Part shown: piece after piece, positions 1 through 64,000 of the stretch
How the letters are laid out: each line of letters begins with the position of its first letter
Position numbering within the stretch: position 1 is the stretch's first letter
Assembly: GCA_963402885.1 (NCBI GenBank)
Contig: OY727094.1
Location: 29,638,501 to 29,702,500, forward strand
Direction of reading: 5' to 3'
DNA from: Antedon bifida
Lineage: Eukaryota > Echinodermata > Crinoidea > Comatulida > Antedonidae
Length of the DNA stretch: 64,000 nucleotides
The notes under the pieces: model-generated
The model's database searches: none
Told to the model about the DNA's origin: nothing
Seen by the model: the letters and a program-made list of their open reading frames with translations, nothing else
Made by a program: the position numbers and the translations under genes

Positions 1-917
1 ACAACTAGAAGGTGTCTATCTATCCATCTATATTCCTTCTTTTTTTTTAAATAAGCGCTGAAATAAAGGACAGTAAAACACACAGATCTGTGTACTAATT
101 TCTTTGCAGAAAATATCAGCGTGTTTCTTGTATTATGATCCCATGACGCCAATACCCCGGGGCGAAGATGGGCTAGGTACAGAATATACCATCCAGGATC
201 ACGAATCCCCGAAGGGAAATACTCGTCAGGCCTATATATCATATTTCTCATAACGTACTAAAGCGCCCCCTGGCGTAACGCGAATGTCAATTTCCTTTAT
301 TTTGTCTCGGTTTACGTTTTCTGTCAGTTGTTTTTAATCAATTCTGCCAATATATTACGAATAACTGTTCTCCTTACGTTTAATAGGATTTCGCTCAATA
401 TTAAGTGACATTTGATAATTATTTCTCTTTCGCAATTATAAATATAAATGCTTAAAATAACTGTAATAGTGATTTCGATTTTTAATATCGCAATGAAGAT
501 TATATTTTTAATAACGAATGATAATTGATAATAATAATGATTATGATGACGTTGATAACGCACAATGATGGCTCTGACGTTTATTGATTATGACAGTAAA
601 TCGTAATCCGTGTTCTGCATACTCAAATCTTATTTTCTTTTACAAAAGAATTGAATCAGTATTTTTCATAATATTTGTTTTACTTTACAAAAAAATAGTT
701 TCAAAATGTATCAAATGTATGTTATCTCAAATAATAATTTTATAAGAATAAGATTTATTCGGTTATTTTAGAAATGTTGTGTAATTCCATCATCTTCAAA
801 AATTGAACTTTTTTCGTTCGACCTATATTACATCGACTTTATCTTGTATTGTACGTTGTTTAAGATTTCTTTGTTAGTGGCATTGTTTTTCTTTTATTTA
901 CATATTTCTACATTATA
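1..917. other. AT-rich non-coding DNA, nothing recognised
   Basis: No exon or repeat family was identified. Probably P2X intron or downstream sequence. Confidence 0.5.
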
Positions 918-1530
918 ATACTAAAGTAACCTACTCGGTTTTCAAATAAACTCTGCCCTAAAGACTTCAATCGTCCGCGGGTTCATGAAATGGATGTATA
1001 CGCACGATTTCCATCACTTTATCATTTTTTTAGCGTATTCCGCATAGCATCACATGCGTTGTCACCGTACATTGACATGTGATTTATGATACTAAATTAC
1101 CCCGTTTCAAACTGCCCTAAAGACGCGGATTGGACTGAAATGGCTGTCTACTCGCTTTACGTATACATTACCGAACAGTATTCCACATAGCATCACATGC
1201 GTTGTCACAGTACGTTGACATGTGATTTATGATACTAAATTGCTCCGTTTCAAACTGCCCTAAAGACGCAGGTTAGACTGAAATGGCTGTATACGCGCTG
1301 TATACTGTACCAAAGAGTGTTCCGCAAAGATGCACATGAGTTCGTCATCGTAGACATCTTTGTGACGTCTGTGATGACAATTTAAATCTGTCGCATATCT
1401 CGCCATCCATCACTTACAAAACTATATTCCGCGCAGTTGCACATGCGTTATTGTAGACGTCTTTGTGACGTAGTGTGATGAGTTGACGCTTTAAATCTGT
1501 CGAATATCTCACGATCGCTAACTTTACGTC
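918..1530. repeat. Tandem array of about 145-170 bp units
   Basis: Units begin ATACTAAA..., starting at 918, 1089 and 1232, and share CTGCCCTAAAGAC, GCATCACATGCGTTGTCAC and TTGACATGTGATTTATG. Further degenerate partial units (TAGACATCTTTGTGACGT, TTTAAATCTGTCG) run to about 1530. Confidence 0.75.
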
Positions 1531-3243
1531 TGATATTGTAACGCATGAAAGCGTAGGTCATCTAGTTATCATATTGATTATTACAGGTAAGAGTACCTGC
1601 TTCAGATTTCGAACTGTTTGACAAAGTAGTAATATTGACGTGTGAAGGCATGGTGTTGTGTTGACTCGCTAGAGATTAAAGTTCCCTGATTATATCTGGA
1701 AAGTACCTTTGATGGCAATATATTGCAATTTATGGTAAGCGTACTTGTCAATATCTCGACGTGCGGGCACAATCAAGGCTTATGAGCCGTCGGATATCGA
1801 TCAACGTCTCAAATGTCAAAATCATCTACGTAAACGTTAGTTATTATCTGTTATCGTCTTATTAGTACTAACATTTGGTACCAATGGTTTATAAGGCGAT
1901 TACTTAATACTAATACAAAACATTTAGGAAGTTTACAAAACGTAAACACATAGTTAGTTAATGTGATGTATCAATCTACAAAACAAACAAACGTTTTTTT
2001 TCTGAGACACAACCCCCAGGAAAATCATTTTGTTTATGATAGTGATTTTTTTTTCGTAAATTGTTTGTGTCTTATTTTTATTTAATTTATCTGTCGTTTT
2101 ATCTTTAGTATTCTCATCATTTGATTCATAACCTTTAATATAATCTGTTTTAATATAGGCCTAATATTCAATTAGTATGCAATCTTTACAATCGATAATT
2201 TGCATGCATGGGTTGAATAAATGTCATCACATTCAAAATTGAGAAGGCTCTAAACTGTTGATAGATTTAGTATCTTTACATAGTCTAGCTTCACGTAAAT
2301 AAATATTTACTAGGATTAGTAAAGGAATATATCTCATTAAATTTCTGTTCATATTATTCAACATGATGTTATGGCTCATAAGCCAACACAAGTATATGTC
2401 TAACGGGCAAATTCAACGAACAAATGTTCTACATCCATATTCGCATTCTGTTTCAACCATGAATATGTAGGTTTGCTTTTACATATTCTTTATTTTATCC
2501 TTTATTCAAAATTTTGAGATATGATATGAGTCTGATAGACATTTTTAAATGTTTTATAAACATTTAACACACGCACGAGGCTGGATTCTTGCAGATGCCG
2601 TACTGAAAGCTAAAGGAAATCCACAACCTCTTACTTAGCACTAATCTTGTAATTCGCAAATATGTAAATTAATTTGCAATTCTTCTTTGTTATAAGAATT
2701 TCAGCTTGCTGCTGTATAACTAAATAGATAAATTAATGGAGTTAAACAATCTCCGTGATCTATGAATATGTTTAGAAATGAACAATTGTGAATTGTTTCC
2801 TTTTTGGATCAATGCTTAGATCTAAGAAAAGGAAATGTGTGTTTCAGACACGAAAATAAAAGAGTAAAAGTAAGAATACTTTTAGTTAAACGTTTATACA
2901 ATCAATTTGGAAAAGAACGTAGTAAAACATAACTTTAGAAATGGCATAAACCATAGGTTAAAAATACGATAAATTCGTTAAAATCTAAACGATATGTTGG
3001 CCTAATATTAGAATAAATAGAAAATAATAGTTGAATTAGTTCCATGTTTTTAAGGATTTTTTTCTGGAATATAAATGTTTATACCGAGATTTATTCATTA
3101 TTGATTTTGTTTCTACTTAGCATCCAGGACTTAATCAATATCATAATTATAACCACTATTTTTTCACATCCAGTAAGATTTATTTATGAGATGTTATGAA
3201 GTAATATAATAATGTTGACCGATTTCGGCTGTTCCACGGCAAA
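1531..3243. other. Non-coding, nothing recognised
   Basis: AT-rich DNA within or beyond the P2X gene. I looked for later P2X exons on the minus strand and saw none, but a short exon could be missed by eye. Confidence 0.45.
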
Positions 3244-3554
3244 AGCTTAAGATTGTTTCCCATTAGGACGCAACATTAATTACATTAGTTACGTAATGAT
3301 TATGATTGGTTTCCACTAGAACGCAACGCGTTGGATTACTCTAATATTGTTTTAAAGTTTAAAAGCTTGTTTTAAAGCTTAAAGCTTGGTTCTCACTATT
3401 AATTATTTACTATTTATATCAACGCAAAGACGTAACGCAACTCAATGACGTAACGCAACGCAGTGATTTGAACAATAACATGCAATGCATTATTCGAACA
3501 GTCACTTGTCATTGGTCAACTCGTTTGCGTTGCGTCTCTAGTGGGAACCAAGTT
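3244..3554. repeat. Family C element (3382-3554) preceded by two end fragments
   Basis: A copy runs from AAAGCTTGGTTCTCACT at 3381 to TCTCTAGTGGGAACCAAG at 3552, with ACGCAACGCA motifs inside. Left-end fragments at 3244 (TTTCCCATTAGGACGCAAC) and 3310 (TTTCCACTAGAACGCAACGC) suggest repeated insertion or slippage. Confidence 0.55.
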
Positions 3555-3837
3555 TTGACAGCATCCGCTGATGACGATATACATTCAAGCCTTACAATAT
3601 GTTGAGTCTGATTGAAAGTATAGACCGCATGTATATAGACGTCTAACTTTCATGACTGAATCATTTATAATTATGGAAGCCATCTTGAGTGTCAAGCACA
3701 GTCGGTTGTTGGTAATTAAATGTAATTCAACACCTATAAGTGGTCAATTATTCTATTATTTGATAAATCAAGCTATCATTAGGAAAAACTAGAAGTTGCA
3801 GAAGATAGGATGAACTGCCAATAATAATTACAGTATG

Positions 3838-4055
3838 CTATTCGGGAAATGTCACTTGTGATTCGGTAAATGTCACATATGATTCGGTAAATGTCACATA
3901 TGATTCGGTAAATGTCACTTGTGATTCGGTAAATATCACTAGAAGGATAAACTGCCAATAATAATTTCAGTGTGCTATTCGGTAAATGTCCTTACATTTC
4001 GGTAAATATCACTTGTGATTCGGTAAGTGTCATTATATTTCGGTAAATGTTCCTA
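3838..4055. repeat. Tandem array of a 22-bp unit (ATTCGGTAAATGTCAC...)
   Basis: About nine units of ATTCGGTAAATGTCACTTGTG and variants, interrupted by a second copy of the lead-in AAACTGCCAATAATAATT. The lead-in occurs before each half, so a whole block was duplicated. Confidence 0.8.
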
Positions 4056-4693
4056 ATGTTCATTGAATTCAATAATTAAAATTAATTACAAACAAACATT
4101 TTGGAACCGATATTTTCAACCATTTTAAATAAATCGTTTCCGTGTAAAAGCTGTGATTATTATAGAAATTATTCTATATTAGTAATATTCTATATTAATC
4201 CCATGCATAAGTCTACCAAGGAAAAAGTATCTGTACCAAAGCAAGCAACAGGATATCGTATGTTAGCATTTTTTAGTAGTTTTTAGATAATGTAATGGCC
4301 TACATACCTCTGCATTTTGATATGATCTGGTGTTTTTACCTGCAAATTCTTCCGCTTTAGATGAATTATCAGTGTATGATGGAGAATATAACCAACGTCA
4401 TACCAGTATTGTTATAAGCTCCGTCAGCATATAATATGTAAACCAAAAAATGACTTCAATGAAGTCAGTTAAGTTTACCTACGGAGCCTCCGTTTTTGCG
4501 ACGGTCAAGACCTGGAAAATGACGTCATTATGGAGGCAATGTGCGTACGTAGGACTGATCCTGGTCCGGATGGTCCTGGTCAAGCTTGGCCCCAAATGCC
4601 GCATATTGGACAAATCCCAGTGACGTCACTGAATCGTAGGCCCCGACGGTCGCAATGTCGGAAGCACCTTATAGTTTGACTTGTTATACTTAC
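4056..4693. other. P2X intron 3 start, with a GC-richer patch
   Basis: Downstream of exon 3. The patch at about 4484-4660 repeats GCGACGGTC-like and GACGTCA words and may be a short mobile element; otherwise nothing is recognised. Confidence 0.4.
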
Positions 4694-4768
4694 ATCACCG
4701 CAGAATGTTTGTGTTTGATCTGGTGTGATGACCATGTTACTCATAATGAAGAAAGCATCAGTTTGCTG
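4694..4768 (-). CDS. P2X exon 3
   Basis: The exon encodes QTDAFFIMSNMVITPDQTQ followed by TFCGD, matching the P2X stretch between the VIPPQ signature and the first ectodomain cysteine (vertebrate form: FFVVTNLIVTPNQxQ). The donor is GAT|gtaagt. The acceptor is a CAGCAG tandem: the first AG gives a 75-nt exon ending at 4768, the second a 72-nt exon ending at 4765. The 72-nt form has the vertebrate exon 3 length and aligns without a gap. Confidence 0.9.
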
Positions 4769-7700
4769 CTGGAACAAGAATGCATAAAGAACATAAGACG
4801 TTTACTTAGTGTTATGTACTACCCGTATCTGTTATTAGTTGATTTCCACACGACGACATAGCATTCATTACGTAATACAAGTGCAATTAAAGATAGTATA
4901 CGAATAATAGTAATAAGAAGAAAAAGAAGAAGAAACACGTTTATTTCTGATAGTAGCCTATTGATCCTTTTTTATTAATGATAATAAAGATTTTTTTTTT
5001 TTTCGTAATATATTCCATGAATAATATTCTTTGGTGCATGTTGAATACAATTTGCATCTAATAATTTGCATACTAGGTTAGTATATGCATATAGTTGCAT
5101 GTTCGGTTAACTTATAGGTACAGATACATCCAAGAGGGTTCTCCAGACAAATTGTCTAGGCCCGGTATTTTATGATTAAATAAACGTTTATTTGATGTAG
5201 CTTATTCATAAAAGGTTTCAGTTTGCAGTTAGATTTTGACAATTATTTCATTTGTTTGGCGTCAGACAAACCGCAGTGTCATCATTCTGTTGTACAAAAT
5301 GTAAGAAAAGAGGAAACTATTTTTGAAATATTGCTTAATATTGGCTTAATTGCGCGCAGATTTGAACACACTCCTTCAACAATGTAACTCTTGGCAATCA
5401 AGTTTTAGTTAGTATAATACACGACATGGGCTATATAGTTTTTTTATGAGTCGGCCAGAGACACATAACGGATTGTCGACGCATCTAGGTTTTACAGTTA
5501 TTCATTTATGTCTCTTTTAATTGTCACATTTTAGGAATCATAAATCAAGTTGGTTTCAGATGCAAATCGCTCTTGAATTATGCAACACTGTATCCAATTT
5601 GAAAATTACTTTCTTCAATCGAGAATAAGAAAAGCACCTTTAGTAAATTTAGTTTTGGCTACAAACAGATATTCGTGCTTGCGATCAGGTAATAAAATAG
5701 TAGAATTATAAAAAATTTCGTCAACAAATTTTAATCACAATAAATAATTCGTGCAATTGAGTTTTTTCTTTCGAAAAAGTGATACTTTTGTAAGTTATTG
5801 TGCTGGATTGAAATAAAACAAGCCTTATACTTTTGTCATTATGCTTTTAAGAAAACATTTTTTTATACAAACAGATACACAAATATAAATAACTATTCAT
5901 AAAGTGTGTCTGTGCATATCAACAGGTGTTAACACATATAATAGCGTGACTATTAAAAACAACAATAACAATCAGAATAATATCAACATTTGTTTAATGG
6001 TATTCTTAACCTTCCGCCTACAAAACAGTAAATACATTATTAAAAAAACACCGACACTCTTAAAATCAGTACGGTATATAAACAAGAAAATAATTATAAT
6101 GAGTTGTACATTAAAGGAATAATATAATAATCTTTAAACATGTAAAATACTGTATTTGGTTATAACGGTATTTTTTAACATGCAAAAGGGATAGTAGTCA
6201 TTTTGTAATGTATACCAAACCGGATTGTCTTTTTCAAAAATGTTTTAAACCTGCTTTTACTGAAATCAAAGTAGATTACTGTTAATAATCATCAGTGCAA
6301 TAAAAAACATTAGAATTGAAACCACAAAGACGATTTACTAGGAGAGTCGTTTTAATCAAGGAACGATACGCATTTCTTAATAACTTTACATCCTTTAAAA
6401 AAAAATCAATTAAAATATCCTTTATAGATTTTTTTTTTATTATTAAATCATTGCTTTGTATACGTATACGATTGTATTAAATGTCACTTAGCGTTTTTGC
6501 AATCGGTGATTTCAGAAAATGAAATGCTCCTACTTCTTTTCGTCATTAATAATAGTTTTGTCTTCGTTATTCCGGTGAACTAATCCCTCAAAACATAAGT
6601 GGTTCGTTTTGTTAACTTAGGGGGAAGTTAAAGGACTAAGATGACTTGTCAGAATGGCGCCAAATAATTTGCAGACTATATATCCAATATGAAGTAATAT
6701 TTTACAGTTATATATAAATGTACACTTTCGGCTAATATGAAAGTGGCGAACGTTTTAGAAATGTTTGCAGGAACTAAACGTGACTCTATTTGAAATCATG
6801 AAGCGTAGATCAACTAGAGTGTAGGCATTGCTTGTGATTAATCATGCATAACGTGCGCCTTTCCATGTTTTTAGAAACTTAGGAGAATGTGGAACCTTAT
6901 GGTCAAATGCTGTTAAGATTTATGTAAATTTATGAGTTGCTTAGTGATGTTTAGATATGCAATAATTAAAGTTATACGCAACTTGCATCAGCAAATATGT
7001 CATTTGTCAGAAAGTTAAATTTAAAATTCACAAGTCATAGAATGATGCATGTTCGTTGCAAACAATAAATGAATTATTCACATTGCGATGAACGAATAAT
7101 CCATATTCAATGGCTATTTTAGTAGATTTTAGTCGTTATTTTAAAAGTTAGTGTTATAATATTAGACATATTGTCACTTTACCCTTTGTAAAGCGTTGCA
7201 GGTAAAATAGTATAGCCTACATTATTTAGTTTCTGTTACAAAGAATCGCAACGTCTTTGATTATTTTATAATTTTATTATTATTATTAAACCTTATTTAA
7301 TGAGGGTAACCCTAAACAGCATATGCTTACAATCAAGGGGCCGTCAATCTATAACTATTTTATCACTAAAACACAAAATAATCTTTTGTAGCGTATAGTT
7401 TGTATTTTGTATAAAAGAAATTTTACTTCTCGTACGATTTTACGTAAACTGATTTAGAAATAATGGGATCTGACATTAAACTTTTAAACGGTTCCTTTGT
7501 CAGACTGTAAGAATAGTTTGTCATTAACTCAAATTATTTTATTTTTGTCAGTTATCGCCCAAAAATACAACCTCAATATTAATTCCAATGCTTTCTTAAT
7601 TTTACTACTTTTGTAAAGCCACGAATAGACAAACAGTGCTATAGCTAAACTTAAATGTATCCAATTAATATTAGTAATTATCTATATTAGAATCTCTACA

Positions 7701-10700
7701 CTATATAAACCAAAATAAAAGCTGCGATTACCTGTGGAGGTATTACATAATCAGAAACATCCCAAACTCGGTTGTATGGTTCCGTTTTCTCTATTGGTAT
7801 CGCTAAATCTGGAGCATTTGTAATATTTGTAAAAGATATTCCTTTAACTTTTGCTGTAGCAGTGCCTTCTACCATTTCAATATCTTGATATCCGTGGTTC
7901 CAAACTATCACATAACTACAGAAAAAATTGAAATATGTTGGTCACGTTTTTAAAAAAATATTCTTTACCTATATTTAATAACAGTATAGAACGCCTCGTT
8001 CGAGACACTTTATGTGGACATTTTCCTGTAAAACGAACAAAGGGCAACATATTTTTTACCACCACAGGCAAACCATAATGGGAAAGACTTTTAATAGGAC
8101 ACTTGTTAATTTGATAGAGGTTCTATTGTATTTTAACATGATGCAACTATTCTGAGGAAACCTTATTTTCATTTTTACCTTAGCTAAACATATTAAAATA
8201 TTATTTTGTTCTCTATACGACTATATGTGTGATTTCCTACAAAGATCAATGTGTTAAAGATGTATTGTCCCTTTGTCAAATTCCCAAAAAAAAAAAAAGA
8301 TTTCGAAAAAAAGTGGGTCATTTTGAAGTATAGTTATTAACTTCCACCAAAAATTAGTCGAAAAAAAAAATAATTTAACTGAAATACAGACGTTTTTTGG
8401 TTAAAAAAATAACTTTGACTTTCAGTCAAAGTTTTCGATCAAAACATATCTCATAATGCAACGCGCTTATTTGGCTACTCTGTATGCATAATCATAAAAC
8501 TTCTTTGCGATCTGTTTGAAAACACCTTCTCAACCGTGACGAGTTGTAAACAATCCTAATTAGCATCATGCATAATGTATACTCATGGTTTGAAATCTTT
8601 GTTTACTTTCGCTCGCGACGATTTTACAGACAAAATGTAATCAAATTAATTTAGCTGTTAATTACGTAAAATTGTTGTTTTTGGCTCGAATTTTCGACTT
8701 AAAGTGAATAACTTTAATATTACTTTGATATGGCCAATTTAAATTTAGAATATTTTGACCTTCATTTTTTTGTGTTTCAAGGGACAATACATCTTTAATG
8801 TTTACCAAATCCAATAAAATATTTTCTCCATATTCACTAAAAATGTTAAAAATCAATATAATAATGTGTACAATATTATGATAAAATATGACAAAATCCA
8901 TAAATGTTGATTGGGATCCAAGCCATAAAGCTTGGTCCACACTACAACGCAAGCCACAATGCAAGCAAATTGACCAATCACAAGCGACATTTTGAATAAT
9001 CTATCGATTTTGATTGGTCAATTCGCTTGCTTACGTTTCTTTCCTGGTGGGAACCATGCGTAAACATATTGAAGGTTTTAATCACGGGCAGTTTTGTTTG
9101 TAATAGTAAATGAACATCTTGTACGAAACACTGAGCTAGATGTAATAACACGTTTACAAAAAGAAAGAAATAAGAAGTGCGGAAAAACTGGTTGAGGATA
9201 AGACCCTCAACCAGATATATGAAGCTTGGTTGTGGGAGATTCAAGGTGTGCACGTGTGTCACAGCAGTACATGTATGCGATATTATTAATATTTACACAG
9301 AAAGTTCAAATCAAATCAATATTTATTTTATTTCTTCCACAAAAAAAAAACAAACATAATGCATAACAATTGAACAAAATATCTCTCAATATAGAAAAAT
9401 AAATTAATAAAAACATACTCCGATTGAATTTATTTTTAAAAAATGGAAGAGGTCTAAACTCAAGAAGAAACGCCGAATGAATAAATAATTGGCACTTGTA
9501 TAGCGAGAAAGCCCTTAAAAAGATAGGAACAACAAGTGCTGGAAAAACTGGTTGACTAGGATAAGGCCCTCAATCAATTGTAATGATTGGTTCTCACCAA
9601 CCTTGTGTGTTACAGCTGTACAGTATTTTCATCAATAACATGATTATGCGATATTATTAATATTTACACAGAATGTTGTAAGTTCAAATCAAATCAATAT
9701 TTATTTATTTCTTCCACAAAAAACATAATGTATAACAATGAAACAAAATATCTCTCAATTTAAAAAAAAATTAATAAAAACAGAGATATGCTTAAATACA
9801 AAAAATGGAAGAGGGCTTAACTCAAGAAGGAACGCCGAATAAATAAAGAATTTTCAAGTGGCACATGTAACACAATCTAATTAAAAAAAAACCATTTTAA
9901 AGAGCATAGTTGTTGTGATTCAAAGACAATTGTTCGATCTTCTAACAATCTGTTGGCGTTTCATCTTTTAACATAACAGCACACATGATAATAGAAAATT
10001 GGGAGTGCTTCATTTCCTTTGCTTTAATTCTTTAAGTCTTTAAGCTCAAAGGCATGTTCAATTTCAACCTTTACAAGCGATCACTCTCTAGACTTCATCA
10101 AGTTTACCTAACCTGTTCCACTTACATACATAATCAGTTGTTTGCTTTGTTTTAGCTAGTATTAAAACATAATAACACATACCTAATATTTTGTCTGAAA
10201 TGTTTATGATATTAGTATTCCTCATTGGTCTTATTATTACTATTAAATGGTCAGAAAAGTGCATTGTTATTAGCAATACTTAATTTCATTGTAAGTTAAT
10301 ATATAATATATAATGTGCTGTAAGCAAACGGTTTAACCTGTCCTGAATTACAATTACATCAGAAAGGTGTATTGTTCATGCTTGTTGAAAATTAAGATCA
10401 ATATTATTAAAGAATAAAATAATTCTAGTTTTATGTCAGCTACTCTGTCGCTCCAAAGATAGTTAGGACCCTAATGTTTAAGATGTTGTTTTAATCTGAC
10501 CTAGCAATTTTATACCCGAGTCTCGAACGGGATCATGCCTAAAGTCACACGAAATGACCGTGCAACCCTTCTCTCATATTGGTTATATTGGTTTGACATT
10601 TCTTTTTCTTATTTTTTCAAACGTTGTAAACGTGAGAGATTTATAGAGGGTTAGGTTAAGGGTAATAATACAGGTGTTTGACTTGTAACAGTGACACATG

Positions 10701-13700
10701 TTAATAGATGGACATGTTATCTCATTTGCATAAAGCAGTGTCTTGTTGTCAGACATGACACCGTATGAGAATCTGGTGAATTTCAAAAACAGTTTGTTAT
10801 TTGCGACAATACATTACACGCTTTGTAGTTATTATTCTGATAACAACTGACTGTACCAGTGGGCGTCGATGCCATTATCAAAAATATCCGTAGGCTGATA
10901 TCGATCTGAAAGTTTCTTCTGGTAATTAAATAATTAAAGAGGTCTCAACATATACCGGGTGCGAAAATAATGCTAATCTTTTAATCATGGACTATAATGA
11001 CCATAAATCTTTGCACTGATTTGCAATTATTATTATTCATAAATTTTAAAATAATTATGATATTAAAAAAAAAACTGTGTTATAAATGTAAGAATGTGTT
11101 TTTTTCCTTTATTTTTATTTAAAACAAGCCAAGATATGAGCACTGTAATTTCCATTATATTAGATAATAAAAGGAATCTGTATCTGTATTGTTATTTGTT
11201 TTGTTGTAATGTTGTTTCATTTCTCATATGTAGGCCTAGTTTTGTTAAAAGTCTATATTTTAAAATGTTTAAATAAAGTGGGCCTTCAAAAGTATTAAAA
11301 GTATTCATTTAAAGGCAAATTACTGAAAAAATGACAATGATGTGGCTTGATAAGCAAAAAGCTAAATGAAAAAGTAAATCGGCTAATAAGAAAGTGTCAA
11401 TCTTTCAGAAAACACTTTCCTTTTTCACATACCTGTATGGAGTGGATTGATATAAAAGTATAGAAGAAAGGAGGGGTATTACAGATGAAGTAGGTCTATT
11501 GATACACTTAATGATGTAATATCTGTGCATAATTAAATCAAAGTTGTAGTATTCTACAAGAGAGAAAACAACATTTCTGAACTGATTTAAAATAATAAAC
11601 AACGAAATTGACCCGAAACTATTTTTTAATGAAAATACATAATTTATTTGTTAAAATATGCACACGTAACCATCCAGAAACAATAAAACTTACTCATTCT
11701 CGTGAGTTGAATCATAATGACTCTATATATTCTTGATGCTATTTAATATTCAGGCACTAAACATACAAGGCATATTTCATCAAATTAATTACACCCTCGC
11801 TGTGCTGAGATTCAATATTTTGACACTTAATATGTCATAATCATCGTTTTAAGAACTCCTTACTATCTTACAAATTTTAATCTATTTTCATCAACATGTA
11901 TTTAAAAAAAGTGATTTTACCGTATTGCTAATTAATCAGGGTGCCAATTTACAAGTCTTTAAATTTAATGTAAGAAAAGATTATTTTGTTTTGGTTCAAA
12001 TTAGATGTTTAGGTTACAATTGTTTATCGTGCCTCTGTCTGTGTATTTGTAATAATTGGCTAAGTATTACGGAAGTTATATTGCGGTAATGTATTACTAC
12101 TCCACAAGCACCATCCCTCCTCCCATACCCTTGTCCTCACAATTCAAATGTTTCCTTTACACTAACCGTCTCACTCAAAATTTGATATAATTTGACAATT
12201 CTTGTATTACTGAAATTGTATTGTAAATCCTACCACTTACATGTTCCTCTTATGCTAACCATGAAAAATCCCATATTTTAACAATAAACAATCCCCTTAT
12301 TCTAACATTATTAATCCCTTATTCTAACAATAAACAATCCCCTTATTCTAACATTATTAATCCCTTATTTTAACAATAAACAATCCCCTTATTCTAACAT
12401 TATTTATCCATTTATTGTAACATTAATAAGCCCCTTTTTTCTAACATTAATAATCCCTTTACTCTAACATTAATAATCCCTTCACTCTAACATTAATAAT
12501 CCCTTTACTCTAACATTATTAATCCCTTTATTGTAACATTAATAAGCCCCTTTTCTAACATTAATTGAATCCCTTTACTCTAACATTAAATAATCTCCTT
12601 ATTCTAACAACAGTTAAACCGATGTGTATGTTATTCCAAACTTAAACTACTGGTCACTTAATGAAAGCCGACCATTTAATTTCTCCGATATTGATTTCAA
12701 CCAGTACATTAATTTACAAACCAACTAGACAGCAAATATACTCATTTTAAATAAATATTTACAAACAGAATCATTTTGTAACTTTTGTTTGTTGTGCTGT
12801 ACAAACATTTGGATATTCCTATCCATAACACCAAAATCTACCAAAGAAAAAGACATTTGATTTACAATAGTGCCGCTGTTCAGGAGATGGAAACACTCAC
12901 TGTTCCGTTCCGCAACTGTTGCGCTCAATACGGGTTGGAAACTATTACCTAACGCTGCTGGTACTTGCCCTGTACACTGAGAGATCACAGGTTTAATTCC
13001 CAACAGATAGGCCTACATTTTATGGGTTGATGAACTAATGCTCGACAATGACATCATGTTCTAAAATTAGCACTTTTCTTGTATGTATTTATGTGACGGA
13101 GACATTTTATCGTTAATGGTTGACAAATTAAGTAAGTTTGTAAATAAATGGTGTTGGTAAATTTACATCAATAAATAGGGAAAATATTATTGATTATGCT
13201 TAACAAAATAAACAATGCTATGTTTATGTTTTTTTTAAAATCTGAACTGAATTTATGTTTAACATCTAGTGCATAATTGGCACCCCCAGTAAATTATCCA
13301 ACAGTTTAAATTATAGTCTAACAACACACCCTGTTAGGCCTATAATACTCCCAGTAGATCGCTTAGAGGACACCTTTAGGAGCCAACAAAGATGTTCTAT
13401 AAATAGGTGTGTCCGAAGGAGGGGTAGTGCATTTGCTGTATTTTACAGACATGATTTTGCATTATTACACTGCATGTTGTTTTCTACAACATTATTATTA
13501 TGTTTAATGCGAGGTCCCGTGAGACGTGTAATTAAACATGTATAACAGATATCAACTCCCTCTAACAGTACAGTGTACTTTCTAAATTATTAAATCAGGT
13601 ATAGGGTGCTGACAGCCACAAAGGTTCTGTAACCTACTTAATAAAGCACCCTCATTGCTGTATCTCCACAGTTTTAAGCAAACTCTGTAATAAAGCATTT

Positions 13701-16700
13701 CATGTGTTTCATATGTGATACCTGTATCATGGAAAGTTAGGTAAAGGATTAGATTAGCGTCTATGATCCAGGCTGTCACATGTGATACTGTTATCAAGAA
13801 AGTTTATTTTACATCAATATTTTCATTTCACACTTGTGCTTAACAGCGCATAGAGACTATTTGTATTTTGCGCTATATAAATTGAAAACCATTAAACCAT
13901 TATGATATTGGACTAAATACAGTACCAACAAGCGACCACTTAAATTTACCATTAAGTTTCTTGTGTATAGCTACACTTTCATTACATTATGCCAATAGGG
14001 CGACTGTGTGGATAGTTGTCTATGATATATTAAGACCACAACATCTGTTTTTGTACTTCTTTCATTAATTTAATAACACGTTTATAATGATGATACGTAG
14101 GTATCATACGTCATATTTACGTAAACATTTGTTTTTAACACCATGTATTATAGGATGTAGTTATCTATGTCAACACGTGTTTTCACTAAATAGAAAATTA
14201 AAATTGAAATACGGTTGCTGAATCAAGCGCATTTATATTATAATCTGAATTTATCCGATCAATTGTTTCCATCTTAACAGGTGTTCAATACATAAATTGT
14301 AAACACAGTAATTTTTGAAGTAATTCATGGTCAGATAAATATGTGATATCAAAAGAATTAATTAAAATGACAAACAAAGAGCATTGTTGTTCTAGTGACG
14401 ATAATAAACATTGGTGAGTCCCGTGTTCATTCTGAACATAGGGGAATGAGCTGTTAGGAGCTCATTGTACTAAGCCTCGGCATTATGTGGTAGGGTGACC
14501 AGTTCCTTTCAACGCCGCTTTTTTTCTCCCTAGTATTTCAACTAGGTACTCAGTTACAGCTGAGTGGACTGGGAGTTGTCGGGAATTGAACCCAGGTCTC
14601 TCTGTATGACAGTCAAGTGTCCTAACCACTCGGCTATCCAACTCCACAAACATATATATATATATATATATATATTTTTAAGAGAGTTGTGTAAGGCCAA
14701 TTTTTTTTCCTGGTAAGACAAACACTCAATGTAGATAATCAACATGCATAAAGTGTGTCAACAACATGCATGCGCACAACAATCGTACTATTTATTGTAT
14801 AACCCCTCCTTTGGAACATCCTTTTTCAGGGGACATCCCTATAGTATTGAGGGTACACCTTTTCGTGTGTATATATATATAATACAAAATATGTTTTAAC
14901 ATCATAAAAAACCTCTACTCAGGGGACATTCTTATTAAAGGGACACTTTTTTGGGCCCAGATGATGTCGCCTATCGCCATTTAACGATCGTGTTAAACAT
15001 TATATTAACACTGCTATTGAACATGGTAATATTGAAAAGATGTTTGTGAGTCACGCAATTGATTTTCATATTATAACACTGTAGTGCAAACACGGGACAT
15101 TTAAACACGGGATATTATATTACCAGATGGCTGGTGGTCAAAACTCAAAAGTGTGATTTAAAAAAAACAAATATTTGATGTCTGTGGGAAGCAGACAACA
15201 ATAATATAACATTTAAATTGTGTTATTTCACTTTTGATTGAATCAAAATTATATTACTCAATCAATGATTGGAAAATAGACTTAGGCCTATGCATGGATC
15301 GTTTGTTCATGTCAGTATAACATTACAATATGTAATAATAAATCAAAAGTAGAGGTTGTAAATGGATTTAAAGTCGTTAAAAATGTCTAGTGGTAATGTT
15401 ACTTAATGGCCACGATTTTAAAAAAACAAATCTGAATCAATAAGGCGCACTTGGCGCCCCATACATATGAGTGATTCTATACCAGATCATTTGTAGAACC
15501 AAACAAGGTATACTGTTTTAGATTAGAAAACCAAACAATTGTTCTGTAATTTCATTAGTTTAAATAAGTAGCGTAGTAAACTGTATGGACACATTAACTA
15601 GTCAACAAGACACCAAACGACTACAACATCACTGAATTTATATCGAAAAAGTTGCATCATCAAACGTTATGTGACAAAATAATGTTATGTGACCATATTA
15701 TATGGACACGATGACGTAATCACACCATATTTGGGCACATTACACATTTTTTCCAAACTAGTTTTACAGAGTTAAAGACAGAGCTTTAGATTATGGTTTT
15801 TTTTAATAGTTGGAAAATGTTTCTGAACAGTACGGTATAAAATGAATCGGATGCAGTTACATGATCTATTGTTGTTTAACTTATTTTTTAAATCCAAATT
15901 AAGGTATGTCGTAACATTATGAACCGCCGAGGTGTTCTTATAAAATATTATATATAAAAATTATGTGCCTGTAAATGGGGTATTAATTAGTAGAGTTTCA
16001 GGGGACGGTTAATTATATTATAGAGGCTATTGGAATTAAATGCTTATTATGCTTAAATGAGTCATTTCTTTATTAATAAACACGAAGCACTGAACCGATT
16101 TCATATCTAACCCTTATTTTGTATGCCTTTGATGTGAACTTACCGAAGAAGGTTACTTGTATTAGTACTGACAATTAAATGTCCTTGTTTTTATAATTAA
16201 AACGAATAAGTATCGTAGATCGTTTATTTATTTTTTATCTCTTTAATACGTAATTAATGAGTATAGTAGTAATTGCCAATACGTCATCCATATCGCTTGT
16301 TAGTACAGAATCGAGCATTCAACCATTTAGTAATAGTATATTATCTGACTTGGATGACCAGATCTCTATTGTAAATACTGTAGTAGTTTTATTTAGAGTC
16401 TGGTCACTTAAATGTAGAATTTCCCCAAGTCTGTAGTTATTTCGAGGCTTTTCGATGTTTTTATGACCCTAAAATATCAAGCTCAAATATTAAACGTATG
16501 AAACGCCATATTTGTCAAAATATTTATCTTTTTACTAATATTAAGTCAAAACTCCGTCTGGAACCCAGACTAACTTAAATGTTATGATGAAATACTTACG
16601 TTTGATATATAAAAATAAAGGCTTCGAAAATACATTTTCAAATAATGTTTATAAGAAGATAAGGAAGTCTCAGCATTCTTGCTTACAAATCCTAGATTCC

Positions 16701-19700
16701 GATGTTCAAATCCTGACCTAAGTATACCATGTTTAACATAGTGCCACTGCCATATTTAGAAAACATGAATAACTAAAAACATACATTAATTTTTAACACA
16801 AACAACCAGAGCAAACTTTATTGATAGAGCCTTAATTTCATAATACTTAACGTGTTTTCTTTTTTGTTTTATAAATATGTATTTCCTGTAATTATTATCA
16901 TAATTGGTTGACAAACACAGCGTTCCACCACATAATGTTTTGCACATATAGTGTAAACTGTATATTTTCCCTCTTGAGATGCCATCAATCTTACTCAACT
17001 CATAAGTAATTCAAATTTGGTTTCAAGATTGGTGATGATTAAAATTAATCTGTAATTTAGTAGTGCTTTAACCTTACTTAATTTCGCAAATTTAATAATG
17101 ATTGATTGTTTCTTTTAAAATATTCATTGCATTATCAGTATTAGTCTTTTGGTACGGGTGGTGGTGGTGATACCGGTTTTTTGTTAGGGGTGGTGGTTAT
17201 TGTGGTGTTACCGGTCTTTTGATGGGGGTAGTCATGTTGTGATGCGGGTGGGGGGTGTTATAGGGCTGATTATAGTCTTGGTTGTTTTGGCGTGTTTTCT
17301 ATTTGGTTATGAGTGGTGGTTGGGTCTTTGTCGTTGTGGTGGTCGTGCTGGACTGTTGTGCGACTGCTCTTTTGTTATAGGATTGGTAATAGTCGAGGTG
17401 AGTGTAGTGTGACGGGTCTTTGATAAGCGTAGTGGTTGCTGCTGCTGAATCTTCCAGAATTAGTGTTTGCTACTATTAGACTTATTATCCTTTGGTTACT
17501 AAAGGAAAATTGTATATGTAAATAATTAATAAATAATTCAAATATTTTCAATTTAAATTTCAACCCGTATCCAACAGTGAGTTAACGCGCTAATTACCCA
17601 GACGGCATCTAGACTCGATAGAAGCGGAGATTCAAAAGGAATAAAACATATAATACTACAGTCAATGATCTCATAGAGACATAATTAAAACAATCTAACG
17701 CCATTAATACAATCACAATTTAGGATTGGACTGTCTTTAACAACCCTATCTGTATCTTTAAATGTCTAGTAAATGTTGAAATTGCTCACAACGCAATTCC
17801 GCTGCACATTGTTTTAAGGCAACCTTGAAAGTACGGTAAGAAGTATGGAATCTATTTTTACCAGCAATAATGTTATAAACTATTATAAATAAAGTAATAA
17901 ATGCTTTTCTGTTGCCACATTCAGGTGAACTTCGCCTCCATATCAATTATATTCCCCCCGAGATTTGTTTCCTCAATCCTAACTATTGAAAGTATAATTC
18001 TGCACTGGTTCATTCGTGTGGATGCGATTTCACATTATGATCAAGTCTAAATTATCTTCTAATTACTTGGTCACGTAGACTATCATATTACATTATACAG
18101 AATGATATTCAATATGGTATTTTTTGTCGCTTGTAAAGGTTTACTGCATATTATGAATTTATAGGAAAATGAAAATTGAAAATTAAGGGTTCCTAAATTG
18201 GCCAATGATTCTCCTTATATTGTATCTCCACATATAGGATTGTCCAGTATCTTGTTAACTGTGATACAGGGTCACATTAGGTGTCATTATTTATTATGTT
18301 TAAAGTTAGGTTTATAGCATGTGATACATATGTGGCAGTGTATCAAAGAATTTGCCTATGATACTGTACACATTATTGATACAGTACGCAGAATCGATCT
18401 GCTACAACCTGTATTGAGTTCAATTTTCTTTATCATTTACTGTAAAGCCCAAAAGTGTCGTGGCCCTAAAGTATATATTTTTGTTCTGGGGGGTTTGCTT
18501 TTATATACCGTAATATATAATATAATAATATATAAAAACAAATATATATATTTTTAATACAGGGATCATTGAGTATTCTAAAATCATGAAAAGTTAAACA
18601 TACATATGATTAAAATGCACTTGACACCGCTGACGCTTTCAACATACTCAACCGATCTTTTCTTTTGTCCTATTGTGTTACATTGCGCACCAGACGAGTT
18701 TATTTCCAATCATAACACTATTAGGCCTAACGCATTTACTAATTTGTATCAATTCTCAATTAATCTTCTAACAATAATAGACTAGCAAACATTATCATAG
18801 ATTATCTTATGCTTTCCGTGATACACATAATAACAATAAGGTTCTCTCAAACTAGGTAAAACAGACCACTCGATTCTTTTACTGTATTTCTATTGTCATA
18901 GGCAAATTGTATAATACAGTGTCACATCATAGCACATTACCGAAGGTTAAGTTGAGTGTTATATTATGACATAGGATGCAGGCATCACATGTGATGCTGT
19001 ATCAAAGTATTTGTGTACAAATATAGATGCAGTATCAAGGATTGACTGAGCATACGATGTTTAATTTGGTCGGTGATACTCGGTGGTACACGGTAAGAAT
19101 GAGTGATCAAGCAAAGTACTTATACCCCTAAGGTGTGATTTATTTATATATTACTCACATTTGAAGTGTCATTAGTTGGTATTATTCATAACTAACAATA
19201 CATTAGCGAATTGGTTTGCTGGCGGTGGTAGAACTTAGCGTTTTATACGGATTATTTTCACTGTGGAAGTTATACAAGAAAGATTTGAATAGACTATGCT
19301 TAAGCCCTTTATTTTGATGGACCTAACGCGGTTTTGCAATCAGAAATTATTCTGCATAAAACAATGGATTATCGTATATTCTTATCACGTCCTCGATCTT
19401 ACTTCTGCGCACCTTTAAGTTTACGTGATTTTTGTTAATCCACAAAGTTTAGGGCACGCAACCAGGAACCGTTCCTATTGGGATGCAACGGAAGGACGTA
19501 CGCGGAAACTTTAAATAAAGATGAATGAATGAATGACATGTCGCATTTCAAGTGAGAACAAAGTTTTAGAATATATCGTTTTCGAAGCTTTTGATTTGCG
19601 AAGACCTGTGGAAAATCCATGTTAATAGAAGCGTCCTCGGTCGTCGCCCGGACCTAACAACTAAAACTGAAGCACATCCTAACTTCCCCGCATGCGCACA

Positions 19701-22700
19701 ATGAATTTACATGACGTCGGTCGTCGCAAATCGAAAGCTTCCTATTATATACCGTCGTCGCCAAAGCTTCAACATTCATCAATACTAAAATGTTGAAGAC
19801 TCACAATAATACCTGCTTAGATAGCTAGATTACCAAACAGATAGATGGGCAGTAAATCAAATTACAAGAAAAACGTGTGCATAGACGCTTAAGTTACTAG
19901 TTGAAAGTGTTTCATCCATGCAACATTATTTAATATATCCACCAATTAACTGCCATGCCTCTCTATCATCCCCTGGAGGAATATAAATTATTTAGTTTAA
20001 AAATTACAATAAGGTTCAATTTACATTGATCTATGTACACAACCGAGATGGCTTAATATTTCGTGTGTTGTTTTTATCCCTAAACGAGAATGTTAATTTC
20101 CGGCGCGTTTTTTTAAGAAGCGTTTCTACCAAATTATATGTAAGAATAGACCTACTTTCCAGGTTTCGATTGTTTATGCTACTTGCGTACGTCCTTAACT
20201 GCTTATTAATAAGAAAAAAATTATATTAAAAATAGAATATCGCGTGCATATATGACTTTACAGAGAGAAATAGGGGTTAGAATAACAGACTTGTCGTCAA
20301 ATCCCTAAGTCCAGAGTTCAAATCGTTGCCTAGTGCCACAGTTGTAACTCACGAATTTTTTGAGTACTTTTAGATGAATGTCATGGTTTTTTTTTATTTA
20401 ACGTGTAAAGTATTTATACGGAATTCTATAGCAAAACTATTACAAAAGATAAGATATAAAAAACTAGAAATTCACATTTTCGTGAGGCATTTCGCGAATG
20501 ATTGTAAAATGAAACGGTAGAGGGGTACGTATGACCAGGGAGTTGTAACAACTCCCTGGTATGACCAGCTATTAGCGTTAAACAACTGGTACGGTACTGA
20601 TACCGTAGACAATCATGGCGACTACATTGTACACCTGACTTACTTCGACTTTAGTTGATACTGTTTGAATCGTTTGTTAGGAAATATTTTAATGAATATA
20701 TATATATAGTTTATAAAATGTATATTTAAAGAGATAAGTACATTTTATCACATTTCACACCAGTATTTTATTTCCAACGTTATCCTAAATTCTTTCTGTG
20801 GTCAGACAAGTGGAAATCAGGTCGTTTTTCCAACGATTACTAGATCGAACATTGGCAATTATTTTGGCGCCAGTATTCATAAAATTATTTTACAATTCAA
20901 ACTCAACGTGGAATTATTATTTATCTTAAATAAAGTACTATAATCGTTACTGAATACATTTATGTGCGCGCACCTGTCTGAGAACCAATGTGTGTTAATG
21001 TATGTCTATTAAATAGTCTGCAAAAATACGTGCTATTTTCAACAATTATCAATTTCAATATAATATTAGGCCTAATATTCACAATATAGGTTAGTTAGTC
21101 TGTGATGAAAGTTTAGAAGGAACCCTATAAGGAACACCTCTTTGATCAAAGTGAACTTGGATTGGCCGTTAAGTGTTAATTATTACCTCTCGTTCGTTTT
21201 AATAATGGTGTCACCACCTAAATAGAACGGTTCTCTGGATATGGATGTTCCAAAGTAGGTGTTTTACTTTGCAGTATTTTGTTTTCATACTGTAATATAT
21301 AATGATTAAATACTCTTCAACAATCGGCCCTCCTCGGATTTTCAATACTAAACCTAAATATTCAAAATTCCTGATCTTGGTTTAACGAGAAACAATACAA
21401 ATGCAAATGATGGCTTACAAGTAATTCTTGATATTTCAGTAAGACCCTTATTAAGGGTACACCTTCTGGACAAGACAATGTCCTGTCCCTTAATAAAGGT
21501 GTCTCCTGAATTTGAGGTGTTCAAATGGAGATGTTAAGTTCAGTGTTTGTTTTCATCAATGTATTATAGTCTACCCAAGATTAGTGTGATGTGCCCAAAT
21601 ATGGTAGTGATATGTCCAGATATGGTAGTGATATGTCCAGATATGGTAGTGATATGACATCATCATGTCCATATATGGGCACATCACATTTTTTTGTCAC
21701 ATAAAGTTTGATAGTGTAGACAGAGCTTTAGGAAAAGGAAAACTTTTGCAATTTTATAAACTGCAATTGCGGCAATGGAAATACAAATGACGCTCAACCA
21801 GGTCTTTTAAAACAATATATACAGAGCGCCATTATATTCTGTGAAATTTAATTTATAATTTAATTTCTAGTAACCAATCAGTAAAGATAAATTCTCATGT
21901 TTGCTAAACATGAAATTCTTTGCGTATCTGACAAACTGGATCAAATTTACCGTAATAACTATAGCTTTACCATAGCAACAATAATTGACAATGCAAGTAT
22001 TGTAATTTTCTTGTACTATAAATATGGAATTTGTAACGAGTTTTTGTAATATGAACTTGATTATTATACTGGGTAGTAGATTATTCGAGTGAATTAATTC
22101 GCTGAAGCTCATCGTAAAGTCATTTCTTAATTTGGTGTAGCACGAGTTTTGATGTTAGCGCGATAGAACTTCTCCACTGTAAATTATAAGAAGTGATAAC
22201 TTAAACACGTAAATGTCATATTTATATCGCCTACAACTCCCTTGGGTATCTTGTATTATTCAGTTGCGTTTAATGTTGTAATGAAATAAGGATTGTAACC
22301 AAGACACGTCCATTTCAATGAAGGCACGTGGACACGTGCATTGTACCGTAATATATTCAATGTCACATTTATTATTAATTTTATATTAATGACTTATTAT
22401 CACCATTATCAGAATATTTTGAAAACATACAATTTATGAAAATAATTAATATTCATCAAACTGTTCGATAGATAGAATATAAACATCATATTAGAATGGT
22501 GATATTTGTTTGCCTGTTTTCTATCATCATAGTGGGAATTCTGTAAGTGAAATTAACATTGACGTTATAGTACGTAATTTGCAACAAATGAAATTCTCCC
22601 TATAATCTAGCGAAGGACAGTATTGTTATTGTTTTACTGCAATAATATATAATAATAATCTCCATCACTCAATTGATGGTAATCCCTTCACATCAAACTG

Positions 22701-25700
22701 TACACACCGCCATTTCCATTTACCCCCTCCTTTAGCCCCTCCCTTTGTATCCAATCCCCCTGGTTTGACTCCCCTTTTATCCCCCTCCCTTTGAATACTC
22801 ATTCCGTTGGTCCTATTTCCCAGACAGTCGCGAGAATAAGTCTGGGGTTAGCCTATCAGACAGGATTTGAACCATCACCTGAGCAAACACCATTACAACC
22901 ACAACATCTCCACGCTGGTTGAAGCATTTAATTGTTCATATCTATGACATCATTCTCGGTGTTGCATGTATAATTTATACAGCTTTTTAACAAGGCAAAT
23001 TTGGTGGTACAGTGTCTCATAATGTATTGCATCTAATACCTTAACATAAGTTTAACCTTTAAACTTAACTTAATACAGGCGTCACATGTAGTACATGTGT
23101 GACACTGTATTATAGACTTTGCCTATGATACTGGACATATAATTCTATGTGGAGATACAGTACAAAGAATCAGTAGAAGCACAATTCCACTTCGGTTGAA
23201 ACATTTCAACGTTCGCATCTGCTGTGAAATCATTTTGGCAATAAAACTTTTTATTACAAAATAAGTGAACGTAAATCTCCAGTCACTGAAAATCTCAGTT
23301 TAAAATTATAATTACTGAGAAAACAGTTAAAAATTTGCATTTTAATAGGTATTGATGTAGTACGGCATCTCCATTGAATATTTTTATTCATTAATTTTTT
23401 TTTTTAATTGCTCCACAATTAATACCTTTTACATTTAAAATACACGTAGTATTAACAGATTTTCACTGATTTAGTGACTAATTATCATAAAACTATCAAT
23501 AGAAATTGAATTATGTATTTAATTTTTGCCTATGATTTAAATCTATGTTTTCACGGTCACGATTAAATACACTCAATCAATCGGCTTAACTTGCGTTCAA
23601 ACATGTTATATAACATTACTCTCTATTATTATTATCGGAGTTAATAACGGAGGTATAAAAGACTTACCGGATCACACGAATTTGTTTGCAACTCGGATAT
23701 GATTGGGATCAGCTTAAATCAGTTATATGCACTGCTCAATAATGGTAACAAAATAACCTCTGAAAACCATCGGAGTTATTAGGCGTACATCGGAGTTTCA
23801 TCGGAATTACACGAACGTCGGTTGTAACTCGGATATGGTTCACATCAGCTTAAATCGGTTCTATTCACGTTAAACTACCGTGTGAACACTGCTCAAATGG
23901 TCACACAATAACCTCTGTTATTAGGCGTACATCGGAGTGTTATCGGAGTTAACGAATTACACGAAAGTCGGTTGTAACTCGGATTATGATTCGGATTCTG
24001 ATTACCCTTAAAGGGTACCTCCGCGTTTAAAATTGCTATTGTCTGTTATAACATATACAACTTTGCAACAACATTGATAACCCCACTTATTATTGTAAAC
24101 CCGGAGTACCCCTTTAACGCAAAGTATTGCTATTACTGAACGCGTTATCCGTATCCGAAATAAAACATAATTACGGTGATTATTTGTATTCTGTAGATAC
24201 ATACACAAGGTACAGACAATTCATTAATTATGTAATTATACATAATGTATAACAATATTGAATTATAATCGCGAATTTTAAAACTATAACTCCAATGGCA
24301 AATCTAAGCAGATAGATTAGAGTAATTTATATTGATCAAGCTACGAATAATGGAACGAATGCCCACATGTTATACATTTCATCAATCTATTTTTAGAATT
24401 CGTATAATCATTAATTTTTTTTTATTATTATACAGTACCTGTTTTCGTTGAATTCGATTGTCCTAATTATCTTGGAAATATATATTTATACATCTGCAGG
24501 AGTTATTTAATTAATTTAATATTCTTATTCATTGTGGATTTCATCTGAAGTTTTATTTTAGGAATCAATTATTCAGAAGTTGTACAATAAGTGATTGATT
24601 GCAATATACGCTACATTTAAACTAAAAATATTATTTTAATAATTGCACATACCTATTGACACCACACTGTTTAATATAATAGTTCCGGTAATAATACATT
24701 ACTTAAGTAGGTCTAATAGAAAATAACCAACATTGTTACATTTCTATATTATTACCACCCTTATTGCATCCCAAAAGACTTTCATTGGCAGTAGGAAGAC
24801 CACAGTGATATCATGCTGCAAGCCAGCGTAGCCATGCTTAGTTACGCTCGTGTTTTTTTATGCCTAATTAATATAACCCATGTCATATATATAAACACAA
24901 GAGGCAAAGAACATTAATTCTAAACCGCCCGGTGATATACTGAAATTTAATTAATTAATTTGAAACGATAAAGATGAGGAAATCTGTGAGAATGAGAAAA
25001 AGTCGCCCCAACCGAGACTCGAACTCGGACCGCCTGCTTGATATGCAGATGTCCTAACCATTAGACCACTGGGGCTTTCATGGTATTGTTCGAACTCGAT
25101 TGGATAACGACTCTTTAACATTCTCGGCGTTAACATTAACGACTCTTTAACATTCATGTCATATATATATATATATATCTGTTGACATATTGTAGATCAG
25201 AGACGTACTGTCGTAATTGTACATCATTATATTTCTTGATTTAATTAAAAATATGGTATTAATATTAATATACAAACAAGTTTATGGAACTGGGTTAGAT
25301 GATTGTATACAACGACCACAAAAGGGTACTTAAAATGCATTGGCATGTGTTATGGAAATTATATATTAAATGATAGTTTTGTGTAGACCTACGGTAGTAG
25401 GCTACACTTCCCCCACGTTACATGGACGTCATGAATATACCAATATGTACATTAAGAATTAATTGTCTATCCTAGGTCTGCACAAAAATAAAAAAAATAT
25501 ACAAAATAATCAAAAACGTACAAGAGTAGGCCTACATATTCATTGACATGGTTCGTCCGTGTGACGGTATGTAAAGACACGTATTATGTTTGTTTATATT
25601 AATAATTAATGTTATATAGCTTACCCGACTACATATGTGATAATCAACAACTGTATAAGTCTATTAGTTGCACCGGCCTTCCAACTGTTAATATGAACCA

Positions 25701-25788
25701 TCTTAGGGGTGTCATACTCCAAGAACGAGTCTAATGTAGTTCTCCCCCAAATAGAGGCAGCAGTGTGGAATCTCTTAAATGACGACAT
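4694..25788 (-). CDS. P2X ATP-gated cation channel, 5' part (exons 1a, 2, 3; gene runs off the left side)
   Basis: P2X subunits form trimeric plasma-membrane cation channels opened by extracellular ATP. Three minus-strand exons join in phase: 25625-25788 (164 nt), 7732-7915 (184 nt) and 4694-4768 (75 nt, or 72 nt with the alternative acceptor). The joined protein has a cytosolic tail with EYDTPK at residues 24-29, a first membrane segment at about residues 42-62 (NRLIQLLIITYVVGYVIVWN), the ATP-phosphate-binding lysines in AKVKG (K77 and K79, matching vertebrate P2X4 K67 and K69), the family signature VWDVSDYVIPPQ at 105-116, and the first conserved ectodomain cysteine in QTQTFC. Exon borders fall where vertebrate P2X genes have them. 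The later exons (rest of the ectodomain, second membrane segment, C-terminus) should lie at lower coordinates; I did not find them between 1 and 4693. A second possible first exon is at 39059-39213. Family identity is close to certain; the vertebrate paralogue is not assignable. Confidence 0.9.
4769..7731 (-). other. P2X intron 2 (about 2.96 kb)
   Basis: Bounded by the exon 2 donor and exon 3 acceptor. AT-rich; no element or exon recognised. Confidence 0.7.
7732..7915 (-). CDS. P2X exon 2
   Basis: The exon encodes 61 codons plus one base completing the glycine split with exon 1. It holds the outer end of the first membrane segment (YVIVWNHGYQD), the two ATP-binding lysines in AKVKG, a possible N-glycosylation site (FTNITN) and the signature RVWDVSDYVIPPQ. 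The acceptor is ttttttctgtag|TTATG and the donor is CCACAG|gtaatc. The residues between FTNITN and VWD look a little longer than in vertebrate P2X4. Confidence 0.93.
8254..8798. repeat. Family A inverted-repeat element, longest copy
   Basis: Ends are TTAAAGATGTATTGTCCC and GGGACAATACATCTTTAA, exact inverses. Subterminal arms are A/T-rich and roughly inverted. No coding capacity is seen. Lies in P2X intron 1. Confidence 0.7.
8937..9057. repeat. Family C element
   Basis: AAAGCTTGGTCCACACTACA at the left, GACCAATCACAAGCGAC in the body, CCTGGTGGGAACCATG at the right. Confidence 0.55.
9168..9862. repeat. Tandem duplication, two diverged units of about 330 bp
   Basis: Unit 1 (9168-9497) and unit 2 (9528-9862) share GGAAAAACTGGTTGA, CGATATTATTAATATTTACA, TCAAATCAAATCAATATTTA, CAAAATATCTCTCAAT and AAACGCCGAAT-like ends. 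The TTATTTCTTCCAC stretch resembles a retroelement tail read from the other strand. Confidence 0.7.
12274..12610. repeat. Minisatellite, about 22-bp unit
   Basis: Units such as CCCTTTACTCTAACATTAAT and CCCCTTATTCTAACAATAAA repeat about 15 times with length changes. Confidence 0.8.
13588..13797. repeat. Family E repeat
   Basis: Contains TGCTGTATCTCCACAGTTTT, TCATATGTGATACCTGTATC and GGCTGTCACATGTGATACTG, motifs shared by the other family E copies. Confidence 0.5.
14400..14645 (-). repeat. tRNA-derived SINE
   Basis: The tRNA head spans 14572-14645 on the minus strand: acceptor arms GGAGTTG/CAACTCC pair perfectly, box A TAGCCGAGTGG matches the consensus, and box B GGTTCAATTCC differs by one base. 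A GTC triplet sits in the presumed anticodon loop, but the anticodon stem is weak. A body (CAGTCCACTCAGCTGTAACT and onward to about 14400) follows in the same orientation, as in many invertebrate tRNA-SINEs. A (TA)n run lies just upstream at 14652-14675. Confidence 0.6.
14815..14955. repeat. Family D element, degraded
   Basis: Contains CAGGGGACATCCCTATAG, GAGGGTACACCTTTTCG and CAGGGGACATTCTTATTAAA. Confidence 0.4.
15650..15787. repeat. Family B element, degraded copy
   Basis: Contains ATGGACACGATGACGTAATC, CATATTTGGGCACATTACAC and the terminal AGACAGAGCTTTA of family B. The left end is eroded. Confidence 0.55.
17150..17440 (+). repeat. G-rich low-complexity stretch (GGTGGT, GGGGG runs)
   Basis: Runs such as GGGTGGTGGTGGTGATACCGG and GGGTGGGGGGTG, with loosely repeated ACCGG...TTTTG units. 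The open frames here follow from base composition; no protein family is recognised. Confidence 0.55.
18215..18420. repeat. Family E repeat
   Basis: Contains TGTATCTCCACATATAGGAT, GATACATATGTGGCAGTGTA and TTTGCCTATGATACTGTACA. Confidence 0.5.
18895..19060. repeat. Family E repeat
   Basis: Contains CATAGGCAAATTGTATAATA, CAGTGTCACATCATAGCAC and CATCACATGTGATGCTGTAT. Confidence 0.5.
20534..20560. repeat. Perfect palindrome, 13-bp arms with one central base
   Basis: ACCAGGGAGTTGT, A, ACAACTCCCTGGT. The octamer ATGACCAG overlaps its left end and recurs at its right end. Confidence 0.85.
21444..21525. repeat. Family D element
   Basis: CCCTTATTAAGGGTACACCT and TCCCTTAATAAAGGTGTCTC face each other as inverted arms around GTCCTG. 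Confidence 0.45.
21564..21730. repeat. Family B element with internal tandem expansion
   Basis: The unit ATGTCCAGATATGGTAGTGAT is repeated inside the element, and the right end GATAGTGTAGACAGAGCTTT is intact. Other copies have this internal block once. Confidence 0.65.
22995..23175. repeat. Family E repeat
   Basis: CAGGCGTCACATGTAGTACA and ACATGTGTGACACTGTATTA make a palindrome, followed by TTTGCCTATGATACTGG and TGGAGATACAGTACAAAG. Confidence 0.55.
23630..24000. repeat. Three imperfect tandem units with TCGGAGTTA motifs
   Basis: Shared pieces are AATAACCTCTG, TTATTAGGCGTACATCGGAG, ATTACACGAA.GTCGGTTGTAACTCGGAT and ATCAGCTTAAATC. Units start at about 23630, 23753 and 23909. Confidence 0.6.
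24009..24118. repeat. Family G short inverted-repeat element
   Basis: AAAGGGTACCTCCGCGTTTA at the left is the near-inverse of TAAACCCGGAGTACCCCTTT at the right; about 110 bp, no coding capacity. Confidence 0.6.
24997..25001 (-). terminator. Pol III terminator of the tRNA
   Basis: Five T residues on the minus strand directly after the tRNA 3' end (ACTTTTTCTC). Confidence 0.6.
25004..25075 (-). tRNA. tRNA gene with AUC anticodon (Asp codon GAU) in a Glu-like body
   Basis: The 72-nt minus-strand sequence folds into a full cloverleaf. The acceptor stem GCCCCAG/TTGGGGC has a final G-U pair; the D stem is GTCT/GGAC, the anticodon stem TCTGC/GCAGG, the variable loop CGGT, and the T stem CCGAG/CTCGG around TTCGAGT; the discriminator base is G. 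Box A (TGGTCTAATGG) and box B (AGTTCGAGTCT) are present, and TTTTT follows within four bases as a Pol III terminator. The anticodon loop ATATCAA puts ATC at positions 34-36 after the normal U33, but A32 is unusual. D-arm and T-arm resemble tRNA-Glu. It could be a real tRNA, a drifted pseudogene, or the head of a SINE; I see no repeat body beside it. Confidence 0.65.
25625..25788 (-). CDS. P2X exon 1a (start codon, N-terminal tail, first membrane segment)
   Basis: The exon encodes 54 residues plus two bases (GG) and ends at a gtaagc donor; the first base of exon 2 completes glycine 55. It contains FLEYDTPKMV, the P2X N-terminal signature with the conserved T-P-K phosphorylation motif, then the membrane segment RLIQLLIITYVVG. 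I place the start at the ATG whose complement is 25786-25788 (MSSFKRF...), giving a 21-residue tail before FLEYDTP. An in-frame ATG at 25831-25833 is possible, but a TATATAAA at 25851-25858 would put transcription start close to or downstream of it. Confidence 0.87.
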
Positions 25789-25850
25789 AATGATAGCTTC
25801 CTTTATAAAAAGATCTTCTGTTAAAACACTCAACAGATAACATACAACGA

Positions 25851-25858
25851 TTTATATA
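25851..25858 (-). promoter_or_regulatory. TATA box candidate for P2X exon 1a
   Basis: On the minus strand the sequence reads TATATAAA, 63 nt upstream of the chosen start codon of exon 1a. A normal TATA spacing would put the transcription start near 25825, which favours the ATG at 25788 over the one at 25833. TATA-like words are common by chance in AT-rich DNA. Confidence 0.35.
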
Positions 25859-27126
25859 CACGTGGTCACACAAGTGAAAACGCAATAATCACCCGAATTT
25901 GTTCCAATTTTAGAAATCTCTAAAATTCGTAAAGGAGCACCAACGATCCTGGAAGGTATGACAACTAGAGTTCCATAGAAAGTGAAGTACATTGCATGAT
26001 TAAAAGTTTCGGCGATCGGCACAATAATCCTACTGTAGAACTTATAAATGCCGGTTTTATTCCTTCAGAGATTTAATAAATTACTGATATTTATCGCCGA
26101 ACGTCGTCGTCCAAAGTCGGGTCCACCGTCGTCGATTCACATGGCTGTGTTTTAAATTCAATAGCTTAAGATACTTTAGTTTTTTGTTTTACTTTGGAAA
26201 ACTAGTGCTGGAAATGGATATACTTGCATAGACACTTTCTATAAGTCTTGTGCTCATCCGAAATGAACGTAATGCGTAGTTTAGATTTCAGCAGTGAAAA
26301 GACTTGATTAGTTTATGTACCGTCTTGACTATAGGGGGCGCTATACTGTTCTAAAATGGATAAAATTTAAACATCACAATTAGATATTTGTCCTTGATGT
26401 ATCGTCTTTATCATGTATTAACCATTCTCTACGTGTTGTTATTATTTACTAATTAATAGTCATCTACGTCAGTTATTAGACAGACGTTGTTGTTTATAGC
26501 AAAACAAGTATGATAGTTCAGTGGTAAGGCTCCTGGGAAACGATAAGTAACCTATCATGCTACGTGTATGGTAATGTGTGAATAATTCGGCCCAGTGGGA
26601 TCGCCATCCCTGACACTGATCTTATCTGAAATTCAGCAATAGTGTTTTATTATTAAAATTATGGTATTTGGAGTCCTTTTTATAATGTGTGACGTTATTT
26701 CTTCATTTTTTTCCATATTTTCTTATATTTTTCTCTGTATATATATAAATAAGTAATCTCTGTGGACATTTTAGATTTTTCACATTTCTTTTCCAGTGTG
26801 TATTGTATGAAACTTTATTTCATGATTTTCTCTGTGATATATATCTTTTTTTCAAAGGGTCTTACGACTACAGAAAATAAACTTTTCTCTGTAAGATCCC
26901 TGCAATATTGTATATAACAATGTAAATACATATTGCTAAATAAATGTGAACCAATCGTGAACCGATATTATACTCCTTTTTTATTTGAAGTTCTTGTCAC
27001 TATTGTTCTTCGAGCAAGATGTTTTTTTTTACAATTTCAATCCAGTTTGTTGCCTATATATATACTACAAACTTCTACGTACTTGTACATTTAAGTAAGT
27101 TTGCTTGAGCTATGACGTCATTAACG

Positions 27127-27452
27127 TAAAGGTAATTGACCCCCTGTTTTTGTTGAATGTGCCATTTTAATCTCACATAATAGTTATTCACTTTGACCAA
27201 AAATTGGATCCGAAAACAAAATAATTTACTTGAAAAAAAATCTGCATTTAAAGCAAAAAAAATATTATATTGACTGGAAGTCTTTGTTGAACTTAATCGT
27301 TTATTTTGTCTTTTTACAAATGAAAACCTTTTTTTTTTTAGTTTTTTTTCTACGGAAGTGATTACCTTTATTAAAACTGCGAAATGGCCTACTTAAAGTC
27401 TTTTTATCAATCTTCATTTTTTATGTTTTTGGGGGACAATACATCTTTTAAA
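27127..27452. repeat. Family A element, inverted relative to the 57329 copy
   Basis: The right end GGGGGACAATACATCTTTTA is clear and the left end (TAAAGGTAATTGACCCCC) is degenerate. Internal sequence around CACATAATAGTTATTCACTT matches the complement of the copy at 57329-57674. Confidence 0.6.
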
Positions 27453-28615
27453 CATACGTTAAAATATTGTATGTCAGGGTACATTAAGTGTAGTCTATAA
27501 TGTACTATAATGATTCCAATTGAATCTGTATCCATAAGTTTCGTTAAATTCGATCATTTTAATTCCAGTCAAAGAATATCTAATACACAGTAAATGATAG
27601 ACATGTAATGTGAAATAAGGGAGAAGTTGAAATCTACTGTCTGTCCTGTAGGCTATGGGCTGATAATCACACACATAGGGGGCGCTAGGACAACATTATT
27701 TTACACACACTTTATCCACGAGCGGGTTTGTACTGTGAAAAATGCCACCTGGAGACTAATTTGGATACATTCTAGGGACGAAAATTGTTTGTCTGAGATA
27801 CATTCCTCAGTATGTGTAGTCCGCGTGTGCTTTTAACATTTTTTTGCCATTTGGATTATACATTATAACGGGAGACGCATTAAACAAAAGCACTTTGTTT
27901 GGATTTTAAAAGCCGTTTGGAAACAAGAGGGACAAGTACTACGTACTTCCGTCGTTCGTCAGGTGGGTGATAAATATTTGTTGTTATGAACATTTAAAAC
28001 AAATCGAATATCAGATAAACCTCACTCGTTTGTCGTCCTCTATTATTCGATCAGCTGCGCTGTGTGCAGATGTTTCTATTTCCTGTATTATTTTCTAATG
28101 ATTTATTGTCGGTTTGTTATCGATCTCTTATCGAATACTCTCGGTATTTTCATATTAAAAACAGTGATTGTAAAAACTATACTCAAAGGTGTTTTGTGAA
28201 TTGTGTATAACTATAAAAGGTATCATAATTCACGTTAAAGTATTAGGGAAGGTAATTTCATACCGTATGGCTAATTGCATCAGTATTGTTTTGAAACTTA
28301 CCGCCCTCTATCGTTTCTAGCTCTGTTGCATTGCAAGTATGCAAATTAGTTATGGCGCCATCTATTTCTACAATCGAAACTTTACGCTTACGTTCCATTT
28401 AGTTTGTTCGGTAAGAGCCTTCGTTCATTTGTTATAAAATAATTAAATTGGGGATTTTGTTCTTGTTATATGGCCTATATAAAAAAAAATATTTTTTATA
28501 GGACTTTCAGTTAATTTACAACTATAAATAGCATATAACAAAACTGAAATTAGACACGTTATAACCGGTTACATTTGAATACGTAATTGTAAATGTCAAA
28601 ATATATACCATAGAA

Positions 28616-28765
28616 TCCCTAGCGGACACTTTCGGGACGCAACAAAGTGTCCTCAATATCGGTTGCCCTTGAATAGGAGTGTCAGAATATGGGATTGGTC
28701 GTAGTGTTACACCATATTGGCACTCGTTTCATTTTGTTTCACGAGAAAGTGTCCTGTTAATCATT
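28616..28765. repeat. Family D element
   Basis: AGCGGACACTTTCGGGACGC and GAGAAAGTGTCCTGTTAATC form rough inverted ends around AAAGTGTCCTCAATATCGG. Confidence 0.45.
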
Positions 28766-30260
28766 ATAAAAAATAATAATTTTTTATCGTAGCTTTTATT
28801 TTAAAAATTGAAATCAGTTCAGAAGAGCTAAGCATTCCAATTACTTATTTGTAGTATTAGTAGTATAACAAATGATTGGTAAAACATATCACGAGGCTAA
28901 ACACGGTGAGGGGGGCGGGGAATGTGAATCTAAAGAAGTTTGCCAAATTGTGATTTTCGTAACGTTGAGCTCTACTATTAATACTAGCCTATAGTGAAAA
29001 AATGTGACTGCAGAACACTGAGCTTGCCTTGCCAAGATAGGAACTCGTAACAGTCCTTTATATCTGGCTGCGACAAATACCAACAGTACTGTACTATGTA
29101 CACATTCTCCTCGACGTGCAGTGTCTGTTAATGGGCGTGTAACTGTCATGTCGCAGCCACAGATAAACCCTTTGAACTCCATAGCGGTATCATCCTGTTG
29201 TTAGATTGCCTTGCTGTAACCTTTTACATCACATGTATAATACTTTTAAAACACGCAATGTTGTTATTCGGATAGCAGCAGCTTAATTTCACAAAGTATG
29301 TATAGTAACGTTACGAATAACGTAAATTATTAGGATAATTTTTTTCTTTTGATAAATTTATATAACATAATTTTTTTCAACAGTTTTAAATGTTAATTTG
29401 AATTTTTCTATACTTGCAGTTGTGAAATTTATATATAATGCGTTAACTCGTTTACACGCGTGAACTTATTATTAAATTTGACATTATGATATTAATCTAG
29501 GATTTTTTACGCGCCATCTTGGTGAAAAAAATTACGACTTGCGTGTGATGACTTTTAAACGCGTCAAAATGAAAGAAAAATGAGTATAATACGTTCACTC
29601 GTATGTAGACGAGTTTGTGTTTTCAACCATATGATTGATTTCCCCTCAACCATTATATCTGGATTATGAAAAAGCAATTGATTCATTGCATTTATAGGTA
29701 AATAGAATGTATACAATTTAAAGTCCTGGCTAAGGCACTAGATCGTTATATTGATTAATGTATAGGAAACGCGGCCGTGTTATCTAAGTTAAAAATTTAA
29801 CATGCGAGTGAGTGACCTGATTTCTTAACATTGTTCGTTCTGTTATTGTGTTTTTTTTTAATATACAATTAATCAACATTAACTTTAATGATATTGTAGA
29901 GAATGATGCTTTATCTATACTAAACCAGCAACATTGAATATTGTCTAGACTAAACGTTCCAGACAATACAATGTCAATATTTATACGCACTAATTCAAGG
30001 TTATATAATTATAAAATTTAGTAACTATACATTTAAATCCTAATTACTTGAAACGTTATATATAGTGAGGCAACCGTCATTAATTAAGAACAAAAAACGC
30101 AAGGACGCGTACCAGAGTAGACACAACCAAAGTAATTTAGCTATTACCAGCGATGTCTAGACTGATTAGTTAAAATGATACATCTTCATATATAAAATTA
30201 AAACTTAAATTTGAATCGATTTTGAAACCACGCTTTTTTTATATGCAATATTGAATATTG

Positions 30261-30376
30261 CAAAACTAGTTTGGCAAGAAAAAGTGTAATGTGCCCAAAT
30301 GTAGTAGTGATATGACGTCATCGTGTCTATTATGGGTACATCATATTTTGTTTGTCACATTATAGTTTGATAGACT
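30261..30376. repeat. Family B element, eroded ends
   Basis: Core GTGATATGACGTCATCGTGT flanked by GTAATGTGCCCAAATG and GGGTACATCATATT; the terminal AGCTCTGTC repeats are lost. Confidence 0.55.
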
Positions 30377-30797
30377 TTTATTTAGATTACGTAGTCCATA
30401 AATAAGGACTGGTTTGATAGATACAGCCTTTTTAAATTTAAGCACTTCTTAACCTTAAGAAAAGATATCGATAAATGCCATTCTGGATATGTAGCATGTG
30501 ACTTTTTATTTAGTCGATGGCACAGACAAAGCATATTCAAACGCTAAACTGTCGCTAAAGGCGCACTTACTGCTCTTTAAAGCTCATTTTTTGCGACTAT
30601 TGCGCTCTTTGAACCATCGGTCTAATGCTTAATCTAGCTAAGTTTGCCGAAAGGTTAATTGATTGGCTGAATGAGGTGGCCACCTTATATAGAAACCATT
30701 AATTGATCTTGAGTTGTTATGTGTCGTCTAGCATGACACGAACAATTATCATAACGAATCATATTATATCCACGTGCCAATTCAACACTGCTCAATT

Positions 30798-30979
30798 AAG
30801 CTTGGTTCCCACTAGAACTTAACGCAAGGACGTAAACGCAACGCAAGCGTTTTAACCAATGACAAGCGAAGTTATAGACAGTTAGCAATCACAAGCGAAT
30901 AAGCCATCGCTTGTGATTAGTCAATTCGATTGCGTTGCGTTACGTCCTTGTGTTGCGTCGCTAGTGAGAACCACGCTTT
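30798..30979. repeat. Family C element
   Basis: AAGCTTGGTTCCCACTAGAA at the left and CTAGTGAGAACCACGCTTTA at the right, with inverted ACGCAACGCAAG and CTTGTGATTAGTCAATTCG body segments. Confidence 0.65.
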
Positions 30980-31070
30980 ACTAAACACATTTCGACTTTG
31001 TCGACAAAGTTGACGCCGGTTTACAAAAATCATGGTACCCGAGTCTGTAGCTGTTACTAGATGTATTCTT

Positions 31071-31219
31071 AAGCTTGGTTCTCACTAGGACGCAACGCAA
31101 GGACGTAGACGCAACGTGAGTTGACCAATCATAAGCGATGGATTATTCGAACTGTCGCTTGTCATTGGTCAACACGCTTGCGTTGCGTTTACGTCACGTC
31201 CTAGTGAGAACCAAGCTTT
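31071..31219. repeat. Family C element, nearly perfect hairpin
   Basis: AAGCTTGGTTCTCACTAGGA is mirrored by TCCTAGTGAGAACCAAGCTT. The arms stay inverse through CAACGC, GACCAATCATAAGCGA and TCGCTTGTCATTGGTC. It lies about 90 bp from the 30798 copy. Confidence 0.7.
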
Positions 31220-32164
31220 ACTGACTTTTTCATCTAGAAACGAGTCAGCCGACTCGCGATGACTTGCAATAGTCAGTTAGAATCTATCTAGCTGCAGAAT
31301 CGGGTGATCATGGATAATTGTGTTGTTTACAGAATATACAAACAAAGGATAACAGTGTATACATTGAAACATTTCAGTCTCATTCAGATACAAATTATTA
31401 CCTCCTTGTTAGGTCATTAGTAAATAGAAAGAAACTGATAGTAAGTGAGTGTATTGAAATGTAGATTCGCCATGAGGTCGACGACTTTATAATCATGTGA
31501 GGTTATCCCCTATTCATTAAGGCTATAAATGCCTTGGGAAAATTTTACATTACTGCCTGTATACATTAATATTAAGTCATTATTGAATTAGACCTACGCA
31601 TGTATTTGCACACTGCTTAAGTATTTTTTTTTAACCGTAGACTTGCCGGTAAGATTAGAGCAGACATTAGTATGCCTCAACAGTTGTTGCGTCACTGATT
31701 TTATAGAAGTTTACTTGTAAATGTTCTTAATCTTTATACTTGTCATATTCCAGCCTTATTTATTACAGTATGTTGGGTTTTTCAATTTCATCATGGGTGT
31801 TATATACTGTAAAGTGTAGCGTTTTCATTATTGTACCTTATGTACTTGTATAGAGTCGCACAGCTTACTCGGGTTGCCAGCGCAAAGTTCACAGTATACT
31901 ATTTGGGAATTTTTACTTTCCGTATTCACAGACTAATATACTGTATTTAACAAATTGTGCTGGGGTTTTGTTTTTTTTTTTTTTTTTTGCCATTGTGACA
32001 TGGGTGTTCTATAAAGTGCAGCCTTTTCTTATCTATCTTATGTAATTGTTAGTTTTGTTTAGTCGCATAGTATACTTATGAGTATGTATTTTAAAACCAG
32101 CCAGCGTGAAGATCCCAATATGCATGAGCTTAATCACATTTAACCCCACCTTCCTACTTGTAAT

Positions 32165-32350
32165 CTAGACTAAATAACGCGTATTGTATAACGCAAACGC
32201 GTTCTCGTTCGAATAAGCCGTGCATTTTATACCGCAAACGCGTTCTCGTTCGAATAAGCCGTGTATTGTATACCGCAAACGCGTTCTCGTTCGAATAAAG
32301 CCGTGAAATGCTCACCCCTTGAACGCGTTCTCGTTCGAACAAAGCCGTGA
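32165..32350. repeat. CpG-rich tandem repeat, 41-46 bp unit, about four copies
   Basis: The core AAACGCGTTCTCGTTCGAAT, followed by AAGCCGTG, recurs at 32193, 32234, 32275 and 32321. It has several CpGs per unit in otherwise AT-rich DNA. Confidence 0.75.
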
Positions 32351-33987
32351 CATTTGAATGGTAAGTTAAAACAACATTTCTTTCACCGATCCTTGATCAA
32401 CTAGGACTCATTGTATATATTTCAGCATGTTTTCCTGGAAAAGTTTCAACAGTTTTAATTTACATATTACTATTACTGTGCAGCTCTAATTTGTCCATTA
32501 GTTAAAATACATTTCAATGGCAATATAACTTCAGCAGTTTACTTAAAAGCAATCTTACAGCTCAAATTAGCTCTAAAGATTTGAGACATATTTTGTAATT
32601 AGTTATAAGACACGGTACGGTGCAAGTGTCAGATACAAACGGTGTTGAAATCACATTTTTGTAGTAATTTTCGGATTCGTTATAATAATAATGAATCTAC
32701 TATATATACCAAACATAATTGAGGATGAATTACTACATTTGTTTCATGCTTTTTGATAATGTGTATAATCTTCGTGATCGTCGGCTATAATATCGTCACT
32801 ACGTCATCGTCATTAAAGTAGTTCCTTTTCATCTTATTGAGACAATAGAGCCCGATACTTAGGGGACCAAGTGGACCAGAACACCAAGGTAACCCCCTAC
32901 TCTTTCCGAAAGATGCACTGTTTTTTTTTTATTTAAAGATAGGTACACTGGCCTCCAACATGTTTAATAATCGAGATCTTCTTGTTCAAAAACCGTATGG
33001 CTGTGGGTTAAACCGCTCGGGGCACCTCGACTTGAAATCGTTGTCACGTACCGAGAAGAAAACAAGTTTACCTGCGCTCCTAATACCTTTAATATTACTT
33101 GTAGTACCATTATTTGAATACGGTGTCAAAATGCATGTTTCCCAATCGCTTATACCATTTCTGTTTCATGGTTTCGCTGATGTATGTAATGTTGGCAATC
33201 GTCGATGTTTGTTTTGTATCGTCGCCACGTACAAAACAAGTTGAAGCGCGCTTATAAAACCCGTACTAGTTTTATCGCCATTTTCAACGTGAGTGTCAAA
33301 ATGTGTGTTTTATATCATTGACGGAATAAAGAGCACATAAATCTAAAGGACTAACAGTATAATCCAGTATCTGAGTCGTAATAAGCGTTAGTCTAGATAA
33401 CTAATCCATTACTTCTTTGGGATAATCTAGTGATAGACTATACATTGTATCAATTTGTCAATATTCATCACGTGTCCTTCTCCACAATTTTTTATTTTTT
33501 TTTTTTTTTGCTTTTAGTGAAGTGTTGTTGAATCTCTACAATTCGTTCTTCGCGTCTTGTATTACATTTATGTTAGTATCCGTTGCATATTAATACTGTA
33601 TACTGTCATACGACATATCTACATTTACAACGTGTTTTCAATCGTTTTCCAGGAAAATGTTAAATTCTCCATGACTGCTTGAGTTTTGATTACGTAATGA
33701 AACTATTGTCTTAATGTTTTATTTTTACAACCGTAATCCTATATCTGTGTAAATGACAATTCTTAATTGACATAATCTTATCAGATGATATGTAGGACAT
33801 AGCTATATATTTGGAATAACACATATAATGTGATTGATGCTCAGTTAGATGTTGTTGTAGTAGGAAAGTCCGACCACACCTAAAAGCCACTTTCCTCCTC
33901 CACAGCACTCCATTCTAAATTAACACCTACCTATCTAGCTAACATGCTATACATGTGTTAAATCGTACCAAGCAATACTGAAACAGT

Positions 33988-34135
33988 TCAGTAGAACTCC
34001 GATTTAGGGGACACATGCAGGACCCAACACGGTGTCTCATTGAGGTTGGCGATAGGATATATTTCTTCAATTATTCCACGAAAGGATCCCCTTAATAGGG
34101 GTGTCCCCTGAATAAAGGTGTTCCTAGTGTCCAAA
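33988..34135. repeat. Family D element, best copy
   Basis: Ends TTTAGGGGACACATGCAGGA and TAGGGGTGTCCCCTGAATAA, with CACGGTGTCTCATTGAGGTT between. A shorter relic lies at about 13363-13425. Confidence 0.5.
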
Positions 34136-35142
34136 AGAGAGCTTATACGGTTCCTCTGTTTAAAGAGTGAGTATCGTACATGAAATTATTGTATGTAATT
34201 TGTCTTTGTGAAAATTAGCATCTAACAATGAGAAAATGCATTTAAAATACATATTTTATTTAATTATTCTACATCAATAAAATCATACAATTTTTTTTAA
34301 ATATAAAAATAATGAAATAAACAAAAAATCAATAAATAATAATTAGATCGTCATCGTAAAGGTAAACATACATGTAACAGATATATGAGCTATTTATTTT
34401 GATTGATTATAGTTTTAGAGCATGTGATAGAATTTAATGAAATTGTAATTTAGGCATGTTACAAAATGACTTAGTAGCATTTGAAATACACATTTTATTA
34501 TGATCCAATGTATACATTTTTATTAGTAATATTTAATTGGTTTCAAAAAGCCTCCAGTACAATTCAAGTGTATCTATTATTGTAGTACTGTGCATTGGGT
34601 ACTTGCGTGTATTTTCGAGTAAAGTTCGAGGGCTAACATTATTATTGGCATATTCATTCATGATGTTTCTTTTATATTATACTCATGTGTTGTTCTAACA
34701 CAAGGTAACTTTAACAAGGCCATATACATGGCTATACATTCGCGTGCGCAAATTTGAGTTAGTGTTTACCGACCGACCGACCGACATAGTGAGCTGTAGA
34801 GTCGCTTGTTTAATGGTTCTGTACCTATTATATTATATATTTCTGTAGTGTTACTGTAACTGAATTTATTTCGGAATTATTATATTCATAGTAACATATT
34901 AACAGTAGGATTTTCATATCAGCAGCTCATTCATTCAATTTGTATTTATTCCACGTTTCTCTGTATTGTGATTAATTTTATTATCCCATCAATCCATAAT
35001 TCAAATACCCAATCGTCTATCAACAATCTGTTGCCTTCCTTCTTTATAGCTGGTTCATTTGAGTAAAATTATTTTTCATTTGTATGTTATATTGTAGTCT
35101 GTGTTATTTTATTGGTTGAGTGGCCATAATATCGGTAATGGT

Positions 35143-35450
35143 TCGGCTCACTCTGGTGGTTCGTCTTCCCGAATAAGGACTACAAATCGTAGGTTCATTA
35201 TACACAATAGATTTTTAAAAGTACATCTTTCGAGACGAGTAGGGGGTTACATCGGTGTACTAGTTCAATATTCTGGTTGTGTGTATTTTAATAAACCTAG
35301 TACATCTTTGATCGAGACGAGTGTAAGGTTACCCCGGTGTACTAGTTCAATATTCTGATTGTGGTTGTGGGTATTTTAATCAACCTAGTACATCTTTCGA
35401 GACGAGTAGGGGGTTACATCGATGTACTAGTTCAATATTTTGACTGTGGA
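35143..35450 (+). repeat. SINE copy 3, headless, with its 3' unit present three times in tandem
   Basis: The copy begins near the GGCTCACTC at the head's 3' end and continues through the ATAAGGACTACAAATCGTAG body. The tail unit starting AGTACATCTTT and containing GAGACGAGT then repeats at 35220-35298, 35299-35386 and 35387-35450. Copies at 60335 and 61119 have this unit once. Confidence 0.7.
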
Positions 35451-36499
35451 ATTTAGTGCAATGAAGATGAAAATTGATAAAGATGAAATAATATTATACC
35501 AACCGTAACGATAGACCTAATCATTATGTGTTATACATCAAACTCATATTTGTCATCCGTGATGTTTAATGATTAAACATTGCGAAGTATGTTCCTACAT
35601 AATATAAAAACTTTGCAATTCATTTCTCATTGTAAGCTCTCAACGTAATATTGATTCATGTTTGCCAAAAATGTAAAATGTAAAGACGATTGTGTTGAAT
35701 AAAATCAATAAATACATATAATGCTTACAGAGTGGTGGTGGTGGTGATTACGACATAGTGATAGTCATCAACACAACAGTGATAACAATTAGGTTTGTAG
35801 TGCTAATGTTGGTTTAATGAAGATTGGTGCAATAAGTATCTATTAAATTAGAAATTATTGTGAGGGTGATGATGGCGACCGCGTTGTTGCGTCATGGTCA
35901 CTATCTCCTTATGATGATATTTTTTTTTTTTTTATTGACTTTTTATAAATTGTTTTTGTATTGTATTTAAATTTATATCCGTTTTTGTCGACAGGGCCAC
36001 AATGCAAAACAGGTATATTCAACTTGATTGTGTATAATCCTGTATAAATAATATGTTGTTAAATAAATAAATAAATTATAAACCATGCACCAATAGGAGT
36101 GATGTTCGTAAAATTATAACGTTTAAGCTTTGTATTTAGTATATACAAACTATATAATAAGGAAACCTGGTAATTTAGTGCTATCTAGTAATTAACTAAA
36201 GGCTAAGCGAAGAAAGTAATATTTAATTAATTATAACAGGTTACGGCTCTATAATTCCTCAAGGACTATTACGTTGTGAACTGAAAGTAACGGTCGTGCT
36301 ATATTACTTGGTTGTTTGTATTCCATACAGAATTGCTTGTATAAAAATGCGATTATAATTAGGAAGATCATTGATTACTAATTAATGTGATAAAAAAATT
36401 TAAGAGGTAATATTAATAGTGCATTTGCATCTGATAAGCTATTCGTCTTTTGTTAAAGACTGATTATGGTTGGTCTTAAGGCAGATAATGTCCTTGAAA

Positions 36500-36625
36500 T
36501 AGCTGTACAAAAGCAATCACCAGTGCTGTATTTCCACAATATTTTAGTCGGTATGATAGGTAAATTCCGTAATACAGCATCACATGTTTTTCACCTGTAA
36601 TACCTTTATCTCGGAATTACAGTAC
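36500..36625. repeat. Family E repeat beside the 18-bp satellite
   Basis: GTGCTGTATTTCCACAATAT, TACAGCATCACATGTTTTTC and ACCTGTAATACCTTTATCTC. Confidence 0.45.
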
Positions 36626-36787
36626 CGCGATTCTGCTACGCATCCGCTGTCAGACTTTATTTCAGTGTTAACTGTTAGTATAAGACGTCTATGCGATCTA
36701 GTTCAGAGTTACAGTCTAATTTGTTCATTCTATTTATTCGGATCGTCAACATTCATTCAGGAAAGAGTGATATTTAAGCGTATTATT

Positions 36788-37255
36788 GTAATTTCACTCT
36801 TTCCTGTAATTTCACTCTTTCCTGTAATTTCACTCTTTCTTGTAATTTCACTCTTTCCTGTAATTTCACTCTTTCTTGTAATTTCACTCTTTTCTGTAAT
36901 TTCACTCTTTCCTGTAATTTCACTCTTTCTTGTAATTTCACTCTTTCCTGTAATTTCACTCTTTCTTGTAATTTCACTCTTTCCTGTAATTTCACTCTTT
37001 CTTGTAATTTCACTCTTTCTTGTAATTTCACTCTTTCCTGTAATTTCACTCTTTCTTGTAATTTCACTCTTTCCTGTAATTTCACTCTTTCTTGTAATTT
37101 CACTCTTTCCTGTAATTTCACTCTTTCTTGTAATTTCACTCTTTCTTGTAATTTCACTCTTTCCTGTAATTTCACTCTTTCCTGTAATTTCACTCTTTCC
37201 TGTAATTTCACTCTTTCCTGTAATTTCACTCTTTCCTGTAATTTCACTCTTTCCT
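36788..37255. repeat. 18-bp satellite (GTAATTTCACTCTTTCCT), 26 units, with higher-order structure
   Basis: Twenty-six exact-length units differ almost only at one C/T position (TTTCCTG or TTTCTTG; unit 6 is TTTTCTG). Units 7-13 and 14-20 show the same order C,T,C,T,C,T,T, a 126-bp higher-order unit duplicated in tandem. Two degenerate units follow to about 37290. Because 18 is a multiple of 3 and the unit lacks stops, long frames open on both strands; these are not genes. An inverse of the unit (CAGGAAAGAGTGA) sits just outside at 36757. Confidence 0.9.
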
Positions 37256-38039
37256 GTAATTTCAATATTCCTTGTCATTTTACTATTTTGTTGTTTTCTG
37301 TTACTGCTTCTGCATCCATCCATTCCACGATCCCCCATCTTGTTTCTCTTCAATGCTTCATGTCTTCAACGACGTCTCTCCATGTGTCTGAAACTTCGCT
37401 GCTTTTTGTATGTTATTGATTTCTGTAATCATCTGATTTTCTTTTGGGTACAGGTGTTATTCTGTAATCCAATTTCAGGACAGGGTTGTTGCCTGGACCA
37501 TTTCCACCGATCTGCCCCACCCCCTGTTACCGCCGGACCAACCACATAGCAGATGTCTCAACGTTACAATAGGTCTCGCTTGGATTTTACTTCCACGTAG
37601 GAAAATCTCAAACACGCGTCAGTCTTTAAAGTGAGAATTTTAGTGTTACGTAATAATATTATTTACAGAAATTATTTGAATTAAAATTAATACGAAGGAA
37701 CTGTATTAATACACTAATCGGCTATTGACTAAATCCAATGTACGTAGGTAGGAAACTGAGGTATACAGTTATCCTCCAACCGCCTGTAGGCATATATAAT
37801 TTTCTTGTAATTTTCATACAGCACGACTAATTTTGCTATCTAAAATGCTCATAGCACTGAACAAATCAAAATAAATATTAGCACACTTGCGCTGAAGAGT
37901 TTTTGTACATTACCATTACCCGATAACATTCCGACGGACATGCTCTGAATAAAAAAAAAACGAGTACATGTTGGCATTTCAGTTACAAACGCACGATGAC
38001 GATAGATTGATTAATCTATCATAAAGCCCGTCTCATTGA

Positions 38040-38195
38040 TTGGGTACTCTTCAGTTTCATAGGCAAACTCTGTACACTGTCACATATGAATCACATGTGA
38101 CACCTGTTTCATAGGCTATGCCTAACCTTAACATAATACAGGTGCTACATACGTGTGTGACACTGTATTAAGTAATGTGATACTCAACAGATACT
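38040..38195. repeat. Family E repeat, two palindromic halves
   Basis: CTGTCACATATGAATCACAT and GACACCTGTTTCATAGG are followed by ATACAGGTGCTACATACGTG and TGTGACACTGTATTA. Similar relics lie near 42930-42990 and 63560-63680. Confidence 0.5.
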
Positions 38196-39058
38196 GCCAA
38201 GTGGAAATAGTAACATTTCATTCGTTTATTCATTTATTCTTTATTTCGTAACGGTTAAAAGTTGTATTGTAGAGCTGTGGGAATGATGTCGGCCTACAGA
38301 AGAAATGCCATGATACTAGTATCGGTGCGCGCGATTTTAGTTTGTGTTTGTACTCCGATGTTTTTTAAGTTAGTATTGATTCAAATTGTCGTAGGCCTAT
38401 ACAAGACGTGACTTTTTCTGAAAACTAATTCTGCAAAAATCAATTTGATTGTAAAACATATCTATAAGTATAATATAAATATCAATTTGTGTAGATGTTT
38501 ATATAGATATAGATATGGAAATTCTTAAGTTATTCGTGTACATCTCTGTGCATGTCTCAATCTAGTATTGCCTATCTAATAATCTTAAGGTTGTCTGATT
38601 GCTTTTATACTTGAAATTTGATTTCGTATAAGAGTGTACGAAGACTATATACTATGGATTAGACATATTAATAAATATATAGATTGTGTTTTTTTTTATT
38701 TTACAAAGCATTCGAACCGTAAATAAGAGATGATGGATATAGTAATTACAATGTAGAAACTTAATTATATAAAGGTATCGACGGAGTCGTAAAATGGAGG
38801 ATGTACCTTGGAGAACGGTACCACCACAGGCTGAGTGCTTAATTCTGGTTTTAACTCGTCAAATTTGGCGGTAAAACGGCCCGTGTTTCAGATGTGTAAT
38901 TCTATATAGGCCTAGTTCAATGCGTACCGGGCATCTTGATTAATTTTGTCGTAATTTCTGGTAAAACCTTTCGGATATCGAAGGCAGTTTAGTGGGCCAT
39001 TCCAATATCTACTGTGTAAATTAAATATACATAATATATACAGTAATAATAACCTTAC

Positions 39059-39213
39059 CTGAATATATATACAATAAGACCAAGTTGAATAATCCTATTT
39101 AAGAGTCCAGCTTTCCAATTTTGTATTCTCACCATTTGTGGCGTGTCATACTCAAGAAAAGCATCTAAATGTAACCAATACCACAGTGGCAATATTCGCC
39201 TTCTCCTTGCCAT
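39059..39213 (-). CDS. Second P2X first exon (exon 1b): alternative 5' exon, or first exon of a lost or separate copy
   Basis: The exon encodes 51 residues plus two bases (AG) and ends at TTCAG|gtaagg, the same phase as exon 1a. The start is fixed by an in-frame TAG two codons upstream of the ATG. The tail MARRRRILPLWYWLHLDA leads into FLEYDTPQMVRI, then a membrane segment NRIIQLGLIVYIF. By my count 21 of 33 positions from FLEYDTP onward match exon 1a. If spliced to 7732-7915 the junction residue becomes serine instead of glycine. The conserved K/R after T-P is glutamine here. I found no second exon 2 or 3 between 26 and 39 kb, so shared use of the downstream exons is the simplest reading. 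A relic or a separate gene with unrecognised exons remains possible. Confidence 0.82.
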
Positions 39214-39328
39214 CGTATGCTACAAAATATATCACCTTTAAAATCTCTGCAAAACAATTGTAAACGTTCCTATTTAGCTATAATCCATTGTAATACATTT
39301 GTTCTTGTATTCCTGACCGCTGATTTGT

Positions 39329-39553
39329 ATGATAATGCGTATTCCAGTGCGTCAGAAGAAGTGTAGGCAGCTCGACAAAATGACTGAGCCTTACAGAAAT
39401 GAAGACAAGACTATAAATATCGATGTATTATATTGCCTATTGCGTACGGTTGCTACAGCGGTTGACGCTCCCACGACGCGACGAAGTGTAGTGAAAAAAC
39501 GGAGCCAATCTACGCGTGACCACGCGAAACCAAGCATGGTGAGAGTATCTTAA
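39329..39553 (+). CDS. Unassigned 74-codon open frame divergent from P2X exon 1b
   Basis: The frame is basic and richer in CpG than its surroundings (CCCACGACGCGACGAAG), with a possible donor (CATG|gtgaga) near its end. It starts about 115 bp from the exon 1b start on the opposite strand. It could be a divergent first exon or just a CpG-richer promoter patch. No family is recognised. Confidence 0.15.
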   Translation: MIMRIPVRQKKCRQLDKMTEPYRNEDKTINIDVLYCLLRTVATAVDAPTTRRSVVKKRSQSTRDHAKPSMVRVS

Positions 39554-39623
39554 TTGAATTTAAAACTAATCTTAATAAATGGTTGACTTTTAAGATATTG
39601 TATTTAAGTTATACTGTTCTGTA

Positions 39624-40025
39624 TTATATTGTATACAATTTGCTGTGTTTTCGTATTATTTTAGACAAAGTATTGTATGTATTATACTCATCCTTTGAAC
39701 GACACTTTTTCTTGAACGAATAAGAGGAAATGTCCAGTGGAGAGTGTGAACCTAGAAAAAATGTCAACATATTTTCCTTTGTTGTCTGGTTGATATAGTC
39801 CAAATGAACATTATATCCATTTTTTTTTTTTTGCCAAAATCGGACACCAGGACTTTTTTGATTAATTAATGGAAAATTGCCATTTACACACTTGGAAAAT
39901 ATCTCCTTGACGGAATTGGTTTTAGACCATCCGCCTAAAAACATTACGATTAAATATAAATATGATATTAAAGTTCCAATTAGCATATTTAAATTACTGT
40001 ATCTACCTATGACATCATAAGACAA
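39624..40025 (-). CDS. Unassigned 133-codon open frame upstream of P2X exon 1b
   Basis: This is the longest non-repeat frame outside the three genes. It begins MSYDVIGRYSNLNMLIGTLI, has one hydrophobic stretch, and runs through a poly(T) tract coding for KKKN. No family is recognised and codon use looks like random AT-rich DNA. It lies about 400 bp upstream of the exon 1b start, on the same strand. Confidence 0.15.
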   Translation of the reverse strand: MSYDVIGRYSNLNMLIGTLISYLYLIVMFLGGWSKTNSVKEIFSKCVNGNFPLINQKSPGVRFWQKKKNGYNVHLDYINQTTKENMLTFFLGSHSPLDISSYSFKKKCRSKDEYNTYNTLSKIIRKHSKLYTI

Positions 40026-40732
40026 TTATGACGTCATATTGAAAAGTTTTATGTTGGCAACGACGATTGGTACCAATGTTTATAGGTGTTTTTCAGACTC
40101 ATTGGTTAAGTGAAAACACAATTAATTAGTCGACTACCATTTTACTTTTCCCATAATGCTTTACTTTTGCAAGCTTTTCCCATGACGCATTACGCATTCC
40201 CTATAGCACAATGTTTACATCCCTTTGTGTTAGGCCTACATCATGGTCCACGCAATGGAATCTCCCAATAAATCAAGCATCGCTAACGCTTTCAAATGTT
40301 GGTGGTATGGATGGTGGAATTCGAAATTTACTATTTTTAAAAAGCGCAACACGCCGAGGTAATAATTTGTATGTTTGTTTCCGCCGTCACGCAATTTATT
40401 TCAAGCCATGCAAAACCGTTTACAAATATCGATACATTTCCAGGTATTCTAAGTATGCACAAATTTAGGCCTTTCCCTATTCGATACCATTTAAATCCTT
40501 TAAGTAGAAAATAACTGGCCGTTCTAAGTCTAATTGAAATCATATGTAATCTATAACTACTTAGATGACTGTAACTCATAATATGATACAATGACATCTC
40601 AAAGGGTATTATGGGACAAGGATTTACATTACATTAATAGTCATTGATACTATATTAAAATGGTAGTTATTACAAGATGATTCAAAGTGCATGACTAATG
40701 ATAGTTTAAAATTAACTTCGCTAGCAGGTTTT

Positions 40733-40905
40733 GAACACACGGACAATGTAAACGCGTCAAATGGATTCGTAAACGCATTATGTAAAAGATAAAAGTGTGA
40801 ATTCCATGAGTATCAATCGGATCCATACATCGAAGGAAGGGAACACACGGACAATGTAAACGCGTCAAATGTCTTTGTAAACGCATTATGTTTCGAAGGA
40901 AGGGA
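40733..40905. repeat. Tandem duplication, second unit shortened
   Basis: AACACACGGACAATGTAAAC, GCGTCAAATG, GTAAACGCATTATGT and CGAAGGAAGGG occur twice in order. The second copy lacks about 45 bp before CGAAGGAAGGG. Confidence 0.75.
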
Positions 40906-43445
40906 AGGAATTGATCCTTTATCATCCTCTCCTCAAACATGCACATAAATAAACCAACAAAATAGAAGGTAGACTAAATTACAATTAATGGTATTCCGCT
41001 TGACAATTAAAGGCAATTAAAACTAATTAAAAGAATAATCTTTTAAACTCGGACGGTCCGCTTGTTGTCTTTTTGTTGTCATTCATAACATTAAATAGCA
41101 ATGTTGTCAGTCCCAGCGGGTCGTTTACTAAGTTTGATATACCATGATAATATAGAACAAGCTCCAAAAATAAAGTATTTCATGTGTTAACATCCGTTGA
41201 CATTAGATCAAATACATTTTTAATTGACATTAGTAAGAAAAACATGTATTATTTGATAATTTGAAATAGTAAAGGCAAAGTTCAGTTCGGTATTATAACT
41301 GTAGTACTATCACTATCTACAACGTAAAACAAAATTATCTTTTCAGTTGCTGCACAACATGTAGCCGAAGGCATTATGGGATGGATACGCGCTAAATACT
41401 GGTGACGCGCTATCCGTTTTTACCCATGGGCGATTAAACTAAACATATTTCGGTCGACATATCCAGGTTAGCTAGCCAATTTCACGCCTTTTTATATTCT
41501 TAAAAGAAGAACTGATGTTTGAATGAGCATGATAGGGACTTCCGATTGTATGACGCGATATAGCGTAACTTCTGCACAGTGTAAATCTGCATTGTGATAG
41601 CTTCCGTGTCTACGCTAACTTCTGAAATTCTGAAAAATAGTTTCGGAATATCATTATATAGAATGAGGTAGATTGCTGTAAGGATATTAACTCTGACTGA
41701 TGAAGGCTCGCTTGATTGTCTGCGCTATGTCTACAATCAATTCGGCGTTAGTGAAAGTTGTTCGTGCACGTTGTTGGTTTGTAGACATGCGCAGAAGACT
41801 ATGACGTCTTGTTGCTTCATCATTTTTTGCAATCAAAATGTCGCTATTATCTTTATTATTTATGTTAGATGCTAAAGTATGTTGTTGCTAATAATGTGGT
41901 ACGGGGTCAAGTAGGCATTCTCTGAATCGAGTTTGAGTAATCTCTATTCTTTAAGACTCGCTTATTTCATCAATCATTGCCTAAAAGGCATGTAAGATTA
42001 CCTAATACATAATATACTCACTATATTCATGATTTATGCATACACTTTATTACTCATTCAGCCTTTCATAAATAATGTATGGATATTCATACATACTAAT
42101 GTTATGCATTAATTTATGTGCAGATAAATTGTTTAATTTAAAAGTTTGACACAATGACATCTTTATCTTTGGTTATTAAGAACAGTTACCTGTATTATTC
42201 AGGAAAAATATGGTTGTGATAATGAGTGTCTCCCCCATTCCATTGAATTCGGAGAGTGATAGCTTACATACATAGGACTGATACTGTACAAGCATATTCA
42301 GACACCTATAGCATTGTTATATTTTATTTAGTTATTTTTATTTATTTTTATTTTTTGCATTGCATCAAGTAGTTATTGATATTTTGGTAAGTAGTAGTTT
42401 TTAGCGTCTCTCTGTAATTTTGTTTTAGTTATACTTTCATATTGTATACGAACAGGACCATTATTATGGTAAACCAGATTTGTTGTTTGTTATCCTCTAT
42501 ATATAAATATAGCCACTGTGCGCATGCGCAGCATGAGGTTTCTATATTTTACCCATCCTAGATTCAAGTGATGACGATATGTATTATTGAATACTTCATT
42601 TGCATAACTCATTTTCTGTACTTTTTCTTACTACGTGATCAAAGGCTTTTCTATAAATTCAAATTAGATTATGTTTCGACTTGCATAGAATGTTGGATTA
42701 GTAGTGGAAGAATCGAGTTCATCAAATGGAAAAAGTCCTGTGAAAACAAAACACGGTTCCATTTGGAAACCAGGAGGGAACCAGCCTTCACCCAACATTT
42801 AGATTTAAACCATGCGAAGATAGGAACAATGACAAACTAGTTAGTGTTAAGTGTACTCAGCCAATATTTATTAGTCGATTTTTAGTACCGCACCTTAATT
42901 TGTCCAGTATCAAATGTTAAGTTCCACGTTCATTACATGACTATAAGCTTAAATATACAGATCCCACATGTGATACGTGTGACACTGTATTACATAATTT
43001 GGCTATATATACGTACTTGCTTTCAAGAATAGAAACACCGGTCTATTGCTCCTTGTGCGGTTTTTATGCGAATTTCCCTGCTATATTATTCATTCATATT
43101 CAAGGTAATAATGTTTAAAAATAGAATTTCAGAAATACTATCACATTGTATCGGTGTGTGAACACTCTTGTGTAATCATTTATATTAGTTATTGTATGTA
43201 ACACATATTTCTTTGATGTGTGTGTGGAGTTTATTAAATTGTTAAAGAGACGAATGTGTGCGTATTGTTACAAGATGCTACGATCTTTCTTTGTATCGAG
43301 TAGCATGGCGATGGTTTCTTCATAATTTAAAAAAAAACCATATTGATTCAATTGATATTCTGATTCAATTTAGTAAAATATGTGCCATTGTTCTGTATTT
43401 GAATAAATTTATGTTGTAATAAAGTTAGACGGTGTAGAAAGAAGT

Positions 43446-43670
43446 TTAAAACAGAATTTCTTCAAATAGAGTTTTAATGTCATATTCTCTATAGTTAAAT
43501 AAACTTGTTAAGACCTTCTTTATATCCTGATTCAATATACCAATTGTTTTCTTATGCCAAGCTAGGCTAACACCACTAATTGACTGAATTTCACATTCAG
43601 ATGTTTCTACAAATATGGAAAAAACACATGGAAAGAATGATAAGAAAAAAACAAGTTGTTTTGTACTCAT
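43446..43670 (-). CDS. Small open frame with a signal-peptide-like start, unassigned
   Basis: Seventy-four codons starting MSTKQLVFFLSFFPCVFSIF, a good hydrophobic leader, then ETSECEIQSISGVSLAWHKK and a charged end. An internal AG after a pyrimidine-rich stretch (ccatatttgtag) could also be a splice acceptor, which would make this a terminal exon. I recognise no family. AT-rich chance frames of this size are expected, so it is only a candidate. Confidence 0.2.
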   Translation of the reverse strand: MSTKQLVFFLSFFPCVFSIFVETSECEIQSISGVSLAWHKKTIGILNQDIKKVLTSLFNYREYDIKTLFEEILF

Positions 43671-44284
43671 TATATAGATTTTGTAATTTTACTTAATTTA
43701 TCTATCTGTTTTCGTCATTCTCTGTAGTATTTGACTCATTACGCATGTGTTACGTAAATGTGAATTGAAAAGCGTTAGTGTTCACGCTCTTATGGGCAGA
43801 TTCAATCATCACCATCTATCAATGCTTATCTCCCTAATGTCCATGTTTTTAACTACTAAATCTTATAATTCTTTGTTTATATATGTTTTCATCATTCTAC
43901 CTGCTGATTTCCTGAAAGACAATTTATTTTTCTCTCAAAATTTACTTTGTACACTCTAATTGTGTATGTAATTTCACAATTGTAATTACTATAAAGTGTT
44001 GAATATTTCTTGTTTGCTAAGCTAGAGTAGAAATGATCGAAACTGTTAAAACTGTATATATTAAATCTTTCTTTTGGTTGACGTAACAATGTTCGTAAGA
44101 AGCATGTGTCGGCAAGATTCAAATGCTCGCAAGATTCAGAGAAAACCATAAACGTTACGACATGTTCGCCGTTTCATCATTAATTGTAAAAAACTTCAGT
44201 ACAAAAGACAATTATAGTTCTTTGTTAATAGTACCTTTTGTGATTTTTGCACACGTGAAAATAATGTAATTTTGAGTATATTAT

Positions 44285-44427
44285 AAAGCTCTGTCTACAC
44301 TATCAAACTTTATGTGACAAACAAATATGATGTGCCCATATATGGACATGATGACGTCATATCACTACTATATTTGGGCACATCACACTTTTTGTTAAAC
44401 TTAGTTTGATACCGGTAGTGTAGACGT
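44285..44427. repeat. Family B element
   Basis: Left end AAAGCTCTGTCTACACTATC, the core with GATGACGTCATATCAC, and a right end TTTGATACCGGTAGTGTAGA that has lost the final AGAGCTTT. Confidence 0.65.
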
Positions 44428-45168
44428 TGGAATCGAAGATGGAATCGTTGGCACAATGAGTGTTCACTCTAGATTCTGTAAACTTTGTTCATACCTAATT
44501 TTTCCTCTGTTTTCATATTTTGATCTGTTTTTATTATTCTTTCTTTCTTTTGTTTCATACTTTTGCATTTAGTATTTTTGTATTTTTAATTCTGTTGAAG
44601 AAAAATCTTCTAACAGTTCACAAGTTTGTATACGGTATAGGCCTATATTAGTTGTGTATTTTTTCTGTAATTTGTGAAGAAAAAAAACTAAAACGGAAAT
44701 TCACTAAAAGAATTTTTTTTGTAGAATAAATTGTCTGTAGAAACAATTTTCTGTAGAGTAAATTTTCTGTAGAAGAAATGTTCTTTAAAATATTGTGAGC
44801 ATTTTGTTGGCAATTTAATTCTAGCTTCAAGTCGTTTATTTGGAAATAAAACTTGGTAAAAAAATTAAAACGTCGTCAAAATATCTATTGAAGACGTGTA
44901 CAGCTTGACATTATAGCCTAGTGGAGTAAATTGAAAGTGACAATAAATAACTCAAAATACCTTATTTTGAAATACTGAGTGGTTTTAACATTAATGAAAA
45001 AACACACAGAAGTGGCGACATGTATTTTGTGCCTATATAAATTGCCTGCGCATTAATCTTATCCACTTAAATACATTTCAACTGCTTATTATCCCAGACC
45101 ATGTTTTTCGTGAAAGGGTTTAATGTTAAGTGTCCACATTTTCAAGAGACTAAAAATCGATTCGATAT

Positions 45169-45290
45169 TTTAAAGATGTATTGTCCCCCAAAAACATGAA
45201 AAATAAAGATTAATAAAATCAGACTTTGAATAGATTATTTTGTAGTTTTAATAAAGTTAATAACTTCCGTAGAAAAAAAAAAGGAAAACA
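45169..45290. repeat. Family A element, one end only
   Basis: Starts TTTAAAGATGTATTGTCCCC and matches the left part of the 57329 copy (AATCAGACTTTGAATAG, ATAACTTCCGTAGAAAAAAA), then loses similarity. Probably truncated. Confidence 0.55.
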
Positions 45291-45720
45291 TTTATAAAAT
45301 GTCAAACCGGGCAAAGTACTAGAATTGAAATGAATAAAGGAGTTTCTTATTGAAAGGTCGGTGCATGTACGCCATACAGAATGTATTGTATGATTAAATT
45401 TACATCAGTATACAGACGACTTCAAACGTTAATGTTGCAAATAATTAGATTTTTCCATGTTCTAGTTCGGTATGTTAAATTGTTTGATAATTGCAACTGA
45501 ACATGTGACGTTAATAATAATCGATTACTGCCAATAATGTTATATATTTTGGAAGTAGAGAGGATCAAGGAAATAATGGTGGAAGGACGATTTATTTGGA
45601 AAATCATTGAATAAATCCATACAAAACTTTATAACATTTATAATAACTAATTGTATTACAGAAAATGATATGTATGTAGATATAGAAGATTTTCAAGGAT
45701 TTCCCAAAATGCTTAGAAGA

Positions 45721-45820
45721 TTACTCCCAACTAGGACGCAACGCGAGTAGTTTGACCAATCACAAGCGACGGATCACCCGAACTTGCTTGTGAATGCGTC
45801 CTACTGGGAATCAAGCTTTA
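45721..45820. repeat. Family C element, short copy
   Basis: TTACTCCCAACTAGGACGCA at the left and GTCCTACTGGGAATCAAGCT at the right. Confidence 0.55.
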
Positions 45821-46734
45821 GGCTTATACCTAGGCCTAGTAATTTGTTAAAATAACATACAATTTACTTTGCAATCACGTGCATATCTTGTTTTTACCGC
45901 ATGTTTTTCAATAATTATCAGTATGTTCCTCACATTGCCTAGAATGCATCCATCTGATAATAATTAGTAGATATATTGCATTTAGTTTAGGCTATATATC
46001 CTGTAGCAATAATATAATTGACACAAAGGGGCATGAACTTGTAATCTTGAACTGAACTACAGAAAATTAAAACCTGATATTACTGCTACAAGTAAAATTC
46101 CATGAAGAATTCAGGTTGATAATACATTATGCAATTTGTGTGTTCACGGATTCATTCTGTATAAGTTAACCCTTCGAGATAATAATTATTATTCCTTCCT
46201 TTACACCCACAGATGGTGATATACAAACAAACTCGAGGGAATCTTATGAAACATTATCAATTTTCATCATTATAAACTCATCAAGATCGAATAATTGATA
46301 GATATATATCTCCTTTAATTTGGGTAATATTCCTTCATCATCATGTTCAATTTGGCCCAAGAGGCATGCAATTGATAAGCATTACCATGTTTATTCATAT
46401 CATGTTTTCTGTGTGATTTCCCTTTTGAGATACGAATGATTACTCCTCCACGATGACTTACACAAAATGAACGTTTCACAAGAATTATTAATCTGTCGAT
46501 CACGGCATCAAAATTAATAATGATAATTTCCCAAATAACTTTCTGTTTGAGAAAAAAAAAACATTTCTGAATATTAGTAGGCCTATGATATTGAAAATGC
46601 TGATAATTGGTGATTCTAACGATGATCGCAGGTTTTTGGTGACGGTGGTACTTAAATGTTAATGGTAAACTTGATGTTGGTGTGATATTCTTGGTGAATG
46701 TGGAATGGTGATGGTAAAATTATTGATTGTGAAG

Positions 46735-47055
46735 GTGTTGGTGACGGTAGTAGTGTTCATAGTAACGTGTTTATGGTATGGTAGAAGGTGGCGAAGGTGT
46801 AGGTAACGGTAGTGGTGTTCATGGTAACGTTTCTATGGTATGGTAGAAGGTGGCGAAGATGTTGGGTAACGGTAGTAGTTTTCATGGTAACGTTTTTATG
46901 GTATGGTAGAAGGTGGCGAAGGTGTTGGTGTTGGTAACGGTAGTGGTGTTCATGGTAACGTTTTTATGGTATGGTAGAAGGTGGCGAAGGTGTTGGTAAC
47001 GGTAGTAGTGTTCATGGTAACGTTTTTATGGTATGGTAGAAGGTGGCGAAGGTGT
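46735..47055. repeat. Minisatellite of about 62-68 bp, five units
   Basis: Units contain GGTAACGGTAGTGGTGTTCA, TGGTAACGTTTTTATGGTAT and GGTAGAAGGTGGCGAAGGTG. One unit has an extra TTGGTG. Confidence 0.8.
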
Positions 47056-48411
47056 ATGTGGTATTGTTGATGTTTTGAATATTGGTAATTGTAATAGTAG
47101 CAATTTGTGTTGGGAATAGTGTTGTACATTATATGGTTAATTGTATTATGGGCGATTATGATATATGATTGATGATGAAGACAATAATACGAGGATAGAC
47201 AGATAGTGGAGCATTTACACGTTCAATACCAATATAATATTATTATTATAGCTGTGCATAATGTTATAACTATTAATCGTAAGTATTTCTTGATTGTATG
47301 GCTATTTGCACCAACACGGTGGAATAAACATTATGTACAATCCGTATGCGAATCACTCTGCAACCATTATTATTCAGTGATATTGATTAATAAGGCAACG
47401 TTTAATAAAATATGGAAAATATTACCATTTATGTATAAAACATTTGTGTGGAAATTTAATGATATAACTGATTAATTGATTCGGTACAAACATGCGAAAA
47501 GGAAAATATTATAAATAAATGAAACATTTACGAATTATGTAATACTGAGTATGTAATACAAAGTCAATTGTGTTGGTTGTCAGAATTCGCTGGTGACAGA
47601 TTGTTCATACACTTGGCTATGCAAACTAAACATTGTCATTAATCTGGCATTGATTATGTTTTAGAATTTCGATACGAGAAAATAACGACGATAGGACAGA
47701 ACATTGCGACAGGCGTATTACATGCGCACGTCATTTATAAAAGTCAATATGACTATTACAATCGTTCTACTGTCGTCATTTATTTCACCTACTGTGTGCT
47801 TTTTCGGATTATTTTTATCGATTTTTTTCTATTTTCTAATAGTCTTGCTTTAAATCTGCATATTGAATTCATTGAAAATGCACGGTGTTAATGTTTGTTG
47901 AGAAAATTCATAATCATATCACGTAACTGAAAGTATATTTTTCACATTAATAACAGTGAGTGGGCTATATTAAATGTGCACATTAGTATGGCTATTCAAT
48001 AATAATCATACAGTTAAATGCTTTTATATTTAAAGTTATTATACTTTATTGTCTACTTCATCTTAATAAATTCTTTAATGAATTTCCAATATTTCATATT
48101 TGAACTACTAATCAATAAAGATTTTATCATCGTTTTTTACTTTCAAGATTGTAACTTTTTTCAATGTTTGTTTAAACCCATAGTATATGTTTGAGGTAAA
48201 TAGAATAGAATCCATGTGTTATATAAACATCATTTTACGTCACATAAAATCAATTCCAGTATCAAGGGAACTTGTCACACTAGAAATATGTTGGTTTAAT
48301 TGAAATTAATTTTGATTCTGTGATTTTCTCGAGATCAACTGTGCATTCATGCATTCTCAGCGCGTTAGGTGCGTATGCGGCATCCTGGGTATACACAGCT
48401 AATTCGGCATC

Positions 48412-48853
48412 CTTAAGGTTGATAACGCAAGGATGTAACGCAACGTAAATGAGTTTATCACAAGCGATGAAATATTCAAACTGTCACTTGTCATTGGTGA
48501 ACTCGCTTGCGTTGCGTCTACGTGCTTGCGTTGCGTCTCTATAGTGGGAGCCAAGCTTAAGCGTGGTTCCTAAAGCTCTGTCTACACTATCAAACTAGTT
48601 TGACAAAAACATTGTTAGTGATATTCCCAAATGGTAGTGATATGACATCATCATGTCCATTATGGGCACATCACATATTTTTGTCACATAAATTCTGATA
48701 GTGTAGACAGAGCTTAAGGACATAACGCAGGGACGTAATCGCAACGTAAGTTATTTGACCAATCACAAGAAGCGATGGATTATTCAAACTGTCGCTTGTC
48801 ATTGGTTGCTCGTGATTACGTCTTGCGTTACGTCCAATTGGGAGCCAAGATTT
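48412..48853. repeat. Two family C elements end to end, the second split by a family B element
   Basis: The first copy ends at GTGGGAGCCAAGCTT near 48557. The second begins AAGCGTGGTTCCTA at 48559, is interrupted by family B (48572-48715), and resumes AAGGACATAACGCAGGGACG, ending TTGGGAGCCAAGATTTA. Confidence 0.7.
48572..48715. repeat. Family B element inserted inside a family C element
   Basis: Complete ends AAAGCTCTGTCTACACTATC and GATAGTGTAGACAGAGCTT. The flanks (CGTGGTTCCTA to the left, AGGACATAACGC to the right) together rebuild the start of a family C element. A TA target duplication is consistent with the borders. Confidence 0.75.
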
Positions 48854-49602
48854 ATCAACAAGGTTACGAGTTGACTTTTTCTAATATCAAAGTTCAAATT
48901 GATTCGTTTTACCAAAATGGATGAAAGGATAGATTGAATCTACACGCGTTTCCGGTATAAAAAAGCACTGCACTCAACAACTCAATATGCTAGTTAACAG
49001 GCTTTGAATTATGTTCACTCATGTACCTGGTTCCATGTCGTCTGTGCACTTAATATAGCCAACCAAACCAGCCCTGACCGTTCGAATGTATTTGCGACAA
49101 CATGGATAATTGAAATAAAACGATGTAGGCTGTTCGGAGCCATTTGCTTTGAAATGTTTTATTAGGAAATACCTCTGTAACGTTTTCAGACAATAATTTA
49201 TAATACGGGCATTTATCATAATTCTAATGGTCTATGATTATTGTAATATGATATTTACTAATAATCTAACAATCGGTGAAAAGAAAATCACAATTAACAT
49301 CCTACCAACAACTAACAATACCAATTAAAATACTATTTCCATATTCATACAAAATCACACTTAAGTGAGATTTATCCATTAAACATCAAGTTATTCACTT
49401 AAGTAAAATAAATATTTAAGAATTTCCCTTCAAGTGGTGTTCACATTAATAGGATTTTATTCTATTTTTTTATTTTAACTATTAGTATAATAACTTTTGT
49501 TTTATTTACTAGTACAGTGCGTAACTTTCGTCTAAGCACGAATTATATTACAACAGATCAAAATGGGTTTTACTGTAGTTTGAACTGGATGTAGAATTAA
49601 GT

Positions 49603-49608
49603 TTTATT
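49603..49608 (-). promoter_or_regulatory. Candidate polyadenylation signal of the nAChR gene
   Basis: AATAAA on the minus strand, about 185 bp downstream of the nAChR stop codon. It is the nearest canonical hexamer I noticed, but such hexamers are frequent in this AT-rich DNA. Confidence 0.3.
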
Positions 49609-49790
49609 AATTGCCATGTCCTTTCAAATATTTAAATATATTGTAGTGATTCGGGTTACTCCTTTGGTTGGTTTTTATATATGGAAGTATAACGTATGTC
49701 GTTAATCTACAGGAGCTAGCTGAAGATTATCTGCCCTTAATTAGTTCTTCGGTATAGACAATTATATTTACCAAATTACAATATGTAATA

Positions 49791-50248
49791 TTATCTTTTT
49801 ATTAACTTAATTGTTACAACTATAGATGCTGTAAACACAATGAACATGCATAGTATCAGCATGATTCTGTCAAGTACACTCGCTAGATCCGTCCATGTTT
49901 CCAAAAGTTCTTCCTCCTTCTTCCTCTCGTCGATCTGCTCGTTAAACTTTCTGATATCTGCCATTATCTCTTTGAGTTCATCTGAAGGGTTAACGCCATT
50001 GTTCTTCTTAGTGATGTCTGTGATGACTACGGGAGAAGGATGCACTCTTTTGAAGCATTGTGATGAACCCATGTCGGTACACTTCTGGTCCTTATAAACG
50101 CCCAAGAATGAACCTAAGCCTCTCACGATGTATGTGTTGATGACAGCATTTACGGGCTTCTTGTGTCTTCCGTAATGAACTTTTAGAATGATAGACGTCG
50201 CTACCACAGATATGCACCCCAGTGAGATTATGAGTGTGAAGAAGCTTG
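49791..50248 (-). CDS. nAChR exon 6 (M3, intracellular loop, M4, stop)
   Basis: The acceptor is ttcttttttttacag|CAAGCTTC. The exon encodes M3 (ASFFTLIISLGCISVVATSI), a loop of about 100 residues with the conserved post-M3 stretch IVRGLGSFL, a charged MA helix (DELKEIMADIRKFNEQIDER), and M4 (VLDRIMLILCMFIVFTASIV), then KLIKR and TAA. The intracellular loop is short for a nicotinic subunit. Confidence 0.94.
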
Positions 50249-52294
50249 CTGTAAAAAAAAGAAAACAGCCAAAGATTAATACCGTATTGTTTGAATTATA
50301 AGTTTTTGACATATATTGCAACATTATGCATGTAGTATTATCTTCTTACGTCAAAGTTGTGATTATTCTATCCGCGGGCTTTTAGGGACACGTTTGTCAG
50401 TTACAATCCTACTATTGTGTATTTTTCTATCTACTGATGGCATTGTAAATATAATGAGGGAAGAGTGAACTCTTACATGACTATTTTTATCCATCTTTTT
50501 ATACTTACTAGAAATATTTAAACCACAGAACTAAGTTTAATGTAAGATTCGTGTAATCACATCGGCTTTAAAAGTTAGTAGCATATTAGGTTACTTATTG
50601 TTTTTAGAAAAATACTATTGTTAACTGTTAACATTCCCCCAGATTCACCTATATTGTACTTTTTTTTTATAAAAATCATCGTGATGATAATTAGGTGTTG
50701 ATATTTCAAAGTTTACGGTACTGATTTACTTTTTCTAATTCGTTGACGTTGAATTTGTATAATTTAAAGTCGTTGCAGTTAATATATTTTTTCGATTAAT
50801 TTGGTATGGATTACTGAGTCTCTCAGAACCCTGTAAATAATTTAGTTTTGGTAATATCCTCTTTAATAGATTGTTACTTGTTATTCACATGTCTGTCATA
50901 GAATTTCTAACATAAATGAAACATGACTTGCAATTACGAATCCGCTGACATGTTGACCTGAGGCGACGAATACAACATATTGTATCTTGTCTATTAATCT
51001 TACTACAGTAGGTACTATGTAATTACAGTAAGTGGTTTGACCAGAGACCTTAGCTTACTAAAGGAATGTAATGACAGTTTTGTTTTTTGTTTTTGATAAT
51101 CAATTATTCCGTAGTAGTGTGCTAAACTAAAATACGGTCAAACCTCGAAAAGAAGCCCATGGGCTTCTTTTTTTAGTACTCTTGGGTGGGCTTCTTTTCA
51201 AGATTACTTTTGTAAACAAAAGATGTGGGCTTCTTTTCGAAATGAATTCTGTATATTGATAATTTGTGAATTACTACTACAATAAAAGAAATTTTTAGAG
51301 ATTACTTGCCAATTTTACATATTTGTCATCAAAGTACCATTTAACTGTAAAATAAATGCATGATATAAACTTGATCATACATTATATCTGCATCACAAGT
51401 TATCTGGGCATTACATGACCTTGTTCCTTTGATAATCAAATAGTTTATCTCGAAAGAAGCCCTTACTATCTTGAAAAGACGTCCAGATTCGAATCTGTTT
51501 TATAATTGACATCTCATTATTAGAAAACTTTAATGGTGTTGTTTAAATAACCGGGCGGTTTAGAATTGTTTACTCACCAATATAAGGAGTTTCATCAGAA
51601 GGCGGTAATGACTCAGCAATCAATTGTTGAAACAAGACAATCGCCAATAGATTTGTAATAGAAAATGATATCTTCTCACCACATTCTGCCGGTAGATAGA
51701 ATACAAATGCTGCTAAAAACGAAAGCAACACACAAGGGGCTAGGACATTGCCAATGTAAGATTGATATCGTCTTGCTAAACCAATTGACATAGTGATGTC
51801 GGTAAATGGATGTAGGCAGCAGTCATACTTAATAACGTTCTTTTCGAAGGTGACATAGTCTAAATCCCAGACACCATTCTCCTGGAATTCGTTCTGGTTA
51901 CTAGCCTCTCCAGTTATTGCTTCGACGTCAACGTCCTGACTTCCGTACGACCAAGATCCAAATTTAAATTTGCAAACTTGTTTGTCGAATGGGAAGAATT
52001 TGACATCCATTTTGCAAAATGCAGTGTAGATTGCTGGAGATGCCATGATAACTGATCCATCTGAATCGATGGATAATGGGATGTCGTCTTTGACACTTTC
52101 GAATTTATCGTCTGCACTGTAAAATGAAAACAAAACAATCAACTCAGTGGCTTAGACAACATTATATCACTATGTCGTGCTGGGGTACACAATCAAAGCG
52201 GATTTTTAATACCACCACACGTGGGCCATGTTAAACGTTTTATAATGTACACACACTTACTTCGTCGTATAGAAATAACCAGGTTCTAGTTCTT

Positions 52295-52330
<36 letters not shown>

Positions 52331-55300
52331 TATAATGACCTGATCAGCGGGAAATTATTGGGCCTATGATTGTCATAGGTCATTAGTTTTCCTAGTAGTC
52401 ATAGAGAATGACCAGGTGTAGAAAATGTATACTTTTTGCTGTGGTAGGTATATCCATCATTGATAGTGTGGAAATGTTTATGAGCCATTTATTCGATGAG
52501 TTTGATATTCATTAAAATTAATCGTTGAATTTACAAACCAATGTGAAATATCTTCATTAACTGTATTTGTGTCGATATTATAAAATGTTTTGTAGGCGCC
52601 AAGCAATTTAAGAATAGCGTAAAGTGTTCTTACTGCTATTTAATATTGAGATTCTTATATGACGATGACACGTATAAGTTAATATAATATACTTTTATTA
52701 TGCTATTGCGACGATTAACGTCACGAAAAACTAAGAAGCCACAGTAGCGTTCAAATGTCTCCAACGTTTGTAGACATGCGCAGAGTGATCATTTTTGTTG
52801 TCGTCGGAACGTGTACAACCGAAACAAGTTTGTGAAAATAAGACACGTTTTCACCGTCGAATTTATTGGCGCGAATGAAACACTCACACACAATGATACA
52901 CATACGCATAAACTTCCGAATAGCGCGTTCTAGATACGTTTCGTGTTTTCATCATAACCTTTAACGAAATCATAACAGATCAAAGCTGATTTAAATCAAA
53001 TCTCTCTGTAGACAACCACCGTTGCATTAGGCCTACTTGATAACAAACCTAAGCTGTATATGAGAGGGCGAGTCTACCTTATAGCCAATTCTAATCTTTA
53101 GGAGAATTACCACTACAATTTGGATTATGTGGCAGATGTACAAAATGTTGTTTCAGAGCTATTTTTACACTAATCGTAGTTATTTAACCATACTAAATTC
53201 TTTAACAATTTACTAATAATTATCTAGTTTTATCCATATAATGTATATGGTTATGGATATTATCATTCATTCGGGTAGTATTAATATAGACGATTATGAA
53301 AAATCTAGTCAACTGGACTTACTTTTTAATAAAACTTCGCTGAATTACTAATTGGTGTATGTATCATCATCTTCTATACCATACAATTTATACGACCGTT
53401 GCTGTTTCATTTAATAAACTAGATTGGTCAAGTTTATCCATATACAGTATCTTGCAATGTCTCATGAGACTAGACACGCTGATCATAAAAACATTGAGTA
53501 ATTCTATCCCATATCCTCTTTCGTAATTAAAAATACTATTTTCTAATTAAGTACGGTGTATCGTATTTACAGGTGACGACTTATACTGAACATAACAATG
53601 TATAAATTAGATATATGTGTAGGGCTTATGAAATATCATGAAAATATTATGTCATCTATTTTTTACGAGGGTAGCTCAGTTGTAGTACAGCAGTACGGCT
53701 TAATTGAAAAACCCCTTTAAAATAAAGATTAAGATCAGCAGAGGTAACAACATATTTTCCACAACTCCTATGGAACAAAATGGAGACAATAAAATAAAGT
53801 TGTGACAACAGATACGTTACACAGATCCTCAACGTATAAACTTTATATACGCATTCAACAGAGAGTAGGCCTAACTCTGTTATTATACGGCCTTGCCACG
53901 TCGAAACACCGGTTCTCGTCAGATCACCGAAGTTAAGCAACGTTGGGCCCGGTTAGAGCTTGGCTGGGAGACCATCTGTGAATACCGGGTGCTGTATATG
54001 GAGCTGGGGTGCCATTAAGCATTTGAAATCAGCACTGCTGACTCTTATGGCAGCCCCTGCATCTAGTATCAGCCTCAGACGTATTGGCTTATGCCTCTCC
54101 TCTTGTTAAGGTGGGCACTGGACGAGAGAAGCCCTTGGTTAATGTTGGGAGCAACCAAATCTGCTTTAAACAGTCCTGGCTTAGTCATCATTCAGATGAA
54201 TGTAAGACTAATTGACAATGTCGTTTATTGAAGCCATAACAAATATAAAAAACTCTGTAATAGGATGGAGAAACTATTTTATAATGAATCGTATAATTTG
54301 GGGCATGGGAGTGGAGTTGAAAGACGATCCTAGGTCAGGATTGAACAATTGACACCGGGATATTGAAAAACAAGCACGTTAACCACCAAGCTATAGCTCC
54401 ACTACCTACTTACTTGTTATACAACGTTATGTCTGGAATCCATATAGCTGATTTATCAACTTTTATCGTACCCAATCCACCATAATCCGAAGCGTTCCAT
54501 ACCATCAGGTGATCCGTCCAAGTCTGGATCGATACAAATGGAAAAATTACGTTAATGATTGCCCTTAAAGGGTTATGTTATGGTCTGGTTATAAATTGCA
54601 TTTCACAAGATCTAACCAGGATGGGGCTCAATGTGTGAATACAGTATCGAGATGATTTAGACGAGAAAACCCTTTAAAAGTTCTATAATGATGATGTAAG
54701 TTTCCATCGAAAATTGTTTGAAAGTTCTATAATGATTGTTATTTTTCTTTTATAAGAAAATAACATAGAATATACAGTACAACCATATCCACATTAATTA
54801 AATCAGAGAAGAGTGAATTCACTCTTCCCTGATTAAATCGATTATTTTGTCTTTATTTAGCGAGATCTAAGTTTACCAGACCGTTAGGCCTTACTGCTGT
54901 TATTAATTTTCAGTATCATTATTAAAATGGTTAGCCTAGCCTAAGTATTGTAATTCATCTGATTAAGCCTTCTTCACTTTCGCACATGGATTATCGCTAT
55001 ACAATGGTATTAAAGTGTTGGTGACGTCATATTATAGCAATTTACTAAAACGTAAAGCTTCCTAGGTCGAACCCACATTACTCTTTAGTAGTAGGCCTAA
55101 TCATTGCTTTTTAATTTTACATTCTGTATAGGCTTTATAATAAAACATTATTCAGACAAATTGCTGCGCAACTGACCATCCTTTTCCAGTAGCCCATACT
55201 AGGCTAAGTTTTATTATCCAAACTATTTCAAAAATGACCATAATACAAACTGCCTTTAACAGTTGTTTTAACAGATGTCGCATTCTTATAATAAATACAT

Positions 55301-58300
55301 TACATTACAAATGTTGCTGATCATAAAGGTGTAACGCTTTATTCATCACTCACAGTCAACAACCTTCTTAAGCCCATTGATCCATTAGGCTTCGTAAAAC
55401 CATAATAAACGAACGGTCGCCCTGAGAATAGACTTACCTGTGCCATCCATCCGTTCACCGATATAAATTGACGTCTTTCGTCCTGAAAGAAACCATAGGG
55501 AAAACCAGAATCGACATTAACGGTAACGAATAAGAAACAACATTTGTAACAATTTCAGAGTTCATCGTAGCGTAATACTTCAAATTAATAAACTGGGTGT
55601 ATATACAAATTCAGTGTATAGGCCTAACTGAAGATATTTATATTTTACCTCGGGATGAACACTAAAAAGTGACTTAGTTTTTAAATTTGTTAGTCCCTCT
55701 GTAGTAATCGTTTGTCTCTTTGCTACATAATCTTCTTATACAAACCAAACACATCAGTGCCTACAGTTTATAGTGTATATTATTTAGTTGAATCAATTTT
55801 AAAATTTTATTATAAACAATAGCGCCCTCTATTAATCAAAACTGTAACACCTTCTATTAAAAGTAGTGCCCTCTATTAACCTTTATAACTGTAGCGCCCT
55901 CTTTGGCAAACATATATAATTCCTATTTTTTTATTACAAAGATTAAATGTTGTCAATAGAGGGCGTTTTTTATTAATTAAGTATGGTAATTTCAATTTAA
56001 GACGTACAACCGGTGTGTGTTTACCTTAAAGGACAACTTTATCAAGAACTTTTGACTACGTATTAGGGATGTACATATGATTTCATATACAATTGCGAGA
56101 TTTACCCGCGCTCTGTACATTTCTGTGACGTCAAGTGTGCTTAGCAAAATCTACCTCATGAATGTTCACTGTTGTTAACATACAAGAGATAGGTACCTGT
56201 AATTTAAATTGCTAATTTGACCTGCATTAGGCTTAATTTTGCCTAGTTTGTTATTTTGAAAAAAACACTTCAATATACCGATAGGCAAAAAAAAAAATAA
56301 AAAATTCAACATTTATTTTTTTTTTATTTATTTATAGAAATGTTCGCGAAAACTCATGAGGTAGATTTTGCTAATGATATTTGACGTCACAGCATTTACG
56401 GCGACGGCTATTCGGCGAGGGCGCGCGGCGATATCGTAACTCTCTCAATTGTTCTGAAATCATATATACGTCTTTAATACGTTGTAAAAATTATGGTTCT
56501 CGGTAAAGTTGTCCTTTAAGCAATTATGATAAAGTAGTGTATAAGCCTTTAATTACAATGAAAAGAATTGTGCCGGTGGCAAGTTTAAACATGAGCCTGT
56601 ACCGTTATTATGACTCGGTTTTGACGTGTTTACATTATGAATAAATAATAATTATGAGTCAAGTGGTGTATTTGACCATAGAATTCAATTACATATTCAT
56701 TAAATTAAAATGATAAGTAGAAAAAAATTATTGGTCACCATAAACGAGAAATAATGTTTTAGTCCTAATACGCTTTGAATGTTAGACCTCTTTGGGCCTA
56801 CAGTATTTGATTTTAAGGAAAGTGTAATCGTGACGTCACGCAAAGTACATAGTTACTGTATATAAGTTATACTTAAAATATTATATGTAAACCTGAACTG
56901 TTGATCGTGTATAGTTTACACCATTGTTTGATCCAGTATCATATGTAAGGTGTGGATGTATTGATTATAGTGATAATTAATATCACATATCGATCGAATC
57001 AATAACTTTATAAGAAGCAACAAACAAAGAGAAATATTCGATTTGAGTATATGCAGGTGAAGTAAGCTTTAACCCCATTAGTTCAATTGATATAAAGTAT
57101 ACATAAATGCTTTCTACAACAAGTGTAATAATTGTTTAAATTCTTTCAATTATATTTGTATTTTAAGATACAGTTACAGTGGTTTGTATTGGGTAACAAG
57201 ATTTCGATTACATCAGGAATTATGCTACTGAACAGTCATAGTCATAATATTGGTAAATAGTGTACACTTTGGAAATATAATAACGGTTAGATCGTAGTCT
57301 TCGACAAAATATATCCCTTAAAATTATATTAAAGATGTATTATTCCCCAAAATCATGAAAAATGAAGATTAATTAAATCATACTTTGAATAGGGTATTTT
57401 GTAGATTTAATAAAATCACTTCCGTAGAAAAAAAACCCTAAAAAATAATGTTTTCTCATATTACATGACAAAATAAATGGTTAAATTCAACCAAAAATCC
57501 ATTGGCTGGCAGCCAATTTGACAATTTGTTGTTTTAAATTACATTTTTTTTCAGATAAAAATTTTTTTTTTATCTAATTTTTGGTCAAAGTGGATAACTA
57601 TTATGTGACATTAAAATGGCATATTCAACAGAAAAATTTTTATAAATATTTTTTCAGAGACAATACATCTTTAAAAGAGTAAATTGACGTCTTTCGTCCT
57701 GAAAGAAAACATAGGGAAACGAGAATCGACATTAACGGTAACGAATAAGAAACAACATTTCTAAAAATGTCAGAGTTCATCGTAGCGTAATACTTTAAAT
57801 TAATAAACTGGGTGTATGTACAAGTTTACCTTACAGACATTGGGATTACAGAACATTTTTGTAAAGAATGAATGCCTCTTTTCAGTAAAATTTTAGAACC
57901 ATTCATTTTATAGAATGTTTACCTGTTTCTACAATTTGTAAAGCCAATCAATTTCTAATTGTTATTTTGATCACGTATGAGTTACATATTTTCACGCTCT
58001 AGTTGCGCCGGAAAATAATTTCCTCTGGTATCTTTTTATTATTAAAATTACTATTAACACGGGCCAAAAATAATGTGATTTAGGATTTCAGTTTTTTGAA
58101 ATATTTTAAATCGAATATTGAAATGTTTGTAATTGTTTCATTTGGAAATACGCTTTCGAATTGTTTGATCAGTAGTAGGTCCACTAATTGATTTAAGCTT
58201 TGTGTTAGATATTGCATTTTTAGAAAAATAAATTATGAAGTTTGATATGGAGAAGGTAAACTTTCTTCCTAAGCTTTGTTCCCACTAGGCGCAACGCAAA

Positions 58301-60057
58301 TCACTTGCGTTGTGCTTGAACGTCCTTGCGTTGCATCTCTAGTTGGAACCAAGTTTTATGGAAGAGCTGCGTTTTCATACTTACTAATTCAGTGACTTGC
58401 GTTACAAGGTAACGGTATGTTATGATAACGGCATCAGAATCGTTGTAGACAGGTCTAGCAGATGGTTGAGGATAGTTCGCCAGCAGATCATTTATCAACT
58501 TAGCTTCATTGTTAATCGCATCTGCATCAACTGTAAATCCAGTAATTATATATAAAACTACAATATTTATAAACTAAAAACGTATACAAACACTTACAAA
58601 ACAAAGATGTGTGGCATAAAGTAATGAAAGGGGAAAATTTACGAATAGTAAATAAAAACAATACGTCAAATTAGAAATACATACTAAATTTTATTCTAAG
58701 AAAACATACTTATAGGCCTAATTATATGCATAATTACTTGGCAGCGTGTATTTTAAATGTGTCTAGGCTTAAGCCTTTCTTTTAATGTCGTGGTTGGCTT
58801 TTTTTCTACAATGGTAGACGTGATACCAATTGACCAATGAAGGGACCGTGTACCCATGCACAAAAACGTTCGCATAACTGTTAGTACATAAATGTGCATG
58901 TAAACTAAGAGTGATATTCAAGCACAAGTTTACCCGTGCCCGTATTTGAAATTGTTGCTCTGTCTACACTATCAAACTTTATGTGACAAAAAAATGTGAT
59001 GTGCCCATATATAGACATGATGATGTCATATCACTACCATATTTGGGCCCATCACACCAGCCCACCAAACTAGTTTGATAGTGTAGACAGAGCTTTAAAA
59101 CAAGTTGTGCTAAATGTTCCGGCGGGCCAGCTTCGTGTAGTGCCCACGTTCGAAATAAGATGGTACCAGACCATTCATCATTTTCTTTACATGGTTAGCG
59201 TTTCGATTTAGTACTGATTTTCCAATTTCAATTTTTTTTTTATCATGCGATAATTTTTCTTTAGTACAATATTGTAGTTATTTTGAACGTGCGTTCTTTT
59301 TAACTGCCTATTTTGTAGTACTGATTTTTTTTACAATGATCTTTACGACATTGCAGTTGTTAGAATAAATTCACTGATTGATTTATACATCATATCTTCA
59401 TAATAAATTGCTTGTTTTATTATAATGTTTCTCACGTTCTTTCAATATTGTATACCGGTACCTCTTTTTGGGTGATAAAATGACTTTTTTGTACGGTTTT
59501 TTTTGTTACAGGCGCATGATCAATACATTTAATTAATTGAAGAGCAAGCAAAATAATGGTGAATGTTATTTCATACCAATTTACATCTCTCAGATCTATT
59601 TCTAATTATCTCATCAATAAGGGCAACCTTCAAAACTAAGTAAGTAAAAACATAGGATTTATTGAAAGCACATAAAGAGCATTCATATAAATACATAGTT
59701 GAATTTATGGTATCGGCACCCTATAGCCAGACGATCTAGTAATCTCTATTACATCTATATTATCTCTAGTAAAGTATCTAGTTAAATTTATATAATTTAT
59801 AAATATTGCACAGGTTCAAAAATGCATAAACGCCAGGTGGTCAACCATATTACTGTCAAGATGTAGGAGACATTTGGTTTTGTCTTGAAAGTGTTCACTT
59901 TAGGCCTATATAGGATTCTACTGTATTCTTAAAGACTCGAAGGTCATTCAATTTAAAGGCGACAAGGTTAGATATAGACATACAGATATTAATATCAGAA
60001 CTTACCTGTATTTTCGAATCTCGTAAGAACTAATACGATGCAAATTAAAGTTAGCAT
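49791..60057 (-). CDS. Nicotinic acetylcholine receptor alpha-type subunit, complete, six exons
   Basis: This is a subunit of a pentameric Cys-loop acetylcholine-gated cation channel of the plasma membrane. Coding exons are 60006-60057, 58385-58530, 55438-55482, 54414-54523, 51578-52116 and 49791-50248; together they are 1350 nt, 449 codons plus stop, in frame at every junction. In order: signal peptide (residues 1-17); extracellular domain with loop D Trp78, WTDHLMVWN from residue 83, loop A ending LYN (Tyr116), a 13-residue Cys loop (Cys152-Cys166), loop B Trp172 in FGSWSY, and loop C YDCC (Tyr215, Cys217-Cys218), the vicinal pair that defines alpha subunits; M1 about 239-260; M2 with GEK at its start and the gate leucine, as in cation channels; M3 about 298-320; a short intracellular loop with an amphipathic helix; M4 about 421-443; tail KLIKR. 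Exon sizes 146, 45 and 110 are the classic nicotinic set. The subtype cannot be assigned; M2 is nearest the alpha7 style but divergent. Confidence 0.94.
51145..51244. repeat. Short inverted/direct repeat cluster with GGGCTTCTTTTC
   Basis: AAAAGAAGCCCA and TGGGCTTCTTTT form a 24-bp perfect palindrome at 51148-51171. GGGCTTCTTTTC recurs at 51189 and 51227; the last copy ends CGAAA, the inverse of the start TCGAAAAGAAGCCC. It lies in nAChR intron 5. Confidence 0.6.
51578..52116 (-). CDS. nAChR exon 5 (Cys loop, loops B and C, M1, M2)
   Basis: This 539-nt exon completes Asn118 and codes for residues 119-297. It carries the Cys loop CKMDVKFFPFDKQVC, loop B FGSWSY, loop C KYDCCLHPF, M1 (IGNVLAPCVLLSFLAAFVFY) and M2 (EKISFSITNLLAIVLF...). 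The acceptor is tttcattttacag|TGCAGAC and the donor ATTG|gtgagt. In vertebrate alpha7-type genes this stretch is divided among several exons; here it is one exon ending at the M2-M3 loop. Confidence 0.95.
52296..52327 (+). repeat. A-run of 32
   Basis: Uninterrupted poly(A) in nAChR intron 4, possibly the tail of a retroposed fragment; no clear body was identified upstream. Confidence 0.8.
53882..54200 (+). repeat. 5S rRNA-derived SINE (SINE3-like), antisense in nAChR intron 4
   Basis: Positions 53882-54001 follow 5S rRNA along its full length: TACGGCC near the start, ACCGGTTCTCGTC, GATCACCGAAGTTAAGCA (box A), the intermediate element, TGGGAGACC (box C), and AATACCGGGTGCTGTA at the end. About 200 further bases (54002-54200) lack 5S similarity and look like a SINE body, so I prefer a 5S-headed SINE over a stand-alone 5S gene. 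Several helix bases differ from functional 5S. The body end is a guess. Confidence 0.7.
54311..54402 (-). repeat. tRNA-derived element (long variable arm, Leu/Ser type) next to the nAChR exon 4 donor
   Basis: On the minus strand the ends GTGGAG and CTCCAC pair. Box A is TAGCTTGGTGG and box B TTGTTCAATCC. The length, about 92 nt, fits a type II tRNA with a long variable arm, degenerate inside. It begins about 11 bp after the splice donor of nAChR exon 4 and has the same orientation as the gene. Confidence 0.55.
54414..54523 (-). CDS. nAChR exon 4 (110 nt, loop A)
   Basis: The exon encodes TWTDHLMVWNASDYGGLGTI followed by KVDKSAIWIPDITLYN and two bases of the next Asn codon. The WxDxxLxWNxSDYGG and IWxPDIxLYN signatures are nicotinic hallmarks. 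The acceptor is gatccag|ACTTGG and the donor AACAA|gtaagt. The donor is followed after about 11 bp by a tRNA-like SINE. Confidence 0.95.
54801..54834. repeat. 34-bp palindrome with one mismatch pair in nAChR intron 3
   Basis: Arms AATCAGAGAAGAGTGAA and TTCACTCTTCCCTGATT; the central 20 bp are perfect. The TCACTCTTCCCTG word is close to the 18-bp satellite unit at 36788. Confidence 0.8.
55438..55482 (-). CDS. nAChR exon 3 (45 nt microexon, loop D)
   Basis: The exon encodes DERRQFISVNGWMAQ between a tttctttcag acceptor and a CAG|gtaagt donor. Forty-five nucleotides is the characteristic nicotinic exon 3 size. Trp78 of the joined protein is the loop D aromatic residue. A partial second copy lies upstream at 57681-57824. 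Confidence 0.93.
55821..55966. repeat. Repeats of AGCGCCCTCTATT with one inverse copy
   Basis: AGCGCCCTCTATTAATC, AGTGCCCTCTATTAACC and AGCGCCCTCTTTGG are followed by CAATAGAGGGCGTTTT. The GCGCCCTCT core also occurs near 26333, 27677 and 28303, so these look like ends of a dispersed short element. Confidence 0.5.
56026..56519. repeat. Family H inverted-repeat element (about 494 bp) in nAChR intron 2
   Basis: Ends TTAAAGGACAACTTTA and TAAAGTTGTCCTTTAA are exact inverses. Inner arms also pair: CAAAATCTACCTCATGA with TCATGAGGTAGATTTTG. The right half has a GC-rich island (GGCGAGGGCGCGCGGCGAT). It is non-coding and foldback-like. Confidence 0.7.
57329..57674. repeat. Family A element in nAChR intron 2
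   Basis: Inverted ends TTAAAGATGTATTATTCCCC and GAGACAATACATCTTTAA. It ends 6 bp from the truncated copy of nAChR exon 3. Confidence 0.65.
57681..57824 (-). pseudogene. Truncated duplicate of nAChR exon 3 with its upstream intron flank
   Basis: This block matches 55465-55610 at roughly 90 percent by eye. It holds the splice acceptor and the first 18 nt of exon 3 (57681-57698), then stops abruptly; the remaining 27 nt and the donor are missing. It lies in intron 2, between exons 2 and 3, on the same strand. Confidence 0.8.
58271..58358. repeat. Family C element close to the nAChR exon 2 donor
   Basis: AAGCTTTGTTCCCACTAGGC at the left and TCTAGTTGGAACCAAGTTTT at the right. It lies in intron 2 about 25 bp from the exon 2 splice donor. 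Confidence 0.6.
58385..58530 (-). CDS. nAChR exon 2 (146 nt, N-terminal helix of the extracellular domain)
   Basis: The exon encodes EAKLINDLLANYPQPSARPV and continues NDSDAVIITYRYLVTQVTEL, matching the nicotinic N-terminal helix and first strand (family pattern LLxxLLxxYxxxxRPVxNxSDxV). The acceptor is ggatttacag|TTGATG and the donor TTA|gtaagt. The length equals the classic nicotinic exon 2. Confidence 0.94.
58956..59096. repeat. Family B element in nAChR intron 1
   Basis: Ends GCTCTGTCTACACTATCAAA and TTTGATAGTGTAGACAGAGC are inverse; the core carries ATGATGTCATATCACTACC. Confidence 0.7.
60006..60057 (-). CDS. nAChR exon 1 (signal peptide)
   Basis: The exon encodes MLTLICIVLVLTRFENT plus one base, ending ACAG|gtaagt. 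The hydrophobic run is a typical signal peptide core. The reading frame stays open upstream but has no other in-frame ATG before a stop near 60260. The split codon G|TT joins exon 2 as valine. Confidence 0.85.
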
Positions 60058-60272
60058 TTCTGATAAGACGGTCTTTTCGTCCGATTGTAATGGCAGTAGA
60101 CGCTCCAATAAGCGTATCCAACTAACGTATTTCTGATACCACAATAGTTTACCGCCAATAATATCGACCCAGACTATTACATTGTCATCGCAACTGTTGT
60201 ATTTTTTTTTTTGCTTAGATGTATCACTTGCTATAGGTACACTAGGTATAATATGTGATTATCTTTGTTAAA

Positions 60273-60284
60273 ATATATATATAG
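60273..60284 (-). promoter_or_regulatory. TATA-like run upstream of the nAChR gene
   Basis: An alternating TA run lies about 215 bp upstream of the start codon of nAChR exon 1 and could act as a TATA element. It may equally be a chance microsatellite. Confidence 0.2.
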
Positions 60285-60334
60285 GAGTAATTTGTATTTA
60301 AATCGGTAATTGGCGTACGAAAGAAAACAAGAAA

Positions 60335-60645
60335 GTGAGTGAGTCGCCGAGCGATTAAGACAGTGGAACCGTAATTACGTAGCCATAACATCGGCAAGGG
60401 TTCGAGGCTCACTCGCTCCATGGTTATGGTGGTAGAACAAGTCTTCTCGTATAAGGACTATAAACCGTAGGTCCAGTGTACATATCTAGCTCGTGTGCAC
60501 TTTAAAGAACCTAGTAGATCTTTCGAGACGAGTAGGGGGTTACCCCGGTGTATTAATACATCCCAGCCACTGATCATAACTGGGCCCTCTCCTTGGAGAC
60601 CAGTCTTTGACTGAAGACGTCGCCCAGTATAAATAAAATAATTTC
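60335..60645 (+). repeat. tRNA-Ser-derived SINE, copy 1
   Basis: The head has paired ends GAGTGAG/CTCACTC, box A (GCCGAGCGATTAAG) and box B (GGTTCGAGGCTC). The body includes ATAAGGACTATAAACCGTAG and TTTCGAGACGAGTAGGGGGT. The tail ends with TTCAATTCAATAAATAAAT. It lies upstream of the nAChR start in the opposite orientation. Confidence 0.7.
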
Positions 60646-61118
60646 AATTCAATAAATAAATATTTCAAAGATATGAATAATTCAATAACAAATGGATGAC
60701 AGTTGCAATGATGCAATTATTAGGTCAAATGCGTTTAAGAATAGTGTATTTTCTAATTTCATATTTCTTAAATAGGCCTAAATATTTTTGTTTAAATGTA
60801 TGTAATATTTTAAGTTCCTAGATACATTAAACCGTAGTCAACTTTGGCAAATAGGACGCTCCCCATTACCGTTTTAGTCATGTTATTCATTGTGCGCATG
60901 CGGGGACATTGTACAAAATGGGTAAATATATATCTTAGCTTTTTAAGACCAACATACTGTAGTGAGTAAACGCAAATAAAATAGTGTCTACGTACTTCTG
61001 ACTCTATATCAATCCCGATTCTTTGGGTTTGGTTTTCTATGGTTGGTTTTGTATACGGTATCTTTCATAATTATTTGTATAACCCAACCACCAAGAGCTT
61101 ATAGGTGTTGAGCTTATA

Positions 61119-61345
61119 GGTGAGTGAGTGTGGCCGAGCGGTTAAGACAGTGGAACCGAAATCCATAGCCATAACATTGGCAAGGGTTCGAGGCTCACTC
61201 GCTCCATGGTTCTGGTGGTAGAACAAGTCTTCTCGGATAAGGACTATAAACCGTAGGTCCAGTGTATATCTGGCTCATGTGCACTTTAAAGAACCTAGTA
61301 CATCTTTCGAGACGAGTAGGGGGTTACCCCGGTGTACTAGTTCAT
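61119..61345 (+). repeat. tRNA-Ser-derived SINE, copy 2
   Basis: Same family and orientation as the copy at 60335, with a better-preserved head (TGGCCGAGCGGTTAAGACAG). The stretch GTGGAACCGAAATCCATAG matches a tRNA-Ser anticodon arm with anticodon CGA. The copies diverge after the ACCCCGGTGTA motif. Confidence 0.7.
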
Positions 61346-62114
61346 TCATACACACACACTGTCGTGGACAGACGAATTGGCGCCGTAGTTGGCTGCCGAT
61401 GTCACAATGGGACCCTTAGTGGAGCAGTAGCCTTCAACTATGAAGTTTGCTCCAAAAAGATGAAGAAGATGAAGAAGAGGTTCGAGTCTGTTTTCATTAT
61501 GTACTACATTTTCAATTCACGTCAGGTTTCAGAAGAAAATCATATCTAAATAAAGCTAAAGATATTACGGTTTACGACACAAATAATTATTCTTATTCAA
61601 ATTTATTATAAAATAACATAAATATTGAAGGCTAGTAATAGAAAGAAGCACATGTTTTCCTACTTTATCATAACGATATACACATTTTTCTAAACATATC
61701 ATCTTTGGCATCGTATTTTTCAACTTTCATTCACGATGACTTTTTATAATCTATTCTAGAAACCTTAGAGGAACACCCATTACCAAACTTGTCTGTGACC
61801 CTGTTTGTTTACTTGTCAGACTGTATCTTTGCTGAATCGTCATCATCTTTGCTTTGGCCCAGACACCTAGTACGCCTACACTATAGTGGGCACTAAGGCA
61901 AAAATCTATCATTTCGCGCCCGCGCACCACCCCACACACATCGATTCTCCGTTGTTTAGCCTACTTCAATCTTCTAAAAATTTGAAATATTTAACACTAG
62001 TGACAATGTAATTTGCGTTAACAATTACGATATATATATAATAATAATACGCCAGGAATATACATGTACTATTAGAAAACCCATGTATACAGTAAAGATC
62101 GGCGCCCCCAACGG

Positions 62115-62120
62115 TTTATT
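62115..62120 (-). promoter_or_regulatory. Candidate polyadenylation signal of the sulfotransferase gene
   Basis: AATAAA on the minus strand, about 350 bp after the sulfotransferase stop codon. Position is plausible for a 3' UTR end; nothing else supports it. Confidence 0.25.
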
Positions 62121-62469
62121 ATGATTCTATATCCAACCAAAGATTTTATAGCCGGCTTATTACACCTCCCTGAATTCAACACAGTCATCTGTTCGTCGAT
62201 TCCCTTACCTCTATTAGGCATAATATTTAAAAAGCTTTTTCTTGTTCAAAAAATGCGTAAGTTTCTTCGGTGTGTCAATTTCCCGGTTGGTCCAATGAAC
62301 TGTTCATACAGACCTACATAGGTGTCACAATGTATACGCTTTGGAGATCTTAATCAGCTGCTGCAGGGACTTTAAGTGTAGGCGGAGGTGGTACGCCCTC
62401 AGAATCTTGTCAAGTTTCATTTGAATTGCATGTATCAGATTTAATTAAGAAATCCAATCCGAATTCAGA

Positions 62470-63297
62470 TCAGACGAACGTTAACTTTGGTATAGAATAA
62501 TTAAATAATTGAAAGTCTAGAATGTATTTCTCATAAATTCCGTGAATAATGTTAAGCGGCACGCCGTCAAACTGTTCCTGTAAAGTGTGTTTTTTGGAAC
62601 TGTTCGTTGGACTACTTCCTTGCGCGGAAGGAAATTCAACCAGATCATCCACACTGGCTAATTTTAAAATATATTTGGCATCATCGGACAGTGTTTCAAA
62701 TTTTCCAATGACGTCATAGTCTATGTCACATGGTAAACAAAGTTTAGTAGTGGTGCTCCAGTGTCGATCATCGTCAGAAGGAGACATAGGAATTATATAT
62801 TTTAAAAATTTAGTGAATGTTGCATCTTTTCCCTGACCGTCTATCGACGCAATCTGGCGCCTCATAGAGTCCCATCCTGCAGAAGAATTCGGATTTATCT
62901 TGTTATTGTAAGCCGATAAAACTCGTGAAAATGGATGGCGCACAAACATGAATTTTGTATACGTATCTAGAACATTCTGTCGTTCGTTCTGAGGTATCTT
63001 ACTTAGCGTAATTAGCTGCGATTTTCCGTACCTATTAACAACTTTCTGTTCCATATCATCAGTGTGTTTCATTACTCCAGTCAAAACCAATAAAACTCGT
63101 TTCCAACTTGTACAGGCAACTTTTGGCACATTGCAGTACAATATTTTATGAGTTGTGTCTAGAAATATATTCCACGGTGGATTTTTGATGACATCATATC
63201 GAGGCTGACTGTAATGTTTTGAACAAGCCGTTTGTAAGTGACTGCGCCTACCTTCTTGAATTTCTCGTTGATTAATTAAAAATGGTATTTTGACGCT
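62470..63297 (-). CDS. Carbohydrate sulfotransferase (CHST8-14 / HNK-1 sulfotransferase type), last coding exon
   Basis: This family comprises type II Golgi enzymes that move sulfate from PAPS to sugars of glycoproteins or chondroitin/dermatan chains. The exon codes for 275 residues plus TGA and follows a tttgtttcag acceptor; apparent coding upstream of 63297 is intronic. Seen here: the 5'-phosphosulfate loop PKVACTSWKR at residues 58-67, the 3'-phosphate motif KFMFVRHPFSRVLSAYNNK at 115-133, the conserved CLPCDIDYDVIGKFETL block at 187-203, and the C-terminal YEKYILDFQLFNYSIP. N-glycosylation sites are possible at NSS (138 and 232) and NYS (266). The whole catalytic domain appears present. 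The N-terminal cytosolic, membrane and stem exons lie beyond the right edge. The acceptor sugar cannot be told from this sequence; chondroitin 4-O-type (CHST11/13) is a reasonable guess. Confidence 0.93.
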   Translation of the reverse strand, partial: SVKIPFLINQREIQEGRRSHLQTACSKHYSQPRYDVIKNPPWNIFLDTTHKILYCNVPKVACTSWKRVLLVLTGVMKHTDDMEQKVVNRYGKSQLITLSKIPQNERQNVLDTYTKFMFVRHPFSRVLSAYNNKINPNSSAGWDSMRRQIASIDGQGKDATFTKFLKYIIPMSPSDDDRHWSTTTKLCLPCDIDYDVIGKFETLSDDAKYILKLASVDDLVEFPSAQGSSPTNSSKKHTLQEQFDGVPLNIIHGIYEKYILDFQLFNYSIPKLTFV

Positions 63298-64000
63298 CTG
63301 AAACAAAGCAATATATCAGAATAAAGAATAGGTACTTATTTATACGTGTAATTGTTAATCGTTGCCGATAGAGTGACATATTTATGCCCGTCGGCGTGCC
63401 ATAGACAGTACCATATGGTAGTCTATATATCCATGTGTGGAAATATATAGAAATAGACTTGTCTCCGTGCACACACTAAAATATCTTACGAAAATGCGTT
63501 TAATACAGTATTATTTGTTGGTACAGTCACCCAATTCTCTGTAATATTTAAAGTATTATATGTCCAGTGTGATAACCCCTTACTGATATACAGTGTCACA
63601 TATGTGTCACACTGTATGTGACGGTTAAGTGTAGGTCCTATCGTCACAAGTACACTTGCGAAACAGAATGTGTCTATACTGTACATATTGCGGTATCTAG
63701 AATCGGCTATTCTATTTACAATATCGATATCTATAAGATTGTTATGACCGGAAAGTATTGCCGTAATACCAGCATTGAATGTTGAACTTTATAACCTAAC
63801 CTTTCTGGTTTTAGATAGATATAAATTGAGTTGAATGTAATTGTGGCGTACGTTTATGCTGTCGTCATAGCGTGTAAATTGACATTCGATGTTGAATCAT
63901 GTCACAAATTAACTTAAATTTACTCAAAATGAAATTTTAAATTGATTACAGTTTATTGTAATTATGTGTTATTCTTCCAATGACAAAATATTAAAAGAAA
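63298..64000 (-). other. Sulfotransferase intron, incomplete
   Basis: Intron upstream of the last sulfotransferase exon; no further coding exon recognised. It contains a family E palindrome near 63585-63625, where ACAGTGTCACATATGTG is followed by its near-perfect inverse. Confidence 0.6.

Follow-up and report, generated by a model that had tools for sequence, protein, structure and literature searches.

The window, the whole 64,000-nucleotide stretch of Antedon bifida DNA analysed here, carries the first exons of a P2X receptor gene on its minus strand (Table 1). Our gene model comprises ten coding exons, with two versions of exon 1. Exons 1b, 1a, 2 and 3 lie in the window, and seven further exons follow in the 20 kb to its left, from C7:29631086 down to about 29624.6 kb. 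Exons 1-5 are open when joined by script, and the phases of the remaining exons agree on comparison by eye. Against solved chains, the joined protein matched 35 sequences at E<=0.001. The best of these was the human P2X4 chain 9bqh (E = 4.7e-107 over residues 22-396), and the names among the matches listed are P2X purinoceptors, except for one "putative uncharacterized protein". Exon 2 by itself matches the Pfam P2X_receptor family (PF00864), and the Pfam matches on exons 1a, 1b and 2, the genome Pfam search and the solved chains together extend the family membership over the N-tail, TM1, ectodomain and TM2. Because its exons are open and in phase and the joined protein matches a P2X4 chain, the gene looks complete. 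Human P2X4 has 12 exons (PMC3360091), and relative to these some exons of the window gene seem to have been merged.

Table 1. Features at and around the P2X locus (window positions, except for the entry prefixed C7)
Feature	Position	Strand	Details
Exon 3	4694..4768	(-)	Exact start uncertain (CAGCAG acceptor)
Exon 2, rest of TM1 and start of ectodomain	7732..7915	(-)	184 b; Pfam match; sole exon 2 found for the gene
Exon 1a, P2X coding first exon	25625..25788	(-)	YDTPK motif; Pfam match, ATG, donor
CACGTG abutting TATATAAA	25851..25864	(-)	76 to 63 bases before the 1a ATG; putative core promoter by consensus match alone
Possible decayed third first exon	32141..32188	(-)	16-codon weak match with in-frame stop; first-exon profile 5.6 bits
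Exon 1b, P2X coding first exon	39059..39213	(-)	YDTPQ replacing YDTPK; Pfam match, ATG, donor
Cys-loop transmembrane region	49794-50345	(-)	2.4e-6
Cys-loop ligand-binding domain and transmembrane region	51573-52151	(-)	5.7e-29 and 6.9e-15
Weak ligand-binding match	58304-58573	(-)	0.0011, under the cut-off
Sulfotransfer_2 match	62473-63315	(-)	3.5e-55; 281-residue open frame
Paralogous compact P2X gene	C7:31877793-31883004	(+)	About 5.2 kb; one first exon found; 2.2 Mb away

Each of the two first exons has its own ATG, the FLEYDTP motif and a GT donor, at exactly the coordinates given in the preliminary description of this locus. The coding sequence of exon 1a runs from the ATG at 25788 to 25625 (164 b, or 54 codons and 2 b), and that of exon 1b from the ATG at 39213 to 39059 (155 b, or 51 codons and 2 b). 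The donors are CGG/GTAAGC in 1a and CAG/GTAAGG in 1b, the slash marking the exon boundary. Both exons stop two bases into a codon, as had been read before, and the first base of the exon at 7915-7732(-) completes it. The leftover bases GG of 1a or AG of 1b join the first T of exon 2 at 7915, behind the acceptor TTCTGTAG/T, to encode Gly or Ser. An A stands at -3 of either ATG. Upstream in-frame stops are found 66 bases before the ATG of 1a and, as a TAG, 9 bases before that of 1b. Searched alone, exon 1a matches Pfam P2X_receptor at 3.3e-7 (30.1 bits). Exon 1b alone matches at 4.1e-6 in just 31 residues, and its 26.5 bits fall 0.5 bit short of the curated cut-off of 27 bits. The two exons lie 13.3 kb apart, and the distance to exon 2 is 17.7 kb from 1a and 31.1 kb from 1b. 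The interval between them holds an 18-base minisatellite (36787-37264, 26.6 copies, 96%), which is open in several frames and produces long false open reading frames. Immediately ahead of TM1 both exons also encode WKAG, in which a Trp takes the place of a basic residue; the corresponding letters are KKVG in the paralogue and RKVG or KKVG in the P2X4 chains compared.

The surroundings of the two start codons differ. The CACGTG and the abutting TATATAAA form a plausible core promoter for 1a. No E-box/TATA pair of this type was found in the 300 bases upstream of 1b, where the only TATAA is at -219. Two acceptor-like YAG sites, ending 33 and 6 bases ahead of the 1b ATG, suggest that an untranslated exon may precede 1b. 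Like the promoter elements, these sites are matches to a consensus. Further upstream on the same strand, parts of a Cys-loop receptor gene, nicotinic-type by our reading, are spread over 49794-58573 (-). This is the next gene found upstream in a scan that covered 8 of 29 open frames; its last recognised frame ends near 49.8 kb, leaving about 10 kb between it and 1b for the control of 1b.

The genome searches found two P2X genes, the window gene and the paralogue. A Pfam search of the 315.6-Mb assembly, which scores the best candidates only, gave 12 matches, six in the window gene and six in the paralogue; at E<=0.001 exon 1a is among them and exon 1b is absent. With 1b plus exon 2 as the genome query and E up to 10, six rows were returned, namely three first exons (1a, 1b and the paralogue's), two second exons (the window gene's and the paralogue's) and one row at E = 2.33. 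The proteins of the paralogue and the window gene, as joined here, are identical at 188 of 394 aligned residues. The paralogue carries the YDTPK motif, and the phase between its exons 1 and 2 equals that of the window gene.

Over 104 kb, tblastn at E<=10 with the gene's own protein (with 1a) yielded 11 exon rows, the ten exons plus 1b, and extra rows at 1.9 and 9.9. The paralogue's joined protein recovered 10 of those 11 exons, missing exon 4, with 1a at 1e-11, 1b at 1.7e-9 and extra rows at 3.5, 5.1 and 9.9. We took the extra rows at 1.9 and 9.9 (own protein) and at 5.1 and 9.9 (paralogue) as chance; the row at E = 3.5 falls at 32188-32111(-) and is considered below. The single exon set in these searches agrees with the earlier statement that there is no second exon 2 or 3. 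The P2X search over 26-39 kb and leftward that the preliminary description had proposed places the remaining exons left of the window and reveals no second set. No other exon 2 for 1b was found in the 315.6-Mb genome by Pfam or by the 1b plus exon 2 query, or in the 104 kb by tblastn. The gene has two coding first exons of equal phase and one downstream exon set.

The shared phase of 1a and 1b is in itself weak evidence that they serve the same gene, because the exon 1/2 boundary is conserved family-wide and any P2X first exon starts in phase. Human P2X7 exon 1 is reported to end at residue 42 (PMC9329894), and a review describes P2X exon-intron boundaries as strongly conserved (PMC3360091). 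The pattern of substitution between the exons is more informative. In a 33-codon core that we picked, from FLEYDTP to the exon end, 39 of 99 bases differ, with 13, 6 and 20 differences at codon positions 1, 2 and 3, and 21 of 33 residues are kept. Neutral placement of 39 changes keeps 10.8 residues on average and reached 21 in 0 of 200,000 runs; simulations started from 1b towards 1a gave 0 of 100,000. Over the whole aligned exon, with the N-tail aligned at the protein level, a choice that biases towards identity, 75 of 153 bases differ and 26 of 51 residues are kept (neutral mean 11.8; 0 of 50,000 runs). From the paralogue to 1a the result was again 0 of 100,000, and from the paralogue to 1b the observed 18 residues were reached in 78 of 100,000. 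All these simulations assign every change to a single branch, let no site be hit twice and are blind to recent loss. In addition, blastn with 7-base words at E<=1 gave no exon-to-exon match between 1a and 1b. Since residues have been kept far beyond neutral expectation, 1a and 1b were both protein-coding for most of their separate history, although 1b may have been lost recently.

We consider it probable that the locus is one P2X gene with two mutually exclusive coding first exons, used as alternative first exons and giving two N-tails and two inner TM1 halves. Transcripts would begin either distally, at 1b or upstream of it, or proximally, at 1a, and the first coding exon of either pre-mRNA would be spliced to the same exon 2. 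The two channel isoforms would then differ in the cytoplasmic N-tail and the inner half of TM1 and have the ectodomain, TM2 and C-tail in common. The preliminary description had offered alternative promoters or a tandem duplication. These options are not exclusive, as one concerns the present state and the other the origin. The long constraint on 1b and the finding of no other partner exon point to alternative use as the likely present state, and duplication of exon 1 is the likely, if unproven, origin.

The exon pair could also have arisen by exon shuffling, one first exon having come from another P2X gene, for example the paralogue 2.2 Mb away. We regard this as unlikely, and it would be compatible with alternative use now. 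The quartet log-likelihoods are nearly equal at -255.0 (1a+1b), -254.4 (1b+paralogue) and -257.7 (1a+paralogue), so that 1a+1b is not separated from 1b+paralogue, and the exclusively shared sites number 4 (1a/1b), 4 (1a/paralogue) and 2 (1b/paralogue). However, the 34 aligned sites behind these values are too few to decide, and the WKAG common to 1a and 1b sets them apart from the paralogue and the P2X4 chains compared. The flanks were compared as well. When the 3-kb flanks of 1a, on both sides, were compared with those of 1b by blastn, there was one notable match of 107 columns at 72%, between 23112-23007 and 38170-38072 on the minus strand. Most of the copy at 23007-23112 also aligns with its own reverse complement, and the copies match each other reversed over 35 bases. 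We rejected this match as a footprint of exon duplication and attribute it to a small MITE-like element of ~100 bases with inverted-repeat ends, of which one copy lies in the intron that follows 1a and the other follows 1b.

A further sequence may bear on the history of the pair. A profile of four first-exon cores, run over the 104 kb, ranked 32188-32141 third at 5.6 bits, behind 1a (75.5 bits) and 1b (72.9 bits), both of them members of the profile; the next place scored 1.3. The best score in a reversed-sequence control was -0.7 bits, and 2 of 60 random sequences of matched size and base make-up reached 5.6. The start of the stretch touches a 41-base tandem array at 32183-32355. It shares the strand of 1a and 1b and lies between them, which makes a decayed third first exon plausible, and we treat this identification as suggestive only. 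If it is truly a dead copy, the first exon would have been duplicated repeatedly at this locus, with 1b as a copy that stayed open.

Such a dead exon, if real, would mean that first exons can die here, and 1b itself might be the remnant of a duplicated P2X gene or a duplicated exon 1, recently silenced and no longer transcribed. This is quite unlikely in our judgement. It would fit the lack of a clear promoter at 1b, and between 1b and 1a there are just two other P2X or first-exon rows at E<=10 (3.5 and 9.9), so no exons 2 onwards of a second copy survive there. In contrast, the start, frame, donor and P2X core of 1b are open despite divergence from 1a beyond the reach of blastn at the settings above, and long neutral decay would hardly leave such an exon. 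At 5, 10 and 20% substitution, indels not counted, the probability that a neutral 1b still has its ATG, frame and GT is 0.50, 0.25 and 0.07. It is very improbable that 1b belongs to a separate P2X gene with its other exons unassembled or elsewhere, since, for all that assembly gaps are possible and the genome search scores best candidates, no third exon 2 was found in the 315.6 Mb and the P2X exons found by tblastn in the 104 kb downstream of 1b on its strand are the window gene's only.

If 1a and 1b are alternative first exons of one gene, as we favour, the isoforms would differ in a known N-terminal motif. YXTX(K/R) is present in the exon 1a isoform and absent from the exon 1b isoform. Published descriptions call the motif conserved among mammalian and Dictyostelium P2X receptors (PMC2704932) and across all P2X subtypes (PMC9329894); we treated it as conserved, not defining, and the family match is independent of it. 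Besides its TPQ, the exon 1b protein has a basic start, MARRRR, and a TM1 partly unlike that of 1a. The effect of such changes can be judged from P2X1 mutants (PMC2704932). There, R20C brought the peak current down to about two thirds, and the phorbol-ester effect was abolished by R20C, R20A and R20I; potentiation through mGluR1 was as in wild type in R20A and R20I. Of the 15 places in residues 16-30, 10 responded to cysteine with a changed desensitisation time; R20C was without this effect. The authors of that study hold that the local environment matters, not phosphorylation. By analogy, TPQ alone would speak for lost phorbol tuning, not for other kinetics, because the R20 mutants lose the phorbol effect and R20C keeps the desensitisation time.

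Other residues of the tail may matter too. By the residue letters of the table in PMC2704932, 1a and 1b also differ at P2X1 places 23, 25 and 26, and in P2X1 L23C slowed and R25C sped desensitisation. Where P2X1 has Lys27, both exons encode a Trp; in P2X1 a Cys there by itself abolished phorbol potentiation (PMC2704932). We infer that the isoforms may have different gating kinetics, or be regulated or trafficked differently, and that they may assemble into mixed trimers; we predict no direction of the difference. A bolder proposal, tentative and on the doubtful side, is that an old, selected exon pair switches TX(K/R) on (1a) or off (1b) and alters the tail residues before TM1, that promoter choice sets both regulation and desensitisation speed, and that rodents reached the layout independently with P2X7(k). 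The switch is weakened as an explanation because R20C keeps the desensitisation time and the Trp at the Lys27 place is found in both exons.

Among known systems, the paralogue shares the P2X family and the exon 1/2 phase with the window gene and differs in being compact, with one first exon found. The mitochondrial contig of this assembly (15,844 b) has, among 26 tRNA predictions of which some are surely false, a tRNA-Lys with anticodon CTT and the tRNA order Pro, -Gln, Asn, Leu, Trp, Cys, Met, which point to an echinoderm. Sea urchin and acorn worm are stated to have at least two P2X genes each and numerous isoforms (PMC7943599). The two P2X genes of this genome fit that statement, in which, as far as the text consulted goes, the source of the isoforms is not given. 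In mostly non-subscription literature, searched by titles and abstract starts and including invertebrate, echinoderm and sea urchin work, none of the matches listed concerned alternative first exons or promoters of P2X outside P2X7.

For the layout, the precedent is rodent P2X7(k) (P2rx7), in which an alternative coding first exon supplies another N-terminus and most of TM1 and shares a single exon 2 with the standard form through the conserved exon 1/2 junction (PMC9329894, PMC3360091, PMC3407210). The first exons there encode 39 residues in P2X7(k) and 42 in the standard form, compared with 51 codons in 1b and 54 in 1a here. In rodents exon 1' sits within intron 1 and follows the standard exon, whereas here the motif-departing 1b comes first. 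Expression and functional tests support P2X7(k), whereas the use of 1b is predicted from sequence. P2X7(k) is described as fully functional, with higher agonist sensitivity and slower deactivation (PMC3360091), and as gated by ADP-ribosylation (PMC3407210), and P2X7K isoforms had been identified solely in rodents (PMC9329894). The two layouts presumably arose independently, in different lineages. If 1b is used, it would provide a natural P2X with TPQ replacing TX(K/R) for testing the role of the motif. In addition, the exchange of the P2X N-tail and TM1 by first-exon choice would then have arisen at least twice, in rodents and in an echinoderm, and this segment would stand out as one where ATP-gated channels are preferentially tuned.
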